Source of the DNA: Micromonospora sp. NBC_01796
GTDB lineage: Bacteria > Actinomycetota > Actinomycetes > Mycobacteriales > Micromonosporaceae
Length of the DNA: 64,000 bases
NCBI RefSeq assembly: GCF_035917455.1
Contig: NZ_CP109078.1
Span: 4,634,001-4,698,000, forward strand
Direction of reading: 5' to 3'
This document shows positions 1 through 64,000 of the stretch, piece by piece. Below the pieces are notes generated by a model. The model saw only the letters and a program-made list of their open reading frames with translations. It had not been told where the DNA came from and did not search any database. The position numbers were made by a program, and so were the translations under genes. Numbering within the stretch: the first letter of the stretch is position 1; every line of letters starts with the position of its first letter.

Positions 1-639
1 CCGTACGAGAACAGCACCGGCAGGTACGCCTACCACTCCTCGAAGTCGTGGGGTGATCCGCTGATGGGCAACGGTCCCTATGTGATGGGGATGGTCAGCG
101 AACTCAAAATCTGGCAGGCCGCAGACGGGTCCGGAAAGCAGATCCGGACCGAACTCGACCCGGAGTTTCCGGACGAGGCGTCCCGCGACTACTGGACCCG
201 CAACCCCCCGCAGCCGAACAAGAAGTTCCCGGAGGCCGGCGGTGCCGACTCGCTGCCGCCGATCGAGATCCGGCCGCTGCCGGCGGACCGCGCGGGCCTG
301 TCCGACCTGCTCAAGGTCGAGCACGGCGCCGGCGCCGTGAGCAAGGAGACCATGACCGTGTACGGGCGCTACGTCGTCCCGCGCCGGACCCGGGCGGAGA
401 TCCTGCGGGTGCTGGCCGACGTACCCGGTTTCCGGTGGCGCGGCGAGGTGACCGACCGGGTCGGACGGGCGGGACTGGCCATCACCTTCGACGACCGCGT
501 ACACGACCAGCAGCACCTCCTGATCTTCAACCCGAAGACCGGAGAACTCACCGCCCACGAACTCGTGCTGCTAGACCCGATGCAGATCACCAGCTACACA
601 ACCCTCCTCGACACCACCCGCACCAACACCCCCGGCTGA
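1..639 (+). CDS. CU044_5270-family protein, C-terminal part (5' end outside window)
   Basis: The frame is open from the first base, so the start lies upstream; 212 residues are visible before the TGA. The fragment has the features I associate with the actinobacterial CU044_5270 family: a W-Q-A-A-D-G-S-G-K stretch near residue 38, an 'Y-x-x-P' linker region rich in Pro, and a C-terminal segment (about residues 115-200) alternating strands such as 'GRAGLAITFDD' with a closing 'KTGELTAHELVLLDP'. In this family the N-terminal part, not visible here, usually carries one membrane segment and the gene usually follows an ECF sigma factor; that is family knowledge, not seen here. Function is unknown. 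The next gene is convergent, and the ORF ends 77 bases before a palindromic repeat. Confidence 0.6.
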   Translation, partial: PYENSTGRYAYHSSKSWGDPLMGNGPYVMGMVSELKIWQAADGSGKQIRTELDPEFPDEASRDYWTRNPPQPNKKFPEAGGADSLPPIEIRPLPADRAGLSDLLKVEHGAGAVSKETMTVYGRYVVPRRTRAEILRVLADVPGFRWRGEVTDRVGRAGLAITFDDRVHDQQHLLIFNPKTGELTAHELVLLDPMQITSYTTLLDTTRTNTPG

Positions 640-715
640 CCCTCCCGTCCCACCCCTCCCGTCCCTCCCCGCCCGTCCTCGCCTCCCGGCCCTCCCCGCC
701 CGTCCTCGCCTCGGC

Positions 716-783
716 GATCTTGCAGTTGTGGTGCCTCATAAAAGTGGTTAATCCGGCATCCTGGGCGCCACAACTGCAAGATC
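716..783. repeat. Intergenic palindromic element, copy 1
   Basis: GATCTTGCAGTTGTGG at 716-731 is matched by its exact reverse complement at 768-783, giving 16-bp arms around a 36-base loop. A second copy with the same arms is at 17443-17511. Both copies lie between convergent genes. The right arm and part of the loop fall inside the 3' end of the kinase-like gene on the minus strand, whose stop codon is in the loop. There is no T-run, so a simple intrinsic terminator is not the only reading; a dispersed REP-like element is as likely. Confidence 0.75.
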
Positions 784-1857
784 AACGGGGGTCGAGGCGG
801 GGGTGGGGAGGGTGCGGGTGATGGGGGTGGCGGGGTAGGGGGTGGTGCGGGTGGTGCCGTGGAGGTGCCAGTAGAAGTCGTTCAGGACGGCGGTGGTGGG
901 GGCGTGGCGGCGGATGATGGCGGTGGCGGTTGGGGGGAGGTTCGCGGGTTGCTCGCCCTCGGCGTACCGGCGGACCAGTTCGTTGCGTTCGGCGGCGGTG
1001 AACCGGCCCTCGACGGTCGGGCCGACCAGGGCGGTGACCAGCCAGTTGACCAGCGTCGTCACCGCGTACGCGGCGTCGTGGCTCGCGTTCGTGACGAGGA
1101 AGTCCCGCTCGGCGGGGGACAGATCGAACCGGGGCGAGGTCGCCAGGCCGAAATCGGCGAGGTAGAGCCGCCGGCCGTCGGTGAGGATGTTGCGAAAGTG
1201 CGGGTCGAAGTGCACCAACCCGTTGCCGTTCATGAAGGCGACGTCGGCGACCAGGTTCCGTTCCACCATGACGCAGGCCGCCTCGACCGCGTCGCTGCCG
1301 AGGGCGACCTGTTCGGTCAGCCAGACGTCCAGCGTCTGCGGCAGGCGTTCGAGGAACAGCACCACGGTGGCGGTGGACCTGGCCGTCGCCAGCAGCCGCT
1401 CCCGTACGGCCGACGAACCGCCCCAGTACGCGACCGTCGCCTCCACGTCGAGGTGTTCCTCCGGCGTCGGCAACACCCCGGGCAGTACGCGCCAGTGGTA
1501 CATCAGCGGGAAGCTCTCGCTCTGCCCGGCGAGCACCCAGTTCGTCGTCATGACGTTCGCGGCCAGTTCCCGCCACACGCCGAAGCTCGGGCCACCGACG
1601 CCGTACTGGTTGGCGGTGGGAAGTTGGAACATGTTCGCGGTGGACCTGACGTTGCCGGGCTGCCGTTCCAGGTCGGTCAGGGGTACGCGCTTCGCGAAGA
1701 CCGGTACGCCCTCGACCTCCAGCGCCACCGCCGCGCCCCCGATACCGGAGACGATCGGCGGCGCCTCGTCCACCAGCCCGCCGAGTTGCCGGTCACCGAG
1801 CAGTGCCAGGGCGGTGGAGACGGCCGAATATCTGTGCAGCCGGGCGGAGTGGGACAT
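748..1857 (-). CDS. Protein-kinase-fold protein (putative Ser/Thr kinase or aminoglycoside-kinase-like)
   Basis: The 369-residue protein carries the minimal kinase-fold motifs: a lysine in 'VFAKRV' (K56, candidate ATP-binding lysine), a catalytic loop H216-F-D218-PHFR-N223 and a D235-F-G metal-binding triad. This matches the eukaryotic-like kinase pattern HxDxxxxN...DFG. A glycine-rich loop is not obvious near the N-terminus, and there is no membrane segment or PASTA-type sensor, so the protein is probably cytoplasmic. Substrate unknown. The last 15 or so residues are encoded within the palindromic repeat at 716-783, which suggests that the repeat inserted into or replaced the original gene end. 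It is transcribed toward the convergent CU044_5270-type gene and sits alone on its strand, upstream of nothing obviously related. I am fairly sure of the fold and have no basis for a substrate. Confidence 0.7.
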   Translation of the reverse strand: MSHSARLHRYSAVSTALALLGDRQLGGLVDEAPPIVSGIGGAAVALEVEGVPVFAKRVPLTDLERQPGNVRSTANMFQLPTANQYGVGGPSFGVWRELAANVMTTNWVLAGQSESFPLMYHWRVLPGVLPTPEEHLDVEATVAYWGGSSAVRERLLATARSTATVVLFLERLPQTLDVWLTEQVALGSDAVEAACVMVERNLVADVAFMNGNGLVHFDPHFRNILTDGRRLYLADFGLATSPRFDLSPAERDFLVTNASHDAAYAVTTLVNWLVTALVGPTVEGRFTAAERNELVRRYAEGEQPANLPPTATAIIRRHAPTTAVLNDFYWHLHGTTRTTPYPATPITRTLPTPASTPVDLAVVAPRMPD

Positions 1858-1945
1858 GCCGGAAAGTCTATGGAGTCACATCGATCGACATTGGCCGGCG
1901 AATAAATCGGGCCAGCCCAGCGAGCGGGGGGAGAGACGAGTGTGG

Positions 1946-2134
1946 TCAGCGGCCCTTGACCGTGGTGACGAACGCCTGCCACGCCGTGGGGTCGAAGGTC
2001 AGAGCGGGCCCCTGGCGGTCCTTGCTGTCGCGTACGCCGACGATGCCGGGCAGGTTGTCGGCCACCTCGACGCAGGTGTCACCGCCGTTGGACGAGCGGG
2101 TGGACTTGCGCCAGGTCGCGCCGGTCAGCTCCAT
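1946..2134 (-). CDS. DUF397 protein, second copy of a tandem pair
   Basis: This 62-residue protein begins MELTGATWRKSTRSS and has the DUF397 hallmarks: a W-x-KS-x-S start, 'C-V-E-V-A' in the middle, 'V-R-D-S-K-D' and 'P-x-A-W-x-A-F' near the end. I chose the internal ATG because homology begins exactly there and the sequence upstream does not resemble the family. It differs from the adjacent DUF397 protein at only 7 of 62 positions, so the pair is a recent tandem duplication. DUF397 proteins typically accompany DUF5753 HTH regulators (WhiJ/Scr1 systems) in Streptomyces and relatives. They are thought to act as small partners or antagonists of the regulator. Its own role is inferred from the neighbourhood only. 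Confidence 0.88.
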   Translation of the reverse strand: MELTGATWRKSTRSSNGGDTCVEVADNLPGIVGVRDSKDRQGPALTFDPTAWQAFVTTVKGR

Positions 2135-2190
2135 GTCTACGCCTCTCCCTTGATCAGGTTGGTGGACCGGTGGCCGGTGGGGCAGTGGTG

Positions 2191-2379
2191 TCAGCGTCCC
2201 TTGACCGTACGGACGAACGCCTGCCACGCCGTAGGTTCGAAGGTGAGCACGGGCCCCTGGCGGTCCTTGCTGTCGCGTACGCCGACGATGCCGGAGAGGT
2301 TGTCGGCCACCTCGATGCAGGTGTTGCCGCCGTTGGACGAGCGGGTGGACGTACGCCAGGTCGCGCCGGTCAGCTCCAT
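2191..2379 (-). CDS. DUF397 protein, first copy, overlapping the HTH gene
   Basis: This is a 62-residue DUF397 protein (starts MELTGATWRTSTRSS; 'C-I-E-V-A', 'V-R-D-S-K-D', 'P-T-A-W-Q-A-F'). Its ATG lies inside the last codons of the upstream HTH-DUF5753 gene, a 10-base overlap that implies translational coupling and a roughly fixed ratio of the two products. The same 10-base overlap is found in the second module at 36 kb. The spacing to the duplicated DUF397 gene downstream is about 56 bases, with no terminator visible. Known biology of the family (whiJ/bldB-like and Scr1 systems) ties such proteins to developmental or antibiotic control in Streptomyces; whether this module does that is unknown. 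Confidence 0.88.
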   Translation of the reverse strand: MELTGATWRTSTRSSNGGNTCIEVADNLSGIVGVRDSKDRQGPVLTFEPTAWQAFVRTVKGR

Positions 2380-3173
2380 GTCTGTGCCACTTCCTTGATC
2401 AGGTTGACAGATTGCCGGTGCGGCAATGCCTCGCCCCGAATACGCTCCCACGTCTCCTGGAGAGTCGCAATGTCGTTGGTGTGGCTGAAGACCTGGCCTC
2501 TGAGTTGGTTGTCCAGGTAGGCCACCCAGCTGCCGTCGTCGAATCCGGCGAGCAGGAACGGGCCGTTCAACCCGACGTGTACGCCGACCTCGTATGGCAC
2601 CACGTGGATGTCGATGTGCGGCAGTTCGGTCAGGGCAACCAGGTGATCGAGTTGTTCGACCATTGCCTTTCTGTCGCCCACCCGCCGATGCAGGGTCGCT
2701 TCGTCCAGAACGGCGATGAGCTGGGCTGGCTCCTCGCGGGTCAGGATGGACTGCCGTTCCAGTCGCGCGGTGACCCGGCGGTCGACCTCCTCTGCCTTCA
2801 GTGGACGACCGGAGAGGATGACGGCGCGGGCGTACGCCTCGGTCTGGAGCAGGCCCGGCACCAGGTTCGGCTGGAACGTGCGGAAGAGCTTCGCCTCCTG
2901 CTCGGCCTCCCGCCAGGGGCGGAACCAGGTCGGCTCACCTTCTCGCAGGGCGATCTTCAAAAGCTGGACCAGTAGGCCGCCGGTTTGTAACACCTCGTCC
3001 ACCCGCTTCAGGAGCGGGACGTCCGGCGGGCGGGTGCCCACCTCCGCCGCGCTGATCGACGAGGCCGAAAAGTTGATCTTTTTGCCGAACTCCTCCTGGT
3101 TCATCCCGGCGGTGGTACGCAGCCGGCGTAGCTGGAATCGGATCAGATCCATGGTCGGGGTGTCGGTTGTCAT
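2370..3173 (-). CDS. XRE-type HTH regulator with DUF5753 (Scr1/WhiJ-like)
   Basis: The 267-residue protein has an N-terminal XRE helix-turn-helix (about residues 12-65; 'LRRLRTTAGMNQEEFGKK' then 'SASSISAAEVGTRPP'). A DUF5753 ligand-like domain follows from about residue 95 ('EQEAKLFRTFQPNLVPGLLQTEAYAR', later 'HVVPYEVGVHVGLNGPF'). I chose the ATG at 3173 because GGGAGG lies 7 bases upstream and the HTH begins a few residues in; a longer in-frame ORF upstream has no family similarity. It heads a three-gene module with two DUF397 genes and overlaps the first by 10 bases. Such regulators are proposed to be antitoxin-like or signal-responsive repressors; autoregulation is likely but not shown. 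Confidence 0.88.
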   Translation of the reverse strand: MTTDTPTMDLIRFQLRRLRTTAGMNQEEFGKKINFSASSISAAEVGTRPPDVPLLKRVDEVLQTGGLLVQLLKIALREGEPTWFRPWREAEQEAKLFRTFQPNLVPGLLQTEAYARAVILSGRPLKAEEVDRRVTARLERQSILTREEPAQLIAVLDEATLHRRVGDRKAMVEQLDHLVALTELPHIDIHVVPYEVGVHVGLNGPFLLAGFDDGSWVAYLDNQLRGQVFSHTNDIATLQETWERIRGEALPHRQSVNLIKEVAQTWS

Positions 3174-3444
3174 ATCGCCTCCCGTGATTGCCGCCGGTAT
3201 GGGGGACGACCGTAGTCGGGTGCTGCCCGAACGGGTGACCGACTGCCCGGTAGTCGACAAGGAAGTCCTCTGTTGGGGCAGGGCGGTGGCAGCGCGGTGG
3301 CAATGTGTGGCGTGGTTGTGGAACCGGTACGAAGTGGGCGGAGGCCCATGGGCTCCTCGTCCGTGAGTCCTGATCATGTTTGGTGCAAACCCCGGTCGGG
3401 CAAACCTGGCCGCAACCGAAACATGAACGAGAGGTGGCCCGAGG

Positions 3445-3960
3445 GTGTCCAAGGAGACCGAGAAGCAGCGCTGGCAGCGCAACTTCGCCGATCTGCTCCA
3501 GGAGTTGAGGGTCGCACAGACCGGCGTGCAGATCCTGTTCGCGTTCCTGCTCACGCTCCCGTTCAGCAACGGCTTCCCGGACACGAGCCAGTTCCAGAAG
3601 GACGTGTACGTGGTGGCGCTGCTCGCCGCCGCCGCCGCGACCGCGCTGATCATCTCGCCGGTTGCATTCCACCGGGCGTTGTTCCGTCAGGGTCGCAAGC
3701 CCGAACTGGTGCTCTTCGCGCACAGCATGGCCACCGGTGGGCTGGGCTTCATGCTGATCGCGATGGTCAGCTCGGTGCTGCTGATCACCGACTTCGTGTT
3801 GCCGCGACCGATCGCGTTCGTGCTGAGCGGGCTGACCGCGCTCTGGTTCCTGACCTTCTGGGCCGGGCTGCCGTACCTGCGGCGCAAGTGGGGCGAGGAC
3901 GACGACGAGGACGAGGACGCGGCCGAGGACGACGAGCCGAGGGTGTTGCCGGGGAGCTGA
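3445..3960 (+). CDS. DUF6328-type four-helix membrane protein
   Basis: This 171-residue protein starts with GTG and has a basic, charged N-terminus ('KETEKQRWQRNFADLLQELRVAQTGVQ'). Four hydrophobic segments follow at roughly residues 30-45, 56-77, 100-121 and 125-146, and the tail is highly acidic ('GEDDDEDEDAAEDDE'). Arrangement and the N-terminal 'LLQELRVAQTG' motif match the DUF6328 family of actinobacteria as I remember it. Function is unknown. It is divergent from the HTH module, separated by about 270 bases. It is alone on its strand and followed by a long non-coding region. Confidence 0.72.
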   Translation: MSKETEKQRWQRNFADLLQELRVAQTGVQILFAFLLTLPFSNGFPDTSQFQKDVYVVALLAAAAATALIISPVAFHRALFRQGRKPELVLFAHSMATGGLGFMLIAMVSSVLLITDFVLPRPIAFVLSGLTALWFLTFWAGLPYLRRKWGEDDDEDEDAAEDDEPRVLPGS

Positions 3961-4363
3961 CCGGGGCCGAGACGTGGTTTCGGAGCGTCACCGGTCGATG
4001 TCGAAGAGTTGAGCCAGATTCACTAAAAAAACTATCGCGGTTGAGGTAGATATTCCTTGCCGGGCAGGGTAACGTTCCTGGTGTCGAGAGAGCACGATCA
4101 ACAAAGACGCGGACGGACTGCCCGGGATGTGAGGACACGACCGGCAGAGAAGTTGGGGCCAGGCACCTGAAGAGGGCTCCGGCTTGATCGAGTGTCGTCG
4201 AAAGTGCATGGGGCCAGGTGGTTTGCTAGGGGCTCCGGCAGCGACAGACACCGCAGTGGTAGCAAGTAGCAGTAGCAAGGTAAGTGGAAGTAACGGTTAG
4301 TAGGAACAGCAAGGTAAGTAGAGGAATCAGAGGAAAGGGGAGGGAAAGACACCGTTGGATCGC
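3961..4363 (+). other. Non-coding region with purine-rich, AT-richer tract
   Basis: I see no convincing gene here. The stretch has runs such as 'cactaaaaaaactatcg' and, from about 4245 to 4345, an almost pyrimidine-free plus strand with AGCAAGGTAAGT repeated at 4274-4285 and 4308-4319. Composition differs sharply from the flanking genes. It probably belongs to the promoter and leader of the structured RNA and MerR gene that follow. Confidence 0.5.
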
Positions 4364-4560
4364 CCGTCGGCGACGCTCTTGTGCGTCGGACGGACACCGT
4401 AGTCCCATCGGAACGAAAGGTGGTCTCCGGTCACGATTATGCGATCCTCGCACCGCCAGCCGCTTCAGACGGCCGGTGCGCACACGAGAGACCGGCGTCA
4501 GCGCCGGTAAATGGTGTTCAACCCAAGACCCTGGGCCCCGGTGCTTCGGCACCGGGGCCC
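4364..4560 (+). ncRNA. Candidate structured RNA or long leader upstream of merR
   Basis: Four helices can be drawn by eye. CCGTC (4364-4368) plus CGACGC (4371-4376) pair with GCGTCG/GACGG (4383-4393) around a six-base loop. GGTCTC (4422-4427) pairs with GAGACC (4488-4493) and encloses CGCACCG/CGGTGCG (4449-4455/4474-4480). A perfect 12-bp helix GGGCCCCGGTGC with a TTCG tetraloop closes at 4560, 18 bases before the merR start. Such density of exact pairing is unusual for spacer. It could be a small RNA ending in that terminator-like hairpin, or a cis-acting leader that controls merR by attenuation. I do not recognise an Rfam family. Confidence 0.4.
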
Positions 4561-4578
4561 TCGTGACGCGGAGGTGCA

Positions 4579-4887
4579 ATGGGTCAAGACCCGAACACGA
4601 CGTTCGACGACGAGCACTACCCCGCCTACACCATGGGCCGGGCCGCGGAGATGCTCGGGATCACCCCGGGATTCCTGCGCAGCCTGGACGAGGCGAAACT
4701 GATCGAACCCCAACGCTCGGCCGGCGGCCACCGCCGATACTCCCGTTACCAGTTGCGCCTCGCCGCCCGGGCGCGGGAACTGGTCGACCAGGGCACCGCC
4801 CTCGACGCGGCCTGCCGGATCATCATCCTCGAAGACCAGCTTGAGGAAGCGCTGCGGATCAACGAGGAGCTGCGCGGACGCGAGTGA
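4579..4887 (+). CDS. Short MerR-family regulator
   Basis: The 102-residue protein is a MerR-type winged HTH ('YTMGRAAEMLGITPGFLRSLDEAKLI', then 'SAGGHRRYSRYQL') followed only by a short amphipathic helix (about residues 65-102, 'ALDAACRIIILEDQLEEALRINEELRGRE') suited to dimerisation. It lacks the C-terminal ligand domain of classical MerR proteins, so it resembles BldC/HspR-size regulators rather than metal or drug sensors. GGAGG lies 6 bases before the ATG. The gene has an unusually long structured 5' region, which suggests post-transcriptional or attenuation control, and a perfect palindrome just after its stop. Target genes are unknown. Confidence 0.85.
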   Translation: MGQDPNTTFDDEHYPAYTMGRAAEMLGITPGFLRSLDEAKLIEPQRSAGGHRRYSRYQLRLAARARELVDQGTALDAACRIIILEDQLEEALRINEELRGRE

Positions 4888-4893
4888 CCGACC

Positions 4894-4921
4894 CCGGTAC
4901 GCCGACCGGTCGGCGTACCGG
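4894..4921 (+). terminator. Perfect 28-base palindrome after merR
   Basis: CCGGTACGCCGACC is followed directly by its reverse complement, six bases after the merR stop codon. It would form a strong hairpin typical of high-GC actinobacterial terminators that lack a U-run. Confidence 0.65.
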
Positions 4922-5045
4922 CACAGGTGCCGTTCGTTGCCGGAATCCTGGGGAGTGCACGAACCTACCGCTGGGTAACAGAGCGCAGTAGCGTTGTCCG
5001 TGCAGGGCAACGCGGGCTTGCACCGTACCTCGCTAGGGGGTTGCC

Positions 5046-7229
5046 ATGACCACCACGCAGAACGACCGGCCGGCGGCGGACGGCACCGACGAACCGGGGC
5101 CGACCAGCTCGAAGGACGGAGCCGGACCACTGCCCAAGGAGGCCGGTCAGGTCTCCGAAAAGGAGGCCCGCCAGGTCGCCGAGGCGGCCCGGCAGACCGA
5201 CTGGGGCAAACCGAGCTTCGGCAAGGAACTCTTCCTCGGCCGGTTCCGGCTCGACCTGATCGACCCGTGGCCGCGAACCGACCCGGACCGCGCCGGCAAG
5301 GCCGAGGAGTTCCTTGCCCGGCTCGACACCTACGTGCGCACCGAGGTCGACGGCGCCCGGATCGAACGCGACGCGAAGATCCCGGACGAGGTGTTCCACG
5401 GGCTGGCCCGGCTCGGCGCCTTCGGGATGAAAATCGACGAGGAGTACGGCGGCCTCGGGCTGTCGAACCTGCACTACTGCAGGGCCCTGACCCTCGCCGG
5501 GTCGGCCAGCCCGGCGATCGGGGCGCTGCTCTCCGCCCACCAGTCGATCGGTGTGCCGCAGCCGTTGAAGATGTTCGGTTCCGACGAGCAGAAGCAGCGT
5601 TTCCTGCCCCGGCTCGCCGCCGGTGAGGTCTCCGCCTTCCTGCTCACCGAGCCCGACGTCGGCTCCGACCCGGCCCGGGTCGGCACCACCGCCGAACCCA
5701 CCGAGGACGGCACCGGGTACCGGCTCAACGGGGTCAAGCTCTGGGCCACCAACGGCACCGTCGCCACCCTGCTCGTGGTGATGGCCCGGGTCCCGGCCGC
5801 CGAGGGTCGGCGCGGCGGGATCACCGCGTTCGTGGTCGAGGGCGACTCGCCGGGCATCACCGTGGAACGACGCAACGAGTTCCTCGGCCTGCGCGGGCTG
5901 GAGAACAGCGTCACCCGGTTCCACGACGTCTTCGTGCCGAACGAGAACGTCATCGGCGCCGAGGGCAAGGGGCTGAAGATCGCCCTGACCACGCTCAACA
6001 CCGGACGGCTGTCGCTGCCCGCGATGTGTGTCGGTGCCGCCAAGTGGTCGCTCAACGTGGCCCGCGAATGGTCCGCCGAGCGGATCCAGTGGGGGCGCCC
6101 GGTCGGGCAGCACGAGGCGGTGGCGAAGAAACTCTCCTTCATCGCCGCCAGCACGTACGGCCTGGAGACGATGCTCGACCTCTGCTGCCTGCTCGCCGAC
6201 GACAACCGCAACGACATCCGGATCGAAGCGGCCCTGGTCAAGCTCTACGCCAGCGAGATCGCCTGGCAGATCGGCGACGAACTGGTCCAGATCCGGGGCG
6301 GGCGGGGTTACGAGACCGCGGACTCGATCGCCGCCCGAGGTGAACGCGCCGCCGGGGTCGAACAGCTCCTGCGCGACCTGCGGATCAACCGGATCTTCGA
6401 GGGCTCCACCGAGATCATGCACCTGCTGATCGCCCGCGAGGCGGTCGACGCCCACCTCGCCGTCGCCGGAGACATCATCGATCCCGACGCCGGACTCGGC
6501 CGCAAGGCCCGCGCCGCAGCCACCGCCGGAGCCTTCTACGCAAAATGGCTGCCGACGCTCACCGTCGGTCGCGGCCAGCAACCCACCTCGTACGCCGAGT
6601 TCGGCCCGTTGGCCCAGCACCTGCGTTACGTCGAGCGGTCCTCCCGGAAGCTGGCCCGGTCGACCTTCTACGCGATGTCCCGCTGGCAGGGCAAACTCGA
6701 ACGCAAGCAGGCGTTCCTCGGCCGGATCGTGGACATCGGCGCGGAACTGTTCGCGATGGCGGCGGTCGCCGTCCGGGCCCGCGCCGAATCCGAGCAGCGC
6801 CCCGAGGGCGTCGAACTGGCCGACCTGTTCTGCCGCCAGGCCCGGTCCAGGGCCGAAATCCTTTTCCACACGCTCTGGGAGAACACCGACTCGGTCGACG
6901 CGGCGGCGGCCAAGCGGATCCTCGCCGGCCGGTACGCGTTCGTCGAGGACGGTGTGATCACCCCGGCCGCCGAGCGGGAGTGGGTCGCCGCCTGGGAGCC
7001 GGGCCCGTCGACCGTGCCGGACGTACGCCGCCGCATCCCACCGGACCCGTCCACTGCCGCCGCCCGGCCGGAGGCGGCGGATTCGTCACCAGACGATCAG
7101 GATGACCAGGGCGACCACGGCCAGGTTGAGCGGGATCAGGAGCAGGTAGGCGATCCGGGGGATGCCCCGACCCCGCTGGGCGGCCCAGAGCAGGGCAGCC
7201 GCGTAGAGCAGCAGAAGGACGCTCAGTAG
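5046..7229 (+). CDS. Acyl-CoA dehydrogenase (FadE-type), with antisense-derived tail
   Basis: The 727-residue protein is a flavin-dependent acyl-CoA dehydrogenase of the longer FadE type, catalysing the first oxidation of fatty acyl-CoA beta-oxidation. Visible features are 'FLLTEPDVGSDPA' (FAD/substrate signature, about residue 200), 'GLRGLENSVTRFHDVFVP', 'GRLSLPAMCVGAAKWSLNVAREW' and 'QIRGGRGYETADSIA...DLRINRIFEGSTEIMHLLIAR' (C-terminal FAD signature, about residues 415-460). An extra helical domain follows. The start is the ATG 8 bases after AGGGGG. The final 48 or so residues (Asp/Gln/Glu-rich from 'SSPDDQDDQG') read across the opposite strand of a small membrane-protein gene and do not look like family sequence. 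The stop appears to have been lost or displaced. Confidence 0.92.
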   Translation: MTTTQNDRPAADGTDEPGPTSSKDGAGPLPKEAGQVSEKEARQVAEAARQTDWGKPSFGKELFLGRFRLDLIDPWPRTDPDRAGKAEEFLARLDTYVRTEVDGARIERDAKIPDEVFHGLARLGAFGMKIDEEYGGLGLSNLHYCRALTLAGSASPAIGALLSAHQSIGVPQPLKMFGSDEQKQRFLPRLAAGEVSAFLLTEPDVGSDPARVGTTAEPTEDGTGYRLNGVKLWATNGTVATLLVVMARVPAAEGRRGGITAFVVEGDSPGITVERRNEFLGLRGLENSVTRFHDVFVPNENVIGAEGKGLKIALTTLNTGRLSLPAMCVGAAKWSLNVAREWSAERIQWGRPVGQHEAVAKKLSFIAASTYGLETMLDLCCLLADDNRNDIRIEAALVKLYASEIAWQIGDELVQIRGGRGYETADSIAARGERAAGVEQLLRDLRINRIFEGSTEIMHLLIAREAVDAHLAVAGDIIDPDAGLGRKARAAATAGAFYAKWLPTLTVGRGQQPTSYAEFGPLAQHLRYVERSSRKLARSTFYAMSRWQGKLERKQAFLGRIVDIGAELFAMAAVAVRARAESEQRPEGVELADLFCRQARSRAEILFHTLWENTDSVDAAAAKRILAGRYAFVEDGVITPAAEREWVAAWEPGPSTVPDVRRRIPPDPSTAAARPEAADSSPDDQDDQGDHGQVERDQEQVGDPGDAPTPLGGPEQGSRVEQQKDAQ

Positions 7230-7247
7230 GCCCAGCAGGATACGCAC
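7086..7247 (-). CDS. Small two-helix membrane protein, antisense to the FadE tail
   Basis: A GTG-initiated 53-residue ORF reads 'RILLGLLSVLLLLYAAALL' then 'WAAQRGRGIPRIAY' then 'LLLIPLNLAVVALVILIVW'. This gives two clean transmembrane helices joined by a basic loop, a topology typical of genuine small membrane proteins. It starts 11 bases after the stop of the upstream minus-strand gene, so it is probably the last gene of a membrane-protein operon. It overlaps the 3' end of the convergent acyl-CoA dehydrogenase gene by 144 bases. No strong Shine-Dalgarno sequence is visible, so translational coupling is likely. Function unknown. The alternative is that it is noncoding and the dehydrogenase tail is real; the hydrophobic pattern makes that less likely. 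Confidence 0.65.
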   Translation of the reverse strand: MRILLGLLSVLLLLYAAALLWAAQRGRGIPRIAYLLLIPLNLAVVALVILIVW

Positions 7248-7258
7248 AGTTGTCGACT

Positions 7259-7864
7259 CTATCGACCGACACGCAGGCCGAGGCGCCTAAGTTCCAGGGC
7301 GGCCAGCGCATCGACGGTGGATTCGTCGCCGCGCCGCCACGCCTCGGCCACGTCCGGATCGATCTTCGTGAGCTGGCGCAGCGGCTGGTTGGTCAGCGCC
7401 CGCAGCGCCAGCAGGTCCCGTCCGGCCGGTGCGTTGCGCAACGAGGTCGCCGCGTTGGCCCGGCGGATCCACCGCAGCCGCAGCGGCAACCAGCCGAGCA
7501 GCACCAGGGCGAGCGGGAAGACGAGGGCGAGCAGGGCCAGCGTGAGAGCCAGGTCGGCGACCTGTTCCTGCTGGTTGTGACCGGCTTCGGCGAGCGACCG
7601 GGCGGCGTCGGCCGCCCGGTCGAACGGGCCGGTCAGGTCGTCGCCGACCAGTGGCGTACGACCGATCTTGTCGCTCGTCTCGGCGAAGTTCCGGGCCAGG
7701 TCGGTGCCGGCGCCCTCCAGTTTCTGGCCCGGAACGGCGAGCTTCTGGATCAGGTCGTGGAGCCACATCGAGAACCGGATCGACAGGTACACCCAGGCGA
7801 TCACGAGGAGATCGGTGAAAACCTGCCGGGCGGCTTTGGGAAAACGGTCAGCGTAAATCTTCAC
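7259..7864 (-). CDS. Two-TM membrane protein of unknown function
   Basis: This 201-residue protein starts with GTG ('VKIYADRFPKAARQVFTDLLVIAWVYLSIRF'). I preferred this start because the first membrane segment (about residues 15-35) follows a short basic N-terminus, while the longer ORF upstream is Pro/Ser/Arg-rich shadow sequence. A central soluble stretch (about residues 40-110) with 'AGTDLARNFAETSDKIGRTPLVGDDLTGPFDRAADAARSLAEAG' looks helical and probably extracytoplasmic. A second membrane segment lies at about residues 115-140, followed by an arginine-rich cytoplasmic tail. I do not recognise a family. It sits between an eight-helix membrane protein gene upstream and the 53-residue membrane protein gene downstream on the same strand. 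Confidence 0.75.
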   Translation of the reverse strand: MKIYADRFPKAARQVFTDLLVIAWVYLSIRFSMWLHDLIQKLAVPGQKLEGAGTDLARNFAETSDKIGRTPLVGDDLTGPFDRAADAARSLAEAGHNQQEQVADLALTLALLALVFPLALVLLGWLPLRLRWIRRANAATSLRNAPAGRDLLALRALTNQPLRQLTKIDPDVAEAWRRGDESTVDALAALELRRLGLRVGR

Positions 7865-7922
7865 GCCGGCCAGGGTGCCACGTTCGGGCGGAGTGCACGA
7901 GGTCCCGACGGACGCACCTGCG

Positions 7923-8912
7923 CTACGCCCAGGGGGCGGTGGGGTACCAGGGGATGATTTCCCGCCGGTCGAGCAGCCGTACGTCCCAGTAGAGGAAGGT
8001 GAAGACCCCGGCCACCAGCAGCGCGACCGCGGTGACCACGGTGATCCGGCGCGGGTTGACGGCGATCCACCGTTGCAACCGCCCACCGACCACGTACGTG
8101 AGGATCAGGAACAGGACCGCCATCACCACGACGTTGCCCAGCGACTGGAGGGTGAAGGCGGCGGCGCCGTACAGGGGGTTGCCGCTCTCGGCGGCGTCCC
8201 GGAACATCTGCCGGAACAGCGGGAACGGGCGTCCGATCAGGAATGCGCCGATCAGCACCCCCATGAACACCATCGGTGCGTTCGGAAAGCGCCGGGCGAT
8301 CCGGGCGAACGGGTCGCGTACGACTCCGAGAGCCGCCAACCCGAGATAGGTCATCGCGAGTCCGACCAGCCCGAACACCACCATCGACTGGATGCTGCGC
8401 GGTGACAGTTCACCGACCGGATTCGGTGCGGTCGAGAACTGCGGCATGTCCGTGCCGACGAGTCCGACGACAACGCCGTACGGGATGGAGACGGCGAACA
8501 TGCCGATGGCCAGCCAGCCCAGTGGCTTCAACGTCTGGCCGAGCCGCTGCCACCGGCCCCCGGTACCGCCGAGCAGCGGTGCCACCGCCCCGAACGCGGC
8601 GATGTTGCAGGCGGTGAACGTTCCGGCCAGCCCGGACACGAAGGCGAACGCGATACCGGCGGCGATGCCGGCGATCGGGGTCTCCTTGGCGTCGTGGCCC
8701 AGCAGGGTGTTGGCGACGTTGTCGCCGATGGTCGAGTCGACGAACTCCGCGGACCAGACCACGGTCAGCAGGAAACCGCCGAGCACGCTGAGCAGGATGA
8801 TGAGTCCGCGTCGACGGGGGAAATACCCATTGACGAGGGTCGAGGTGGGGGCGGAGTCGGGAACTGCGGTGGAGGGGATGTGGACGAGATCCGGATCGCG
8901 GGTCTGACTCAT
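7923..8912 (-). CDS. Multi-pass membrane protein, possibly DsbD/CcdA-related
   Basis: The 329-residue protein has about 8 hydrophobic segments. 'IILLSVLGGFLLTVVWSAEFV' is the first. 'IAGIAAGIAFAFVSGLAGTFTACNIAAFGAVAPLL' follows and resembles the first repeat of DsbD/CcdA-type electron-transfer proteins (Gly-rich helix with a conserved Cys). The later segments include 'SMVVFGLVGLAMTYLGLAALGVV' and 'NAPMVFMGVLIGAFLIGRPFPLFRQMF'. The ATG is supported by the cytoplasmic Pro/Asp-rich leader preceding the first helix. Only one Cys is found in the relevant place, so a disulfide-relay function is uncertain. The gene is followed by the two small membrane-protein genes on the same strand. Confidence 0.6.
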   Translation of the reverse strand: MSQTRDPDLVHIPSTAVPDSAPTSTLVNGYFPRRRGLIILLSVLGGFLLTVVWSAEFVDSTIGDNVANTLLGHDAKETPIAGIAAGIAFAFVSGLAGTFTACNIAAFGAVAPLLGGTGGRWQRLGQTLKPLGWLAIGMFAVSIPYGVVVGLVGTDMPQFSTAPNPVGELSPRSIQSMVVFGLVGLAMTYLGLAALGVVRDPFARIARRFPNAPMVFMGVLIGAFLIGRPFPLFRQMFRDAAESGNPLYGAAAFTLQSLGNVVVMAVLFLILTYVVGGRLQRWIAVNPRRITVVTAVALLVAGVFTFLYWDVRLLDRREIIPWYPTAPWA

Positions 8913-9031
8913 GGCGGTCCTCCCGATTCGCAGCCGTGCCCGGGCGACGGCAAACATGCCGACCGAGTATCGAATCGGGATCGTCGCAGCGGCTACTCCG
9001 AGAGTGCTCAGATTCGTAACCGTGAATGGGT

Positions 9032-9442
9032 TCAGGCGGCGCAGTCCGGGCAGGTGCCGAAGATCTCCAGGGTGTGGCTGACGTCGGCGTACCCGTGTCT
9101 GGCGGCGACCCGGTCCGCCCAGTTCTCCACCGCCGGCCCCTCGATCTCGACCGTACGGCCACAGCCCCGGCAGACCAGGTGGTGGTGGTGCCCGTCGCTG
9201 CACCGCCGGTAGAGGTGCTCGCCGCCGGCCGGGCGCATCACGTCGATCTCACCGGCGTCGGCGAGCCCCTGCAACGTCCGGTAGACGGTGGTCAGACCGA
9301 CCCGTTCGCCCCGGTCGCGCAGCATCCCGTGCAGGTCCTGGGCGCTGTGGAAGCCCGCCACCTCGGCCAGCAGGGCGCTCACCGCGCTGCGCTGCCGGGT
9401 GTTGCGTACGGCTGTGCCGGTCTCCGCCTCCGCGTCCACCAT
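9032..9442 (-). CDS. zur: Zinc uptake regulator Zur (Fur family)
   Basis: This 136-residue Fur-family repressor has a winged HTH ('GLTTVYRTLQGLADAGEIDVMRP') followed by the metal-binding hinge and dimerisation domain. The domain shows 'HHHHLVCRGCG' (regulatory His cluster plus the first CxxC) and 'GTCPDCAA' (second CxxC, structural zinc). With Zn bound it should repress zinc-uptake genes. Assignment to Zur rather than Fur rests on context: it is the last gene of a run comprising a metal-binding lipoprotein, ABC ATPase, permease and an SmtB-like sensor. A Zur-box-like palindrome stands ahead of the first gene. Mycobacteria have the same smtB-zur order, which strengthens the call. Confidence 0.92.
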   Translation of the reverse strand: MVDAEAETGTAVRNTRQRSAVSALLAEVAGFHSAQDLHGMLRDRGERVGLTTVYRTLQGLADAGEIDVMRPAGGEHLYRRCSDGHHHHLVCRGCGRTVEIEGPAVENWADRVAARHGYADVSHTLEIFGTCPDCAA

Positions 9443-9470
9443 GATCCCCTCCAGCTCGCCGGCAGGTCGC

Positions 9471-9791
9471 TCAGCTCGCGGTCAGGCGGGCCGGTGCCGC
9501 CTCGCCCGCGTGGCTGACCGCGTCCGCGACGATGTGCGCGATGTGCTCGTCGACCAGGGCGTACGCGATCTCCCGGCCACGGCGTGAGCCGCGCACCACA
9601 CCCGCCCCGCGCAGCACCCGCAGGTGCTGGGAGACCAGTGGCTGGGCCGCGCCGAGCTTCTCCACCAGCTCGTGCACGCAGCGCTCCCCGTCGGCCAGCT
9701 CCGTGACGATCGCGACCCGGATCGGGGCGGACAACGCGCGCAGCAGTTCACCCGCGCTCTCGTACACTTCGTATCCGCTTCCGCTCGTCAC
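9471..9791 (-). CDS. smtB: ArsR/SmtB-family zinc-sensing repressor
   Basis: The 106-residue winged-HTH repressor has recognition region 'AAQPLVSQHLRVLRGAGVV'. At its C-terminal helix it shows D-x-H-x10-H-x2-E ('DEHIAHIVADAVSHAGE'), the exact alpha5 metal-site pattern of SmtB/CzrA/NmtR-type sensors. That pattern makes zinc (or another divalent metal) the likely effector and distinguishes it from arsenic sensors with a CVC motif. The GTG start is chosen because the conserved domain begins about 9 residues later. It lies between znuB (16 bases upstream) and zur (28 bases downstream), all one strand. The pair is therefore probably co-transcribed and senses opposite ends of the zinc range. Confidence 0.9.
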   Translation of the reverse strand: MTSGSGYEVYESAGELLRALSAPIRVAIVTELADGERCVHELVEKLGAAQPLVSQHLRVLRGAGVVRGSRRGREIAYALVDEHIAHIVADAVSHAGEAAPARLTAS

Positions 9792-9807
9792 CCCGTAACG
9801 GTAACCA

Positions 9808-10713
9808 CTATCGTCCCGGTCCGACCAACGGGGCCGCGTGCTCCAGCACCGATTCGGGCGTCTCGACCGGCGGAATGCCCGCCGCGACCGGCACCACCCG
9901 CCGACGGACCGCCCGCCAGCCGGCACCACCGGCGGCGATGAGCAGGAAACCGGCGATCGAGACCACCACGATCGTCGCCCCCGGTGCGGTGTCGGCGGTC
10001 CCGGCCAGCCACACCCCGACCGCGGCGGCGACCAGGCCGAGCGTCATCGCCGCCGTCATGGTGCTCCGGAAGCCCCTGGTGAACTGCTGGGCGGTGGCGA
10101 CCGGGATCACCATCAGGGCGCTGATCAGCAGCAGCCCGACGGTCCGCATGGCGATCGTCACGGTCACCGCCGTGGTCGCGGCGAGCAGGAGGTTCAGGGC
10201 GCGTACCGGGACCCCGGACACCCGGGCGTACTCCTCGTCGTGTGAGATCGCGAACAGCACCGGGCGCAGGCCGATCATGGTGACCAGGACCACGGCCGCG
10301 ACCACCACGATCACCACCAGATCGCGGGGCGCCGTCGTGGTCAGCGCGCCGAACAGGTACGACATCAGGTTCGCGTTGCTCCGGTTGTCGGAGAGACCGA
10401 CCAGCATCACCCCACCGGCGATCCCGCCGTAGAACAGCAGCGCGAGCGCCAGGTCCCCGGAGGTCCGGCCCCGTTCCCGTACCAGCTCGATGGCGACCGC
10501 CCCGACCGCCGAGACGATCACGGCGGTGAGCACCGGGGAGGTGTTCAGGAGCAGGCCCACCCCGACCCCGGTGAGGGCGACGTGCCCGACCCCGTCACCG
10601 ATCAGCGACATCCGGCGCTGCACCAGGTAGATCCCGAGCGCCGGGGCGGCCAGCCCGATGACCAGTGCCCCGGCCAGCGCGCGGAGCATGAATTCGTACT
10701 GGAAGAGGCTCAT
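9808..10713 (-). CDS. znuB: Zinc/manganese ABC transporter permease
   Basis: The 301-residue protein is an ABC-3 family permease with 8 or so membrane helices. Family features include 'MLRALAGALVIGLAAPALGIYLVQRRMSLIGDGVGHVALTGVGVGLLL' (residues 9-57) and 'SHDEEYARVSGVPVRALNLLLAATTAVTVTIAMRTVGLLLISALMVIPVATAQQ' around residue 190. The start codon overlaps the stop of the ATPase gene as ATGA. The membrane domain forms the zinc channel with ZnuC and receives metal from ZnuA. The C-terminal 30 residues are a cytoplasmic Pro/Glu-rich tail. Metal specificity cannot be read from the permease; it is inferred from the Zur box and zur/smtB genes. Confidence 0.9.
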   Translation of the reverse strand: MSLFQYEFMLRALAGALVIGLAAPALGIYLVQRRMSLIGDGVGHVALTGVGVGLLLNTSPVLTAVIVSAVGAVAIELVRERGRTSGDLALALLFYGGIAGGVMLVGLSDNRSNANLMSYLFGALTTTAPRDLVVIVVVAAVVLVTMIGLRPVLFAISHDEEYARVSGVPVRALNLLLAATTAVTVTIAMRTVGLLLISALMVIPVATAQQFTRGFRSTMTAAMTLGLVAAAVGVWLAGTADTAPGATIVVVSIAGFLLIAAGGAGWRAVRRRVVPVAAGIPPVETPESVLEHAAPLVGPGR

Positions 10714-11510
10714 TTGATGCACAACCCCGGTAGTTCCTCCGGACCGTGCGGGTGGACGTGGTCGTGCCCGGCACCGGCGTGATGACCCGCCGGCTCCGGC
10801 ACCGCGCCGTTGTGCACGATCTCTCCCTGTCCGACGACCACCGCCCGGCTGATCAGCGGTGCGAGGGGGCCGAGTTCGTGGGCGACGAGCAGCACCGTCC
10901 CACCGTCGTCGACGAAGTGGCGCAGTGCACCGGCGAACGCCTCCTGGCTGGTCGCGTCGACACCCGCGGTCGGCTCGTCCAGGATCAGCAGCTCCGGCTG
11001 CCCGGCCAGGGCGCGGGCGATCAGGGTCCGCTGCTGCTGGCCGCCGGAGAGGGTGGCGACCGGGTCGTCGGCCCGGTCGGCGAGGCCGACCGCGCGCAGG
11101 GCGCTGGCCACCGCCGTACGGTCGGCCGCGCCGGGCGGGCGCAGGAAGCCGCGCCGGGCCAGCCGGCCGGACCCGACCACCTCGGCCACCGTCGCCGGTA
11201 CGCCGCCACCCGCCCCGAGCCGCTGCGGTACGTAACCGAGTCGGGCCCACTGCCGGAACCGCCGCAACGGGGTGCCGAACAGCTCGACCGACCCCCGGCT
11301 CAGCGGGACCAGCCCGAGTACGGCCCGGATCAGGGTCGACTTGCCGGACCCGTTGGCGCCGAGTACGGCGACCACCTCACCGGCGGTCACCTCCAGCGAG
11401 ACGCCGCGCAGGATGGGGCGTTCGTCGTACGCGACGATGGCCCGGTCGACGGTGATCACCGTCCGGGACTGCCCGCGCTGTTCCCCGTCCACCCGTTGAT
11501 GCTCGCTCAT
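10710..11510 (-). CDS. znuC: Zinc ABC transporter ATPase
   Basis: This 266-residue ABC ATPase has Walker A 'GANGSGKST' (about residue 51), Q-loop region 'LGYVPQRLG', signature 'LSGGQQQR', Walker B 'LLILDEPTAGVD' and a switch histidine in 'VLLVAHELG'. The C-terminal tail is His-rich ('HHAGAGHDHVHPHG'), a common trait of zinc-handling transporters that may buffer metal near the channel. Both ends overlap their neighbours by four bases (ATGA) with znuA upstream and znuB downstream, so the three are translationally coupled. Confidence 0.92.
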   Translation of the reverse strand: MSEHQRVDGEQRGQSRTVITVDRAIVAYDERPILRGVSLEVTAGEVVAVLGANGSGKSTLIRAVLGLVPLSRGSVELFGTPLRRFRQWARLGYVPQRLGAGGGVPATVAEVVGSGRLARRGFLRPPGAADRTAVASALRAVGLADRADDPVATLSGGQQQRTLIARALAGQPELLILDEPTAGVDATSQEAFAGALRHFVDDGGTVLLVAHELGPLAPLISRAVVVGQGEIVHNGAVPEPAGHHAGAGHDHVHPHGPEELPGLCIK

Positions 11511-12454
11511 GGGCAGTTCAGGGCGGTCTTGAGGGCGCCGAGGTTGGTACGCATCACCGAAAGGTAGTCCGCGTTCCCGCCCGCCGGCAGTCCCTCGATT
11601 GGATCAAGGACGGCGGTCTTCGCCCCGACCTCCCGGGCGATGGTCTCGGCGACCTTCGGGCTGACCAGGGTCTCGAAGAAGATCGTGGTGGCGCCGTGCT
11701 CCCTGGCCTCGTCGGCGACCTCGGCCAGCCGCTTCGGCGACGGCTCGTCCTCCGGGGTGACCCCGGAGATGCCGACCTGTTCGAGCTGGTAGCGGGCGGC
11801 GAGGTAGCCGAAGGCGGTGTGCGCGGTCACGAGTTCCCGGCGCTGGCAGGTGCGCAGCCCCCGGGTGTACTCCTGGTCCAGCGCGGTCAGCTCCGTACGC
11901 AGCGCCTGTGCCCGCGCGGTGTAGTCGGCGGCCCGGTCCGGGTCGGTTCTGGCGAGGCGTTCGGCGAGCCGGTCGGCGATGGTGGCGAGCCGGGTCGGGT
12001 CGAGCCAGACGTGCGGGTCCTTGACCTCGGACCGCCCGCCGGCACCGCCGCCCTCGTCGTGCTCGTGGCCACCCTCGGCGGCGTCGCGCAGCGGCTCCAC
12101 CCCGGCGACGTCGAAGGCACGGTCGCCCCCGACCTGGTCCACCGCGTCGTCGACGGCCGGCTGGAAGCCCTTCAGGAAGACGATCACGTCCGCCTCGCTG
12201 ACCTGGCCGACCTGGCCCGGGTTCAGCTCCAGGTCGTGCGGTTCGGCACCCGGCTTGGCCAGGTTGGTGACCCGTACGGCGTCCCCGCCGACCCGCTCGG
12301 CGACGTACTGGAGGGGGTAGAACGCGGCGACGACCTCGACCCGGCCCCCGGCATCGCCCCCGACGGCGTCCTGCCCGCAGGCGGCGAGGCCGCCCAGCAG
12401 GAGCAGGGCGCCGGCCGCGGCGGCCAGGGTACGCGGAGCCGAGCGGATCACCAT
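11507..12454 (-). CDS. znuA: Zinc-binding lipoprotein, ABC substrate-binding
   Basis: The 315-residue protein is an SBP_bac_9 (cluster A-I, metal) binding protein. It begins with a lipoprotein signal ('LLLLGGLAACGQD'; lipobox Cys about residue 27). It carries a His/Asp/Glu-rich loop ('EGGHEHDEGGG') before 'KDPHVWLDP', and 'TAHTAFGYLAARYQLEQVGISG', the family's metal-ligand segment. The acidic-His loop is typical of zinc rather than manganese binders. I chose the ATG at 12454 because the signal peptide starts there; an in-frame TTG nine codons upstream overlaps the Zur box and is less likely. It is the first gene of the zinc operon. Confidence 0.92.
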   Translation of the reverse strand: MVIRSAPRTLAAAAGALLLLGGLAACGQDAVGGDAGGRVEVVAAFYPLQYVAERVGGDAVRVTNLAKPGAEPHDLELNPGQVGQVSEADVIVFLKGFQPAVDDAVDQVGGDRAFDVAGVEPLRDAAEGGHEHDEGGGAGGRSEVKDPHVWLDPTRLATIADRLAERLARTDPDRAADYTARAQALRTELTALDQEYTRGLRTCQRRELVTAHTAFGYLAARYQLEQVGISGVTPEDEPSPKRLAEVADEAREHGATTIFFETLVSPKVAETIAREVGAKTAVLDPIEGLPAGGNADYLSVMRTNLGALKTALNCP

Positions 12455-12475
12455 GTCACCCACTGTCCGCGCAGG

Positions 12476-12490
12476 CGACAATGATTGTCA
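12476..12490. promoter_or_regulatory. Zur-box-like palindrome upstream of znuA
   Basis: CGACAATGATTGTCA contains the perfect palindrome GACAAT-G-ATTGTC (12477-12489). It resembles the actinobacterial Zur consensus TGaaAATGATTttCA and lies 22 bases ahead of the znuA start codon. Zur with zinc bound would block transcription of the operon from here. Confidence 0.72.
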
Positions 12491-12520
12491 AAAACGCATG
12501 AGTGCATGTAAGGAAGGCAA

Positions 12521-12778
12521 CTACAGGATCTTCACCAGGGCGATCGCCACCAGCAGGGTCAACATCACCAGGCGGATGGTCCGGGTGACCGGCGCCTGCA
12601 CCGGCCAGGTGACCCGCATCAGGGCGGCCAGGCCGGCGGCGAGCGCCAGCAGCACCGCCCCGCCGACGATCCCCGGTGCGAAGAGTCCCACCAGCGCCAC
12701 GGCGACCGTGGCGAGGAACACGGCGGTCGGGTTCGCCCGGGCGAGACGGGCCAGCAAGACGCTCTGCGTACGCTGCAT
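12521..12778 (-). CDS. Small membrane protein (DUF6703-like)
   Basis: This 85-residue protein starts MQRTQSVLLARLARANP, with a basic amphipathic N-terminus. It has three hydrophobic segments ('TAVFLATVAVALVGLFAPGIVGGAVLLALAAGLAALM', probably two helices, and 'TIRLVMLTLLVAIALVKIL'). Length, layout and the 'RxNPxxxF' start resemble the DUF6703 family of actinobacterial membrane proteins as I remember it. The internal ATG is preferred over the longer ORF because the extra sequence overlaps the promoter of the divergent monooxygenase gene. Function unknown. Confidence 0.65.
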   Translation of the reverse strand: MQRTQSVLLARLARANPTAVFLATVAVALVGLFAPGIVGGAVLLALAAGLAALMRVTWPVQAPVTRTIRLVMLTLLVAIALVKIL

Positions 12779-12806
12779 GGCTACAGACTCTACGAGGAGG
12801 CACCGG

Positions 12807-13148
12807 GTGCTGGTGACGAACCGGTTCGTGGTCGACGAGGACAACGCCGAGTCCTTCACGGAACGGGCCCATGCCGCGCTGGCGGCGCTGGCCGCCCGAC
12901 CCGGCTACCAGCGCGGGCAGCTCGTCCGCGCCCTGGAGGACCCCCGGCAGTGGTCGCTGGTCACCGAGTGGGAGTCGGTGGGCACCTACCGGCGGGCGCT
13001 CGGCGCGTTCGACGTCAAGATCTACGCCACCCCGCTGCTCGCCGAGTCGCTGGACGAGCCGTCGGCGTTCGAGGCCCTCGCCACCGCCGAACCGGGCGGC
13101 CAGGTCGAGGTCGCCGTCAGTGACCGGGCCACCGACCCGAGCCGGTGA
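12807..13148 (+). CDS. Antibiotic biosynthesis monooxygenase-like (ABM) protein
   Basis: The 113-residue protein has a dimeric alpha-beta barrel (ABM/EthD-like) pattern: 'LVTNRFVVDEDNAESFTERAHAALAALAARPGYQRGQLVRALEDPRQWSLVTEWESVGTYRRALGAFDVK'. That matches the usual order of strand, helix, 'GY', strand and 'W' of the fold. The GTG start is backed by GAGGAGG 6 bases upstream. Such proteins include heme-degrading or quinone-forming monooxygenases, and many of unknown role. No partner gene suggests which. It is divergent from the small membrane protein gene. Confidence 0.82.
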   Translation: MLVTNRFVVDEDNAESFTERAHAALAALAARPGYQRGQLVRALEDPRQWSLVTEWESVGTYRRALGAFDVKIYATPLLAESLDEPSAFEALATAEPGGQVEVAVSDRATDPSR

Positions 13149-13236
13149 GGTCGGGGTCGGGGTCGATGGGTTCACGGTCGGCACCGATGCGGTTGCGGTC
13201 GGAGCCGACGATGCCGAGGGCACTACCCTTGCGTCC

Positions 13237-13806
13237 ATGACCTTTCCGGGGCCGGGCGGCCCGCCGATGCCGTACCCGGTGACACCCGGACCGGAGGGTG
13301 CGCCCGCCGTGTACCCGGCGCCGTACGGCGTGCCCGCACCGCCGCCGGGGCCGGGCGTGACGCCCCCGTTCGCCGCCCCGCCGACCGAGGGTCGGACCAT
13401 GCGGATGTGGATCGGGCTCGGGGTCGCCGGCCTCGCCGTCCTGCTCTGCTGCGGTGGCGGGGTGGCGGCCGTGGTCGGCCTGACCGTCGCCGGCACCGAG
13501 GCGATCAACGAGCAGGCCCGCGCGGTCGCCGGTGACTACTTCGAGGCGGTCAGCAACGAGGAGTACGACAAGGCGTACGACTTCCTCTGTGACGCCGCCC
13601 AGCGCCGGGAGTCGCCCCGGGAGTTCGAGGAGCGGGTCTCCGAGGAGCCGGAGATCGACTCGTTCCTGATCGGCGAGGTGACGGTGGTCAGCGACCTGAT
13701 CGTCCCGGTCGGGGTGACGTACGCCGGTGGTGGACGCGACGACCTGCAGGTGCGGTTGGCGCAGGACGGCCGGACCGGTGCGCTGGAGATCTGCGGCATC
13801 ACCTGA
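13237..13806 (+). CDS. Pro-rich single-TM protein with DUF4878-like extracytoplasmic domain
   Basis: The 189-residue protein has a Pro/Gly-rich cytoplasmic N-terminus (residues 1-50), one membrane helix ('[30 protein letters not shown]', about 57-86) and a 100-residue extracytoplasmic domain. '[39 protein letters not shown]' matches the DUF4878/NTF2-like pattern of lumazine-binding-like domains ('F...L...D...AY..L...'). Function unknown; such proteins are common actinobacterial surface proteins. The last codons lie in an 18-base tandem duplication that includes the stop codon. Confidence 0.72.
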
Positions 13807-13828
13807 CGGGGCGGCATCACCTGACGGG
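13793..13828 (+). repeat. 18-base perfect tandem duplication over a stop codon
   Basis: GCGGCATCACCTGACGGG occurs twice with no gap. The first copy holds the end of the preceding gene and its TGA. The duplicated second copy lies just past it in the untranslated region. Confidence 0.9.
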
Positions 13829-13872
13829 CGGCCGGCACCGGCCAGTGGGGGAGTCGGCGGTGGTGCCGGCCG
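13829..13872 (+). terminator. GC-rich hairpin between the DUF4878-like gene and glyS
   Basis: CGGCCGGCACC (13829-13839) pairs exactly with GGTGCCGGCCG (13862-13872) around a 22-base loop, shortly after the stop codon. It is a plausible terminator; no U-run follows. Confidence 0.5.
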
Positions 13873-13985
13873 GCGGAGTAACCTGCTGGGCTTGGACCTC
13901 CGGCGACGTCTGCCGGGTTCCGCCCTGCCCGTCCCGTCCCCGAACACGTCCCCGCCGACCGCCAGTCGGCGTAGGAGGAGAACCA

Positions 13986-15365
13986 ATGCCGGCCGACCGT
14001 ATCGATGCCGTGGTCAGTCTCGCCAAGCGTCGAGGCTTCGTCTTCCCCTCCAGCGAGATCTACGGAGGCACCCGGTCGGCCTGGGACTACGGCCCGCTCG
14101 GCGTCGAGCTGAAGGAGAACGTCCGCCGCCAGTGGTGGCGCAACATGGTGCAGCAGCGTGACGACGTGGTCGGTCTCGACTCGGCCGTCATCCTCGCCCG
14201 GGACGTCTGGGCCGCCTCCGGGCACCTGGAGGCGTTCGTCGACCCGCTGACCGAGTGCCAGTCCTGCCACAAGCGGTACCGGGCGGACCACCTGGAGGAG
14301 GCGTTCGAGGCCCGCAACGGCCGTCCGCCGGCCTCGCTGGCCGAGCTGAACTGCGCGAACTGCGGCAACAAGGGCACCTTCACCGAGCCCCGGATGTTCA
14401 ACGGGCTGATGAAGACCTACCTCGGCCCGGTGGAGAGCGACGAGGGCCTGCACTACCTGCGGCCGGAGACGGCGCAGGGGATCTTCGTCAACTTCGCCAA
14501 CGTGATGACCTCGGCGCGCAAGAAGCCGCCGTTCGGGATCGCCCAGGTCGGCAAGTCGTTCCGCAACGAGATCACGCCGGGCAACTTCATCTTCCGTACG
14601 CGTGAGTTCGAGCAGATGGAGATGGAGTTCTTCGTCGAGCCGGGCTCGGACGAGCAGTGGCACGAATACTGGCTGCGCGAGCGCTGGAACTGGTACCTCG
14701 ACCTCGGGCTCAGCGAGTCGAACCTGCGGATGTTCGAGCACCCGCAGGAGAAGCTCTCGCACTACTCGAAGCGCACGGTGGACATCGAGTACAAGTTCAT
14801 GTTCGGCGGGACCGAGTTTTCCGAGTTGGAGGGCATCGCCAACCGGACCGACTTCGACCTGACCACGCACAGCAAGCACTCCGGGGTCGACCTCTCCTAC
14901 TTCGACCAGGAGAAGGGCGAGCGCTGGATGCCGTACGTGATCGAGCCGGCCGCCGGCCTGACCCGCGCGGTGCTGGCGTTCCTGCTCGAGGCGTACGACG
15001 AGGACGAGGCGCCGAACACCAAGGGCGGGGTGGACAAGCGGACCGTGCTGCGGTTCGACCCCCGGCTGTCTCCGGTGAAGGTCGCCGTCCTGCCGCTGTC
15101 GCGCAACCCGGAGCTGTCCCCGAAGGCCCGCGACCTCAGTACGGCGCTGCGCAAGCGCTGGGTGGTCGAGTTCGACGACTCGCAGGCGATCGGTCGGCGT
15201 TACCGCCGCCAGGACGAGATCGGGACCCCGTTCTGCGTCACGGTCGACTTCGACACCCTGAACGACAACGCGGTCACCGTACGGAACCGGGACACCATGC
15301 TCCAGGAGCGGGTCTCCCTCGACCAGGTGGAGAACTACCTGATCGAGCGCCTCCCCGGCTGCTGA
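13986..15365 (+). CDS. glyS: Glycyl-tRNA synthetase (single-chain, alpha2 type)
   Basis: The 459-residue class II synthetase charges tRNA-Gly with glycine. Recognisable are the start '[17 protein letters not shown]', the zinc-type pairs 'CQSCHKRY' and 'CANCGNKG', and '[13 protein letters not shown]'. Motif 2 is '[34 protein letters not shown]', and motif 3 is '[15 protein letters not shown]'. An anticodon-binding domain lies in the last 100 residues ('[22 protein letters not shown]'). Length is normal for the alpha2 type. AGGAGG sits 7 bases before the ATG. The gene stands alone and is essential in most bacteria. Confidence 0.97.
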
Positions 15366-15398
15366 GCGACCGGTCGGCCCGGTTCGTTTGCGGGTCGG

Positions 15399-16205
15399 TC
15401 AGCCGTCGGGCCAGACCAGCCACATGAGCAGGCCCGCCACCAGGATCACGGCCAGGCCGGTGAGGCTGAACGCCCGGGCCATCATCCGGGAGTCGGCCAT
15501 CGCGTTGATCCGGCGGTGGTGCACCTGCTCGCCGGTGTCGGTGGTGAGGACCGTCACCGGTCCGCGCCGGGACGCGGCGAGCACGGTGTAGCCGCCGTCG
15601 GTCCGGGCGCTGCCGACCGCGTAGACCAGCCGGCCGGCGGGCACGACCAGTTCGGTCAGCACCAGGGTCTCGTGCTTCCTGGTGCCGACGAACGTGTCCC
15701 GGGGCACGATGGCCGGCACCAGGTTCTCGTCGTCGCGGCGGTAGCGCCGGACCGTCGTGGTGGTGATCGGCGGGTCCCCGTCGGTCGACTGCCGGCGCAG
15801 CAGTCGAGGGTCGAGGAGCAGTTGCCCGGTGTGGTCCTGGAGGGCGGGCGGGCCGGGTGCCTCCTGCGCCCACAGGTGGTCGACGCTCGTCGCGCTGTCG
15901 TCGTACCGGCGGGACGGGTCGCGGACCAGGTCGACGGCGTACCAGGCGCAGGTGGTCCCGGTGACCGGGGAGACCACCAGTCCGGCCGGGCCGGCGGTGA
16001 CCATGCCGGCGGCGGCCATGCGTCGCCGGCCGGGACGCCAGTCCGCGAACGGCACCAGCGGGGTCCGTTCCAGGATCCGCCGCTGGCGGGCCTCGCCCCA
16101 GCGGAGCAGGACGGCGATCCCGCTGACGACGAGCAGGCAGAGTCCCAGGCCGAACAGGAGCGCGGCGAAGGTAAACACGGCGATCAATATATGCCAGGTT
16201 GGCAA
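15399..16205 (-). CDS. GIDE-domain membrane protein (MULAN-like), start uncertain
   Basis: The protein (268 residues from the TTG used here) begins with a membrane helix ('HILIAVFTFAALLFGLGLCLLVVSGIAVLL'). It continues with a soluble beta-rich region resembling the GIDE domain ('GLVVSPVTGTTCAWYAVDL', 'VPRDTFVGTRKHETLVLTELVVPAGRLVYAVG') and ends with a second helix ('LTGLAVILVAGLLMWLVW'). GIDE domains occur in the mitochondrial ubiquitin ligase MULAN and in many bacterial membrane proteins without a RING domain; no RING is present, so no ligase function is claimed. Candidate starts are a TTG at 16205, a TTG at 16184 and a GTG at 16178. The last has TATATT just upstream and could be leaderless. 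Confidence 0.65.
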   Translation of the reverse strand: MPTWHILIAVFTFAALLFGLGLCLLVVSGIAVLLRWGEARQRRILERTPLVPFADWRPGRRRMAAAGMVTAGPAGLVVSPVTGTTCAWYAVDLVRDPSRRYDDSATSVDHLWAQEAPGPPALQDHTGQLLLDPRLLRRQSTDGDPPITTTTVRRYRRDDENLVPAIVPRDTFVGTRKHETLVLTELVVPAGRLVYAVGSARTDGGYTVLAASRRGPVTVLTTDTGEQVHHRRINAMADSRMMARAFSLTGLAVILVAGLLMWLVWPDG

Positions 16206-16252
16206 CCAGGGGTCGTTACCGGCCGTGCGGTCCGAGGTGGGATGCTCGGAGG

Positions 16253-17404
16253 ATGACGTCGACCGCCGCCCCGGCCGTGCCGGGATCGCTGGCCCTCGGC
16301 GGGCACCAGGTGTGGCCACCGGTGGTGCTCGCGCCGATGGCCGGCATCACCAATGTCGCCTTTCGCCAGCTCTGCCGGGAACAGGGCGGCGGGCTGTACG
16401 TCTGCGAGATGGTCACCACCCGGGCGCTGGTGGAGCGGAACCCGCGCACCATGCGCATGATCGCCTTCGGTGGTGACGAGCGCCCGCGCAGCCTCCAGCT
16501 CTACGGCGTGGACCCGGAGACCACCGCGGCGGCGGTCCGGATGGTGGTCGAGGAGGATCTGGCCGACCACATCGACCTCAACTTCGGCTGCCCGGTGCCG
16601 AAGGTCACCCGCAAGGGCGGCGGCGCGGCGTTGCCGTGGCGACGCCGGCTCTTCGCCCGGCTGGTCCGGGCCGCGGTGCAGGCGGCGGCACCGGCCGGGG
16701 TGCCGGTCACGGTGAAGATGCGCAAGGGCATCGACGACAACCACCTGACGTACGTCGAGGCCGGTCTCGCCGCCCAGGAGGCCGGGGTGGCGGCGGTGGC
16801 GCTGCACGCGCGTACGGCCGAACAGCGCTACTCGGGCAGCGCGGACTGGGACGCGATCGCCACCCTGAAGCAGGCGCTGGACGTACCGGTGCTCGGTAAC
16901 GGCGACATCTGGGAGGCGGACGACGCGCTCCGGATGGTGGCCTTGACCGGGGTGGACGGGGTGGTGGTCGGCCGGGGCTGCCTGGGTCGGCCGTGGCTCT
17001 TCGCCGACCTGGCGGCGGCGTTCGAGGGGCGGTCCGAGCGGCGGCTGCCCGACCTCGGTCAGGTGGCCGCGACGATGCGTCGGCACGCCGAGTTGCTGGC
17101 CGAGTGGTTGGGCAGCGAGCGGGACGGCTGCACCGACTTCCGCAAGCATGTGGCCTGGTACCTCAAGGGCTTCCCGGTCGGCGGTGAGCTGCGCCGGGCC
17201 ATGGCGATGATCAACAGCCTGGCCGAACTCGACGACCTGCTCGGCAAGCTCGACCCGGCCGAGCCGTTCCCGATCGGCACCCTCGGCCAACCGCGTGGCC
17301 GTACCAACGCGCCCGGCAAGGTCCACCTCCCCGACGGCTGGCTAACCGACCGCGACAGCGACCTAGTCCCCGCCGACGCCGAACTGGACCACTCGGGAGG
17401 CTAA
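16253..17404 (+). CDS. dusB: tRNA-dihydrouridine synthase
   Basis: This 383-residue FMN-dependent TIM-barrel enzyme reduces uridines in tRNA D-loops. Motifs are 'VLAPMAGITNVAFRQLC' (N-terminal FMN motif), 'IDLNFGCPVPKVTRKGGGAALP' with the catalytic Cys, 'VTVKMRKGID', 'ALHARTAEQRYSGSADW', 'VLGNGDIW' and 'GVVVGRGCLGRPWLF' (phosphate-binding). The ATG has CGGAGG 3 bases upstream, rather close. It converges with the hexosaminidase gene, with palindromic repeat copy 2 in between. Position 16253 rather than the longer ORF is chosen because upstream residues lack similarity. Confidence 0.93.
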   Translation: MTSTAAPAVPGSLALGGHQVWPPVVLAPMAGITNVAFRQLCREQGGGLYVCEMVTTRALVERNPRTMRMIAFGGDERPRSLQLYGVDPETTAAAVRMVVEEDLADHIDLNFGCPVPKVTRKGGGAALPWRRRLFARLVRAAVQAAAPAGVPVTVKMRKGIDDNHLTYVEAGLAAQEAGVAAVALHARTAEQRYSGSADWDAIATLKQALDVPVLGNGDIWEADDALRMVALTGVDGVVVGRGCLGRPWLFADLAAAFEGRSERRLPDLGQVAATMRRHAELLAEWLGSERDGCTDFRKHVAWYLKGFPVGGELRRAMAMINSLAELDDLLGKLDPAEPFPIGTLGQPRGRTNAPGKVHLPDGWLTDRDSDLVPADAELDHSGG

Positions 17405-17442
17405 CCCGTCCCCGTCCCCGTCCCCACCCCGTCCCACGCGAC

Positions 17443-17511
17443 GATCTTGCAGTTGTGGTGCCTGGATTTGGGTGCTAGGTCGGGTTTGTGAACCGCCACA
17501 AGTGCAAGATC
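17443..17511. repeat. Intergenic palindromic element, copy 2
   Basis: GATCTTGCAGTTGTGG (17443-17458) is opposed by CCACAAGTGCAAGATC (17496-17511), with one mismatch, around a 37-base loop. Arms and loop size match copy 1 at 716-783. It fills the gap between two convergent genes, and its right arm ends 7 bases before the hexosaminidase stop. Confidence 0.75.
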
Positions 17512-17517
17512 GGCGGT

Positions 17518-19116
17518 TTACTGCGTGGGGGGCCAGGGGATTTCGGGGGAGGGGTGGAAGTGGATGTTGGCGTGGGTCCAGCGGGGGGAGTGGGCGGCCA
17601 GTCGTAGTCGGAAGTTGTCCCAGTCGTGTGTGGTGGCGGGGGACCAGGCTAGTTCGGCTACTGCTACCAGGCGGGGGTACGTCATGAACTCGATCTCGGC
17701 GACCGTACGGATGGTTTCCGTCCACAGTGGTGCTTCGACGCCGAGTACGGACTCCGCCGGCACCCCGTCGAGGTAGGTCCCCGGATCCCAGTCGTACGCG
17801 GTTCGTACGTCGATCAGGCCCGCCCAGTCCTGCCCCAGCGTGGTCGCATCGGTGTACTTCATGTCCAGGTAGGTGCGGTTGCCCGGCGACATGATCACCC
17901 GCGCGCCCTGGCGTACCGCCGAGGCCACGTTCTCGTCGCTGGTGGTGGTGCCCCAGTACTGGAGCACCCGGCCCGGTACGTGCTCGGCCGGCGCGAGTTG
18001 GTGCCAGCCGACCACCGTCTTGCTCTTGGCGGCGACGATCCGCTGCACCCGGTTCATCACGGTGCCGTAGTCGGTCGCGTCGAGCTTGAACGCCTCGTCG
18101 CCCCCGATGTGCAGGTACGGGCCTGGGGTGAGGGCGGCCAGCTCGCCGAGTACGTCGTCGACGAAGTCGTACGTCCGCTCGCTCGCCACGGCCACCGAGC
18201 TGAACCCGACCTCGGTGCCGGTGTACGGCGCCGGTGCGACCCCGTCCGGCGCGAGTTCTCCGTACGCGCTGAGCGCGGCGTTGGTGTGGCCGGGCAGGTC
18301 GATCTCGGGTACGACGGTGATCCGGCGGGCGGCGGCGTACTCGACGATGGTCCGGTAGTCGGCCTGGGTGTAGTAGCCGCCGGTCCCGCCGTCGACCTCG
18401 GTGGCGCCGCCGATCTCGGCCAGCCGGGGCCAGGAGGCGATGGCGATTCGCCAGCCCTGGTCGTCGGTGAGGTGCAGGTGCAGGTGGTTGAGCTTGTAGC
18501 GGGCGAGTTGGTCGACGAAGCGGAGGACGTCGGGCATCTCGAAGAAGTGCCGGGAGACGTCGAGCATCGCGCCCCGGTAGGCGAACCGGGGTGCGTCGAC
18601 GATCTGGCCGCCGGGTACCTCCCACGGGCCGGGCGCGACGGTGGTGCTCTCGATCTCCGCCGGCAGCAACTGCCGCAGGGTCTGTACGCCGTAGAAGAGG
18701 CCGGTCGCGGTCGCCGCCCGGATCACGACCTGCTCGGCGGTCACGTCGAGCCGGTACCCGCCGTCCGGTTCGGTGGCCGGTGCCGGTTCGGTGGCCGGTT
18801 CGAGGAGCAGGGTGACGGTGTCGGCCGGGGGAGTGTCGTCGGCGGCGAGCGTGGCGACCGGTAGCGGGTGGCCGGTGGCCGGGCGGAGCAGGTCGGCGAG
18901 GTGCTCCCCGACGGCGAGCGCGGCCGGGTCGTCGCTGGTCCGGATCGTCGTCCCGGCGGTGAGCAGGTAACGCACCCCTGGGGTGGGCCGCACGCTCACC
19001 GGCGCGGGGATCACCTCGGTCAGCCGACTCCCGACGCCGTCGAGCGCCGGGGAGCCGGTGCGGGGGCGGGGTACGGGCGGGTGCGTGCGGGACTGCTCCA
19101 GGGGTGCACTGCTCAT
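17518..19116 (-). CDS. GH20 beta-N-acetylhexosaminidase
   Basis: The 532-residue protein has a GH20b-type N-terminal domain (about residues 35-150). The TIM-barrel catalytic domain follows ('RFAYRGAMLDVSRHFFEMPDVLRFVDQLARYKLNHLHLHLTDDQGWRI'), with the catalytic Asp-Glu pair in 'YLHIGGDEAF' and a 'WE/W...' lined pocket later. It removes terminal GlcNAc/GalNAc from chitin fragments or glycans by substrate-assisted catalysis. I see no clear signal peptide, so the enzyme may act inside the cell on imported chitobiose. A LacI-family-like operator lies about 94 bases upstream, which would fit sugar-induced control. Confidence 0.93.
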   Translation of the reverse strand: MSSAPLEQSRTHPPVPRPRTGSPALDGVGSRLTEVIPAPVSVRPTPGVRYLLTAGTTIRTSDDPAALAVGEHLADLLRPATGHPLPVATLAADDTPPADTVTLLLEPATEPAPATEPDGGYRLDVTAEQVVIRAATATGLFYGVQTLRQLLPAEIESTTVAPGPWEVPGGQIVDAPRFAYRGAMLDVSRHFFEMPDVLRFVDQLARYKLNHLHLHLTDDQGWRIAIASWPRLAEIGGATEVDGGTGGYYTQADYRTIVEYAAARRITVVPEIDLPGHTNAALSAYGELAPDGVAPAPYTGTEVGFSSVAVASERTYDFVDDVLGELAALTPGPYLHIGGDEAFKLDATDYGTVMNRVQRIVAAKSKTVVGWHQLAPAEHVPGRVLQYWGTTTSDENVASAVRQGARVIMSPGNRTYLDMKYTDATTLGQDWAGLIDVRTAYDWDPGTYLDGVPAESVLGVEAPLWTETIRTVAEIEFMTYPRLVAVAELAWSPATTHDWDNFRLRLAAHSPRWTHANIHFHPSPEIPWPPTQ

Positions 19117-19209
19117 CGTCAGTCAGCTTCCTCGCGGCCAGACCGGGGGTGGATGCCGTACGGGTGTGCCCACCAAGGTTAGCGCTGCTGGGATGCGTGC
19201 TCGTGCGCG

Positions 19210-19223
19210 TGGAAACGCTCCCA
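19210..19223. promoter_or_regulatory. CebR/LacI-type operator-like site upstream of hexosaminidase
   Basis: TGGAAACGCTCCCA matches 12 of 14 bases of the CebR/BglR box TGGGAGCGCTCCCA used by actinomycete LacI-family regulators of glycoside hydrolases. It lies 94 bases before the hexosaminidase start on the promoter side. No LacI gene is in the window. Confidence 0.5.
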
Positions 19224-19408
19224 TAAACCGGTGCGAACACGGACAGGGACGACGCCTGTGCCTATTGTCACCCAATGCTGACGGGTCGCCTTAGGCTGGC
19301 TTAACCTTCGCGGACCAATGGCCAATGGTTCTCCCCGGTACGGACTTCCTCCGTCGGGGTAACAGACCAACTAAACCTTCGTTCAGCGTCGTACGTGGGA
19401 GGCTTCTG

Positions 19409-22156
<2,748 letters not shown>

Positions 22157-22181
22157 GTCACCGTCCACCGGGGACTGCGCG

Positions 22182-22685
22182 TCAGTGCAGCCCCGGTGGG
22201 CGCAGTCCGCCCGTCTCGGCCCAGAGGTCGGCCGGCAGGGTGGCCATCGGTGTGCGTACGGCGAGCGGGGCGGTGGGGTCGGGGCTCGGGCCGTTGGCCA
22301 TCGCCGCCGCGTGCCGCAGGGAGTCGACCATCGTCCCGAGCCGCTGCGCGGTCGCCCGTGCCTCGGGGTGGATCCGTTCCACGTTGCTGTCCGGATAGGT
22401 CACCAGCGTCAGCAGGCCGTACGCCCCGGCCGGGTAGGTGATGACGCAGCCACCGGCGCTGCGTACGACCGACTCGTGCAGGGCGCCGTGACCGGCCGAC
22501 TGGGCGAAGCGGTGACCGATGCCGAGGGTCGCGGCGGAGAGTGCGGCGAGGTGGTGCGGGTCACCGGCGGTCAGGTCGTACGCGACCATGAGTCCGTCCA
22601 CTCCGCCGAGCACCGCGCCCGACAGATCGGGTAGCCGGCGGCGCAGCCGGTACAGCTCGGCCCGGATGGCGGCGTCAGCATCCAC
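22182..22685 (-). CDS. Roadblock/LC7-domain protein
   Basis: This 167-residue protein has a Roadblock/LC7 core ('ELYRLRRRLPDLSGAVLGGVDGLMVAYDL' then 'LAALSAATLGIGHRFAQSAGHGALHESVVRSAGGCVITYPAGAYGLLTLVTY'), about residues 10-115, plus a less conserved tail. Members associate with small Ras-like GTPases or serve in actinobacterial conservon (cvn)-like systems, where they sit beside a histidine-kinase-like protein, DUF742 and a GTPase. None of those is adjacent, so this is an orphan. The GTG start has AAAGGAGA 8 bases upstream. It converges with ppdK. Confidence 0.8.
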   Translation of the reverse strand: MDADAAIRAELYRLRRRLPDLSGAVLGGVDGLMVAYDLTAGDPHHLAALSAATLGIGHRFAQSAGHGALHESVVRSAGGCVITYPAGAYGLLTLVTYPDSNVERIHPEARATAQRLGTMVDSLRHAAAMANGPSPDPTAPLAVRTPMATLPADLWAETGGLRPPGLH

Positions 22686-23155
22686 GGGAAAGTCTCCTTT
22701 AACTGTCCTGCTGAGGGTTCCGGACGGCCGGCATGTCCGGGCGGTATCGGTGGCGCGGCTGGGCAGTGGCACGAATGAGCGGTGGCACGAATGAGCGATG
22801 GCACGGGGTGGCGCGGGTGGGCAGCACCTGGGCGTGCCCCGTCGGGTCGACGCCGGTCGGCAACGCGGATGGTCGCGGGTGGGACAGTGGACCGGTCGGC
22901 CGCACTGGGCCCGGGGCCGGTGTCGCCGCCGGCTGGTGACCTTCTGTTTACGGCACGCTACACCTGGCCATTGGTCGATGTCATCCCGTGACGGTCGGCA
23001 ATTGGACAGCAACTCTGGACTGATCGGTGGTTGCGGCCGATCACCAATCGACCGCGTTCAGTGCGGTCCGATCGGCGGTGCGCCGACCCGGACGGGCGGG
23101 CGTAACCTGGGCGTCACTCAGTTTTCGTCGCCTGATCACAACGGAGGTCTCTGCC
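22686..23155. other. 470-base spacer, no gene recognised
   Basis: I see no convincing coding sequence. The left part holds the promoter side of the Roadblock gene and a short tandem repeat. The right part ends with the promoter and ACGGAGG ribosome site of the VOC gene. The ORFs that cross it are shadows with Arg/Pro/His-rich content. Confidence 0.5.
22766..22797. repeat. 16-base tandem repeat, two copies plus a partial third
   Basis: GTGGCACGAATGAGCG occurs twice back to back (22766-22781, 22782-22797), then ATGGCACG as a partial third copy. It lies about 80 bases upstream of the Roadblock gene start on its promoter side. Confidence 0.8.
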
Positions 23156-23518
23156 ATGGGCAGTCTCTGGGAGAACCTGGTGGTCGACGCCCAGGACCCG
23201 GCGCGGCTCGCGCGTTGGTGGGCCGAGGCACTCGGCTACCGGATCACCTACGAGAAGCCCGACGAGGTGGAGATCCGGCGGTCCGCCGACGAGCTTCCCG
23301 GCCTCATCTTCGTGCCCGTACCGGAGGGCAAGTCGACGAAGAACCGGCTCCACATCGACCTGCGCCCGACCGATCGGGAGGCCGAGGTGGAACGCCTGGT
23401 CAACATGGGTGCCCGGCACGTCGACGTCGGGCAGCGGCGGACCGACCGGTGGACCGTGCTGGCCGACCCGGAGGGGAACGAGTTCTGCGTGCTGCAGGCG
23501 CCGTCGACCGCTCCGTGA
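23156..23518 (+). CDS. VOC-superfamily (glyoxalase-like) protein
   Basis: The 120-residue protein has the paired beta-alpha-beta-beta-beta modules of the vicinal oxygen chelate fold: 'LVVDAQDPARLARWWAEALGYRITYEKPDEVEI' and 'HIDLRPTDREAEVERLVNMGARHVDVGQRRTDRWTVLADPEGNEFCVL'. The closing 'DPEGNEFCV' is the usual signature. Metal ligands are plausible at the conserved His and Glu, but the substrate is unknown; many actinobacterial members of this size are annotated only as VOC family. ACGGAGG lies 8 bases before the ATG. The dgt gene follows after 20 bases, so the two may be co-transcribed. Confidence 0.88.
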   Translation: MGSLWENLVVDAQDPARLARWWAEALGYRITYEKPDEVEIRRSADELPGLIFVPVPEGKSTKNRLHIDLRPTDREAEVERLVNMGARHVDVGQRRTDRWTVLADPEGNEFCVLQAPSTAP

Positions 23519-23538
23519 ACGGGTGACAGGGTGAACGG

Positions 23539-24768
23539 GTGAACCACGACGGCGACGCCGAGCGCCTGGTCGCCGAGGCACCCAAGGACACCGGGCACGG
23601 GCGCGGGCCGTACCAGCGCGACCGGGCCCGGGTGCTGCACTCGGCCGCCTTCCGCCGGTTGGCGGCCAAGACCCAGGTGCACACCGCGGGCACCGATGAC
23701 TTCCTGCGTACCCGGCTGACCCACTCGCTGGAGGTGGCGCAGATCGGCCGGGAGATGGGCCAGCGCCTCGGCGCCGACCCGGACGTGGTCGACGTGGCCG
23801 GGTTGGCGCACGACCTCGGGCACCCGCCGTTCGGCCACCACGGCGAGGCGGTGCTCGACGGACTGTCCCAGTCCTGCGGCGGCTTCGAGGGCAACGCGCA
23901 GACGCTGCGCGTACTGTCCCGGTTGGAGGCCAAGGTGCTGCGGCCCGACGGCGCCTCCGCGGGCCTCAACCTGACCCGCGCCTCGCTCGACGCGACCGGG
24001 AAGTACCCCTGGCCGCGCCGGCCCGGCCAGCGCAAGTACGGCGTGTACGCCGACGACACCGAGGTCTTCGCCTGGCTGCGTCGGGGCGCCCCGGAGCGGG
24101 CGGTCTGCCTGGAGGCGCAGGTGATGGACTGGGCCGACGACGTGGCCTACTCGGTGCACGACGTGGAGGACGGGGTCTACCGGGGCTACCTGCGGCTGCC
24201 GGACCTGCTCGACGACGCGCAGGAGCGGGCCGCCCTCTGCGCCGACGTGGCCGCGAACTACTCCGGGGAGTCCGCCGACGACCTGGGCGTGGTGCTGGTC
24301 GACCTGCTCGCCGACCCGGTGCTGGCGCCGCTTGCCGGTTACGACGGCAGCCACCGGGCCCAGGTCGCGCTGAAGCAGACGACCAGCGCGCTGACCGGTC
24401 GGTTCGTCTCCACCGCGGTCGACGCCACCCGGGCCGCGTACGGACCCGGCCCGTTGCGCCGGTACGCCGCCGACCTCGTCGTCCCCCGCCCGGTCAGGGC
24501 CCAGTGCGCGTTGCTGAAGGGCATGGCACTGCGGTACGTGATGCGCCGCCCCGGTGCCGACCGGTGGTACGCCCGCCAGCGGGAGGTGCTCACCGAACTG
24601 GTGCACGCCCTGACCCTGCGCGCCCCGGACGCGCTCGACCCGGTTTTCGCACCACTGTGGCGGGCCGCCGGCACCGACGCGGCGCGGCTGCGCGTGGTGA
24701 TCGACCAGGTCGCCTCGCTGACCGATCCGGCGGCGATCGCCTGGCACCACCGCCTCGCCGCGGGCTGA
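23539..24768 (+). CDS. dgt: Deoxyguanosinetriphosphate triphosphohydrolase
   Basis: This 409-residue HD-domain enzyme of the dNTPase family releases triphosphate from dGTP or other dNTPs and helps balance nucleotide pools. Diagnostic motifs are 'RTRLTHSLEVAQIGREMGQRLG' (first His) and 'AHDLGHPPFGHHGEAVL' (the HD dyad and following His). 'GFEGNAQTLRVL' and 'EAQVMDWADDVAYSVHDVED' (metal-binding Asp) follow. The start is GTG. In many actinobacteria dgt is next to dnaG; here dnaG is about 4 kb downstream with esterase, siderophore and LtrA genes between, so the usual pairing is interrupted but recognisable. Confidence 0.95.
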   Translation: MNHDGDAERLVAEAPKDTGHGRGPYQRDRARVLHSAAFRRLAAKTQVHTAGTDDFLRTRLTHSLEVAQIGREMGQRLGADPDVVDVAGLAHDLGHPPFGHHGEAVLDGLSQSCGGFEGNAQTLRVLSRLEAKVLRPDGASAGLNLTRASLDATGKYPWPRRPGQRKYGVYADDTEVFAWLRRGAPERAVCLEAQVMDWADDVAYSVHDVEDGVYRGYLRLPDLLDDAQERAALCADVAANYSGESADDLGVVLVDLLADPVLAPLAGYDGSHRAQVALKQTTSALTGRFVSTAVDATRAAYGPGPLRRYAADLVVPRPVRAQCALLKGMALRYVMRRPGADRWYARQREVLTELVHALTLRAPDALDPVFAPLWRAAGTDAARLRVVIDQVASLTDPAAIAWHHRLAAG

Positions 24769-24825
24769 CCCGGCCGCTCCCGCGAGGGGTGATCCGAACC
24801 ACTCCGGCGTGGTTGACTCGGGGGC

Positions 24826-25854
24826 ATGCTGCCCTGGGACCACGAGCTGGCCGGCCGGCTCGACCGTCACGTCATCTCCTCCGAACTGCTGCGCGGCAAC
24901 CCCCTCGGTGACCCGTACGAGCGGCCGATCTGGGTGTACGTGCCACCGGGTTACGACGACGACCCGCAGGTGCGTTACCCCACCGTGTACGTGATCCAGG
25001 GCTACACCGGGCACCTGTCGATGTGGGCTAACCGGACGCCGTACCGGCAGCCGTTCGTCGAGACCGCCGACCAGGTGTTCGCCTCCGGTGAGGCACCCGG
25101 CTGCGTCGTGGTGTACGTCGATGCCTGGACCACGTACGGCGGCTCGCAGTTCGTCGACTCGCCCGGCACCGGGGCGTACCACTCGTACCTCTGCGACGAG
25201 GTGGTGCCGTGGGTGGACGCGCGGTACCGGACCATCGACGACCGGGAGTCGCGGGCCATCTCGGGCAAGTCGTCCGGCGGCTTCGGTGCGCTGATCACGC
25301 CGATGCTGCGGCCGGACCTGTTCGGGGCGCTGGCCAGCCACGCCGGTGACACCCTCTACGAGCTGTGTTACCTGCCGGAGTTCGGTCAGGCGGTCCGCTA
25401 CCTGCGCGAGTACGACCAGGACATCTTCCGGTGGTGGGAGGACTTCCAGACCCGGCCCTCGTTCACCAAGCCGGGCGACCAGACCCTGCTGATGGTCCTC
25501 GGCTGCACGGCGTGCTTCTCCGCCGGCCCGGACGGTACGCCGGAACTGCCGTTCGACCCGCGTACGGGGGTGTTGCGGCCGGAGGTGTGGCAGCGCTGGC
25601 TGGACTGGGATCCGGTCCGGATGGTCGAGCGGTACCGGGACGCGGTCGGTTCGCTGCGGGCGGTCTGGCTCGACGCCGGCACCCGCGACGAGTGGTTCCT
25701 CGACCTCGGCGCCGAGGCGTTCCGGGCCGAACTCACCCGGATCGGGGTGCCGGACGACCGGGTGCGGTTCGAACTCTTCGAGGCGGGTCACGGGGGGATC
25801 GACTACCGCTATCCGCTGGCCCTGTCCTGGCTGGCCCACCGCCTGGCCCGCTGA
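24826..25854 (+). CDS. Esterase D/enterochelin-esterase-like alpha/beta hydrolase
   Basis: The 342-residue protein has the esterase-family layout: 'RPIWVYVPPGYDD...RYPTVYVIQGYTGHLSMWAN' at the N-terminus, and a nucleophile elbow 'ISGKSSGGFGAL' (G-K-S-S-G-G) about residue 147. Acid and histidine are in 'DAGTRDEWFLDLGAE' and 'FEAGHGGIDYRYPL' near the C-terminus. No signal peptide is visible, so the enzyme is probably cytoplasmic. Proximity to the siderophore-interacting protein might suggest a siderophore esterase, but the protein stands outside the iron box control and the similarity is only at superfamily level. Confidence 0.85.
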   Translation: MLPWDHELAGRLDRHVISSELLRGNPLGDPYERPIWVYVPPGYDDDPQVRYPTVYVIQGYTGHLSMWANRTPYRQPFVETADQVFASGEAPGCVVVYVDAWTTYGGSQFVDSPGTGAYHSYLCDEVVPWVDARYRTIDDRESRAISGKSSGGFGALITPMLRPDLFGALASHAGDTLYELCYLPEFGQAVRYLREYDQDIFRWWEDFQTRPSFTKPGDQTLLMVLGCTACFSAGPDGTPELPFDPRTGVLRPEVWQRWLDWDPVRMVERYRDAVGSLRAVWLDAGTRDEWFLDLGAEAFRAELTRIGVPDDRVRFELFEAGHGGIDYRYPLALSWLAHRLAR

Positions 25855-25927
25855 GCCGGGCCGTCTCGTGGGGGCGTCGGGCGTGATGTGCGCCTCGGTC
25901 GGGAATCCGTCCGGCGCCGTCCAGGAA

Positions 25928-25943
25928 GTTAGGCTAACCTAAC
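25928..25943. promoter_or_regulatory. IdeR/DmdR-type iron box
   Basis: GTTAGGCTAACCTAAC is a palindrome (GTTAGG-CTAA-CCTAAC) matching the core of the actinobacterial iron box TTAGGTTAGGCTAACCTAA. It ends three bases before the start codon of the siderophore-interacting protein, so the iron-loaded repressor would cover both promoter and start. Confidence 0.88.
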
Positions 25944-25946
25944 CTC

Positions 25947-26786
25947 ATGACGGACCGTAAAGCGCGTGCCCAGGTCACCAACGCTACCGTGAGCCGCACC
26001 GAGCAACTCACACCGCACATGATCCGGGTCGTGCTCGGCGGCCCGGAGCTGGCCGGACTCGACATCGGCCGGTGTACCGACCACTACGTCAAGCTGCTCT
26101 TTCTCCGCCCGGACGTCGACTATCCGGTGCCGTTCGACCTGGAGGCGATCCGCCGCGACCTGCCGGCGGAGCAGTGGCCGAGGCTGCGGGCGTACACCGT
26201 CCGGGCCTACGACCCGGTGGCGCTGGAGCTGACCATCGACTTCGTCTACCACGGCGACGAGGGGTTGGCCGGACCGTGGGCGGTCGGCGCCCGCCCCGGC
26301 GACCCGGTCATGTTCGTCGGCCCCGGCGGCGGCTACGCCCCGGACCCGGACGCCGACTGGCACCTCCTGGTCGGTGACGAGAGCGCCCTGCCGGCCATCG
26401 CCGCCACCCTGGAGCGGCTGCCGCTGGACGCCACCGTCCGGGTCTTCCTCGAGGTCGCCGGCCCCGAGGAGGAACAGAAGCTGACCGTCGAGTCGCCCGC
26501 CGACATCGTCTGGCTGCACCGGGGCGCCGGGACCGTCGGCGAGGCCCTGGTCGCCGCCGTCCGGGAGGCGGAACTTCCCCCGGGTACGCCGCACGCCTTC
26601 GTCCACGGCGAGGCCGCTTTCGTCAAGGAACTGCGGCACCTGCTCCGGGTCGAGCGCGGCCTGAGCCGGGACCGGCTCTCCATCTCCGGCTACTGGCGCC
26701 TCGGCGCCGACGACGAGGGCTGGCGCGCGGTCAAGCCCGAGTGGAACCGCCGGATCGAGGAGCAGGAAGCCCTCGAACTCGCCTGA
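25947..26786 (+). CDS. Siderophore-interacting protein (FAD ferric-siderophore reductase)
   Basis: This 279-residue ViuB/SIP-family protein has an FAD-binding beta-barrel ('[26 protein letters not shown]') with '[51 protein letters not shown]'. The NAD(P)H-binding C-terminal domain follows ('[20 protein letters not shown]', later '[23 protein letters not shown]...ISGYWRLG'). It reduces ferric siderophores in the cytoplasm to free the iron. The iron box abuts the start codon and no Shine-Dalgarno sequence is present, so the transcript may be nearly leaderless. It stands alone, without siderophore synthesis genes in the window. Confidence 0.94.
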
Positions 26787-26851
26787 CCGGCGCTGTCCCG
26801 TCGCCGACGCTGTCCCAAGACCGGCGCCGACCTGCCCGTCCGGCTGACGGG

Positions 26852-28051
26852 TCAGGTGGTGGCGGCGCGGGCGTCGCCGAGGTGGGCGATGTGCCGGCTG
26901 ACCACGATGGCGTAGGCGACCAGGACGACGGCGAGCAGGCAGAGCAGGGTGAACGGGTCGGTCACCACGGTCGTGATGACCACGATCGGGGCGATGCCGC
27001 ACACCCCGATGATCGCCCGGCGGCGCGGTATGTAGCCCAGCGACACCCACTGCAGGCCGAGCCCGCAGAGCATCCAGACGATCAGCGCCACCGCCAGCAG
27101 TAGGCGCAGGCGGTCCGGTGCCGCGTCGGCGTGCACACTGATCTGCCCGACGACCTCCCCGAGTCCCCAGCCGAGCAGCAGCAGCGCGGCACCGAGGAAG
27201 GAGTGCACGTACGAGTAGGCCAGTCCCGCGCTCAGCCGGGGCAGGGCCAGCCCGGTGGTGACGAAGGTGGTGTAGACCCACCACACCGCCGCCGGGATGA
27301 CCAGCGCGACGGCGGCGGCCATGACCACGTCGACCTCGGGCCGGGGGGCGATCGCGTCCCGCAGGTCGGTCAGGGTGGTGCCGAGCAGGATGATGGTGAA
27401 CTGGCCGATCCGTTCGGGCAGGTGCGAGGTGTCCACCGGGATCCGGGTCACCCGGGACCGGCCCAGCCACGGGGTGAGGAACTCGATCGTGAGCGCGATC
27501 GCCCACAGCAGCGGCCGGATGCGCTCGGGTACGGCCAGCGAGACGACCCAGACCAGCACGCCGGCACCGAAGCCGATCAGGTACACGGTGGTGAGCAGGT
27601 GGGTGGCCGGGCTGCTGTTGCGTACGCGCAGGTAGAGCACGATCAGCATGACCCGTACGACGATGTAGCCGATCGGGAGCAGCAGGGTGTGCGGGGCGCT
27701 GGCGGCGCCGACCGCCATCGCCCCGGCGCCGATCATGCCGACGAGTACGGCGAGCCGGTGGATGAGGTCGTCGGGGTCGAACCGGGTGTCGTAGAACGCC
27801 TGCCCGATCCAGGCCAGCCAGACCACCGCGAAGAGGCCGAGGGTGGCGGCGAGGTCGCCGAGGTGCGGGGTCGGCACGTCCAGCCGGTTCTGCACCGTGG
27901 CCAGGGCGAGCACGAAGACCAGGTCGAAGAAGAGTTCCAACCAGGTGGCGTGCCGTTCGTCCTGGTCGAGGGGGAGTTCGGACTCGTGCAGCCCGAGCCG
28001 CAGCCACCCGATGCCACGGCGGCGGACGTTCGCCGGATTCCACCAGCTCAC
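26852..28051 (-). CDS. LtrA family membrane protein (low temperature requirement A)
   Basis: The 399-residue protein starts with a short basic region and '[23 protein letters not shown]', the LtrA family signature (ELFFDLxFV). About ten membrane helices follow, including '[20 protein letters not shown]' and '[21 protein letters not shown]'. The second half is related to the first by the 'ER..QF.II.LGE/T' motif typical of the family. Physiological role is unclear; the name comes from a Listeria cold-growth mutant. A second LtrA protein is at 38997-40190. It ends convergent to the siderophore protein gene. Confidence 0.9.
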
Positions 28052-28066
28052 CGCAGGTTCGCCCGG

Positions 28067-28957
28067 TCAGATCCGGCGCGCGTACGAGCCGGTTTCGATC
28101 TCGTCGAGCAGGGACGGTCCGATCGGCTTCCAGCCGAGTTCGCGGGCCTTGGCGCCGCTGGCCTGCTGGTCCATGCAGAACGCCTCGGCGATCGGGCCGA
28201 GCCGGCGGCGGCTGTCCTCCGGCGGTTCGGGGGCGATCCGGCCGCCGAGCCCTCGGGACCGGCTGGCGGCGGCGGCGATCTCGCGCATGGTCGGGTTCTG
28301 GCCGCTGGCCACGATGTAGTACGACCCGGCGGGGGCCCGCATCAGGGCGGCGGAGTAGAAGGTGGCCACGTCGTCGATGTAGATGCTGGTCCAGTGCTGG
28401 TCGCCGGTGCCGGGGAAGAGCAGGGCCGGTTCGGGGTCCGAGGTCTGTGGTCCGTCGACGATCATGCGTACCAGCCCGGAGCCGTGCCCGTAGACGACGG
28501 CGGGGGAGATGATGATGTTGCGGATGCCCCTGGCGGCCCGCATCCGTTCGATGATCTTCGGTCGCCAGGCGGTGAGTTCCGGCGGGTCGAGGGGCGCGTT
28601 CTCGTCGGCCACCCCGTGGGTGTTGCCGTGGACCCAGATCCCGGAGCTGTGGATGTACGGCTTTCCGCTGCCCTCGATCCCGGCCAGGACCCCGGTCACC
28701 ACCGCGTTGTCCAGCGCGTCGGTGATCTGCCCGCCGGGTGTGACCACGTGGATCACGCCATCGGCCTCGCGTGCGGCCTGGCTGAGCAGGTCGCTGTCGG
28801 TGACGTCGCCGCTGAGCGCGGTGGCTCCGGTGGCGGTGATGGTGGCGACCGCGTCGTCGCTGCGGGCGATCGCGGTGACCTCGTGTCCGTCGAGCAGCAG
28901 ACCGGGCAGTACGGCGGAACCGATGTATCCGGTCGCGCCGGTGAGCAGAATGCGCAT
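28067..28957 (-). CDS. Extended SDR, NAD-dependent epimerase/dehydratase family
   Basis: The 296-residue protein begins [16 protein letters not shown] (TGxxGxxG cofactor motif). It continues with '[23 protein letters not shown]', and '[13 protein letters not shown]' in the position where the active-site YxxxK region of extended SDRs would fall. The catalytic Tyr-Lys pair is not clearly preserved, so it may act as an atypical reductase or regulator. Substrate unknown. It sits 15 bases upstream of the LtrA gene on the same strand and may be co-transcribed with it. Confidence 0.86.
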
Positions 28958-29112
28958 GGTAGTGACGATGCCATGGCATTGATCCGGTTATGGGCGGTCC
29001 GAGTGATTCGGCCTCCCGGCCCCGAGGTGGCGGCCGGGGAGCGTCGGCGGTGCCACCCGGAGCGGGTCGGATCGGTGCGGCAGGGCAGGATGTACGCCGG
29101 AGGGGGTGGCGC

Positions 29113-30981
29113 ATGGCGGGGCGGATCAGGGACGAGGACATCACGCTGGTCCGTGAGCGCACCTCGATCGCCGACGTGATCTCCGAGACGGTCACCCTCA
29201 AGTCGGCCGGCGGCGGCAACCTCAAGGGGTTGTGCCCGTTCCACGACGAGAAGACCCCCTCGTTCACCGTCTCACCCGCGCGGAACGTCTACTTCTGCCA
29301 CGGCTGCGGCGCAGGTGGCGACGCGATCAAGTTCCTGATGGACGCCGAGCACCTGTCGTTCCTGGAGTCGGTCGAGCGGCTCGCCGGCCGGGCCGGCATC
29401 CAGTTGCGGTACATGGAGGCCGGGCCGGCGCCCGTACGCCAGCAGCAGGGCCAGAAGCAGCGGCTGGTCGCCGCGCACGCCGCCGCGGTCGAGTTCTACG
29501 CCGGTCAGCTCGGCGCCGCCGGGGCCCGTCCGGCCCGTGAGTTCCTGGCCCAGCGGGGTTTCGACCGGGCCGCAGCCGAACGCTACGGCTGCGGGTTCGC
29601 CCCAGACGGCTGGGACCTGCTCACCAAGCACCTGCGGCAGCGGGGTTTCAGCCCGCAGGAGCTGATCACCGCCGGGCTGGCCCGGGAGGCCCGGTCCGGT
29701 TCGCTGATCGACCGGTTCCGGCGCCGGCTGCTCTGGCCTATCCGGGAGCTGACCGGGGACGTGATCGGCTTCGGGGCGCGAAAGCTGTTCGACGACGACG
29801 ACGGCCCGAAGTACCTGAACACCCCCGAGACGCCGCTCTACAAGAAGTCGCACGTGCTCTACGGCATCGACCAGGCCAAGCGGGAGATCGCCAAGCAGGG
29901 GCGGGCGGTGATCGTCGAGGGTTACACCGACGTGATGGCCTGTCACCTGGCGGGCGTACCGACGGCGGTGGCGACCTGCGGGACGGCCTTCGGCGCGGAC
30001 CACATCGGCGTACTGCGGCGGCTGTTGCTGGACACCGACGCGGTGGCCGGCGAGATCATCTTCACCTTCGACGGGGACGCCGCCGGGCAGAAGGCGGCGC
30101 TGCGGGCGTTCGAGGACGACCAGCGGTTCGTCGGGCGTACCTTCATCGCGGTCAGCCCGGACAGCATGGACCCGTGCGACCTGCGCCTGGCAAAGGGCGA
30201 CATGGCCGTGCGCGACCTGATCGCCCGCCGGGAGCCGCTGGTCGACTTCGCCCTGCGGCACGTGCTCAACCGGTTCGACCTGGACACCGTCGACGGTCGG
30301 GTGGAGGCGATGCGGCAGGCCGCCCCGCTGGTCGCCAAGCTCAAGGACCGGGAGAAGCGCCCGGAGTACGTCCGCAAGCTCGCCGGTGACCTCGGGATGG
30401 AGATCGAGCCGGTGCAGCGGGCCGTGCTCAACGCGGCGTCCGCGCCCACCAGGCCCACCCCCGGCGGTACGGCGACCGCCCCGTCCCGCCCCGCCCCACC
30501 GGCGGCGGACAACCCGCAGGTGATGGTGGAGCGGGAGGCGCTGAAGCTGGCGTTGCAGGAGCCGGTGCTGGCCGGGCCGATGTTCGACGCGCTCGGCCCG
30601 GAGGTCTACCTGCACCCGATGCACCACGGGGTCCGCGAGGCGATCACCGAGGCCGGCGGCGCGGCGAGCGCGGCCAGCGGCGCGGTCTGGATCGAACGGG
30701 TACGCGACGCCTGCACCGACCTCGGCGGACGCGCCCTGGTCGGCGAGTTGGCGGTGGAGCCGCTGCGGATCGACGGTGACCCGGATCCTCGGTACGTGTC
30801 GATCACCCTGGCCCGGTTGGAGTGGGCGTCGGTCACCGCCCGGATCCGGGAGCTGAAGTCGAAGGTGCAGCGGATCAATCCGGTGGCCAACAAGGACGAG
30901 TACTTCGCGCTCTTCGGTGAGCTGCTCTCGTTGGAGCAGCACGCGCGGGCGTTGCGCGAGCAGGCTGCGGGAGGTTTCTGA
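29113..30981 (+). CDS. dnaG: DNA primase
   Basis: The 622-residue bacterial primase synthesises RNA primers at the replication fork. The CHC2 zinc ribbon is complete: '[13 protein letters not shown]' (C41, H44) and '[10 protein letters not shown]' (C62, C65). The TOPRIM domain shows '[18 protein letters not shown]' at about residue 265 and '[13 protein letters not shown]' at about residue 318, the acidic metal-binding cluster. A Pro/Ala-rich linker at about residues 450-475 precedes the C-terminal helicase-interacting region. The ATG at 29113 is preferred because the zinc domain begins there. The following small gene starts immediately at the stop codon. Confidence 0.96.
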
Positions 30982-31524
30982 GTGGGACTGTTCAACCGGA
31001 AGCCGAAGCTGGCGGCGGACAGGCGTCCGCCGCTGGAGCGGGACGAGCGGATGCTCTCCTGGGCGGAGACGGCCAACGGCGACGGGGTCGTGGTGGTCAG
31101 CAACCGGGGGCTCTGGCTGCCCGGTCGGGCGCACCGCCTGGGCTGGCACGACATCAACAAGGCGGTCTGGTCCGGGCGCGAACTCGCGATCACCCCGGCC
31201 GAGGTGGTGGCGGAGCGGGACGGCGGTTACCTGGTGGTGGCCGACCTGCCGGTGGAGACGTACCTGCTGTTGGAGCCGGGGGACGTGCCGCACCAGGTAC
31301 GCGCGCGGGTGACCAGCTCGGTCTCGTACACCGCGCACTACAAGCTGCCGGCGGGCGGTGCGGTACGGGTGGTGGCCCGGCGGGTCAGCGGGGTCGACGG
31401 CCTGCGTTGGACGGTCCGCTACGACCCCGGTACGCCGACCGACGACGAGGCCGTGGTGGAGCAGACCGGCTCCCTGGTGGCGGCGGCCCGCGACACCGGC
31501 GACCCGGGCGCAGTGCCGGACTGA
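30982..31524 (+). CDS. Conserved hypothetical protein downstream of dnaG
   Basis: The 180-residue protein starts at a GTG that directly abuts the dnaG stop codon, so translation is coupled. It is soluble and beta-rich, with no membrane segment or signal peptide: 'RDERMLSWAETANGDGVVVVSNRGLWLPGRAHRLGWHDINKAVWSGRELAITPAEVV' resembles a PH-like strand pattern. The C-terminal end is Asp/Ala-rich. No catalytic motif is visible. Linkage to dnaG suggests a conserved actinobacterial partner gene, but I know no function. Confidence 0.78.
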   Translation: MGLFNRKPKLAADRRPPLERDERMLSWAETANGDGVVVVSNRGLWLPGRAHRLGWHDINKAVWSGRELAITPAEVVAERDGGYLVVADLPVETYLLLEPGDVPHQVRARVTSSVSYTAHYKLPAGGAVRVVARRVSGVDGLRWTVRYDPGTPTDDEAVVEQTGSLVAAARDTGDPGAVPD

Positions 31525-31588
31525 CCGAGCGGCCCGCCGGCCGGGGAAGGGACTCCCCGGCCGACGGACCCTGCGGTGGTGGCTCTGC

Positions 31589-31639
31589 GACTCAGCAGCG
31601 GGTCGCTTTGGTGTGACTCAGAAGCGGGTCGCCTTGATG
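31589..31639. repeat. 25-base near-perfect duplication of a gene end
   Basis: The sequence at 31589-31613 (GACTCAGCAGCGGGTCGC plus TTTGGTG) is repeated at 31615-31639 with three mismatches. The right copy is the last codons of the Tat-exported TIM-barrel gene; the left copy is a downstream echo of it. Confidence 0.85.
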
Positions 31640-32667
31640 GCGTTGACGCTGCGCTCGGTGGCGCCCCAGACGCCGCCCTGCTCGACCGGGGTCGAGCCGG
31701 CGTTGTCCTGCTCCCAGATGTAGTGGTGGTCGTCGAGGGACTTCAGGCTCTTGAAGAAGTCCTCGAACGGCACGTAACCACCGGGTACGCCGAACTCGGT
31801 CATCGAGAGGCTGGTGCCCTCGGCGTTGAGCAGACCGTCCTTGACGTGGAACAGCGGGAAGCGCTCCTGCTGCTTGGCGATCGTCTTGATCGGGTCGAGG
31901 TTCTTGCGCCGGCTGGCGCCGAACTCGTCCAGGTAGGTCTTGAACCGCACCTGGGCCTGGTACGCCCAGTAGATGTCCATTTCGAAGTAGACCAGCTCGG
32001 GGTCGGTCAGGCCGAAGAAGTACTCCAGGCCGCGCTGACCGGTGGAGCGGGTCGGCTTGCCGTTGGCGTCCAGCGGGCCGGTGTCGAGCAGGAAGTTGTA
32101 CTCCCCGTCGTGGTTGTGCTGGTAGAACTTCAGCCCGCGCGCCTTGGCGGCCCCGCCGACGGCGTTGTACGCGTCGGCCGCGGCCCGCCAGTCGGACTTG
32201 TACCGGCTGCCGGTCGGCGCGTTCGCGGTGCCGACGAACTTCATGCCGAGCATCTGCGCGATGTCGAGCTGCCGGGTCAGGTCGGTCTGGAACGAGCCGA
32301 AGCCGACGTGCGAGCCGACGGCCTTGAGGCCGTTGTCGTCGAGCAGCTTGCGGATCGCCAGGATGTCGGCGTCGGTCGGGTTGGTCCCGTACCCGGCGAA
32401 CTCGATCTCCTTGAAGCCGAGCTGGGCGAGCTTCGGCAGCTTGTCGGCGAACGGAGCCGGGTCGCTGCGGATCGAGTAGAGCTGGATGCCGATCTTGCCG
32501 ACGGGCAGCCGGTGACCCTGGCTGTCGCGTACGGCGCCGCCGTCGGCGGCCTGGGCCATCCCGCTGAACGGGCCGGCGACGGTGATCGCGCTGGCCGCGG
32601 CGCAGGCGGACAGCCCGAGGAACCCGCGACGGCTCCAGGCGGGGTTGGTGGTGTCTGGTGAGGCCAT
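31618..32667 (-). CDS. Tat-exported sugar phosphate isomerase/epimerase-like TIM-barrel protein
   Basis: The 349-residue protein has a twin-arginine signal: R13-R14 in 'SRRGFLGLSACAAASAITVAG', ending with 'GMAQA-AD'. An AP_endonuc_2/xylose isomerase-like barrel follows ('IGIQLYSIRSDPAPFADKLPKLAQLGFKEIEFAGYG'), with metal-ligand candidates in 'YQHNHDGEYNF', 'FEMDIYWAYQA' and 'LFHVKDG'. Being exported folded, it probably carries a bound metal and acts on a sugar or keto-sugar outside the membrane. Such exported barrels often accompany ThuA, DUF1080 and Gfo/Idh proteins in actinobacteria, all of which occur at 49-64 kb here. AAAGGGAAG lies before the ATG. Confidence 0.9.
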   Translation of the reverse strand: MASPDTTNPAWSRRGFLGLSACAAASAITVAGPFSGMAQAADGGAVRDSQGHRLPVGKIGIQLYSIRSDPAPFADKLPKLAQLGFKEIEFAGYGTNPTDADILAIRKLLDDNGLKAVGSHVGFGSFQTDLTRQLDIAQMLGMKFVGTANAPTGSRYKSDWRAAADAYNAVGGAAKARGLKFYQHNHDGEYNFLLDTGPLDANGKPTRSTGQRGLEYFFGLTDPELVYFEMDIYWAYQAQVRFKTYLDEFGASRRKNLDPIKTIAKQQERFPLFHVKDGLLNAEGTSLSMTEFGVPGGYVPFEDFFKSLKSLDDHHYIWEQDNAGSTPVEQGGVWGATERSVNAIKATRF

Positions 32668-32999
32668 GTGTTGGCTTCCCTTTCAGCTCTCGGTGGGCAG
32701 GTGTGGTGCTGGCGTGCGCCGATTCGCCGAAGTGCGGAGCCGACCCTGGGCTCTGTGCCACCAGAGCCGAGGGCTCTGCGCCAACAGAGCCGGGGGAGAC
32801 CCTGCGCCAACAGGGTCGGGATTCCGGACGGGTCGATCTCCTGTTGCGGACCGTACCCGCGATCAAGGTCAAAAAGAAAGAGTCATCTGACGGGAAACTC
32901 TCTTCCCGCAGGTGACAAAGTCGCGCTCATGAAAACGAAAACCGTAACCCGCCGGAAACTCGGTGGGAGGTGTCGTAGGTCCGGGCTAGGGTCGTCGCC
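32668..32999. other. Divergent spacer between the TIM-barrel and ABC ATPase genes
   Basis: No gene is seen. It contains three tandem hairpins (annotated separately), an A-rich patch ('aaggtcaaaaagaaagagtc') at about 32865-32884, and CGGGAA-ACTCTC-TTCCCG at 32891-32908, a perfect six-bp stem. The promoters of both divergent genes must lie here. Confidence 0.5.
32749..32817. repeat. Array of three tandem hairpins with equal geometry
   Basis: GGCTCTG-TGCCAC-CAGAGCC (32749-32768), GGCTCTG-CGCCAA-CAGAGCC (32772-32791) and GACCCTG-CGCCAA-CAGGGTC (32798-32817) each have a 7-bp perfect stem and a 6-base loop. The third differs from the second only by compensating stem changes. They would lie in the 5' leader of the TIM-barrel gene if transcription starts upstream. 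Confidence 0.85.
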
Positions 33000-33932
33000 G
33001 TGGCCACGGAACAACCTCTCATCCAAGCTCGCGGACTGGTCAAGCGGTTCGGTGACTTCACCGCCGTCGATGGGATCGACGTCGAGGTGCGTCCCGGCGA
33101 GGCGTTCGGCTTCCTCGGCCCCAACGGCGCCGGCAAGAGTTCGACCATGCGCATGGTCGGCTGCGTCTCCCCGCCCACCGACGGCGAGTTGCGCATCCTC
33201 GGCATGGACCCGAGACACGACGGCCCGGCGATCCGGGCCCGGCTCGGCGTCTGCCCCCAGACGGACAACCTCGACCCCGAGCTGACCGTGCGGGAAAACC
33301 TGACCACGTACGCCCGCTACTTCGGCATCCCGCGCAAGGTGGCCCGCGAGCGTTCCGTCGAGCTGCTCGACTTCGTCCAGTTGACGGAGAGGGCCAACAG
33401 CAAGGTCGAACCGCTCTCCGGTGGCATGAAGCGCCGGCTCACCATCGCCCGCGCCCTGGTCAACGAGCCCGAGATCGTCCTGCTCGACGAGCCGACCACC
33501 GGGCTCGACCCGCAGGCCCGGCACCTGGTCTGGGAGCGGCTGTTCCGGCTCAAGCAGCAGGGCGTGACGCTGGTGCTCACCACCCACTACATGGACGAGG
33601 CCGAGCAGCTCTGCGACCGCCTGGTGGTGATGGACGGCGGCAAGATCGTCGCCGAGGGTTCGCCCCGCGACCTGATCGAGCGCTACTCGACCCGCGAGGT
33701 GGTGGAGCTGCGCTTCCCGACCCAGTCGCAGGAGGAGTTCGCCGGCAAGCTCTCCGGCATCGCCGAGCGGACCGAGGTCCTACCCGACCGCATCCTGCTC
33801 TACGTCGACAACGGCGACGCCGCCCTGACCGAGGTGCACAACCGCGCCCTGCTCCCGTCCAGTTCCCTGGTCCGCCGCAGCAGCCTGGAGGACGTCTTCC
33901 TCCACCTGACCGGCCGCACCCTCATCGACTGA
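33000..33932 (+). CDS. DrrA-type ABC transporter ATPase
   Basis: The 310-residue ATPase has Walker A 'GPNGAGKSSTMRM', 'LGVCPQTDNLDPELTVRENL', signature 'LSGGMKRRLTIARAL', Walker B 'IVLLDEPTTGLDPQARH' and 'LTTHYMDEAEQLCDRL'. Its C-terminal domain ('EGSPRDLIERYSTREVVELRF...LEDVFLHLTGR') is typical of the drug or lipid exporter class (DrrA/NodI). No permease gene follows. Two ABC-2 permease genes without an ATPase lie on the same strand from 41432, and are its probable partners; the block between looks inserted. GTG start. Confidence 0.93.
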   Translation: MATEQPLIQARGLVKRFGDFTAVDGIDVEVRPGEAFGFLGPNGAGKSSTMRMVGCVSPPTDGELRILGMDPRHDGPAIRARLGVCPQTDNLDPELTVRENLTTYARYFGIPRKVARERSVELLDFVQLTERANSKVEPLSGGMKRRLTIARALVNEPEIVLLDEPTTGLDPQARHLVWERLFRLKQQGVTLVLTTHYMDEAEQLCDRLVVMDGGKIVAEGSPRDLIERYSTREVVELRFPTQSQEEFAGKLSGIAERTEVLPDRILLYVDNGDAALTEVHNRALLPSSSLVRRSSLEDVFLHLTGRTLID

Positions 33933-33941
33933 GGGCGCTGC

Positions 33942-34289
33942 TTACCAGCGTTCGGTGGTGGGCGGCATCGGTGCGCGCTGCCCCCACTGTTCCAGGGCGC
34001 GCAGGGCGGGCTCCAACTCGCGTCCCCAGTCGGTCAGCTCGTAGATCCGTACGCGGTCGGGGGCGCCGAGGTCGCGGAAGCGGACCACCTCGAACTCGAC
34101 CAGCTCGCGCAGGCGCTTGCTCAGCACGTTCGGGCTGATTCCGGGCAGGCCGGCGAGGAGCGCGGGAAACTCCTTCGGGCCGGGCAGCAGGTCGCGTACC
34201 ACCAGCAGTCCCCAGCGCTCACCCACGACGTCGAGACTCCGGGCGACACCGGACGGATCTCCATAACTACGACTACTGGTACTGGTCAC
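33942..34289 (-). CDS. HxlR-family transcriptional regulator
   Basis: The 115-residue winged-HTH protein has the HxlR signature 'SLDVVGERWGLLVVRDLLPGPKEFPALLAGLPGISPNVLSKRLRELVEFEVV' and ends with a short helical tail. HxlR proteins respond to aldehydes or redox stress and often control a neighbouring detoxification gene, but none is obvious here. The GTG start ('VTSTSSRSYGDPSGVARS') is chosen because homologues begin close to it. It converges with the DrrA-type ATPase gene, only 9 bases from its stop. Confidence 0.88.
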   Translation of the reverse strand: MTSTSSRSYGDPSGVARSLDVVGERWGLLVVRDLLPGPKEFPALLAGLPGISPNVLSKRLRELVEFEVVRFRDLGAPDRVRIYELTDWGRELEPALRALEQWGQRAPMPPTTERW

Positions 34290-34371
34290 AGCCCGCAGGT
34301 TACGCGGCCCGCCCCGCCCCGCCTCCACCCCCATCCGCCCCGCCACGCGTGGTGTCGGCGTCGGCGTCGGC

Positions 34372-34436
34372 ATGATCCACGCGCGCTGAGCTGTTCTCCG
34401 GGCGGGGCTGACGACAGCTCAGCGCGCGTGGATCAT
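34372..34436. repeat. Perfect 23-bp inverted repeat with 19-base loop
   Basis: The arms 34372-34394 and 34414-34436 are exact reverse complements, starting ATGATCCACGCGCGC. This looks like a dispersed palindromic element of the same kind as the 716/17443 pair but with different sequence. It lies upstream of the HxlR gene. Confidence 0.85.
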
Positions 34437-34540
34437 CATTGGTCACGGTGCTCCGCAATTCCGGCAACTCCCTCTTCTGCCACATTCCTGCTTTCGTGTT
34501 CGGCGTGTCGGGAATGGGAAGTGGTATCACCGTCGGGGCG

Positions 34541-34577
34541 TACATCTTCTTTGATGTGCGTACATCGAATTTGATGT
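34541..34577. promoter_or_regulatory. Tandem operator-like palindromes TACATCnnnTTTGATGT
   Basis: TACATCTTCTTTGATGT (34541-34557) and TACATCGAATTTGATGT (34561-34577) are two direct copies of an ACATC-N6-GATGT palindrome on a 20-base period, so both face the same side of the helix. This is typical of cooperative repressor binding. They lie about 250 bases upstream of the HxlR gene and 25 bases after the RHH gene; the binding protein is unknown. Confidence 0.5.
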
Positions 34578-34600
34578 AAAGGTTTTTCGAGTCATATGGT

Positions 34601-34822
34601 CTAGACGAGGTAGACGTCGACCGGGACGCCGTCCGGTTTGACGATCCGGAAATGGCCGTCGGGCGCCAGGTCGTGCATCAGGTACGCGACCCGCAACGCC
34701 CGGTTCAACGCATCGGTACGACTCGACCGTTGCCCGGCGGCGAGCCCGGTAAGCGCGTCGGCTGCCGCCGGACTCAGGTTGACCGTCACCTTCACCAGCC
34801 GCGAACCACCCGGATCCGTCAT
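34601..34822 (-). CDS. Ribbon-helix-helix protein
   Basis: The 73-residue protein has an RHH pattern: strand 'VKVTVNLSPAAADAL' then helices 'LTGLAAGQRSSRTDALNRALRVAYLMHDLAPDG'. It ends with a basic/aliphatic strand 'HFRIVKPDGVPVDVYLV'. RHH proteins of this size are usually DNA-binding antitoxins or autorepressors. Its ATG overlaps the stop of the upstream CxxC protein as ATGA, so the two are made together. Confidence 0.78.
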   Translation of the reverse strand: MTDPGGSRLVKVTVNLSPAAADALTGLAAGQRSSRTDALNRALRVAYLMHDLAPDGHFRIVKPDGVPVDVYLV

Positions 34823-35091
34823 CGGCCCAGCGTCATCGGCCAGCCCATGAACCGGGTGTAGAGGTCCTCGCGGGGGCCGTTCGGGCTGAACTCGGCCAGG
34901 TCGTCGAGGGCGCGGACGTACTGGCCGGAGAGGTAGTGGCACAGGGCGATCCGGTTGCGCCCGTAGTCGGCGAGCAGGCCGAGCTTCGCCGGTGGACACG
35001 GCCACCTACCCGCGCAGCGGCGACACCGCCACGAGGGGCGCATGGGCAGGTGCAGCCGCATCGCGCGCCGGATCCGTCCGCGCCGACTCAT
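34819..35091 (-). CDS. Short WxCxxC...WPC protein (Micromonosporaceae family)
   Basis: The 90-residue protein contains 'WRCRRCAGRWPCPPAKLGLLADYGRNRIALCHYLSGQYVRALDDLAEF' and 'LYTRFMGW'. This arrangement, W-x-C-x2-C-x5-C followed by L-L-x2-Y...R-x-A-L...Y-L and a final R-F-x-G-W, recurs in many small Micromonospora proteins sometimes mislabelled flavin reductase. Three Cys (and possibly a His) suggest a zinc knuckle. The start MSRRGRIRRAMRLHLPM is arginine-rich, so nucleic-acid contact is possible. It is translationally coupled to the RHH gene downstream. Function unknown. Confidence 0.7.
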   Translation of the reverse strand: MSRRGRIRRAMRLHLPMRPSWRCRRCAGRWPCPPAKLGLLADYGRNRIALCHYLSGQYVRALDDLAEFSPNGPREDLYTRFMGWPMTLGR

Positions 35092-35334
35092 GCCGTCTCC
35101 TATTCGCCGTCGAGAATGGAAGGGGCCGCCCCGAGCGGGCGGGTGGGAAGCCGGGGCGGCCCCGCAGTCCCGCCCGGTCCTTTGCCGACCGAATCCGAAC
35201 GGTTCCGCTGAGGACACCTTGCCCGCAGCCATTTATTTATGGGAAGGTCCTTGGGGCGCACCTGGCGGAAGCGTAGATCCCGGCCTATCTCGCCTGTGGA
35301 TCAACAATGATGATCACAAAACTGTGGAGGAAGT

Positions 35335-36144
35335 GTGGCGACCAAACCCGTACCCACGGCGGACCTGATTCGGGCACAGTTACGGCGAATCCGAACCGCC
35401 GCCGGAATGAGTCAGGAGGAGTTCGGCAAGCGAGCCCACTACTCGGCCTCGCTGGTGTCCTCCGTGGAGGTCGGCCAGCGACCCCTGGACGAGACCTACC
35501 TGGCCCGAGCCGACCAGGTCCTCCAGACCGAGGGCCTGTTCGTCGCCATGCTGGAGCTGGCCAAGCGCGACGGCGAACCCACCTGGTTCCGCCCCTGGTT
35601 GGATGCCGAACGCAGCGCCCTCCAACTTCGGTGCTTCGAACCGAATCTGATCCCAGGACTGCTCCAGACGCCGGACTACGCCCGCGTGGTCATCCGAGGG
35701 GATGTCCGCCTCAGCGAGGACGAGGTCGACAAGTTGGTGGCCGCTCGAATCGAACGGCAGGCCATCCTGGTCCAGGAGCACCCGCCGCAGCTCACCGTCG
35801 TGGTTGACCAGTCGGCGCTACAGCGCTTCGGGGGCGGGTTCGAGAAGATCATGGCGGAGCAGCTCATGCACCTCGTCGCTTGCGCCGAACGCCCGAACGT
35901 CAGCGTGCATGTCATGCCCGCCACCGTTGGCCTGCACATCGGGCTGACCGGCCCGTTCATCCTCGCCCGCTCGGCGGACGGCGGATGGGTCGGATATCTG
36001 GACAATCAGGTCGGTGGGGATGTGGCGGACCGCACCGAGGACGTGGAAACCCTGCTGTCGAGGTGGGAGAGTGTGCGTAACGACGCCCTCCCACGGCAGC
36101 AGTCGCTAGACCTGATCAAGGAGATAGTTGAGCCATGGATCTGA
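35335..36144 (+). CDS. XRE-type HTH regulator with DUF5753, second module
   Basis: The 269-residue protein has an XRE HTH (about residues 12-65; 'LRRIRTAAGMSQEEFGKRAHYSASLVSSVEVGQRPLD') and a DUF5753 domain from about residue 95 ('ERSALQLRCFEPNLIPGLLQTPDYARVV', 'HVMPATVGLHIGLTGPFILARS'). It is clearly paralogous to the regulator at 2370-3173. GTG start with GGAGGAA 6 bases upstream. The last codons overlap the DUF397 start by 10 bases. Such modules are numerous in actinomycetes and are linked to development and specialised metabolism. Confidence 0.9.
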   Translation: MATKPVPTADLIRAQLRRIRTAAGMSQEEFGKRAHYSASLVSSVEVGQRPLDETYLARADQVLQTEGLFVAMLELAKRDGEPTWFRPWLDAERSALQLRCFEPNLIPGLLQTPDYARVVIRGDVRLSEDEVDKLVAARIERQAILVQEHPPQLTVVVDQSALQRFGGGFEKIMAEQLMHLVACAERPNVSVHVMPATVGLHIGLTGPFILARSADGGWVGYLDNQVGGDVADRTEDVETLLSRWESVRNDALPRQQSLDLIKEIVEPWI

Positions 36145-36326
36145 CCGGCACCCGTTGGCGTAAGTCCACCCGAAGCGGCGCCCAGGGCGGCAACTGTGTC
36201 GAGGTGGCGGACAACCTGCCGGGCAGGGTGTTCGTGCGGGACACCAAGGACCGTGACGGTGGCACTCTGGCCTTCGGCCCGGTGGCCTGGCGCGCCTTTG
36301 TCTCGGACGTCGCCCGCCGCCCGTAA
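36135..36326 (+). CDS. DUF397 protein, second module
   Basis: The 63-residue protein begins MDLTGTRWRKSTRSG and has the family marks 'C-V-E-V-A-D-N-L-P', 'V-R-D-T-K-D' and 'P-V-A-W-R-A-F'. It overlaps the upstream HTH-DUF5753 gene by 10 bases, exactly as in the first module, so the gene pair moves or is conserved as a unit. Only one copy is present here. Confidence 0.9.
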   Translation: MDLTGTRWRKSTRSGAQGGNCVEVADNLPGRVFVRDTKDRDGGTLAFGPVAWRAFVSDVARRP

Positions 36327-36414
36327 CCCCCTCGACGCTACGACCGGCGCCCGCACTGCCTCCTCGGAAGCAGAGCGGGCGCCGTCCTCTGTTCACGCAG
36401 GTGGTGGGGCCAAC

Positions 36415-36858
36415 TCACCGGCTGATCTTGTACTGGTTGAACGAGCCGCCACCACAGACCCAGTGGGTGTGCGAGGAGACGATGTAGTAGCCGGGCGGGA
36501 TCGGGGAACTCGCGCAGACGTACTCGACCGAGCCGGGGATTTTGATGGTGCGTTGGTTGTAGGCGCCGCCGCCGCAGGCCCAGTGGTTCTGGATCGCCAC
36601 GACGACGTAGCCGGGTGGGTTGGGCGAGCTGGCGCAGACGTTCTCGCTCGGGCCGGGGATTTTGATCGTCTGTTCGTTGTAGGTCCCGCCGCCGCAGGCC
36701 CAGCCGGTCTGGATGGAGATGACCACCCAACCGGACGGGACCGGCTGGCTGATACAGATGTCGACCGGATTGGCGCTCGCCGCAGTGGGTGCGACGAGCA
36801 CTACGGCCGCCGTGGTCAGAAGCATGGATAAGATCACAGACCGCAACATGGTACGCAT
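36415..36858 (-). CDS. Secreted protein made of three 40-residue Cys/Trp repeats
   Basis: The 147-residue product has a Sec signal peptide (MRTMLRSVILSMLLTTAAVVLVAPTAASA-NP). The mature chain is three tandem repeats with a 40-residue period: 'ICISQPVPSGWVVISIQ...WACGGGTYNEQTIKIPG', 'VCASSPNPPGYVVVAIQ...WACGGGAYNQRTIKIPG' and 'VCASSPIPPGYYIVSSH...WVCGGGSFNQYKIS'. Each repeat has two Cys about 20 residues apart, a P-x-G-[WY] turn and a W-x-C-G-G-G motif, suggesting one disulfide per repeat and a small beta-rich fold. Function unknown; a carbohydrate- or surface-binding role would suit such a module. It lies among accessory genes. Confidence 0.8.
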   Translation of the reverse strand: MRTMLRSVILSMLLTTAAVVLVAPTAASANPVDICISQPVPSGWVVISIQTGWACGGGTYNEQTIKIPGPSENVCASSPNPPGYVVVAIQNHWACGGGAYNQRTIKIPGSVEYVCASSPIPPGYYIVSSHTHWVCGGGSFNQYKISR

Positions 36859-36942
36859 ATCGCCATGTTAGGGATCGTCATCCGTTGATCGGAACGCTCG
36901 ACATTGGACAGATCACGGACTCGACTGGTTCGGAGAAGACGC

Positions 36943-37434
36943 TCAGCGGTTCGACAGCAGCAGGATGGTGGTGATGACCACGGCTGCCGCACCGAGCAGG
37001 CCGACCAGATACTGCCAACTGTCGCCCATGCCACGGGACCTGCCCGCTATGGAGGTCACCCGGTCGTTGAGTTCGACGATCTTCTCAGACATCGACGCGA
37101 TCCGTTCCTCCGCCTCGATCCGGGGTAGGAGGTTGCGCTCGCGGTCGTTCATCGCCGCCCGCCACTCGTTCGTGGACTCCAACCGTTTCTCGACGAAGTC
37201 CTCCGCCTTGTTCACCGCCTGCTGGGAGGCGTGGAACGCCGCCTTCACCGCGTTCTCCTGGGTCGCCAGTGCCGCCAACACGGCCTTGTCCTGAGCCAGG
37301 AGCGCCGCTGCCGCCAACTTTTCGTGCGACGACAGCGCGGCCGTTATCCACTGGTCGCGAGCCGCGAGGGCCGCTTTCATGCTCTCTTCGTGCGCGGCGA
37401 ACCGTTGCTCATAGCGCTGATCGTTTGCCTTCAT
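36943..37434 (-). CDS. Coiled-coil protein with C-terminal membrane anchor (phage-like)
   Basis: The 163-residue protein begins MKANDQRYEQRFAAHEESM. About 80 residues of Ala-rich repeating helix follow, with an approximately 11-residue periodicity ('AALAARDQW', 'AALSSHEKLA', 'AALLAQDKAV', 'AALATQENAV', 'AAFHASQQAV'). Then comes 'KAEDFVEKRLESTNEWRAAMNDRERNLLPR', and one C-terminal membrane helix ('YLVGLLGAAAVVITTILLLSN'). Proteins of this build, including the 'DQRYEQRF' start, are common in actinophage genomes, so I read it as phage-derived. No other structural phage gene is nearby. Confidence 0.72.
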   Translation of the reverse strand: MKANDQRYEQRFAAHEESMKAALAARDQWITAALSSHEKLAAAALLAQDKAVLAALATQENAVKAAFHASQQAVNKAEDFVEKRLESTNEWRAAMNDRERNLLPRIEAEERIASMSEKIVELNDRVTSIAGRSRGMGDSWQYLVGLLGAAAVVITTILLLSNR

Positions 37435-37974
37435 CAGTTCGTAGATGATGTCGGCGGTTCACTGCATGCCGACCACGATCTCGCGTGGCTGCTCAGCGCG
37501 CGACGCCATCATGGCGAGCCGAGGCGCACAAAAGTTGGCCGAGGTCCCACACTCCGGATGGATAACATTTCATTGCTCCTAGATGCCGGCCTTGAAGGTA
37601 CGGACGCTAGCGAGCCGCACTCAGCCACATCGAACAGTAACCGCCTCGACGAACATAAGTCCAGGTCAGGCCGTGCCACATCGGAAGGTGATCGTCTGGG
37701 GTCACGTTCTGTAGTCGCGCGAGGGGTGGCCCCGGTCCGCTCTGCGTGTCGGTGACGAAAGGACGGGTTTCAGACTGGGCAAACGCTCGTTGACCTGCGA
37801 CTGTGGAGATGTAGAGGTGTCGTACCCGGTCACCGGGTGCCTCCACGGTCGATCACCAAAGCATCGACACGGGCACGTCCTGGCCCCGCCCGACACCCGC
37901 TCCGGCGGGTAGGTGACGGGCCACCCCCTTCCGGATCCATCCGACGCGACACGGAACGGAAGATAGGGATCTCC
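37435..37974. other. 540-base non-coding region with a candidate promoter and operator
   Basis: No gene is seen, and the base composition is lower in GC than neighbouring genes. Near its right end are TTGACC (37790-37795), a 16-base gap and TAGAGG (37812-37817), a plausible sigma-70-type promoter. These are followed by the perfect palindrome ACCCGG-TCA-CCGGGT (37824-37838), which could be an operator. This would transcribe the leader peptide and the coiled-coil gene downstream. Confidence 0.45.
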
Positions 37975-38034
37975 ATGAACAAGCACATGACGATCGCCAT
38001 ACGCCAGGACCGACGAGCGTGGGTCCTGACATGA
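37975..38034 (+). CDS. Possible 19-residue leader peptide
   Basis: The ORF MNKHMTIAIRQDRRAWVLT ends in an ATGA overlap with the next gene. It has no strong ribosome site. The overlap suggests that it couples translation of the membrane-anchored coiled-coil protein. It could also be chance, since at this length coding statistics do not help. Confidence 0.35.
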   Translation: MNKHMTIAIRQDRRAWVLT

Positions 38035-38426
38035 CCGCGCCCCAGCGTTCATCGAGTGAGAATGATGCCTATAACCGCGGGCTGGACGCGGGACGGATCG
38101 AGCAGCGACTCAAGGGGCATGATGATCATTTCAGGCTGATAAACGGTTCGATCGATGAGATGACCCAGGCTTTGCAGGTTCTCACCGATGAACTACGGGC
38201 GAACGTCAGCAGGTTCAGTGCCTCTGCGACCTCCGACCGCCGCGACGCCGGAGAGCGGGAGAAGATCGCCGTGACGGTTGCCGCCGCGCTGATGGAAAAG
38301 GAATCCAGCGTACGTGAGGAAAAGACCCAGCGGTGGACGGCCTGGCAGCGGCTGTTCGCCGTCCTCGGTGCGATCGTGCTGGTCGCCAACTTCACCCTGG
38401 CGATCTACCTCGCGCTCACCCGCTGA
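38031..38426 (+). CDS. Small coiled-coil protein with C-terminal membrane helix
   Basis: The 131-residue protein has a polar N-terminal half ('NRGLDAGRIEQRLKGHDDHFRLINGSIDEMTQALQVLTDELRANVSRF') with heptad-like hydrophobic spacing. A charged helix ('EREKIAVTVAAALMEKESSVREEKTQRW') and one C-terminal membrane segment ('LFAVLGAIVLVANFTLAIYLAL') follow. This layout resembles XhlA-type or holin-associated proteins of phages. Together with the Ala-rich coiled-coil gene on the other side of the spacer it may be a phage remnant or a domesticated pair. A GTG at 38019 is an alternative start. Confidence 0.65.
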   Translation: MTAPQRSSSENDAYNRGLDAGRIEQRLKGHDDHFRLINGSIDEMTQALQVLTDELRANVSRFSASATSDRRDAGEREKIAVTVAAALMEKESSVREEKTQRWTAWQRLFAVLGAIVLVANFTLAIYLALTR

Positions 38427-38465
38427 CCCGCATCGTGATGGGTGCGGTGGACTAGCGTCGGGGGC

Positions 38466-38918
38466 GTGGAAGCGACGTACCGGCCCGCGACGCGGGTGAT
38501 CTGCCTCGATGCCGTCGATCGGGTGCTGCTGCTGCGGTGGCGGGACCCGTTCGACGGCGCGTTGCTCTGGGAGCCGCCCGGCGGTGGCATCGAGCCGGGC
38601 GAGACGCCGTACGACGCGGCCCGGCGTGAGCTGTTCGAGGAGACCGGGCTCGACCCGGCGGCCATCCTCGACCACTCGGTGCCGGTGCAGCGGGACGTCC
38701 GGTGGAACGGCAAGTGGTTCGTCGGCCCGGAACAGTTCTTCCTGGCTCGTTTTCCCGACGAGCGACCCGCCCTGACCCGCGCCGGGCTGCTCGTCGACGA
38801 ACAGCAAAACCTGGACGCGACCGGTTGGTTCGCGGATGCCGAGCTGGATTCACTTCCGGACCGGTTGGAGCCCCCGGAGTTGCGATCGGTCATCGCCACC
38901 CTGCTGGGCACCCGGTAG
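38466..38918 (+). CDS. NUDIX hydrolase
   Basis: The 150-residue protein contains a complete Nudix box, G-x5-E-x7-R-E-[UV]-x-E-E-x-x-G: 'GGGIEPGETPYDAARRELFEETGLD' (positions about 42-66). Flanking strands match the fold ('VICLDAVDRVLLLRWRDPFDGALLWEPPGGG'). It hydrolyses a nucleoside-diphosphate-linked substrate that cannot be named from sequence. The GTG start at 38466 is followed directly by the first strand, and the longer ORF adds only eight residues. It stands alone between the coiled-coil gene and LtrA. Confidence 0.9.
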   Translation: MEATYRPATRVICLDAVDRVLLLRWRDPFDGALLWEPPGGGIEPGETPYDAARRELFEETGLDPAAILDHSVPVQRDVRWNGKWFVGPEQFFLARFPDERPALTRAGLLVDEQQNLDATGWFADAELDSLPDRLEPPELRSVIATLLGTR

Positions 38919-38996
38919 CAGCGGCCATATCGACCTGTCGACCCCTCACCCCGTGGTACGAATATCGGCGGTGGATGAGGTGAGGCGGACGAATTA

Positions 38997-40190
38997 GTGG
39001 CGGGGAACCTGGCGGCGAGGCTGCTGCGTAAGCGTGAGCATCCGCGCCAGGCCTCGGCCCTCGAACTCTTCTTCGACCTGGCCTTCATCTTCGGGCTGAC
39101 CCTGCTGTCCAGACGCCTGTTCGACGATCTGAGCTGGGGCAATCTGCTCGAGACGCTGATCCTCTTCGCGGCCACGTACTGGATCTGGATCGCGACCGCG
39201 TGGTCGACCGACTGGTACAACCCGAACGAGCCGATCATCCGGGGACTCGTTCTCAGCATCATGTTCGTCGGCCTGGTGATGGTGTCCGCCATACCGAGCG
39301 CGTTCGGGCCGCACGGGCTGATCTTTGCCGGGGCGTACGTCCTCATCCACCTCGGCCGGGGCGTGTTGCTGCTGTCGCTGCTGCGTGGGCATCCGCTGCA
39401 ACGCCGTTCGTTGCTGGTCCTGATCTGGTTCTCGATCTCGGCGGTGCCCTGGCTGGTCGGGGCCTTCCTGCCGGAGCCCGAGCGGGTGGCGCTCTGGCTG
39501 GTCGCGTTGGTGATCGACTACGGGATTGCCTGGCTCGGCTGGCCGACTCCGGGGCTCGGCCGGGTGCCGGAGGAGAACCTCCGCAACGTCGGCGAGCATC
39601 TGTCGGAGCGGTACCAGCAGGTTTTCATCATCGCCCTGGGTGAGGTGATCCTGGTGAACGGCCTCACCTACGCCACCGCGGGAATCACCCCGCTGCGTAC
39701 GCTCGCCTTCGGGTTGTCGTTCCTCAACGTGGTGCTGCTCTGGCGCGGTTATCTGATTCCCGGTGGTCTCCGGATCGGCGGCATTCTCGATCAGAACCGA
39801 CCTCGGATGGCGGTCTCCGTGGCGCTCTGCCACGCGTTGGTGATCGCGGGGACCCTGCTCACCGCGGTCGGTAACGAGGTGTTGATCATCGAGCCGCTCA
39901 GCGACCCCCGGGGCGCGTGGGTGATGCTCATCGTCGGCGGGGCCGCGCTTTTCCTGTTCGGCCGGTTCATGTTCCACGTGTCGGTGTTCCGCCGGCTGCC
40001 GTGGCCGGGGCTGGTCGGTCTGGTGATCCTCGGGCTGCTGAGCCCCGTACTGCTCCTGCTCCGTCCGATGGTGGTCTCGCTGGTCACCAACCTGGCGCTG
40101 TTCGGGGCCGTGGCCGTCGACGTCTACCTGCTGCGACGCTCGGTCCGGGAGGGCCGGATACCCCCGCCGCCCGGTGGCGACGCACTCTGA
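38997..40190 (+). CDS. LtrA family membrane protein, second copy
   Basis: The 397-residue multi-pass protein has the family start 'ALELFFDLAFIFGLTLLSRRLF' and 'SERYQQVFIIALGEVILVNGLTYA', the two LtrA signature regions. About ten membrane helices are visible. It is distant from the LtrA protein at 26852-28051, so the two are not a recent duplication. GTG start. Role unknown. Confidence 0.88.
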   Translation: MAGNLAARLLRKREHPRQASALELFFDLAFIFGLTLLSRRLFDDLSWGNLLETLILFAATYWIWIATAWSTDWYNPNEPIIRGLVLSIMFVGLVMVSAIPSAFGPHGLIFAGAYVLIHLGRGVLLLSLLRGHPLQRRSLLVLIWFSISAVPWLVGAFLPEPERVALWLVALVIDYGIAWLGWPTPGLGRVPEENLRNVGEHLSERYQQVFIIALGEVILVNGLTYATAGITPLRTLAFGLSFLNVVLLWRGYLIPGGLRIGGILDQNRPRMAVSVALCHALVIAGTLLTAVGNEVLIIEPLSDPRGAWVMLIVGGAALFLFGRFMFHVSVFRRLPWPGLVGLVILGLLSPVLLLLRPMVVSLVTNLALFGAVAVDVYLLRRSVREGRIPPPPGGDAL

Positions 40191-40212
40191 CGATCGACCC
40201 AGGTCCCCAGCT

Positions 40213-40240
40213 TTGACTTATATAACCGTGCGCTGATAAC
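40213..40240 (+). promoter_or_regulatory. Sigma-70-type promoter of the ArsR-SRPBCC operon
   Basis: TTGACT (40213-40218) and GATAAC (40235-40240) are separated by 16 bases in a short AT-rich window. The expected start point is within a few bases of the ArsR GTG at 40250, so the mRNA is probably leaderless. Confidence 0.6.
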
Positions 40241-40249
40241 TTGCTGCTC

Positions 40250-40639
40250 GTGCACGCGTTCGACGTACTCGGGGATCCGGTGCGGCGGCGGATCCTCGAA
40301 CTGCTCGCCGAGGGCGAGCTGACCTCCGGTGCGGTCACCACGGTGATCTCCGAGGAGTTCGGGATCAGCCAGCCGGCGGTGTCGCAGCACCTGCGGGTGC
40401 TGCGCGAGAACGGCTTCGCGACCGTACGACCACAGGGTGCCCGCCGGCTCTACGCGGTGAACTCCGAACCCCTGCGGGACGTGGACGTGTGGCTGGACCG
40501 CTTCCGCCGGTTCTGGACCCCGCACCTGGCCGCGCTGGCGACCGAGATCGCCCGGGGCAAGCGGGAGCGCCGCCTGAACCCACCCCAGACGCAGACGGAC
40601 CCGATCGACCACCCGACAGAGCAGAGGAACGAACCATGA
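40250..40639 (+). CDS. ArsR-family regulator of an SRPBCC partner
   Basis: The 129-residue winged HTH begins 'HAFDVLGDPVRRRILELLAEGELTSGAVTTVISEEFGISQPAVSQHLRVLRENGFATVRPQGARRLYAVN'. There are no metal-binding Cys or alpha5 His motifs, so it belongs to the non-metal ArsR group that is usually paired with an activator-of-Hsp90-like (AHSA1/SRPBCC) protein. The stop codon overlaps the partner's ATG as ATGA. A promoter ends about ten bases upstream, so the GTG at 40250 is preferred over the TTG at 40241. The tail is Pro/Gln-rich. Confidence 0.88.
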   Translation: MHAFDVLGDPVRRRILELLAEGELTSGAVTTVISEEFGISQPAVSQHLRVLRENGFATVRPQGARRLYAVNSEPLRDVDVWLDRFRRFWTPHLAALATEIARGKRERRLNPPQTQTDPIDHPTEQRNEP

Positions 40640-41304
40640 TCGATGTGAACGAGAAGATCAACGCCGTACGGCGACAGGTCGGCAAGCGGGTCCTGGAGGC
40701 GGGGGAGGCGCGCGTACAGACGATCAGCCAGGTGTACGACACCACCCTCGAAGACCTCTGGGACGCCTGCACCAAGCCCGAGCGGATCGCCCGGTGGTTC
40801 CTGCCCGTCACCGGTGACCTCCAGGTCGGCGGCCGTTACCAGTTCGAGGGCAACGCCGGCGGCACCGTCGAACGCTGCGACCCGCCCAAGGGCTTCGCCG
40901 CCACCTGGGAGTACGGCACCGAGGTGAGCTGGATCGAGGTCCGGCTGACCGGCGAGCCGACCGGCGGAACCCGGTTCGAGCTGGACCACATCGCCCACGT
41001 CGACGACGAGCGGTGGGCGCAGTACGGGCCGGGCGCGACCGGTGTCGGCTGGGACCTGGGATTCATCGGCCTGGGCCTGCACCTCGCCTCCGGCGGCGCC
41101 CCGGTCGACCCGGCCGCGGTCGAGGCGTGGTCCACCTCCGACGATGGCCGGCAGTTCATCACCCTGAGCAGCCAGCGGTGGGCCGACGCGGCGATCGAGG
41201 CCGGGGAGGACCCGACCGCCGCCAAGGCAGCCGCCGGGCGTACGACCGCCTTCTACACCGGAGCACCGGAGGACGCCGCCGGAGCCGAGGCGCCAGCGGA
41301 ATAA
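40636..41304 (+). CDS. SRPBCC/AHSA1-like protein
   Basis: The 222-residue protein has the AHSA1-type helix-grip pattern: 'ISQVYDTTLEDLWDACTKPERIARWFLPVTGDLQVGGRYQFEGNAGGTVERCDPPKGFAATWEYG', then 'SWIEVRLTGEPTGGTRFELDHIAHVDD' and a C-terminal helix. Such proteins bind hydrophobic ligands. In ArsR-SRPBCC pairs the pair usually forms a self-contained, possibly stress-linked unit. The ATG overlaps the ArsR stop. A large imperfect hairpin follows 10 bases after the stop. Confidence 0.88.
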   Translation: MIDVNEKINAVRRQVGKRVLEAGEARVQTISQVYDTTLEDLWDACTKPERIARWFLPVTGDLQVGGRYQFEGNAGGTVERCDPPKGFAATWEYGTEVSWIEVRLTGEPTGGTRFELDHIAHVDDERWAQYGPGATGVGWDLGFIGLGLHLASGGAPVDPAAVEAWSTSDDGRQFITLSSQRWADAAIEAGEDPTAAKAAAGRTTAFYTGAPEDAAGAEAPAE

Positions 41305-41314
41305 TGCGGCGAAA

Positions 41315-41389
41315 ACGTCAGCCGCTCGCCGTACAGTTCCGGCGGTACGACGCCTTGGTCGTACCGCCGAGCTGTGCGGAGGCTGACGT
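41315..41389. terminator. 75-base hairpin downstream of the SRPBCC gene
   Basis: An outer ACGTCAGCC/GGCTGACGT helix (41315-41323/41381-41389) and an inner GGCGGTACGAC/GTCGTACCGCC helix (41341-41351/41358-41368) enclose a six-base loop, with partial pairing (ACAG/CTGT) between. It could end transcription of the ArsR-SRPBCC operon. It also marks the right edge of the block separating the DrrA-type ATPase from its probable permeases. Confidence 0.55.
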
Positions 41390-41431
41390 GATGCGGTGGG
41401 TGGCGGAAACCGGCCGGACCGGGACGCGCTG

Positions 41432-42247
41432 ATGGTGGCCGTCGACGGGGCGACCCCGACACGTGCGCCGGTCCGCCCACCGGGCGGGCTCGCGCCGGCG
41501 CTGGCCGTACTCGAATATCACCTGGTCAACTCCCGGCGGACCTGGCGGTCCAGCGCGGTCTCCTCGTTCGTCCTGCCGCTGCTGACCATGGTCGGCTTCG
41601 GTCTCGGGGTCGGCACCTACGTCACCCAGGGTGTGGACGGCGTCGACTACCTCGACTTCCTCGTTCCCGGCCTGATCGCCTCCACCGCGCTCCAGGTCGC
41701 GGTCGGCGAGTCGACCTGGCCGGTGCTGAGCAACTTCAACTGGATCCGGACCTACTTCGCGCAGGCCGCCGCGCCGCTACGGGTGTTCGACATCATCGGC
41801 GGACACCTGGCCTTCGTCGCGTTCCGGGTGCTCGCCAGCAGTGCGGTGTTCCTGCTGGTGGCGACGGTCTTCGGCGCGCTGCACTCGGTCTGGGCGCTGG
41901 CCACCCTGCCGCTGGTCGTGCTGATCGGGCTGGCCATGGCCACCCCCGTCTTCGCCTACTCCGCCTGGGTGCCCACCGACAGCTACCTGGCGATCCTGTT
42001 CCGGTTCGCGATCATCCCGATGACCCTGTTCGCCGGGGTCTTCTTCCCGGTCGACTCGCTCCCGGTCGGGCTGCGCTGGGCCGCGTACGTGTCGCCGCTC
42101 TGGCACGGCGTCGACCTGTGCCGGGCCGCGACCCTCGGCGTCGCGCCGCAGTGGTCGGTCGCCGGTCACCTGCTCTACCTCGGCGCCTGGGTGGTCGGCG
42201 GCTGGCTGCTGGCCGGGGCCGCGTTCCGCCGACGGCTCGTGATCTAG
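41432..42247 (+). CDS. ABC-2 type permease (DrrB-like), first
   Basis: The 271-residue protein has six membrane helices and the ABC-2 exporter pattern: 'LEYHLVNSRRTWRSSAVSSFVLPLLTMVGFGLGVGTYV', 'YLDFLVPGLIASTALQVAVGESTWPVL' and 'IPMTLFAGVFFPVDSLPVGLRWAAYVSPLWHGVDLCRAATLG' (the conserved P-x-W-h-x-x-x-x-R near the end). It needs an ATPase; the nearest suitable one on the same strand is at 33000-33932. The second permease follows after 13 bases, and they probably form a heterodimer. Substrate unknown (drug, lipid or polysaccharide). Confidence 0.9.
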   Translation: MVAVDGATPTRAPVRPPGGLAPALAVLEYHLVNSRRTWRSSAVSSFVLPLLTMVGFGLGVGTYVTQGVDGVDYLDFLVPGLIASTALQVAVGESTWPVLSNFNWIRTYFAQAAAPLRVFDIIGGHLAFVAFRVLASSAVFLLVATVFGALHSVWALATLPLVVLIGLAMATPVFAYSAWVPTDSYLAILFRFAIIPMTLFAGVFFPVDSLPVGLRWAAYVSPLWHGVDLCRAATLGVAPQWSVAGHLLYLGAWVVGGWLLAGAAFRRRLVI

Positions 42248-42260
42248 GAAAGGGACACCA

Positions 42261-43067
42261 GTGGTCAGCCTCGTCCTGCCCCGGTTGATCGGCTTCGAGG
42301 GCGCCCGCCGTTCGGTCTCGGTGGCCGAACGCAACGTCGCCGCGCTCAAGTCCGCCTACTGGGTGGTACTGGTCTCCGGCTTCTTCGAGCCGTTGCTCTA
42401 CCTGCTCTCGATCGGCGTCGGCGTCGGCGCCCTGATCGGCGACCTCACCCTGCCCGGCGGGCAGGTCGTGACGTACGCGGCGTTCGTCGCCCCGGCGATG
42501 CTCGCCTCGTCGGCGATGAGCGGCGCGCTGTCGGAGACCACCTTCAACTTCTTCGGCAAGATGAAGTACCAGAAGCTGTACGACGGGATCCTCGCGACCC
42601 CCGTACGGCCGTTCGAGATCGCCCTCGGTGAGCTGGGCTGGGCGATGCTGCGCGGCACCCTCTACTCGGGCGCGTTCCTCGCCGTCATGGTCGCGATGGA
42701 CCTGACCACTCCCGTACGGGCGCTCGCCGCCTTCCCCGCCGCGGTGCTGGTCGGGTTCGCCTTCGGTGCGCTCGGCATGGCCCTGTCCACGTTCATGCGT
42801 AGCTGGCAGGACTTCGACCTGATGGGGTCGGCCCAGTTCGCCCTCTTCCTCTTCTCCGGCACCTTCGTGCCGGCCCAGGGCTACCCGACGGTGCTGCGCT
42901 GGCTCGTGGAGGCGAGCCCGCTCTACCGGGCGGTGGACCTGGTCCGGGGCATCACCACCGGGACCGGCGGCTGGCTGCGGATGGTCGACGTGTTGTACCT
43001 GCTCGCCGCCACCCTCGTGGGCCTGCTCGTCGCGTCCCGCCGGATGGGCCGGATGTTGTACAAGTGA
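42261..43067 (+). CDS. ABC-2 type permease (DrrB-like), second
   Basis: The 268-residue protein has six membrane helices: 'SVAERNVAALKSAYWVVLVSGFFEPLLYLLSIGVGVGALIG', 'YAAFVAPAMLASSAMSGALSETTFNFFGKMKYQKLYDGILATPVRPFEIALGELGWAML' and 'LFLFSGTFVPAQGYPTVLRWLVEASPLYRAVDLVRGITTG'. These are the ABC-2 family motifs. GGAAAGGGA precedes the GTG start. Paired with the first permease, it would complete a DrrAB-like exporter with the separated ATPase. Confidence 0.9.
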   Translation: MVSLVLPRLIGFEGARRSVSVAERNVAALKSAYWVVLVSGFFEPLLYLLSIGVGVGALIGDLTLPGGQVVTYAAFVAPAMLASSAMSGALSETTFNFFGKMKYQKLYDGILATPVRPFEIALGELGWAMLRGTLYSGAFLAVMVAMDLTTPVRALAAFPAAVLVGFAFGALGMALSTFMRSWQDFDLMGSAQFALFLFSGTFVPAQGYPTVLRWLVEASPLYRAVDLVRGITTGTGGWLRMVDVLYLLAATLVGLLVASRRMGRMLYK

Positions 43068-43142
43068 GCTGATCGAATGGATTACCCCGGCTGCCCGTGG
43101 GGCAACAGGTGGTGACCGCGCCTCACAGACAGGAGGGCCGCC

Positions 43143-44195
43143 ATGGCCCCGGACCGGCCTTCCGACCCACCGGCGTCGAAGGACGGGCCACCTGTGCCGG
43201 CGGACGGGTCACCTTCCCCGGTCGACGGGCCACCGGCGCCGGACGACGGGCCGTCGAGTCCGGTCCGGCTCTCCGGCACCTCCTGGTGGGCGGCGCTGCG
43301 GCGTACGGTCGCCGAGTTCCAGAAGGACAACCTGACCGACCTGGCGGCGGCGCTGACCTACTACAGCGTGCTGTCGATCTTTCCCGGCGTGCTGGTGCTG
43401 GTCTCCCTGCTCGGGCTTCTCGGCAAGCAGACCACCGACGACGTGCAGGGGACCATCCGGGACGTGGTCCCGCAGCCGGAGATCCAGCAGATCCTGGACG
43501 GCGCGATCAACCAGGTACGCGAGAACAGCGGCACGGCCAGCCTGGCGGCGATCCTCGGTCTGCTGACCGCGTTCTGGTCCGCCTCCGGTTACATCGGCGC
43601 GTTCATGCGGGCGTCGAACGCGATCTACGACGTCCCCGAGGGGCGGCCGATCTGGAAGACGCTGCCGATCCGGCTCGCCGTGACCGCCGTGATCGGGGTG
43701 ATGCTGCTGGCCAGTGCCCTGATCGTGGTGTTCACCGGGCGCCTGGCGGAGGTGGCCGGCAACGTGCTCGGGATCGGCGGGGCGGCGGTGACGGTCTGGG
43801 ACATCGCCAAGTGGCCGGTGCTGTTACTGCTGGTCACCCTGATGTTCGCGATCCTCTACTGGGCATCGCCGAACGCCCGGCAGGGCGGGTTCCGGTGGAT
43901 CACCCCGGGTGGTCTGGTGGCCGTGGTGGTCTGGCTGCTCGCCTCGGGTGGACTCGCCCTCTACGTGGTCAACTTCAACTCGTACAACAAGACGTACGGC
44001 ACCCTGGCGGCCGTGATCGTCTTCCTGGTCTGGCTCTGGCTGACCAACGTGGCGATCCTCGTCGGCGCCGAACTCAACGCCGAACTGGAGCGGGGGAGGG
44101 CGATCGCGGCCGGCTACCCGGTGGACAAGGAGCCGTACCTGGAGCTCCGCGACGATCGCACACTACGCAAGGCTGCGCGTCCGCCGAACGAATGA
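43143..44195 (+). CDS. YihY/BrkB family membrane protein
   Basis: The 350-residue protein has a Pro/Asp/Ser-rich N-terminus with a DGPPxPxDG repeat (about residues 13-45). The YihY core follows: 'FQKDNLTDLAAALTYYSVLSIFPGVLVLVSLLGLLG', 'SGTASLAAILGLLTAFWSASGYIGAFMRASNAIYDVPEGRPIWKTLPIR', 'GFRWITPGGLVAVVVWLLASGGLALYVVNFNSYNKTYGTLAAVIVFLVWLWLTNVAILVGAELNAELER'. Six helices are expected. Earlier annotation as ribonuclease BN is wrong; role in the envelope is unknown. The basic tail ends 38 bases before the conserved regulatory block. Confidence 0.92.
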   Translation: MAPDRPSDPPASKDGPPVPADGSPSPVDGPPAPDDGPSSPVRLSGTSWWAALRRTVAEFQKDNLTDLAAALTYYSVLSIFPGVLVLVSLLGLLGKQTTDDVQGTIRDVVPQPEIQQILDGAINQVRENSGTASLAAILGLLTAFWSASGYIGAFMRASNAIYDVPEGRPIWKTLPIRLAVTAVIGVMLLASALIVVFTGRLAEVAGNVLGIGGAAVTVWDIAKWPVLLLLVTLMFAILYWASPNARQGGFRWITPGGLVAVVVWLLASGGLALYVVNFNSYNKTYGTLAAVIVFLVWLWLTNVAILVGAELNAELERGRAIAAGYPVDKEPYLELRDDRTLRKAARPPNE

Positions 44196-44232
44196 GTTTT
44201 CTTGATCAGGACGCTGCTTTTGCTGGAGAAGA

Positions 44233-44329
44233 CAAAAGTTCGTTCCAGATCTCCTGAAGCTCTAGACAGGTACGCCAGAAGGCTCCTACTGTGTCGGGCA
44301 CAACACCTCGACGTTGCGTCGATGTGAAC
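44233..44329 (+). promoter_or_regulatory. Bipartite regulatory block upstream of the ROK operon
   Basis: A 36-base block at 44233-44268 begins CAAAAGTT and ends GAAGCTCTAGACA, with GTTCCAGATCTCC between. It is followed 44 bases later by GTTGCGTCGATGTGAAC (44313-44329). Both parts recur, in the same order and nearly the same spacing (80 against 77 bases between their starts), at 59516-59608 upstream of the secreted sugar-dehydrogenase operon. Such shared non-coding sequence is best explained by a common transcription factor, most simply the ROK protein encoded immediately downstream. Confidence 0.7.
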
Positions 44330-44354
44330 AGACCCGACCGGGAGGTGAGTCCAC

Positions 44355-45533
44355 GTGCGTACGGCGGAGCCACTCCACCTCCGGTTGCTGCGACTGCTCC
44401 GTGACCAGGGAGCCGTCTCCCGCGCCGAACTCGCCGACCGGCTGGAGATGCCCCGACCGCGCCTGCTCGCCGAGCTGGACCGGTTGGTGAACGCCGGCTA
44501 CGTCGCCGAGGCGGGGCTCGCCGCGTCACGGGGCGGTCGCCGGTCCACACTGGTCGAACTCAACCCCGCCCTGCGGTTCGCCGCGGTGGACCTGGGTGCG
44601 AGTTCGATCGACGTCGAGGTGGTCAACGGCCGCCTCGAACCGGTGATCGCGTACACCGAGGCGAGCGACATCCGCTCCGGCCCAAAGGTCGTTTTGCAGC
44701 GGGTCAACGAGCTGCTGCACAAGGCCAAGGTGGAGGGCGCGTACGAGCGGCTCGACGCGGTCGGCATCGGCGTACCCGGCCCGGTGAGTTTCCGGGACGG
44801 TGTGCCCGTGTCCCCGCCGATCATGCCGGGGTGGGACCGTTTCCCCGTACGTGAGCTACTCACCCGCGAGCACAACTGCCCCGCGGTGGTGGACAACGAC
44901 GTCAACATCATGGCGATCGGAGAACGGCACGGAGGTGTCGCCCACTCGGTGGACGACTTCCTCTTTGTCAAGATTGGCACCGGTATCGGGTGCGGGATCT
45001 ACCTGACCGGCGAGGTCTACCGGGGCACCGACGGATGTGCCGGCGACATCGGCCACATCCAGGTCGACTCGCACGGTCCGATGTGTTCATGTGGCAACGT
45101 CGGCTGCCTGGAAGCGCTGTTCAGCGGCGCCGCCATGGCAAAGGACGCCACGGTCGCGGCTCGCAGTGGCGCATCACCGGTGCTGGCCGAGCGGCTCGCG
45201 GCGAGCGGTGCGGTCACCGCCCTGGACGTCGCCGAGGGCGCCGTCGAGGGGGACGTGACCTGTATCCGGCTCATTCGTGACGGCGGGCGCCGGGTGGGCG
45301 GAGTTCTCGCCGGCCTGGTCAGCTTCGCCAATCCATCGATGATCGTCATCGGAGGGGGGCTGGCCCAGTTGGGTCACATCCTGCTCGCGGAAATTCGCAG
45401 CGTGGTCTACCGGCGGTCGTTGCCGCTGGCCACCGGCAACCTGCCGGTGGTGCTTTCCGAACTCGGCCCACGGGCCGGGGTCACCGGCGCCGCGGTACTC
45501 GCCAGCGACGTCGCCTTCGGGGAGGCATTGTGA
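44355..45533 (+). CDS. ROK-family transcriptional regulator
   Basis: The 392-residue protein has an N-terminal winged HTH (about residues 8-65; 'LLRLLRDQGAVSRAELADRLEMPRPRLLAELDRLVNAGYV') and a full ROK sugar-kinase-like domain: 'AVDLGASSIDVEVVNG' and 'GIGVPGPVSF'. 'FVKIGTGIGCGIYLTGEVYRGTDGCAGDIGHIQVDSHGPMCSCGNVGCLEAL' carries the zinc-binding C-x-C-x4-C, around residue 240. It should sense a sugar or sugar phosphate and control the importer operon, whose first gene overlaps its stop as GTGA, and by shared sites probably also the secreted operon at 59.8 kb. Start GTG after GGGAGGTGAG. Confidence 0.93.
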   Translation: MRTAEPLHLRLLRLLRDQGAVSRAELADRLEMPRPRLLAELDRLVNAGYVAEAGLAASRGGRRSTLVELNPALRFAAVDLGASSIDVEVVNGRLEPVIAYTEASDIRSGPKVVLQRVNELLHKAKVEGAYERLDAVGIGVPGPVSFRDGVPVSPPIMPGWDRFPVRELLTREHNCPAVVDNDVNIMAIGERHGGVAHSVDDFLFVKIGTGIGCGIYLTGEVYRGTDGCAGDIGHIQVDSHGPMCSCGNVGCLEALFSGAAMAKDATVAARSGASPVLAERLAASGAVTALDVAEGAVEGDVTCIRLIRDGGRRVGGVLAGLVSFANPSMIVIGGGLAQLGHILLAEIRSVVYRRSLPLATGNLPVVLSELGPRAGVTGAAVLASDVAFGEAL

Positions 45534-47098
45534 GCGAGCAAGTCAGCACCGAACAGACAGATTCCGCACAACCCAATATCGTCCTGCGGCTCACCGACGT
45601 GGTGAAGACCTTCCCCGGCGTACGCGCGCTCGACGGCGTACAGCTCGAGGTACGGGCCGGCGAGGTGCACTGCCTGCTGGGCCAGAACGGCGCCGGCAAG
45701 TCCACCCTGATCAAGATCCTGTCCGGCGCGCACCAGCCCGACTCCGGGCAGGTCGAGTGGCTCGGCGAAGAGGTCAACTTCGCCAACCCGCAGGCCGCGA
45801 TGAAGGCCGGGATCGCCACCATCTACCAGGAACTCGACCTGGTCGACGACCTGTCGGTGGCGGAGAACGCCTTCCTCGGCCACGAGCCGCGTACCCTCGG
45901 CTTCGTCCGTCGGGCCAGGATGGAACGTCAGGCCAACGAGATCCTCGGTCGGCTCGGCCACGGCGAGATCCCGTCGAGCCGGATGGTCAGGTCCCTGCCG
46001 GCCGCCGGCAAGCAGATCGTCAGCATGGCCCGCGCACTCTCGCACGACGCCCGGCTGATCATCATGGACGAGCCGAGCGCGGTGCTGGCCCACGACGAGG
46101 TCGGCAACCTGTTCCGGATCATCCGCGAGCTGACCGCACAGGGCATCGCGGTCATCTACATCTCGCACCGGATGGACGAGCTGCGCGAGATCGGCGACCG
46201 GGTCACCGTACTCAAGGACGGCCGGACCACGGCGGCGAACCTGCCCGCCCGGACCACCCCGACCAAGGACCTGGTCAGCCGGATGACCGGCCGCAACATC
46301 GAGTACGTCTTCCCCGAGCGTCCGGCCGCGGCGACCGCCGTCACCGAGGCCACCGAACTGCTCCGGGTCGACGGGCTCTGCCGCGAGGGCGAGTTCCAGA
46401 ACGTCTCGCTCGACGTCCGCGCCGGTGAGATCGTCGGCATCGCCGGGCTGGTCGGATCCGGCCGGTCGGAGCTGCTGGAGTGCATCTACGGTGCCCGCCG
46501 GGCACAGTTCGGCACCGTCACGATGAACGGGCGCAAGCTGCGTTCGGGCAGCGTGGGCGCGGCCGTCAAGGCCGGCATGGGCATGGCACCGGAGGAGCGC
46601 AAGAGCCAGGCGCTGCTGCTCGGCGAGCCGATCTACCGCAACGTCACCCTGGCCACGTTCACCCGGTACGCGAGCTTCGGCTTCACCAACGCAGGCAAGG
46701 AACGCGCCGAGGCGGAGCAGATCGCCGACTCACTGGAACTGCGCCCGCGCGACGTACGCCGGGCCGTACGCACGCTCTCCGGCGGTAACCAGCAGAAGGT
46801 GGTGGTCGGGCGCTGGCTGCTCGGCGACACCCGACTGCTGCTGCTGGACGAGCCGACCCGGGGTGTCGATGTCGGCGCCCGCGCCGAGCTCTACCAGGTG
46901 ATCCGTGCTCTCGCCGAGCGTGGGGTGGGCGTCCTGCTGGTCTCCAGCGAGGTGCCCGAGGTGCTCGGCCTGGCCGACCGTGTGCTGGTCATGCGGGAGG
47001 GGCGGGTCGTGCGCGAGGCGCCGGCCGGCGAACTTGACGAAGACACTGTGCTCGACCTCGTCATGTCGGGGTCGCTGATGGAAGGTGCGCCAGCATGA
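45530..47098 (+). CDS. Sugar ABC transporter, double ATPase (RbsA/MglA-like)
   Basis: The 522-residue protein has two ABC domains. The first has Walker A 'GQNGAGKST', Walker B 'LIIMDEPSAVL' and 'ISHRMDEL'. Its signature is 'LPAAGKQIVSMARAL' instead of the usual LSxGxxQ. The second has the family's degenerate Walker A 'GLVGSGRSELLE', a canonical signature 'LSGGNQQKVVVGRWL' and 'LLLLDEPTRGVDVGA'. This is the CUT2 architecture for monosaccharides such as ribose, galactose or inositol. It overlaps ROK upstream and the permease downstream by four bases each. Confidence 0.95.
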   Translation: MSEQVSTEQTDSAQPNIVLRLTDVVKTFPGVRALDGVQLEVRAGEVHCLLGQNGAGKSTLIKILSGAHQPDSGQVEWLGEEVNFANPQAAMKAGIATIYQELDLVDDLSVAENAFLGHEPRTLGFVRRARMERQANEILGRLGHGEIPSSRMVRSLPAAGKQIVSMARALSHDARLIIMDEPSAVLAHDEVGNLFRIIRELTAQGIAVIYISHRMDELREIGDRVTVLKDGRTTAANLPARTTPTKDLVSRMTGRNIEYVFPERPAAATAVTEATELLRVDGLCREGEFQNVSLDVRAGEIVGIAGLVGSGRSELLECIYGARRAQFGTVTMNGRKLRSGSVGAAVKAGMGMAPEERKSQALLLGEPIYRNVTLATFTRYASFGFTNAGKERAEAEQIADSLELRPRDVRRAVRTLSGGNQQKVVVGRWLLGDTRLLLLDEPTRGVDVGARAELYQVIRALAERGVGVLLVSSEVPEVLGLADRVLVMREGRVVREAPAGELDEDTVLDLVMSGSLMEGAPA

Positions 47099-48165
47099 GT
47101 GACGCGACCGCGACCGCGGTGGCCGAGACCCCGCAGCACGGCGGCGCCACGCCCCCGGCCAAGGGCGGCAAGTGGCGTGGTGACCTGGGCGAGTCGATCA
47201 CCCGCAACCTGGGCCTGCTGGGCGTACTGGCGCTGCTGATCATCATCGGCGCGGTCACCCAGCCCGACCTGTACGGCGACTCCTCCTGGGTGTGGAGCAA
47301 CGTCCTGTCGATCCTCCAGCTCGCCTCCGTGGTCGGTGTGGTCACCGTCGGGATGACCTTCGTGATCATCGGCGGCGGCATCGACCTCTCGGCCGGCGCG
47401 ATCGTGGCGCTGGCCGGGGTGTGGGCCACCACGGTCGCCACCCAGAGCTACGGCGCCGCTGGCATGATCTTCACCGCGATCATCGTCGGTACGGCCGTCG
47501 GGCTGGTGAACGGCCTGTTGATCTCGTATGGCCGGTTGGTGCCGTTCATCGCCACTCTGGCCATGCTGGTCGCCGCCCGAGGGCTGGCCGCCCAGATCTC
47601 CGGCAAGCAGACCCAGGTCTCGGCGAACACCTTCATCAACGGGATCGCCGCGAACAAGTTCCTCGGCATCCCGATCCTGGTCTACATCTTCGCCGGGGTG
47701 GTCGCCGTCGGCTGGGTGCTGCTCAACCGCACCACCTTCGGTCGCCGTACGGTCGCCGTCGGGGGTAACCCGGAGGCGGCCCGGCTCGCCGGAATCAACG
47801 TCAAGTGGCACAGCCTGCTGCTCTACGGGCTCTCCGGGCTCTGCTGCGGGATCGCCGCGATCATGCTGACCGCACAGGCCAACTCGGCCCAGGCGGCCAT
47901 GGGCAACCTCTACGAACTCGACGCGATCGCCGCCGCGATCATCGGCGGCACGCTGCTGAGCGGGGGCCGGGGCACAATCATCGGCTCCGTACTCGGTGTG
48001 ATCATCTTCGCCACGATCACCAACCTGTTCGCGATCAACGGCCTGCCGGTCGAGGTCCAGAACATGGTCAAGGGCGGCATCATCGTCGCCGCCGTACTGG
48101 TCCAGCAATTCCGGTTCAAGTCGGTAACCCAGCTCTTCGCGCGGAACAAGGTCACCACGACCTGA
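47095..48165 (+). CDS. Sugar ABC transporter permease (RbsC-like, CUT2)
   Basis: The 356-residue permease of the BPD_transp_2 family has ten or so helices. Characteristic regions are 'VVGVVTVGMTFVIIGGGIDLSAGAIVALAGV', 'GMIFTAIIVGTAVGLVNGLLISYGRLVPFIATLAMLVAARGLAAQISG', and 'FGRRTVAVGGNPEAARLAGINVKWHSLLLYGLSGLCCGIAAIML' (the GxNxxAARLSGI EAA-like motif). It forms a homodimer with the double ATPase for monosaccharide or cyclitol uptake. ATGA overlap with the ATPase gene. The N-terminus is a 30-residue cytoplasmic Ala/Lys-rich stretch. Confidence 0.94.
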   Translation: MSDATATAVAETPQHGGATPPAKGGKWRGDLGESITRNLGLLGVLALLIIIGAVTQPDLYGDSSWVWSNVLSILQLASVVGVVTVGMTFVIIGGGIDLSAGAIVALAGVWATTVATQSYGAAGMIFTAIIVGTAVGLVNGLLISYGRLVPFIATLAMLVAARGLAAQISGKQTQVSANTFINGIAANKFLGIPILVYIFAGVVAVGWVLLNRTTFGRRTVAVGGNPEAARLAGINVKWHSLLLYGLSGLCCGIAAIMLTAQANSAQAAMGNLYELDAIAAAIIGGTLLSGGRGTIIGSVLGVIIFATITNLFAINGLPVEVQNMVKGGIIVAAVLVQQFRFKSVTQLFARNKVTTT

Positions 48166-48259
48166 GGCACCGCAACCTCCAGGTGACGCCGCACCCAGGC
48201 GCTCGCCGGACCCAACATATCCGCACACCCCCACCATTCAAAGAAAACAGGAGGTCGTT

Positions 48260-49309
48260 ATGACCCAGCAAGCGCGCGACCTGTCGCGCCGCCGGCTGAT
48301 GTTCGGCGGGGCCGCGCTCGGCGCCGGTGCCCTGCTCACCGCCTGCACCAGTAACGAGGCTTCGGCACCCGAGGGCCAGACCAAGGTCGCCGACGCGTCG
48401 GCCGCGGCACCGGGCAAGCCGGTCACCATCGGCTTCTCCGCTCCGGCCGCCGACCACGGCTGGCTCGCCGCCATCACCACCAACGCCAAGGCGCAGGCCG
48501 GGCTCTACTCGGACGTCACCTTCAAGACGGTCGAGGCCGGTGCCGACGCACCCGCCCAGCTCGCGGCGCTCCGTACGCTGATCGCGCAGAAGCCGGACGT
48601 CATCGTCCTGCTCCCGCACGACGGCAAGGAGCTCAACGCCTTCGGCCTGGAGGCCATGAAGGCCGGCATCCCGGTGGTCAACCTCGACCGGGCGTTCCCG
48701 GACGCGCTGGCCTACCGGCTGCAGATCAAGGGCGACAACTACGGCATGGGCGTCTCCGCCGGTAAGTACATCGGCGAGCAGATGAAGGCCAAGAACATCG
48801 CCAACCCGATCATCGGTGAGATCCCGGGTATCGACTCGCTGGAGCTGACCCAGGAGCGCTCGGCCGGCTTCAAGGCCGAGCTGGCCACCTTCGGCTTCAC
48901 CGTGGCCCGGCGGATCCCGGCGGAGTTCACCGCCGACACCGGCCGGGTGGCGGCGTCGCAGCTCCTCCAGGCGCTGCCGAAGGTCGACGCGGTCTGGAAC
49001 CACGACGACGACCAGGGCATCGGTGTGCTGGCCGCCATCACCCAGGCCAACCGCAGCGAGTTCATCATGGTCGGTGGCGCCGGCTCCAAGGCCGCCATCG
49101 ACGCGATCGCCGCGGACAACAGCGTGCTGAAGGCGACCGTCACCTACAGCCCCTCGATGGCATCCTCGGCGATCACGTTGGCTCGCCTGATCGGACAGGG
49201 CAAGGGCATGTCCGACCTGGTCGAGCTGCAGGTCCCGAAGGAGATCACTCTCACTTCGGAGACCATCACCAAGGAGAACGCGAGCACTTACAGCAAGCTC
49301 GGGTTCTGA
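48260..49309 (+). CDS. Sugar-binding lipoprotein (RbsB-like, CUT2)
   Basis: The 349-residue protein has a signal with 'SRRRLMFGGAALGAGALLTAC' (lipobox LTAC, twin-arginine-like start) and a periplasmic-binding-protein I fold. Recognisable regions are 'VTIGFSAPAADHGWLAAITTNAKAQA', 'LRTLIAQKPDVIVLLPHDGKELNAFGLEAMKAGIPVVNLDRAF', 'IIGEIPGIDSLELTQERSAGFKAEL' and 'VDAVWNHDDDQGIGVLAAI'. It captures a sugar or cyclitol outside the membrane and hands it to the permease. CAGGAGG precedes the ATG. A 94-base gap from the permease gene may hold a secondary ribosome or regulatory site. Confidence 0.94.
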   Translation: MTQQARDLSRRRLMFGGAALGAGALLTACTSNEASAPEGQTKVADASAAAPGKPVTIGFSAPAADHGWLAAITTNAKAQAGLYSDVTFKTVEAGADAPAQLAALRTLIAQKPDVIVLLPHDGKELNAFGLEAMKAGIPVVNLDRAFPDALAYRLQIKGDNYGMGVSAGKYIGEQMKAKNIANPIIGEIPGIDSLELTQERSAGFKAELATFGFTVARRIPAEFTADTGRVAASQLLQALPKVDAVWNHDDDQGIGVLAAITQANRSEFIMVGGAGSKAAIDAIAADNSVLKATVTYSPSMASSAITLARLIGQGKGMSDLVELQVPKEITLTSETITKENASTYSKLGF

Positions 49310-49327
49310 TCTAAGGGGAGGCCCACC

Positions 49328-50536
49328 TTGTCCACTGTAGATAGCGAGCTGCGGGTCGGCATGGTCGGCTACGCGTTCATGGGCGCCGCGCACTCACAGG
49401 CGTGGCGCACCGTGAACCGCGTATTCGACCTGCCGACACGAGCCCGGATGGCCCTGATCTGCGGCCGGGACGAGTCGAAGGTGGCCACGGCCGCCGATCG
49501 GCTCGGCTGGGACGGGTACACCACCGACTGGCGTGACCTGATCAACCGGGACGACATCGACGTGATCGACGTCTGCACCCCGGGTGACAGCCACGCCGAG
49601 ATCACGATCGCGGCGTTGGCGGCGGGCAAGCACGTACTGTGCGAGAAGCCGCTGGCCAACTCCGTGGACGAGGCTCGCGCCATGGTCGCCGCCGCGGCCA
49701 AGGCACAGGCGTTGGGCGTACGGTCCATGTGCGGGTTCAACTACCGCCGGGTCCCCGCGGTCACCCTCATGCGTCAACTGGTCGAATCCGGCCGGCTCGG
49801 CGTCATCCGGCACGTACGTGCGGTCTACCTGCAGGACTGGATTGTCGACCCGCAGTTCCCGCTGGTCTGGCGGTTGCAGCGGGACAGGGCGGGTTCCGGG
49901 GCGCTGGGTGACATCGGCGCGCACATCATCGACCTGACCCAGTACGTGACCGGACAGCGGATCACCGGGGTCAGTGCGATCACCGAGACGTTCGTCAAGG
50001 AGCGGCCGTTGCCGGCGGAGTCCAGCGGGTTGGCCGCCTCCACCGGTAACGGATCCGTCGCCACCGGTGAGGTGACCGTCGACGACGCCGCCGTCTTCGT
50101 GGCGCGGCTCGACGGCGGGGCACTGGCCACGTACGAGGCGAGCCGCTTCGCGACCGGGCGCAAGAACGCGCTGCGGGTCGAGATCAACGGATCGCTCGGC
50201 TCGGTGGTGTTCGACCTCGAACGCCTCAACGAGCTGGAGTTCTACGAGGCCAGCGGCCCGACCGCCGAGCAGGGCTTCAACCGGATCCTGGTGACCGAGG
50301 GCGACCACCCGTACATGTCCGCGTGGTGGCCGCCGGGACACATCATCGGTTACGAGCACTCGTTCACGCACGAGATGCGCGACTTCCTGGAGGCGATCGC
50401 CACCGGGACCGATCCGACCCCGTCGTTCGCCGACGCCCTCCAGGTCCAGCTCGTGCTGGACGCGGTGGTGCGCTCGGCGGAGCTGGGCTCGTCGTGGACC
50501 GAGGTCGAGCCGACGCTCGTCACGGTCGCCGCCTGA
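49328..50536 (+). CDS. Gfo/Idh/MocA-family oxidoreductase
   Basis: The 402-residue NAD(P)-dependent dehydrogenase starts with TTG after AGGGGAGG. The Rossmann domain shows 'VGMVGYAFMGAAHSQAW', 'DVIDVCTPGDSHAEITIAALAAGKHVLCEKPLANSVDEARAMV' (the EKP motif with catalytic Lys) and 'GFNYRRVPAVTLMRQLVESG'. The C-terminal substrate domain has 'DIGAHIIDLTQYVTGQRITGVSAI'. Members oxidise sugars, inositol or glycosides, including C3 oxidation to 3-keto-glycosides. Position at the end of a CUT2 operon fits oxidation of the imported compound. Substrate not determined. Confidence 0.94.
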   Translation: MSTVDSELRVGMVGYAFMGAAHSQAWRTVNRVFDLPTRARMALICGRDESKVATAADRLGWDGYTTDWRDLINRDDIDVIDVCTPGDSHAEITIAALAAGKHVLCEKPLANSVDEARAMVAAAAKAQALGVRSMCGFNYRRVPAVTLMRQLVESGRLGVIRHVRAVYLQDWIVDPQFPLVWRLQRDRAGSGALGDIGAHIIDLTQYVTGQRITGVSAITETFVKERPLPAESSGLAASTGNGSVATGEVTVDDAAVFVARLDGGALATYEASRFATGRKNALRVEINGSLGSVVFDLERLNELEFYEASGPTAEQGFNRILVTEGDHPYMSAWWPPGHIIGYEHSFTHEMRDFLEAIATGTDPTPSFADALQVQLVLDAVVRSAELGSSWTEVEPTLVTVAA

Positions 50537-51162
50537 CCCGGCACCACCCGCATACCCAGTCACATCCACCCGTGGCGGTGCGCCAACACCCCCACCCGAC
50601 GAGCTTTCCGGGCTGATCAGCGAGGGTCCGGTCGCGGTTGCGCCCCGCGGCCGGAGCAGGGTCACCCGGAGGGCGTACGCACCGCCGGAGTCCGCCAGGA
50701 CCACGGCGGCGTACGGAAGTAACGCGGTCGTCCGGTACGGCCGGACCGGGATTCCCCGGTCGTACCGGACGCCCAGTAGCCCGACCGGCCCCGACCCCCG
50801 GGGCCGCCCTACCACTACCACCACCACCTGCCCCGACCCCCGGGGCCGCACGATCCGGACGACATTCCCGATGGCTACGCCGTAGCCGCGGGTTCGGCCC
50901 GGGGCCCCCGTCCCGGACCGCATCCGATGACAACTACATCAGGGAAGGACTCCGGCTGGCGCGGCGCTTGCGAAATCGCCGCCGTACCAGCCGGCACGAC
51001 GCGGGGGAGGCAAGGTCGCGACGCCGACCGACCTTGCCTGCCAGCCCCGTCCGCCCGTACCTGCCGGGTTCCGCGAACAACGCCGTTGCCGCCGACTCCG
51101 GCGCTGTTCGAGGGACGCCATCCGAGCAGGTCGGGCGGGCGGGGTGCTCTTCCACCACGCCG
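50537..51162. other. Long spacer before the Ebo operon, no gene recognised
   Basis: No ORF here has a plausible protein; those that cross it are Arg/Pro-rich shadows. It contains a pair of 20-base direct repeats and leads into the promoter at 51163. Its size (over 600 bases) suggests room for one or more regulatory sites. Confidence 0.5.
50788..50849. repeat. 20-base GC-rich direct repeats
   Basis: GCCCCGACCCCCGGGGCCGC occurs at 50788-50807 and again at 50830-50849. Each copy contains the palindrome CCCCCGGGG-type core, so each may form a short hairpin. The copies are separated by 22 bases rich in CCA triplets. Confidence 0.8.
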
Positions 51163-51191
51163 TTGACTTTCCAGCACGCCAGTATTGATAC
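51163..51191 (+). promoter_or_regulatory. Promoter of the Ebo operon
   Basis: TTGACT (51163-51168) and TGATAC (51186-51191) are spaced by 17 bases, a near-ideal sigma-70 (HrdB-like) promoter. The predicted start is about 59 bases before the first ATG. The conserved block of the ROK operon is not present here, so the Ebo operon may be expressed independently. Confidence 0.65.
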
Positions 51192-51256
51192 CGGCGCATC
51201 CGTCAAACCCCCACGGATGTCGCCGTGCAGTTCCCCGCGCGAGGAAGGAGCACAAC

Positions 51257-52453
51257 ATGCGTACGGGAATCTGGCTGGTGGGCGCACGCGGCTCGGTCGC
51301 CGTCACCAGCGTGGTCGGGGCCCTGGCCCTGCGAGCCGGGCTCGTCGAGCCGACCGGCTGCGTCACCGAACTCCCCGCACTGCGCAGCCCGGCCCTGCCG
51401 GCCTACGCCGACCTCGTCTTCGGCGGTCACGATCTCGTCCCCACCCCGGTGGTGAAAAAAGCGGAGGCCCTCGCCGCCGCCGGCGTACTGCCGGCCCGGC
51501 TGGTGACCGCGCTTCCGGACGAGCTGGCCGCGGTCGAGAACGAGATCCGTCCCGTCCCCACCGCCGAGCGACAGGCCGACGTGATCGCCGCCCTGGTCGC
51601 CGACCTGACCAACTTCAAGCACCGCAACCGGCTGGACCGGGTGGTGGTGGTGAACGTCTCCGCCACCGAACCCGCCCCGGAACCGGATCCCGCGCACGCC
51701 GACCTGGCCGCGCTGGAGAACGCACTGGCCACCGGTGCCACCGTGCTGCCGAACAGCTCCGCGTACGCGTACGCGGCGTTCACCGCCGGTTGCTCCTATG
51801 TGGACTTCACCCCGTCGACCGGTGCCCGGCTGCCCGCGCTGGCGGAACTGGCCGCCCGCGAGGGGCTGCCGTACGCCGGGCACGACGGCAAGACCGGCGA
51901 GACGCTGGTCAAGTCGGTGCTCGCACCGATGTTCGCGATGCGCAACCTGCGGGTCCGTACCTGGTCCGGGGTGAACCTGCTCGGTGGCGGCGACGGCGCG
52001 AACCTCGCCGAACCGGCCGCGAACGCCGCCAAGGCCGCCAGCAAGCAGCGGGTCCTCGGCGAAACCCTCGGGTACGTGCCGCAGGGCAACACCCGGATCG
52101 AGTACGTCGACGACATCGGCGACTTCAAGACCGCCTGGGACCTGGTCACCTTCTCCGGTTTCCTCGGCACCGCGATGCGGATGGAGTTCACCTGGCACGG
52201 GTGCGACTCGGCGCTCGCCGCGCCGCTGGTGCTGGACCTGGCCCGGCTGACCGCCACCGCGCACCGGACCGGGCGCAGCGGCCCCCTCGGTGAGCTGGCG
52301 TTCTTCTTCAAGGACCCGCTCGGTGAGGGCCCGCACTCGCTGCCGGAGCAGTGGGCCACCCTCTGCGCCTTCGTCCGCCAACTCGACGCCGACGCGGCAC
52401 TGTCGGACGGTCGGGACGGCGACGCTTCGCAGTCCGCCCCGGCACAGGGCTGA
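51257..52453 (+). CDS. Inositol-3-phosphate-synthase-family cyclase (first gene of Ebo operon)
   Basis: The 398-residue protein has MIPS family marks: an N-terminal Rossmann start 'GIWLVGARGSVAVTSVVGALAL', 'VVVVNVSATEPAPE' (the VxxSSTE region), and 'GHDGKTGETLVKSVLAPMFAMRNLRVRTWSGVNLLGGGDGANL' with the catalytic lysines. 'RIEYVDDIGDFKTAWDLVTFSGFLGTAMRMEFTWHGCDSALAAPLVLDL' completes the fold. It should convert glucose-6-phosphate or a related sugar phosphate to a cyclitol phosphate. It differs from the canonical mycobacterial-type Ino1 (about 360 residues). In Ebo clusters of other phyla the cyclase is EboD (a dehydroquinate-synthase homologue); this enzyme takes that place. AGGAAGGAG before ATG. 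Confidence 0.88.
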   Translation: MRTGIWLVGARGSVAVTSVVGALALRAGLVEPTGCVTELPALRSPALPAYADLVFGGHDLVPTPVVKKAEALAAAGVLPARLVTALPDELAAVENEIRPVPTAERQADVIAALVADLTNFKHRNRLDRVVVVNVSATEPAPEPDPAHADLAALENALATGATVLPNSSAYAYAAFTAGCSYVDFTPSTGARLPALAELAAREGLPYAGHDGKTGETLVKSVLAPMFAMRNLRVRTWSGVNLLGGGDGANLAEPAANAAKAASKQRVLGETLGYVPQGNTRIEYVDDIGDFKTAWDLVTFSGFLGTAMRMEFTWHGCDSALAAPLVLDLARLTATAHRTGRSGPLGELAFFFKDPLGEGPHSLPEQWATLCAFVRQLDADAALSDGRDGDASQSAPAQG

Positions 52454-52463
52454 GTGCGGCGAC

Positions 52464-53324
52464 ATGCCCTCCCTGGGTGACTTCGCCGAACTGGTCCGGG
52501 CACCGGCCGCGCTCTCCGTACCCGGAGACGTGGTGGCCGGTGCCGCCGCCGCGGGTGCGCTGGACCGGCGGGTGCCGGGACTGGCCGGTGCCTCCGTGCT
52601 GCTCTACTGGGCCGGAATGGCGGCCAACGACTGGGCCGACCGCCATCTCGACGCGGTCGAACGCCCCGAGCGGCCGATCCCGAGCGGCCGGATCTCACCC
52701 GGCACCGCGTTCGGGGTCTCCGCCGGCCTGACCGCCGCCGGGCTCGCCCTGGCCGGTCTCACCGGTGGGCGCAGGGCGCTGGCCGTGGCGGTGCCGCTGG
52801 CCGGCGCGATCTGGGCGTACGACGTGAAGGCCAAGAACACCGCCGCCGGCCCGGCCGTGATGGCCGCCTGCCGGGGGCTGGACGTCCTGCTCGGGGCGAC
52901 CGGTGGCAAGCCGCTGCGGGCCGTACCGGCGGCGGTGACGGTGGCCGCGCACACGTACACGGTGACCGAGCTGTCCCGGCGGGAGGTCAGCGGCGCCGAC
53001 CGTACCCTGCCCCGGGTGACCCTGGCCGGGACCGCCGTGGTGGCCGCCGCCGCCCTGACCGGCCCCCGCCGCACGGGGTGGCGGGCGTGGATCCCGGCGG
53101 CGCTGACCGCCTGGTACGTCGGCCAGTACGGCACCGCCCAGGCACGGGTCGCCGCCGACCCGGCCGCCGAACGGGTCCGTGCCGCCGTCGGGGCCGGCAT
53201 CACCGGCCTGCCGGCGTTGCAGGGCGCGCTGGTCGCCCGGACCGGCGCCGGCCTGCTCGGGATGGCGGTCGCCGCCGCGGCACCGGTCGGCCGCCGACTG
53301 GCCCGGAAGCTGTCACCGACATGA
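52464..53324 (+). CDS. eboC: EboC, UbiA-type prenyltransferase (SCO3242 family)
   Basis: The 286-residue membrane prenyltransferase has the first Asp-rich motif 'NDWADRHLDAVERPERPIPSGRI' (N55-D56, D59, D63) and a second polar motif 'AYDVKAKNTAAGP' near residue 120. About eight helices are visible. It should transfer a prenyl group to a polar, probably cyclitol-derived, acceptor. Family membership with SCO3242 of Streptomyces and EboC of cyanobacteria and others is my recognition. It starts 10 bases after the cyclase gene. A polyprenyl diphosphate synthase at the end of the same operon can supply its donor. Confidence 0.9.
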   Translation: MPSLGDFAELVRAPAALSVPGDVVAGAAAAGALDRRVPGLAGASVLLYWAGMAANDWADRHLDAVERPERPIPSGRISPGTAFGVSAGLTAAGLALAGLTGGRRALAVAVPLAGAIWAYDVKAKNTAAGPAVMAACRGLDVLLGATGGKPLRAVPAAVTVAAHTYTVTELSRREVSGADRTLPRVTLAGTAVVAAAALTGPRRTGWRAWIPAALTAWYVGQYGTAQARVAADPAAERVRAAVGAGITGLPALQGALVARTGAGLLGMAVAAAAPVGRRLARKLSPT

Positions 53325-53376
53325 GCACCGCCGCTCGGCACGGGCCGGCGGGCCCGGCGCGACGGGGGACCCGACG

Positions 53377-54357
53377 ATGACCGGCCTGCGGTTCGGCTAC
53401 GGCACCAACGGGTTCGCCAACCACCGGCTCGACGACGCCCTGCGAGTCATCGCCGACCTGGGTTACCAGGGCGTGGCGCTGACCCTGGACCACGACCACC
53501 TGGACCCGTTCGCGCCCGGCCTGGCGGCCCGGGTGGGCGCGCTCGGGAACCGGTTGGCCGAACTGGACCTGGGGTTGGTGATCGAGACCGGGGCACGGTA
53601 CCTGCTGGACCCGTGGCGCAAGCACGCGCCGACCCTGCTCGACGACGACCCGGCGCTGCGGATCGAGTTCCTGCGCCGGGCCATCTCGGTCGGAGCGGAC
53701 CTCGGCGCCGAGGCGGTCTCGTTCTGGGCCGGGGTACGCCCGACCGCGCTCGACGAGACCAGCGCCTGGGACCGGCTCGTCGCCGGCTGCGCCGAGGTGG
53801 TCGACGCGGCGTTCACGGCCGGCGTCACGCTCGGCTTCGAACCGGAACCGGGCATGCTGGTGCCGGACATCGCCGCCTGGTGGCGGCTGCGGCACGCACT
53901 CGGCGCACCGCCCGGATTCGGCATCACCCTCGACATCGGACACTGCCGGTGCCTGGAGCCGCAACCGGTGCCGGACTGCGTCGCCGAGGTCGCCGCCCAC
54001 CTGGTCAACGTACAGATCGACGACATGCGGCGGGGAGTGCACGAACACCTCGAGTTCGGCACCGGCGAGATCGACTTCCCACCGGTCCTGCGGGCCCTGG
54101 CCGACGCCGGCTACACCGGGCTGGTCGCGGTCGAGTTGCCCCGCGACTCGCACGCCGCACCGGCCGTGGCCGCCCGCTCGGTCGACTTCCTGCACACCGC
54201 CGCCTGGCAGGCCGAGGTGGCCGTGGAGCAGGTCGGCAACACCGTCGGGCGGGCCGGCACGACCATGCCCGTCCGGCAGCGGGTCGACGAACACAGCGAG
54301 CGGGCCGGCGCGGCCACCACCGTGGCGCGACCGGTCGGTGTGGAAGGGGAGGCGTAA
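53377..54357 (+). CDS. Xylose-isomerase-like TIM-barrel protein of the Ebo operon
   Basis: The 326-residue protein has an AP_endonuc_2 barrel: 'FGYGTNGFANHRLDDALRVIADLGYQGVALTLDHDHLDPF', 'GVTLGFEPEPGMLVPDIAAWWRL' (first metal Glu), 'GITLDIGHCRC' and 'VNVQIDDMRRGVHEHLEFGTGEIDFPPVLRALADAGYTGLVAVELPRDSH'. The metal ligands Glu, Asp, His, His and Glu of the sugar isomerase/epimerase fold are present. It shares the FEPEPG motif with EboE. The Val/Ala-rich tail after residue 290 looks unstructured. Probably an isomerase, epimerase or dehydratase on the pathway intermediate. Confidence 0.88.
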   Translation: MTGLRFGYGTNGFANHRLDDALRVIADLGYQGVALTLDHDHLDPFAPGLAARVGALGNRLAELDLGLVIETGARYLLDPWRKHAPTLLDDDPALRIEFLRRAISVGADLGAEAVSFWAGVRPTALDETSAWDRLVAGCAEVVDAAFTAGVTLGFEPEPGMLVPDIAAWWRLRHALGAPPGFGITLDIGHCRCLEPQPVPDCVAEVAAHLVNVQIDDMRRGVHEHLEFGTGEIDFPPVLRALADAGYTGLVAVELPRDSHAAPAVAARSVDFLHTAAWQAEVAVEQVGNTVGRAGTTMPVRQRVDEHSERAGAATTVARPVGVEGEA

Positions 54358-54965
54358 TGGAACCGGACCAACTACGGGCGGCGCTCTCGGCCGTACCGGA
54401 ACCGGACTGGCTGGACCAGGCGGTGCGGCGGGTCGCGACCGAACCGGAGGCGGTCGGGCGGCTCTTCGCCGCCGCCGGCCGGCGGTGCGGCCGGGCCCCG
54501 CTGCCGGACGCGCCCGGCTGGACCGCCGACGACGCGGCCCGGGTGCTGCTGCTGACCATGCTGCCGGCCGACCGGGTGGTCGGCCAGGTGGAAACCCTCT
54601 ACCGGTACGGCGACGCGGCCGAGAAACGGGCCGTCCTGCGGGCTCTGCCGTGGCTGCCGATCGGGGCCGCCGCCGTCCCGCTGCTGCACGACGCGATCCG
54701 GACCAACGACACCCGGCTGGTCGCCGCCGCCCTCGGCCCGTACGCCGGGCACCTCGACGCCGCCACCTGGCGCCAGGCGGTGCTCAAGTGCGTGTTCATG
54801 GAGGTGCCGCTGGCCGTGGTGGACCGGCTCGACGAGCGCGCCGACGGGGAGCTGGAGATCATGCTCGCCGGGCTGGACGAGGAACGTCGCGCCGCCGGCC
54901 GCACCATCCCGGCCGACGCCACCGCCCTGCTCGACCGGCTCCGACTGACGACGAAAGAGGCGTGA
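54357..54965 (+). CDS. eboA: EboA
   Basis: The 202-residue helical protein matches the EboA family, defined by its place in this cluster: 'DDAARVLLLTMLPADRVVGQVETLYRYGDAAEKRAVLRALPWLPIGAAAVPLLHDAIRTNDTRLVAAALGPYAGHLDAATWRQAVLKCVFMEVPLAVVDRLDERADGELEIMLAGLDEERRAAGR'. HEAT-like helical pairs are suggested. No catalytic residues are obvious, so a scaffold or escort role is likely. The ATG overlaps the previous stop by one base (TAATG), and the TatD gene follows two bases after its stop. Confidence 0.86.
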   Translation: MEPDQLRAALSAVPEPDWLDQAVRRVATEPEAVGRLFAAAGRRCGRAPLPDAPGWTADDAARVLLLTMLPADRVVGQVETLYRYGDAAEKRAVLRALPWLPIGAAAVPLLHDAIRTNDTRLVAAALGPYAGHLDAATWRQAVLKCVFMEVPLAVVDRLDERADGELEIMLAGLDEERRAAGRTIPADATALLDRLRLTTKEA

Positions 54966-54966
54966 C

Positions 54967-55830
54967 ATGCGCATCTTCGACCCGCACATCCACATGACCT
55001 CGCGTACCACGGACGACTACGAGCGGATGGCCGCCGCCGGGGTCCGCGCCCTGGTCGAGCCGGCGTTCTGGCTGGGCCAGCCGCGTACGAGCGTGGGGTC
55101 GTTCGCCGACTACTTCGACTCGCTGGTCGGCTGGGAGCCGTTCCGGGCCAGCCAGTTCGGCATCAAACACTTCGCCACCATCGCACTCAACCCGAAGGAG
55201 GCGAACGACCCGCGCTGCCGGGAGGTCCTCGAACTGCTCCCGCGTTACCTGGACAAGGACAACGTGGTCGCGGTCGGCGAGATCGGGTACGACTCGACCA
55301 CCCCGGAGGAGGACGAGGTCTTCGCCGCCCAACTCGCCCTGGCGGTCGCGTACGACCTGCCGGCGCTCGTACACACCCCGCACCGGGACAAGGCGCGGGG
55401 TACGGCCCGGAGCATCGCCGTGGTGACCGAGTCCGGGATCGACCCCGGTCGGGTGGTGATCGACCACCTGAACGAGGTCACCGTCGAGCAGGTACGCGAC
55501 TCCGGTTGCTGGGCCGGGTTCTCCATCTACCCGGACACCAAGATGTCCCCGCCCCGGATGGTGGAGATCCTGCGCAAGTACGGCACCGAACGGATGCTGG
55601 TCAACTCGGCCGCCGACTGGGGCCGGTCCGATCCGCTGCTGACCCGGACCACCGGCGAGGCGATGCTCGAAGCCGGGTTCAGCGACGACGACGTGGACCG
55701 GGTGCTCTGGCGCAACCCGATCGAGTTCTACGGCCAGTCCGGCCGGCTCGACCTCGCCGAACTGGAGGGTACGGCCGCCGGACCGGAACCGACCTTCGAG
55801 GGCAACTCGATCCTGCGGGGTGGTAGCTGA
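54967..55830 (+). CDS. eboB: EboB, TatD-family metal hydrolase
   Basis: The 287-residue protein starts 'MRIFDPHIHMTSRTTDDY' with H7 and H9 as the first metal ligands. Further ligands are expected at 'VAVGEIGYDSTT' (Glu), 'LPALVHTPHRD' (His) and 'VVIDHLNE' (His), and 'LVNSAADWGRSDP' (Asp). This is the amidohydrolase/TatD pattern, but a split family distinct from nuclease TatD. It probably hydrolyses a pathway intermediate. It ends overlapping EboE by one base (TGATG). Confidence 0.88.
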   Translation: MRIFDPHIHMTSRTTDDYERMAAAGVRALVEPAFWLGQPRTSVGSFADYFDSLVGWEPFRASQFGIKHFATIALNPKEANDPRCREVLELLPRYLDKDNVVAVGEIGYDSTTPEEDEVFAAQLALAVAYDLPALVHTPHRDKARGTARSIAVVTESGIDPGRVVIDHLNEVTVEQVRDSGCWAGFSIYPDTKMSPPRMVEILRKYGTERMLVNSAADWGRSDPLLTRTTGEAMLEAGFSDDDVDRVLWRNPIEFYGQSGRLDLAELEGTAAGPEPTFEGNSILRGGS

Positions 55831-57020
55831 TGCGGCTGCGACATCCGGACGGGCAGACCGTCCACCTGAGCTACTGCACCAACGTCCACCCGGCCGAGGA
55901 CCTGGCCGGGGTGATCAGCCAGCTCGACACGTTCGCCGAACCGATCCGCCGCCGGCTCGACGCCGACGTACTCGGGTTGGGGCTGTGGTTGGCGGCCCCG
56001 GTCGCCGCCGGGCTGGCCGCCGATCCGACACTGCGGCGCCGGCTCCGTACGGAACTCGACGCGCGGGGGCTGGAGGTGGTGACCCTCAACGGGTTCCCGT
56101 ACCGGTCGTTCCAGGCCCCGGTGGTGAAGCTGGGCGTCTACCACCCGGACTGGACCTCGCCGGAGCGGCTGGAGTACACCCTGGACCTGGCCCGAGTGCT
56201 GGTCGACCTGCTGCCCGACGACGCCGCCCGGGGTTCCATCTCCACCCTCCCGCTGGCCTGGCGTACGCCGTGGACCCCGGCGCAGTCCGGTGCCGCCGCC
56301 CGTACGCTCGAACAGCTCGCCGCCGGCCTGGCCTCGATCGCCTGGCAGACCGGGCGGGCGGTCCGGGTCGGCTTCGAACCCGAACCCGGTTGCGTGGTGG
56401 AGAGCACCGCGCAGGCCGCCGCCCAGCTCGCCCGGGTGGACACCGACCGGCTCGGCATCTGCCTGGACCTGGCCCACCTCGCCTGCGCCTGGGAGGAGCC
56501 GGCCGACGCGTTGGAGCAGCTCCGCCGGGCCGGGCTGCCGGTGGTGAAGGTGCAGGTGTCGGCCGCGTTGCAGGCGGACGACCCGGTCGCCGCCGCCGAG
56601 CAACTGAACGGGTACGTCGAGCCGCGCTTCCTGCACCAGACCCGGGGGAGCGGCTGTGCCGGTGCGGCCGATCCGGCCGACCCCGCGTACGCCACCGACG
56701 ACCTGGACCAGGCCCTGGCAGACGGGCTGCCGGGGGCGTGGCGGGTGCACTACCACGTGCCGCTGCACGCCGACCCGGAGCCGCCGCTGCGGTCGACCAC
56801 CCCGGTGCTGCGCGGCGCGCTGCGGGAACTGCTCGGTGGCGACAGCGCCGGGTGTGACCACTTCGACGTGGAGACGTACACCTGGGGGGTGTTGCCGGCG
56901 GCCCGGCGGCCGAACTCGGACGCCGAACTCGTCGGCGGCATCGCGGCCGAGCTGGCGTTCGCCCGGGACGAGTTGGTCGACCTCGGCCTGACCCCCGTGC
57001 CCGCCCCGGTGACGGCATGA
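55830..57020 (+). CDS. eboE: EboE, metabolite traffic protein (TIM barrel)
   Basis: The 396-residue protein begins 'HLSYCTNVHPAEDLAGVISQLDTFAEPIRRRLDAD', the typical EboE start. It has barrel features 'VVTLNGFPYRSFQ...VYHPDWTSPERLEYTLDLARVLVDLLP', 'VRVGFEPEPGCVVES', 'LGICLDLAHLACAWEEP' and 'WRVHYHVPLHADPEPPLRST...HFDVETYTWGVLP'. It is a paralogue of the smaller barrel protein in the operon. In scytonemin-producing cyanobacteria the ebo genes are needed to move a precursor to the periplasm, hence the NCBI name. Role here inferred. Confidence 0.9.
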   Translation: MRLRHPDGQTVHLSYCTNVHPAEDLAGVISQLDTFAEPIRRRLDADVLGLGLWLAAPVAAGLAADPTLRRRLRTELDARGLEVVTLNGFPYRSFQAPVVKLGVYHPDWTSPERLEYTLDLARVLVDLLPDDAARGSISTLPLAWRTPWTPAQSGAAARTLEQLAAGLASIAWQTGRAVRVGFEPEPGCVVESTAQAAAQLARVDTDRLGICLDLAHLACAWEEPADALEQLRRAGLPVVKVQVSAALQADDPVAAAEQLNGYVEPRFLHQTRGSGCAGAADPADPAYATDDLDQALADGLPGAWRVHYHVPLHADPEPPLRSTTPVLRGALRELLGGDSAGCDHFDVETYTWGVLPAARRPNSDAELVGGIAAELAFARDELVDLGLTPVPAPVTA

Positions 57021-57034
57021 CTCAAGGAGAGAAA

Positions 57035-58429
57035 ATGGCACCGCTGGTCGTGATCGACGTGGTGGGGTTGACCCCGCGACTGCTCGCCCACATGCCCCGG
57101 TTGCGGGCGGTGGCCGAAACCGGGTTCGAGGCGGAACTGGGTACGGTGCTGCCGGCGGTCACCTGCTCGGCGCAGGCCACGTTCCTCACCGGTGTGCCGC
57201 CGACCGAGCACGGCATCGTCGGCAACGGGTGGTATTTCCGGGACCTGGGTGAGGTGTTCCTGTGGCGCCAGCACCACGCCCTGATGGGCGGGGAGAAGGT
57301 GTGGCAGGCGGCCCGGCAGGAGCGCCCCGACTACACGGTGGCGAACATCTGCTGGTGGTACGCGATGGGCGCGGACGTCAACTGGACCGTCACGCCCCGG
57401 CCGATCTACTACGCCGACGGCCGCAAGGAGCCGGACTGCTACACCGACCCGCCGGAGCTGCACGACGAGCTGACCTCCAAGCTCGGCGGCTTCCCGTTGT
57501 TCACGTACTGGGGGCCGGGGGCGGGGCTGCCGTCGTCGCGGTGGATCTGCCAGGCGGCGCAGCAGGTGATGGCCACCCACAACCCGGACCTGACCCTGGT
57601 CTACGTCCCGCACCTCGACTACGACCTGCAACGGTTCGGGCCGGGGTCGGCGGAGGCGGCGGCTGCCGCGGCGAAGCTGGACGGGGTGCTCGGCCCGCTG
57701 CTGGACGCGGCGAAGGCCCGTAACGCCACCATCGTGGCGCTCTCCGAGTACGGCATCACCGACGTGTCCCGGCCGGTCGACATCAACCGGCTGCTGCGCG
57801 ACGAGGGGCTGCTGCACGTCTACACCCAGGACGGGATGGAATACCTGGACCCGTGGACGTCGAAGGCGTTCGCGGTCGCCGACCACCAGATCGCCCACGT
57901 GTACGTGAAGGACCCGGCCGACGTCGGCGCGGTGGCGAAGCTCTGCGCCGCCCTGCCGGGGGTGGCCGAGGTGCTCGACGCCGAGGGCAAGGCCCGGTAC
58001 GGCCTGGACCACGAGCGGGCCGGTGAGCTGGTCCTGGTGGCCGAGCCGGACGCCTGGTTCACGTACTACTACTGGCAGGACGACGCGAAGGCACCGGACT
58101 TCGCCCGGCTGGTCGAGATCCACCGCAAGCCCGGGTACGACCCGGCCGAGCTGTTCTTCGACCCGGAGGCGCCCGGTGCGGCGAAGCGGCGGGCGGGGGT
58201 GGCGCTGGCCCGCAAGAAGCTGGGCATGCGGTACATGATGAGCGTGGTCGGGCTGGACGCGGGAGCGCGTGCGGTGAAGGGTTCGCACGGCCGGCTGCCC
58301 GAGGATCCGGCGGACGCCCCGGTGCTGCTCTGCTCGGTGCCCACCGGGGCCGGCGAGAAGATCGCGGCGACCGAGGTCAAGTCGCTGTTGCTGGAGCTGG
58401 CCGGATTCGGCGAGCGGGAGCGGTCATGA
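57035..58429 (+). CDS. eboF: EboF-like nucleotide pyrophosphatase/phosphodiesterase (alkaline phosphatase fold)
   Basis: The 464-residue protein has the NPP/alkaline phosphatase pattern: 'LVVIDVVGLTPRLLAHMPRL' (first metal Asp), 'TVLPAVTCSAQATFLTGVPPTEHGIVGNGWYF' (nucleophile Thr in V-T-C-S-A-Q-A-T), 'YVPHLDYDLQRFG', 'IVALSEYGIT' and 'VADHQIAHVYVKD'. It lacks a signal peptide, so it acts in the cytoplasm, cleaving a phosphodiester or phosphate. I chose the ATG with AAGGAG 9 bases upstream; an ATG six codons earlier overlaps the EboE stop. Confidence 0.88.
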   Translation: MAPLVVIDVVGLTPRLLAHMPRLRAVAETGFEAELGTVLPAVTCSAQATFLTGVPPTEHGIVGNGWYFRDLGEVFLWRQHHALMGGEKVWQAARQERPDYTVANICWWYAMGADVNWTVTPRPIYYADGRKEPDCYTDPPELHDELTSKLGGFPLFTYWGPGAGLPSSRWICQAAQQVMATHNPDLTLVYVPHLDYDLQRFGPGSAEAAAAAAKLDGVLGPLLDAAKARNATIVALSEYGITDVSRPVDINRLLRDEGLLHVYTQDGMEYLDPWTSKAFAVADHQIAHVYVKDPADVGAVAKLCAALPGVAEVLDAEGKARYGLDHERAGELVLVAEPDAWFTYYYWQDDAKAPDFARLVEIHRKPGYDPAELFFDPEAPGAAKRRAGVALARKKLGMRYMMSVVGLDAGARAVKGSHGRLPEDPADAPVLLCSVPTGAGEKIAATEVKSLLLELAGFGERERS

Positions 58430-59493
58430 CCGCGACCGCGCCGCTGACCGACGCGGCGGAGTTGCGGAAGCGGTTCGACGCGCAGTTGTCGGCGTTCCTG
58501 GGGCGGCAGGACCCGGACTGGCCGGACGGGGCGCCGCGCGGTGTCTTCACCACCCTGCACCGGTTCGTGCTGGCCGGCGGCAAGCGGTTGCGGCCGATGT
58601 TCTGCTACTGGGGTTGGCGCGGTGCCGGCGGGGTGGACGACACCCCGATCGTGGTCGCGTCGGCGGCCCTGGAGCTGTTCCACGCCTTCGCCCTGATCCA
58701 CGACGACATCATGGACGGCAGCGACCGGCGCCGGGGCGAGCCCTCGGTGCACCGCCTCTTCGCCGACCTGCACACCCGTTCGTCGTGGCGGGGCGACCCG
58801 GCCTCGTACGGGCGCAGCACCGCCCTGCTCTGCGGTGACCTCTGCGCCGCCTGGGCGGACCAGATGTTCCACGAGTGCGGCCTGAGCGCCGACCAGGTGC
58901 ACCAGGGGTACGGCGTGTTCGCGAACATGCGTACCGAGGTGATCGCCGGGCAGTACCTGGACCTGGTCTCCGGGGTCGGGGACGGTTCGGTGGCGAGCGC
59001 CCTGACGGTGATAAGGATGAAGGGCGCCCGCTACACGGTGACCCGGCCGTTGCAGATCGGGGCGGCGCTGGCCGGTGCCGGTCCGGAGCTGCTGTCGGCG
59101 TTCGCCGCCTTCGGTGACCCGCTCGGGGACGCGTTCCAGCTCCGTGACGACGTGCTCGGGGTCTTCGGCGATCCGGCGGTCACCGGCAAGTCGGTGCTCG
59201 ACGATTTGCGGGAGGGCAAGCCTACGGTGATGATGGCTTTGGCGAGGGGCAGTGCCGACCGGGAGCAGGCGCTGCGGTTGAAGGATCTGTTCGGCAACCC
59301 GGACCTGGACCCGGAGGGTGCCGCCGAGCTGCGCGGGATCATCCTCGACACCGGGACCCTGGACCGGATCGAGCAGATGATCCGGGTCCGTACGGACGCC
59401 GCGCTGGCGGCGTTGGTCGACGCTCCGGTGTCGGCGCAGGCAAAGGCGCAGCTCGCGGCGCTGGCCGCGGAGGCGACCGATCGGCGCCACTGA
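58426..59493 (+). CDS. Polyprenyl diphosphate synthase
   Basis: The 355-residue trans-isoprenyl diphosphate synthase has 'LAGGKRLRPMFCYWGW' (G51-G-K-R-L-R-P), first Asp-rich motif 'LIHDDIMDGSD' (D93-D-I-M-D97) and 'TEVIAGQYLDLVSG'. Second is 'FQLRDDVLGVFGDPAVTGKSVLDDLREGKPTVMMALA' (D-D-x-x-G...G-K). It extends allylic diphosphates with IPP. The residues before the first motif, 'ALELFHAFAL', suggest a C20 or slightly longer product but do not settle it. It overlaps the EboF gene by four bases, so the operon carries its own prenyl donor enzyme for EboC. Confidence 0.92.
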   Translation: MTATAPLTDAAELRKRFDAQLSAFLGRQDPDWPDGAPRGVFTTLHRFVLAGGKRLRPMFCYWGWRGAGGVDDTPIVVASAALELFHAFALIHDDIMDGSDRRRGEPSVHRLFADLHTRSSWRGDPASYGRSTALLCGDLCAAWADQMFHECGLSADQVHQGYGVFANMRTEVIAGQYLDLVSGVGDGSVASALTVIRMKGARYTVTRPLQIGAALAGAGPELLSAFAAFGDPLGDAFQLRDDVLGVFGDPAVTGKSVLDDLREGKPTVMMALARGSADREQALRLKDLFGNPDLDPEGAAELRGIILDTGTLDRIEQMIRVRTDAALAALVDAPVSAQAKAQLAALAAEATDRRH

Positions 59494-59515
59494 CAGTAAC
59501 TTTTTTCTAACTGAG

Positions 59516-59608
59516 CAAAAGTTTAGTTCCGGAACCCAGAAGCTATGGACACATCTATCTATAGAAATTAGTGTCACTCTGAACACGAAGTTGTTACGTC
59601 GATGTAAC
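59516..59608 (+). promoter_or_regulatory. Bipartite regulatory block upstream of the secreted operon
   Basis: CAAAAGTTTAGTTCCGGAAC starts a 36-base block (59516-59551) ending GAAGCTATGGACA. It contains the palindrome GTTCCGGAAC. The second element GTTACGTCGATGTAAC (59593-59608) is a GTTAC-N6-GTAAC palindrome. Both match the block in front of the ROK gene at 44233-44329. AACTTTT at 59499-59505 also faces AAAAGTT at 59517-59523 as an inverted pair. This is the probable promoter-operator of the secreted dehydrogenase genes. Confidence 0.7.
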
Positions 59609-59776
59609 CGGCGGCGCGGTTAACCCATCGACCGGCGACCCCAGGTGCCCTGCACCGGCGGGGGCGCCACCCGGCGGGAGTGGCATCCCCTCGGGTCGGG
59701 TTCAACCGGCTACGGCTCCGGCGCGACGGCGCGCGCCCTGCCTGGCAGTCAACTGCTCAGGAGGGGAAACATCCTT

Positions 59777-62635
59777 ATGTCCACATTGGACGCACCAAGA
59801 ATCCGACCCGGGCGCTGGCAGACAGCGGGATCAGCCCTGCTACTCGTCGCCGCGACCCTCACCACGGTGGTCACCACCACCGCGGCCCCCGCCCAGGCCC
59901 ACGCGATCAACGCGGCCGACTTCCAGCAGGTCACCCTGGCCCGTGGCGAGGCCGAGGTCGGCGAGCCGATGACCATCGCGGTCCTGCCCGACCGCTCGGT
60001 CCTGCACACCGCCCGCAACGGCACGCTGCGGCGTACCGACGCGAACGGGACCACCGCCGTCGTCGGCACCCTGCCCGTCTACACCCACGACGAGGAGGGG
60101 TTGCAGGGCGTCGGGGTCGACCCGGGCTTCGCCACCAACCGGTTCATCTACCTCTACTACGCCCCGCCGCTGTCCACCCCGGCCGGTGACGCCCCCGCGA
60201 CCGGCACGAGCTGGACCGCCTGGCAGGGCGTGAACCGGCTCTCCCGGTTCACCGTCAACGCCAACTGGACGCTGAACATGGCCAGCCAGGTCAACGTCCT
60301 CGACGTCGCCGCCGACCGCGGCATGTGCTGCCACGTCGGTGGCGACATCGACTTCGACGCGGCCGGCAACCTCTACCTGTCCACCGGTGACGACTCCAAC
60401 CCGTTCGACTCGGCCGGCTACTCGCCGATCGACGAGCGGACCAACCGCAACCCGGTGTACGACGCCCAGCGCTCCGCCGGCAACACCAACGACCTGCGCG
60501 GCAAGATCCTGCGGATCAAGGTGAACGCCAACGGGACGTACTCCATCCCCTCCGGCAACCTGTTCGCCCCCGGTACGGCGAACACCCGCCCCGAGATCTA
60601 CGCGATGGGCTTCCGCAACCCGTTCCGGATGAGCGTGGACAAGACCACCGGTTACGTCTACGTCGGTGACTACGGCCCGGACGCCGGCTCCACCAACGCC
60701 AACCGGGGACCGAGCGGACAGGTCGAGTTCAACCGGGTCACCTCGCCCGGCAACTACGGCTGGCCGTACTGCACCGGTACGAACACCAGCAGCGAGACGT
60801 ACAACGAGTGGACCTTCCCGGACGGGCCCGGCAACGCCAAGTACAACTGCACCGGCGGCCCGACCAACAACTCGTTCCGCAACACTGGTCAGACCACCCT
60901 CCCGGCGGCCCGCCCGGCCTGGATCCGGTACGCCGGTGACGCCGGCACCCCGCCGGAGTTCGGCGGCGGCTCCGAGTCCCCGATGGGCGGCCCGGTCTAC
61001 CGCTACAACGCCTCGAACCCCTCCACCACCAAGTTCCCGCAGTCCTTCGAGGGGCAGTTCTTCGCCGGTGAGCTGGGCCGGGGCTGGATCAAGCCGATCC
61101 ACGTCAACACCGACGGCTCGGTCGGCACGATCGACACCTTCCCCTGGGTCGGCAAGCAGATCATGGACATGGCGTTCGGCCCCGACGGCGCGCTCTACGT
61201 CCTCGACTACGGCACCGGCTACTTCAACGGCGACGCGAACTCGGCCCTGTACCGGTTCGACTACATCGCCGGCGGCAACCGGGCCCCGACCGCGGTCGCC
61301 TCGGCCAACCGGACCTCCGGCGCGGCGCCGCTCGCGGTGACGTTCTCCTCGGCCGGCTCGTCCGACCCCGAGGGCAGTGCGCTGACGTACTCCTGGGCGT
61401 TCGGTGACGGGACCACGTCGACGGCGGCCAACCCGACCAAGACGTACACCGCCAACGGCACCTACAACGCGACCCTGACCGTACGGGACAGCGCCGGTGC
61501 CACCGGCAGTGCCAGCGTGATCATCAGTGTCGGCAACACCGCCCCGACGGTGACCATCACCGCCCCGGCCAACGGGCAACTGGTCGCCTTCGGTGACGCG
61601 GTTCCGTTCCAGATCACGGTCACCGACCCGGAGGACGGCACGGTCGCCTGCTCCCGGGTCAAGATGACGTACGTGCTGGGCCACGACACCCACGGCCACC
61701 AGATCACCTCGGCCAACGGGTGCACCGGGACCATCACCATCCCGACCGACGGTGAGCACGACGACGCGGCGAACATCTTCCCGATCTTCGACGCCGAGTA
61801 CACCGACAACGGCGGGCTGACCACCCACACCCAGCACATCCTCCAGCCCAAGCACCGGCAGGCCGAGCACTTCAAGACCTCGTCCGGCGTCAACACGTTC
61901 ACCAAGACCCCGGCCGAGGGTGGCCGGACCGTCGGTGACATCAACAACGGCGACTGGATCGCGTTCGAGCCGTACCGGCTCGCCAACGCCACCTCGTTCA
62001 GCGCCCGCGTCTCCTCGGCCGGCGCCGGCGGCACCCTCCAGGTGCGGGCCGGTTCCGCTACCGGCACCGTGCTCGGCTCGGCGACCGTACCGGTCACCGG
62101 CGGCTGGGAGACCTTCGTCAACGTCACCGGCACCATCAGCAACCCGCCGTCCGGCACCACCACGCTCTACCTGACCTTCGCCGGCACCGGCACCGGGGCG
62201 CTCTACGACCTGGACGCCTTCACCTTCACCACCGGCACCGGCGGTGGTGGCGGCGGCACCGGCCCGATCAAGGGCCTGGCCGGCAAGTGCCTGGAGGTCG
62301 ACGGCGGCGCCACCGCCGACGGCACCCAGATCCAGATCAACACCTGCGCCGGTACGCCGCGCCAGACCTGGACCGTCAACGGCCAGACCCTGCGGGCGCT
62401 GGGCAAGTGCCTGGACATCTCCGGTGCCGGCACCGCCAACGGGACCAAGATCCAGCTCTGGACCTGCAACGCCACCGGCGCGCAGAACTGGGTCCCCCAG
62501 GCCGACGGCACCCTGCGCAACCCGACCACCGCCAAGTGCCTGGACATCTTGAACGGCAGTTCGGCAGACGGTCAGAACGCCCACCTCTGGGACTGCATCA
62601 CCACCGCCGCCAGCCAGAAGTGGACCCTCCCGTAA
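59777..62635 (+). CDS. Secreted PQQ-dependent sugar dehydrogenase-like protein with PKD, CBM6-like and ricin-B domains
   Basis: The 952-residue protein has a signal peptide (cleavage after 'APAQA'). A GSDH-type six-bladed propeller follows (about 45-495; 'EEGLQGVGVDPGFATNRFIYLYY', 'CHVGGDIDFDAAGNLYLSTGD', 'GFRNPFRMSVDKTTGYVYVGDYGPD', 'SPGNYGWPYC', 'MAFGPDGALYVLDYGTGYF'). Then come PKD (500-585), an Ig-like region (586-690), a CBM6-like domain (694-820; 'QAEHFKTSSGV...IAFEPYRL'), a Gly linker and a ricin-B trefoil (830-952). It probably oxidises polymer-bound or free sugars at the cell surface. PQQ dependence is family inference. Operon leader for the ThuA gene. Confidence 0.93.
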   Translation: MSTLDAPRIRPGRWQTAGSALLLVAATLTTVVTTTAAPAQAHAINAADFQQVTLARGEAEVGEPMTIAVLPDRSVLHTARNGTLRRTDANGTTAVVGTLPVYTHDEEGLQGVGVDPGFATNRFIYLYYAPPLSTPAGDAPATGTSWTAWQGVNRLSRFTVNANWTLNMASQVNVLDVAADRGMCCHVGGDIDFDAAGNLYLSTGDDSNPFDSAGYSPIDERTNRNPVYDAQRSAGNTNDLRGKILRIKVNANGTYSIPSGNLFAPGTANTRPEIYAMGFRNPFRMSVDKTTGYVYVGDYGPDAGSTNANRGPSGQVEFNRVTSPGNYGWPYCTGTNTSSETYNEWTFPDGPGNAKYNCTGGPTNNSFRNTGQTTLPAARPAWIRYAGDAGTPPEFGGGSESPMGGPVYRYNASNPSTTKFPQSFEGQFFAGELGRGWIKPIHVNTDGSVGTIDTFPWVGKQIMDMAFGPDGALYVLDYGTGYFNGDANSALYRFDYIAGGNRAPTAVASANRTSGAAPLAVTFSSAGSSDPEGSALTYSWAFGDGTTSTAANPTKTYTANGTYNATLTVRDSAGATGSASVIISVGNTAPTVTITAPANGQLVAFGDAVPFQITVTDPEDGTVACSRVKMTYVLGHDTHGHQITSANGCTGTITIPTDGEHDDAANIFPIFDAEYTDNGGLTTHTQHILQPKHRQAEHFKTSSGVNTFTKTPAEGGRTVGDINNGDWIAFEPYRLANATSFSARVSSAGAGGTLQVRAGSATGTVLGSATVPVTGGWETFVNVTGTISNPPSGTTTLYLTFAGTGTGALYDLDAFTFTTGTGGGGGGTGPIKGLAGKCLEVDGGATADGTQIQINTCAGTPRQTWTVNGQTLRALGKCLDISGAGTANGTKIQLWTCNATGAQNWVPQADGTLRNPTTAKCLDILNGSSADGQNAHLWDCITTAASQKWTLP

Positions 62636-62656
62636 CCCCACCGCCCTGATGGAGGA

Positions 62657-62694
62657 AAGGGCCCTTCCGATCGTTGTCCGACGGAAGGGCCCTT
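62657..62694 (+). terminator. 13-bp hairpin between the dehydrogenase and ThuA genes
   Basis: AAGGGCCCTTCCG (62657-62669) pairs perfectly with CGGAAGGGCCCTT (62682-62694) around a 12-base loop. The inner AAGGGCCCTT is itself palindromic. It may partially terminate or protect the upstream mRNA, giving different levels of the two secreted products. Confidence 0.6.
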
Positions 62695-62720
62695 CCCGAC
62701 TCGCCCTAGGGAGAGCACCG

Positions 62721-64000
62721 ATGCGCAGACTCCTGCGACCCGTCCTCGGTACGGCCATGGCGGCGCTCGCCGTCCTGGCCTGTACCACGCCCGCCACCCC
62801 GGCCAGTGCCGCCGACGCCCCGTACGACGTGCTGGTCTTCTCGAAGACCGCCGGCTTCCGGCACGACTCGATCGCGGTCGGCACCCAGGCCATCCGCGAA
62901 CTCGGCGCGGCGAACAACTTCACCGTCGCCGCCACCGAGGACGCCAACGCGTTCACCACCGCCAACCTCGCCCAGTACGAGGCGGTGATCTTCCTCAACA
63001 CCACCGGTGACGCCCTCAACGCCGCCCAGCAGACCGCGTTCGAGTCCTACATCCGCAGCGGCAAGGGCTACGTCGGGGTGCACGCCGCCGCCGACACCGA
63101 GTACGACTGGTCGTTCTACGGCAACCTGGTCGGTGGGTACTTCGCCTCGCACCCGGCCATCCAGCAAGCCAACATCAGGGTCGAGAACCGGGCCACCGCG
63201 GCGACCGCCACCCTGCCGCAGACCTGGACCCGTACCGACGAGTGGTACAACTACCGCACCAACCCCCGGTCCACCGCCCGGGTGCTGGCCAACCTCGACG
63301 AGTCGTCGTACTCCGGCGGCGGCATGGGAGCCGACCACCCGATCTCCTGGTGCAAGACGTACGAGGGTGGCCGGTCGTTCTACACCGGCCTCGGCCACAC
63401 CCAGTCGACGTACGCGGAGTCGGCGTTCCGGGCGCACCTGCTCGGCGGCATCCGGTACGCGGCCGGCACCTCCAAGGCCGACTGCCGGCCCGAGACCGGC
63501 TACACCGCCCTCTTCAACGGCTCCACCACCGGCTGGTCGCAGGCCGGTCCGGGCAACTTTACCAACACCGACGCCACCCTCACCTCGGTCGGCGGGATGG
63601 GGCTGTACTGGTACAGCGCCAAGCAGTTCTCGTCGTACTCGCTGAAGCTGGACTGGCGGCTCGCCGGTGACGACAACTCCGGTGTCTTCATCGGCTTCCC
63701 GGCCTCGACCGACCCGTGGTCGGCCGTGGACAACGGGTACGAGATCCAGATCGACGCCACCGACGCGGCCGACCGGACCACCGGTGCCGTCTACACCTTC
63801 AAGTCGGCCGACATCGCCGCCCGTGACGCGGCGCTGAACCCGGCGGGGGAGTGGAACAACTACGAGCTGCTGGTCGAGGGTGAGCGGCTGCGGATCTACC
63901 TCAACGGCGTATTGATCAACGACTTCACCAACACCAACCCGGTCCGCTCGCTGGCCGGCTACATCGGCCTGCAGAACCACGGTACGGGCGACGACGCGTC
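62721..64000 (+). CDS. Secreted ThuA-like plus 3-keto-disaccharide hydrolase (DUF1080) protein, 3' end outside window
   Basis: At least 426 residues are read. The signal MRRLLRPVLGTAMAALAVLAC may be lipoprotein-type (VLAC, Cys21) or Sec with cleavage at ASA-AD. The ThuA domain follows (about 33-250; 'DVLVFSKTAGFRHDSIAVG', 'VIFLNTTGDALNAAQQTAFESYIRSGKGYVGVHAAADTEYDW', 'GRSFYTGLGHTQSTY'). From residue 260 a DUF1080/3-keto-disaccharide hydrolase domain starts ('GYTALFNGSTTGW...SYSLKLDWRLAGDDNSGVFIGFP', 'WNNYELLVEGERLRIYLNGVLINDF'). It would cleave 3-keto-glycosides produced by sugar 3-dehydrogenases. The rest lies outside the window. Confidence 0.92.
   Translation, partial: MRRLLRPVLGTAMAALAVLACTTPATPASAADAPYDVLVFSKTAGFRHDSIAVGTQAIRELGAANNFTVAATEDANAFTTANLAQYEAVIFLNTTGDALNAAQQTAFESYIRSGKGYVGVHAAADTEYDWSFYGNLVGGYFASHPAIQQANIRVENRATAATATLPQTWTRTDEWYNYRTNPRSTARVLANLDESSYSGGGMGADHPISWCKTYEGGRSFYTGLGHTQSTYAESAFRAHLLGGIRYAAGTSKADCRPETGYTALFNGSTTGWSQAGPGNFTNTDATLTSVGGMGLYWYSAKQFSSYSLKLDWRLAGDDNSGVFIGFPASTDPWSAVDNGYEIQIDATDAADRTTGAVYTFKSADIAARDAALNPAGEWNNYELLVEGERLRIYLNGVLINDFTNTNPVRSLAGYIGLQNHGTGDDA

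Follow-up and report, generated by a model that had tools for sequence, protein, structure and literature searches.

An actinobacterial ebo-type operon with an inositol-phosphate-synthase-like enzyme in place of EboD, and its possible prenylated cyclitol product

The ebo pathway is widespread in bacteria and also found in some algal plastids, and it affects scytonemin export and nematode avoidance; to our knowledge, no product of the pathway is known. An operon within a 64,000-nucleotide stretch of Micromonospora sp. NBC_01796 (the window) raises this question in a specific form: what would an ebo-type cluster make when it carries a MIPS-like cyclase where EboD is expected, and what might that product serve?

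ORF coordinates and profile searches establish a real operon of eight plus-strand genes (51257-59493), in which four of the seven junctions overlap (by 1, 1, 4 and 4 bases) and the remaining three are gaps of 10, 52 and 1 bases. This confirms the eight co-directional genes of an earlier note, whose description of most genes as overlapping by 1-4 bases just holds, and its family assignments (MIPS-like, UbiA-type, TIM barrel, EboA, EboB, EboE, EboF and prenyl synthase) are backed by Pfam and NCBIfam profiles. The operon and its neighbours comprise:

44355..49309, + strand: ROK regulator and monosaccharide-type ABC importer (ATPase, permease, binding protein) (Pfam, NCBIfam)
49328..50536, + strand: Gfo/Idh/MocA oxidoreductase of sugar/cyclitol dehydrogenase type, upstream (Pfam, NCBIfam, solved relatives)
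51257..52453, + strand: MIPS-like cyclase (inositol-phosphate-synthase family), in EboD's place (PF07994, PF01658)
52464..53324, + strand: EboC-type UbiA-superfamily prenyltransferase, SCO3242 family (NF045897, Pfam UbiA)
53377..54357, + strand: extra xylose-isomerase-like TIM barrel, companion of MIPS (PF01261, AP_endonuc_2)
54357..54965, + strand: EboA-domain protein, predicted all-helical (NF035938)
54967..55830, + strand: EboB, TatD/amidohydrolase-like (PF01026)
55830..57020, + strand: EboE, xylose-isomerase-superfamily TIM barrel (NF035939)
57017..58429, + strand: EboF, type I phosphodiesterase/alkaline-phosphatase-like (PF01663)
58426..59493, + strand: trans-prenyl diphosphate synthase, probably short-chain (PF00348)
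59780..62635, + strand: GSDH + PKD + CBM6 + ricin-B domain protein, probably exported (Pfam)

The canonical operon is eboA-F (Yurchenko et al. 2016, PMC5133447; Klicki et al. 2018, PMC6282210), and the cluster here, previously called complete, is not: Pfam finds no EboD (a dehydroquinate-synthase-like sugar phosphate cyclase) in this operon, its place being taken by a MIPS-like enzyme plus an additional TIM barrel. By its gene families, this operon represents the ebo pathway in a MIPS-type variant rather than in its complete canonical form.

The MIPS-like protein has both Pfam domains of inositol-phosphate synthase (PF07994, 165 bits; PF01658, 104 bits) as well as its active-site residues. Its best solved relative is Archaeoglobus Ino1 (1u1i), which aligns along most of the protein at 236 bits; the five-membered-cyclitol synthase 6k96 scores 57 bits. 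K259, K263, K291, K352 and N240 are invariant across all 94 ebo-type MIPS sequences that were aligned (gene context checked except for L140); K263 aligns with the lysine changed in 3qvw, and the other invariant residues are presumably catalytic in inositol-phosphate synthase. The predicted product is a C6 cyclitol phosphate, formed from glucose-6-phosphate. An enzyme with the residues of a working MIPS might simply supply the usual inositol phosphate that goes into mycothiol or phosphatidylinositol, but this is very improbable, as the genome encodes a separate Ino1 whose position in the tree is distant from that of the ebo MIPS, and the ebo MIPS is tied to ebo genes across loci. The actinobacterial mycothiol INO1 equivalog TIGR03450 gives the MIPS-like protein 33 bits, below its cut-off of 638.

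The same exchange of cyclases is seen across loci. MIPS is carried by 109 of the 117 actinobacterial ebo loci examined, in none of which phmmer searches with three EboD queries found EboD above 40 bits; none of 62 EboD-type loci has MIPS within the stretches examined. The extra TIM barrel scores above 60 bits in 83/87 MIPS-type versus 0/51 EboD-type loci. The order MIPS-EboC-TIM-EboA-EboB-EboE-EboF recurs among the actinobacterial loci with some rearrangements, and the refuting outcome named in the earlier note did not occur. Clusters with MIPS and TIM barrel also occur in Gemmatirosa, and three haloarchaeal plasmids bear MIPS-type clusters with MIPS and two TIM barrels. EboB and EboF are phmmer homologues of, and were placed in one tree with, their counterparts from named EboD-type clusters; this tree rejects a single origin for MIPS-type clusters of bacteria (p-AU 3e-5), which makes repeated replacement of the cyclase probable.

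Both cyclases are missing from eight of the 117 actinobacterial loci, of which three lie at contig ends. Clusters without MIPS still give inositol hints: L020 and L158 carry an inositol monophosphatase (in L020 checked by Pfam) together with an FAD oxidoreductase in the MIPS slot, and in L194 EboC is immediately preceded by genes for an ABC binding protein and a Gfo/Idh protein. MIPS-family genes are present elsewhere in 9/15 genomes reached via other loci, and EboD-type hosts may supply MIPS in trans.

The remaining operon genes suggest ring modification and prenyl transfer. The UbiA-type protein exceeds the cut-off of the SCO3242 prenyltransferase model (NF045897; 380 bits, cut-off 260) and matches Pfam UbiA (65 bits), with its NDWADRHLD fitting the Asp-rich UbiA motif DXXDXXXD as given in PMC9235831. 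In the profile check suggested by the earlier note, the EboA domain (NF035938; 159 bits, cut-off 50), EboE (NF035939; 403 bits, cut-off 250) and the SCO3242-type model lie over their cut-offs, while the EboC model NF035940, at 128 bits, stays under its 250. The narrower EboA family NF035937 likewise reaches 70 bits, under its cut-off of 320, and the structural model of the EboA-domain protein (pLDDT 95.9) resembles no PDB fold at E<=0.001. The extra TIM barrel (PF01261 AP_endonuc_2, 118 bits) has the UlaE 3-epimerase as its nearest solved relative (47 bits), with IolE weaker (23 bits), and EboE, also matched by PF01261 (43 bits), gives a model (pLDDT 89.6) whose best Foldseek match is xylose isomerase (E 9.7e-9). 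EboB matches TatD (PF01026, 53 bits), and EboF matches Phosphodiest (PF01663, 221 bits) and phosphonoacetate hydrolase 3szy (35 bits).

The cluster's own prenyl diphosphate synthase has the polyprenyl_synt domain (PF00348, 158 bits), as the earlier reading claimed, and scores 325 bits with the farnesyl/geranyl synthase model NF042416, under its cut-off of 600; it is a trans-prenyl diphosphate synthase, probably of short chain length. Such a gene, above 50 bits, is found in 17 of the 20 loci of the window's own family and in 10 of 87 MIPS-type survey loci, and is mainly a trait of that family. In three loci (L019, L146, L169) it lies at the opposite side of the ebo cluster.

What the product might serve is suggested by the neighbouring genes. 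The commonest ebo neighbour is the GSDH type (predicted exported sugar-dehydrogenase/keto-sugar proteins), present in 56/91 MIPS-type loci and also beside some EboD-type loci (11/62); the protein at 59780..62635, which has a signal-like start by eye, is a member. A GSDH neighbour was observed in 29 of 41 loci, where uniform placement predicts 0.68, the kinship of loci lowering their independence. None of 35 lone-EboE loci has GSDH, 49 of 87 MIPS-type survey loci have no GSDH match in the stretch examined, and these genomes hold many GSDH genes, with 21 in the present one.

This neighbourhood is also compatible with plain carbohydrate use, in which keto-sugars made outside by GSDH would be imported and processed, EboB, EboE and the TIM barrel being catabolic. 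TIM barrels (21/92 ORFs) and 3-keto-disaccharide hydrolases (14/92) lead the flanks of MIPS-type loci; DUF1080, Gfo/Idh and TIM genes adjoin the Haladaptatus cluster; and ABC importer, ROK and Gfo/Idh genes adjoin this and other copies. The Gfo/Idh protein here scores 369 bits with a levoglucosan dehydrogenase model, under its cut-off of 650, and 545, 305 and 201 bits against solved relatives 4h3v, 6a3f and scyllo-inositol dehydrogenase 5ya8. Gfo/Idh occurs in 15/20 loci of the window's own family and is not enriched in the survey (9/87 MIPS-type versus 6/35 lone-EboE loci), and an ABC binding protein lies near the ebo genes in 8/20 and 8/87 loci of the family and the MIPS-type survey, respectively. 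A cyclase, a prenyltransferase and a prenyl diphosphate synthase would, however, be superfluous for catabolism, and the ebo core persists where sugar-use neighbours are missing, making a purely catabolic locus distinctly improbable.

We infer instead, tentatively and with a little less than even confidence, that the product of the MIPS-type ebo pathway is a membrane lipid, prenylated and derived from a C6 cyclitol, which serves exported enzymes. MIPS would cyclise glucose-6-phosphate, giving a C6 cyclitol phosphate that EboF, or the inositol monophosphatase in some copies, would dephosphorylate; the ring would be isomerised, epimerised or dehydrated by the TIM barrel and EboE, perhaps with help from the neighbouring Gfo/Idh dehydrogenase. 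The last gene would supply a short prenyl diphosphate, and EboC would couple ring and tail in the membrane, giving a prenylated cyclitol or inosose lipid for exported enzymes whose genes adjoin the cluster (in cyanobacteria ScyE, here the GSDH/keto-sugar proteins). As MIPS+TIM and EboD interchange in otherwise homologous pathways, both routes should yield the same or an equivalent ring, and EboD would then probably use a C6 sugar phosphate, not sedoheptulose 7-phosphate. Against this, MIPS and sugar-phosphate cyclases may yield different rings, and with tolerant downstream enzymes the products could differ.

Besides the gene families, conserved residues, cyclase swap, prenyl synthase and GSDH neighbours, the C6-lipid explanation draws on the role of Nostoc ebo genes in small-molecule translocation (PMC6282210) and on farnesyl transfer by Ubi-297 (UbiA-297), which accepts 6 of 14 aromatic acceptors, quinolines best (PMC9235831); that these were aromatic, not cyclitols, speaks against it. 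In the Nostoc ebo mutants tested, none of which lacked EboD, the scytonemin monomer stays cytoplasmic, whereas in a scyE mutant it reaches the periplasm (PMC6282210). Most simply, the lipid would carry small molecules in the membrane, as Klicki et al. proposed; they also considered a cofactor.

A redox cofactor or electron acceptor, with an oxidised or aromatised ring and quinone-like prenylation, could partner those beta-propeller oxidoreductases that are exported (GSDH, ScyD/ScyE). Dehydratases are found in the superfamily of both TIM barrels, and neighbours in several phyla are redox proteins judged to be exported: EboD-type flanks carry GSDH (7/117 ORFs, the commonest family) and cbb3-type cytochrome (5/117), a GSDH-cupredoxin fusion lies near the Natronococcus cluster, and a ScyD/ScyE-family gene adjoins a Streptomyces plasmid cluster. 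PqqE passes its cut-off in just 4/40 GSDH-carrying genomes, although PQQ may be acquired from outside and PQQ use by GSDH proteins is itself presumed. The aromatic acceptors of Ubi-297 would suit such a cofactor, but the aromatising step is putative and the Nostoc localisation fits transport better, so that we regard it as unlikely.

Alternatively, the cluster's product might be a metabolite in its own right, secreted or placed on the surface to protect or repel, that does not assist other enzymes. An isoprenoid-cyclitol metabolite was proposed by Yurchenko et al. (PMC5133447), the Pseudomonas EDB cluster leads to nematode avoidance (as retold in PMC6282210), and biosynthetic genes occur nearby, as with the NRPS condensation-domain gene near the L043 copy and SCO3242/SCO3243 in the CDA cluster (PMC3610822). 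This too has a low probability: the Nostoc mutants tested accumulate the same scytonemin precursor, no ebo-specific intermediate being detected (PMC6282210), and EboE passes its cut-off in 62/101 genomes of the window's family, judged more widespread than one special metabolite usually is.

A broader version of the membrane-lipid reading, which we consider doubtful, would make ebo products a new class of membrane compounds, prenylated, derived from cyclitols and acting as cofactor or carrier, with a MIPS+TIM ring in actinobacteria, Gemmatimonadota and haloarchaea and an EboD equivalent elsewhere, dedicated to exported GSDH/ScyE-type beta-propeller oxidoreductases and possibly their redox partner in genomes that mostly (36/40) lack a PqqE above its cut-off.

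This little-studied gene set probably yields a compound of the cell membrane in which a sugar-related ring is joined to a fatty tail. Having a MIPS-like enzyme in EboD's place narrows the candidate product and points to the ring's identity, a C6 cyclitol from glucose-6-phosphate being a concrete first metabolite candidate; the haloarchaeal and Gemmatimonadota clusters carry the pathway into another domain of life; and the recurrent sugar-dehydrogenase neighbour, across cyclase types, is a general hint at what the pathway serves. The "prenylated cyclitol" of the earlier note restates the published isoprenoid-cyclitol proposal (PMC5133447), to which the inositol-type ring maker is the new element; the word "inositol" is absent from ebo papers PMC5133447, PMC6282210 and PMC9235831. 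We found no description in the literature of the product of an ebo-type cluster, as the note held for the actinobacterial version, but that version had been partly noticed: an actinobacterial EboA fused to a xylose-isomerase-like part is mentioned in PMC5133447, a Saccharomonospora ebo region is shown in PMC9235831, and model NF045897 and PMC3610822 cover the SCO3242 family and SCO3242/SCO3243.

Among known systems, Archaeoglobus Ino1 (1u1i) resembles the ebo MIPS in sequence and aligned lysine, and differs in that the ebo MIPS sits in an ebo operon. The canonical ebo operon has in common with this cluster the EboA domain, EboB, EboC-type UbiA, EboE and EboF in one operon; it has EboD, whereas the cluster here has MIPS and the extra TIM barrel, plus, in this family, an added prenyl diphosphate synthase. 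Streptomyces coelicolor SCO3242 is placed in the same prenyltransferase family by model NF045897; its gene number likewise adjoins a myo-inositol phosphate synthase, and the passages of PMC3610822 consulted list SCO3242-SCO3243 only as CDA antibiotic cluster genes. Ubi-297, an EboC of marine Flavobacteria, is likewise a UbiA-superfamily enzyme of an ebo cluster, with farnesyl transfer demonstrated; it comes from a cluster described with EboD and acts on aromatic acceptors, whereas the cluster here is MIPS-type (PMC9235831).

The eight same-strand genes that the earlier note had read at 51257-59493 are borne out, in the order MIPS (an inositol-phosphate-synthase-like enzyme), a UbiA-type prenyltransferase, TIM (an extra xylose-isomerase-like TIM barrel), an EboA-domain protein, EboB, EboE, EboF and a prenyl diphosphate synthase. 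Its description of most of them as overlapping also holds, with overlaps of 1 or 4 bases at four of the seven junctions and gaps of 1, 10 and 52 bases at the other three. The profile check that it had proposed for EboA, EboC and EboE recovered EboE, an EboA domain and a SCO3242-type prenyltransferase, but scores against the narrower EboC and EboA-family models stayed under their cut-offs; EboB, EboF, TIM, MIPS and the prenyl diphosphate synthase were assigned by Pfam. The cluster had been called complete, which has to be withdrawn: the operon carries no EboD (the dehydroquinate-synthase-like cyclase). The features of the window considered here are:

51257-59493, + strand: ebo operon, eight genes
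59780-62635, + strand: GSDH (sugar-dehydrogenase/keto-sugar family) neighbour with PKD, CBM6 and ricin-B domains
26852-28051, - strand: LtrA-family gene
38997-40190, + strand: second LtrA-family gene
28990-30981: DnaG primase gene, near one of the two LtrA-family genes

A mis-called EboD in the first position was ruled out, as that protein has no dehydroquinate-synthase match. Its closest solved relative is an Archaeoglobus enzyme (236 bits), a score far over the 57 bits of 6k96, a five-membered-cyclitol synthase, and the 32 bits of 1gr0. Five residues, K259, K263, K291, K352 and N240, are identical in 94/94 aligned ebo-type MIPS sequences (the context of one row, L140, being unchecked); K263 aligns, as read off the alignment, with the lysine changed in 3qvw, and the other four we take to be catalytic. 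The genome also encodes a second Ino1 (G000:C1:2938462), and a tree of the MIPS family, in which forks stayed open, gave ebo MIPS no settled place among other MIPS. Defence-system profiles matched neither MIPS nor EboA. The predicted EboA model is confident and all-helical, and a fold search with it against the PDB gave no match at E<=0.001; EboA is perhaps a scaffold. The EboE sequence had no PDB match at E<=0.01, and its model resembles xylose isomerases and epimerases in fold; another of the fold matches is the dehydratase AsbF.

EboE searches were made at the level of the phylum (296 genomes; match in 14, over cut-off in 13), the class (394; 98 and 90) and the window's own family, Micromonosporaceae (101; 64 and 62). 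Stretches around the matches were searched with the window's proteins and three EboD sequences, presence being scored at >40 bits for cyclases, >60 for TIM and >50 for other genes. The survey set of 105 loci comprised the window, 14 loci from the phylum search and 90 from the class search (each of the 84 other places over the cut-off, plus six stretches fetched for matches below it); removal of 11 lone EboE-like loci, in which an EboE-like gene stands without other ebo genes (five over and six under the EboE cut-off), left 94. With 20 own-family loci picked from the 62 over-cut-off genomes and three plasmid-collection records (L042-L044), these make 117 actinobacterial loci.

Among the 94 survey loci, 87 have MIPS, none has EboD and seven have neither; MIPS is present in 19 of the 20 own-family loci (EboD in none) and in all three of the named actinobacterial records L042, L043 and L044. 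A local accident of this strain is thus ruled out by MIPS in 109/117 loci. The 80 named loci recruited by EboE gave EboD in 51, MIPS in none, neither in five and lone EboE-like genes in 24; EboD is also found in eight plasmid-borne clusters and three Chloroflexota loci, bringing the EboD-type total to 62. TIM accompanies MIPS in 83/87 loci and EboD in 0/51. No locus has both cyclases, an exclusion that holds for the stretches fetched; a MIPS-family gene occurs somewhere in nine of the 15 genomes reached via such loci (11 of the 15 EboD-type).

Eight actinobacterial loci have neither cyclase. Three run out at contig ends (L166, L199, L200), one is broken (L032) and one has lost several genes (L251). 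At L020:13412-16308 and L158:12837-15325 two other genes occupy the place of MIPS, one for an inositol monophosphatase (PF00459, confirmed at L020) and one for an FAD-dependent oxidoreductase, and each genome also has a MIPS-type ebo copy (L021, L170). The eighth cluster, L194:9144-14134, has neither MIPS nor TIM and carries genes for an ABC sugar-binding protein and a Gfo/Idh protein immediately before EboC; here the ring precursor is perhaps imported rather than made. The lone EboE-like genes (24/80 named and 11/105 survey loci, some of the named ones actinobacterial; the named ones include L065, L070, L074, L084, L105 and L118), whose neighbours include Gfo/Idh and NAD_binding_2 dehydrogenases, appear to be a distinct, possibly catabolic paralogue family also caught by the EboE profile. 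Considered as a guide to EboE chemistry, they gave no result and were set aside as another pathway.

The prenyl diphosphate synthase, whose best model is a farnesyl/geranyl synthase under cut-off, adjoins the cluster in 17/20 own-family loci and exceeds 50 bits in 10/87 survey loci. It may perhaps have been recruited more than once, since it lies 5' of MIPS in L019, L146 and L169, as against its own-family position.

MIPS-type clusters also occur outside the actinobacteria. That of Gemmatirosa kalamazoonensis (Gemmatimonadota) has MIPS, TIM, EboC, EboF, EboB and EboE; it also weakly matches (42 bits) a small Deinococcus protein taken for EboG by position. Plasmids of Halobaculum, Halocatena and Natronococcus carry MIPS, EboB, EboF, a UbiA-type gene and two TIM barrels, with no clear EboA or EboE in these clusters; Haladaptatus has EboB, EboF, UbiA and TIM genes, and MIPS is absent from the stretch seen. 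The haloarchaeal plasmids L125, L126, L127 and L235 bear ebo-like clusters with two TIM barrels and without clear EboA and EboE, and the control genome of Haloferax volcanii also gave an under-cut-off EboE match.

In a tree of EboB and EboF, the actinobacteria adjoin EboD-type lineages (Rokubacteria, Myxococcota and others; 82/94), Gemmatirosa groups with EboD-types of Acidobacteriota, Deinococcus and Herpetosiphon (100/100), and the haloarchaea sit on a long branch. A single bacterial MIPS-type clade, with actinobacteria and Gemmatirosa constrained together, was rejected by an AU test (p-AU 3e-5) on 22 rows (nine MIPS-type and 13 EboD-type, grouped by cyclase, haloarchaea omitted) chosen after the larger tree had been seen. 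Because this grouping is rejected, there were probably two or more exchanges of the module that makes the ring, provided that the model is right. That the module changed repeatedly while the rest of the pathway stayed in place suggests that the ring supplied by EboD is identical or equivalent to that supplied by MIPS with TIM. This favours a C6 ring and disfavours sedoheptulose 7-phosphate, the published guess at the EboD substrate.

When flanking ORFs were clustered with no families specified beforehand, a single family came out ahead, that of GSDH, ThuA and 3-keto-disaccharide-hydrolase proteins, adjoining 56/91 MIPS-type and 11/62 EboD-type loci, upper figures because multi-domain proteins were joined by single linkage. 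Their signal-like starts and their domains suggest that these neighbours are exported. A search with the window's GSDH matched at 38/87 MIPS-type, 6/51 EboD-type and 0/35 lone-EboE loci; Gfo/Idh showed no enrichment in the survey (9/87 MIPS-type vs 6/35 lone-EboE loci). GSDH lay in the stretch at 29/41 loci (40 genomes with known GSDH counts; L019, from a genome without one, omitted), where uniform placement expects 0.68, detection being by phmmer and background by Pfam count; the very small P should not be read literally, since the loci are related. Some lineages have GSDH upstream of the cluster, others downstream of it (7 and 8, respectively, of the 15 own-family loci having it), which argues against pure inheritance.

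Pfam scans of the flanks (28/90, 35/62 and 32/34 loci) were in accord with this, although they excluded ORFs of >=1500 residues and so under-count long GSDH proteins. The 92 MIPS-type ORFs gave TIM barrel 21, 3-keto-disaccharide hydrolase 14, PKD 13, CBM6 12, ThuA 7 and GSDH 7; in the 117 EboD-type ORFs GSDH was commonest (7), with cbb3-type cytochrome at 5. Neither GSDH nor 3-keto-disaccharide hydrolase was among the first 25 families (>=3 members) of the 113 control ORFs (113/114 scanned; L090:2-745 omitted from alignment A4). A GSDH-cupredoxin fusion lies near the Natronococcus cluster, and a Streptomyces plasmid cluster has a ScyD/ScyE-family gene. Ferritin-like genes flank EboD-type loci L037, L038, L046, L048 and L089 (by annotation and phmmer), and PF12902 occurs in 4/117 flank ORFs.

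From the gene content, conserved residues, cyclase swap and neighbours, all of which are observed, we infer reactions, product and role. The best-supported order is one in which MIPS would convert glucose-6-phosphate to a cyclitol phosphate, EboF or a monophosphatase would dephosphorylate it, TIM and EboE would remodel the ring and EboC would prenylate it. The one direct experiment found that bears on the role was made in Nostoc (PMC6282210): the ebo mutants tested, eboD not included, retained scytonemin monomer in the cytoplasm; a prenylated carrier helping exported enzymes to obtain their substrate would agree with this result and with the neighbours. Were the product instead a redox cofactor, it would fit the neighbours better than such a carrier but the location of the Nostoc monomer less well. 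PqqE is over cut-off in 4/40 ebo genomes; the window's genome has 21 GSDH-family matches, many in long open frames, and PqqE under cut-off.

A search of open-licence papers did not find in print the MIPS/EboD swap or its recurrence, the clusters of haloarchaea and Gemmatimonadota, or the GSDH association, and the word inositol is absent from the main texts of the ebo papers PMC5133447, PMC6282210 and PMC9235831. The cluster is a real variant, widely distributed, of a pathway that is known but not yet solved. Yurchenko et al. (PMC5133447) define the ebo operon by six genes, among them EboD, a dehydroquinate-synthase-like sugar phosphate cyclase; in contrast to that canonical operon, the one in the window is without EboD and has as its first gene a member of the inositol-phosphate-synthase family.
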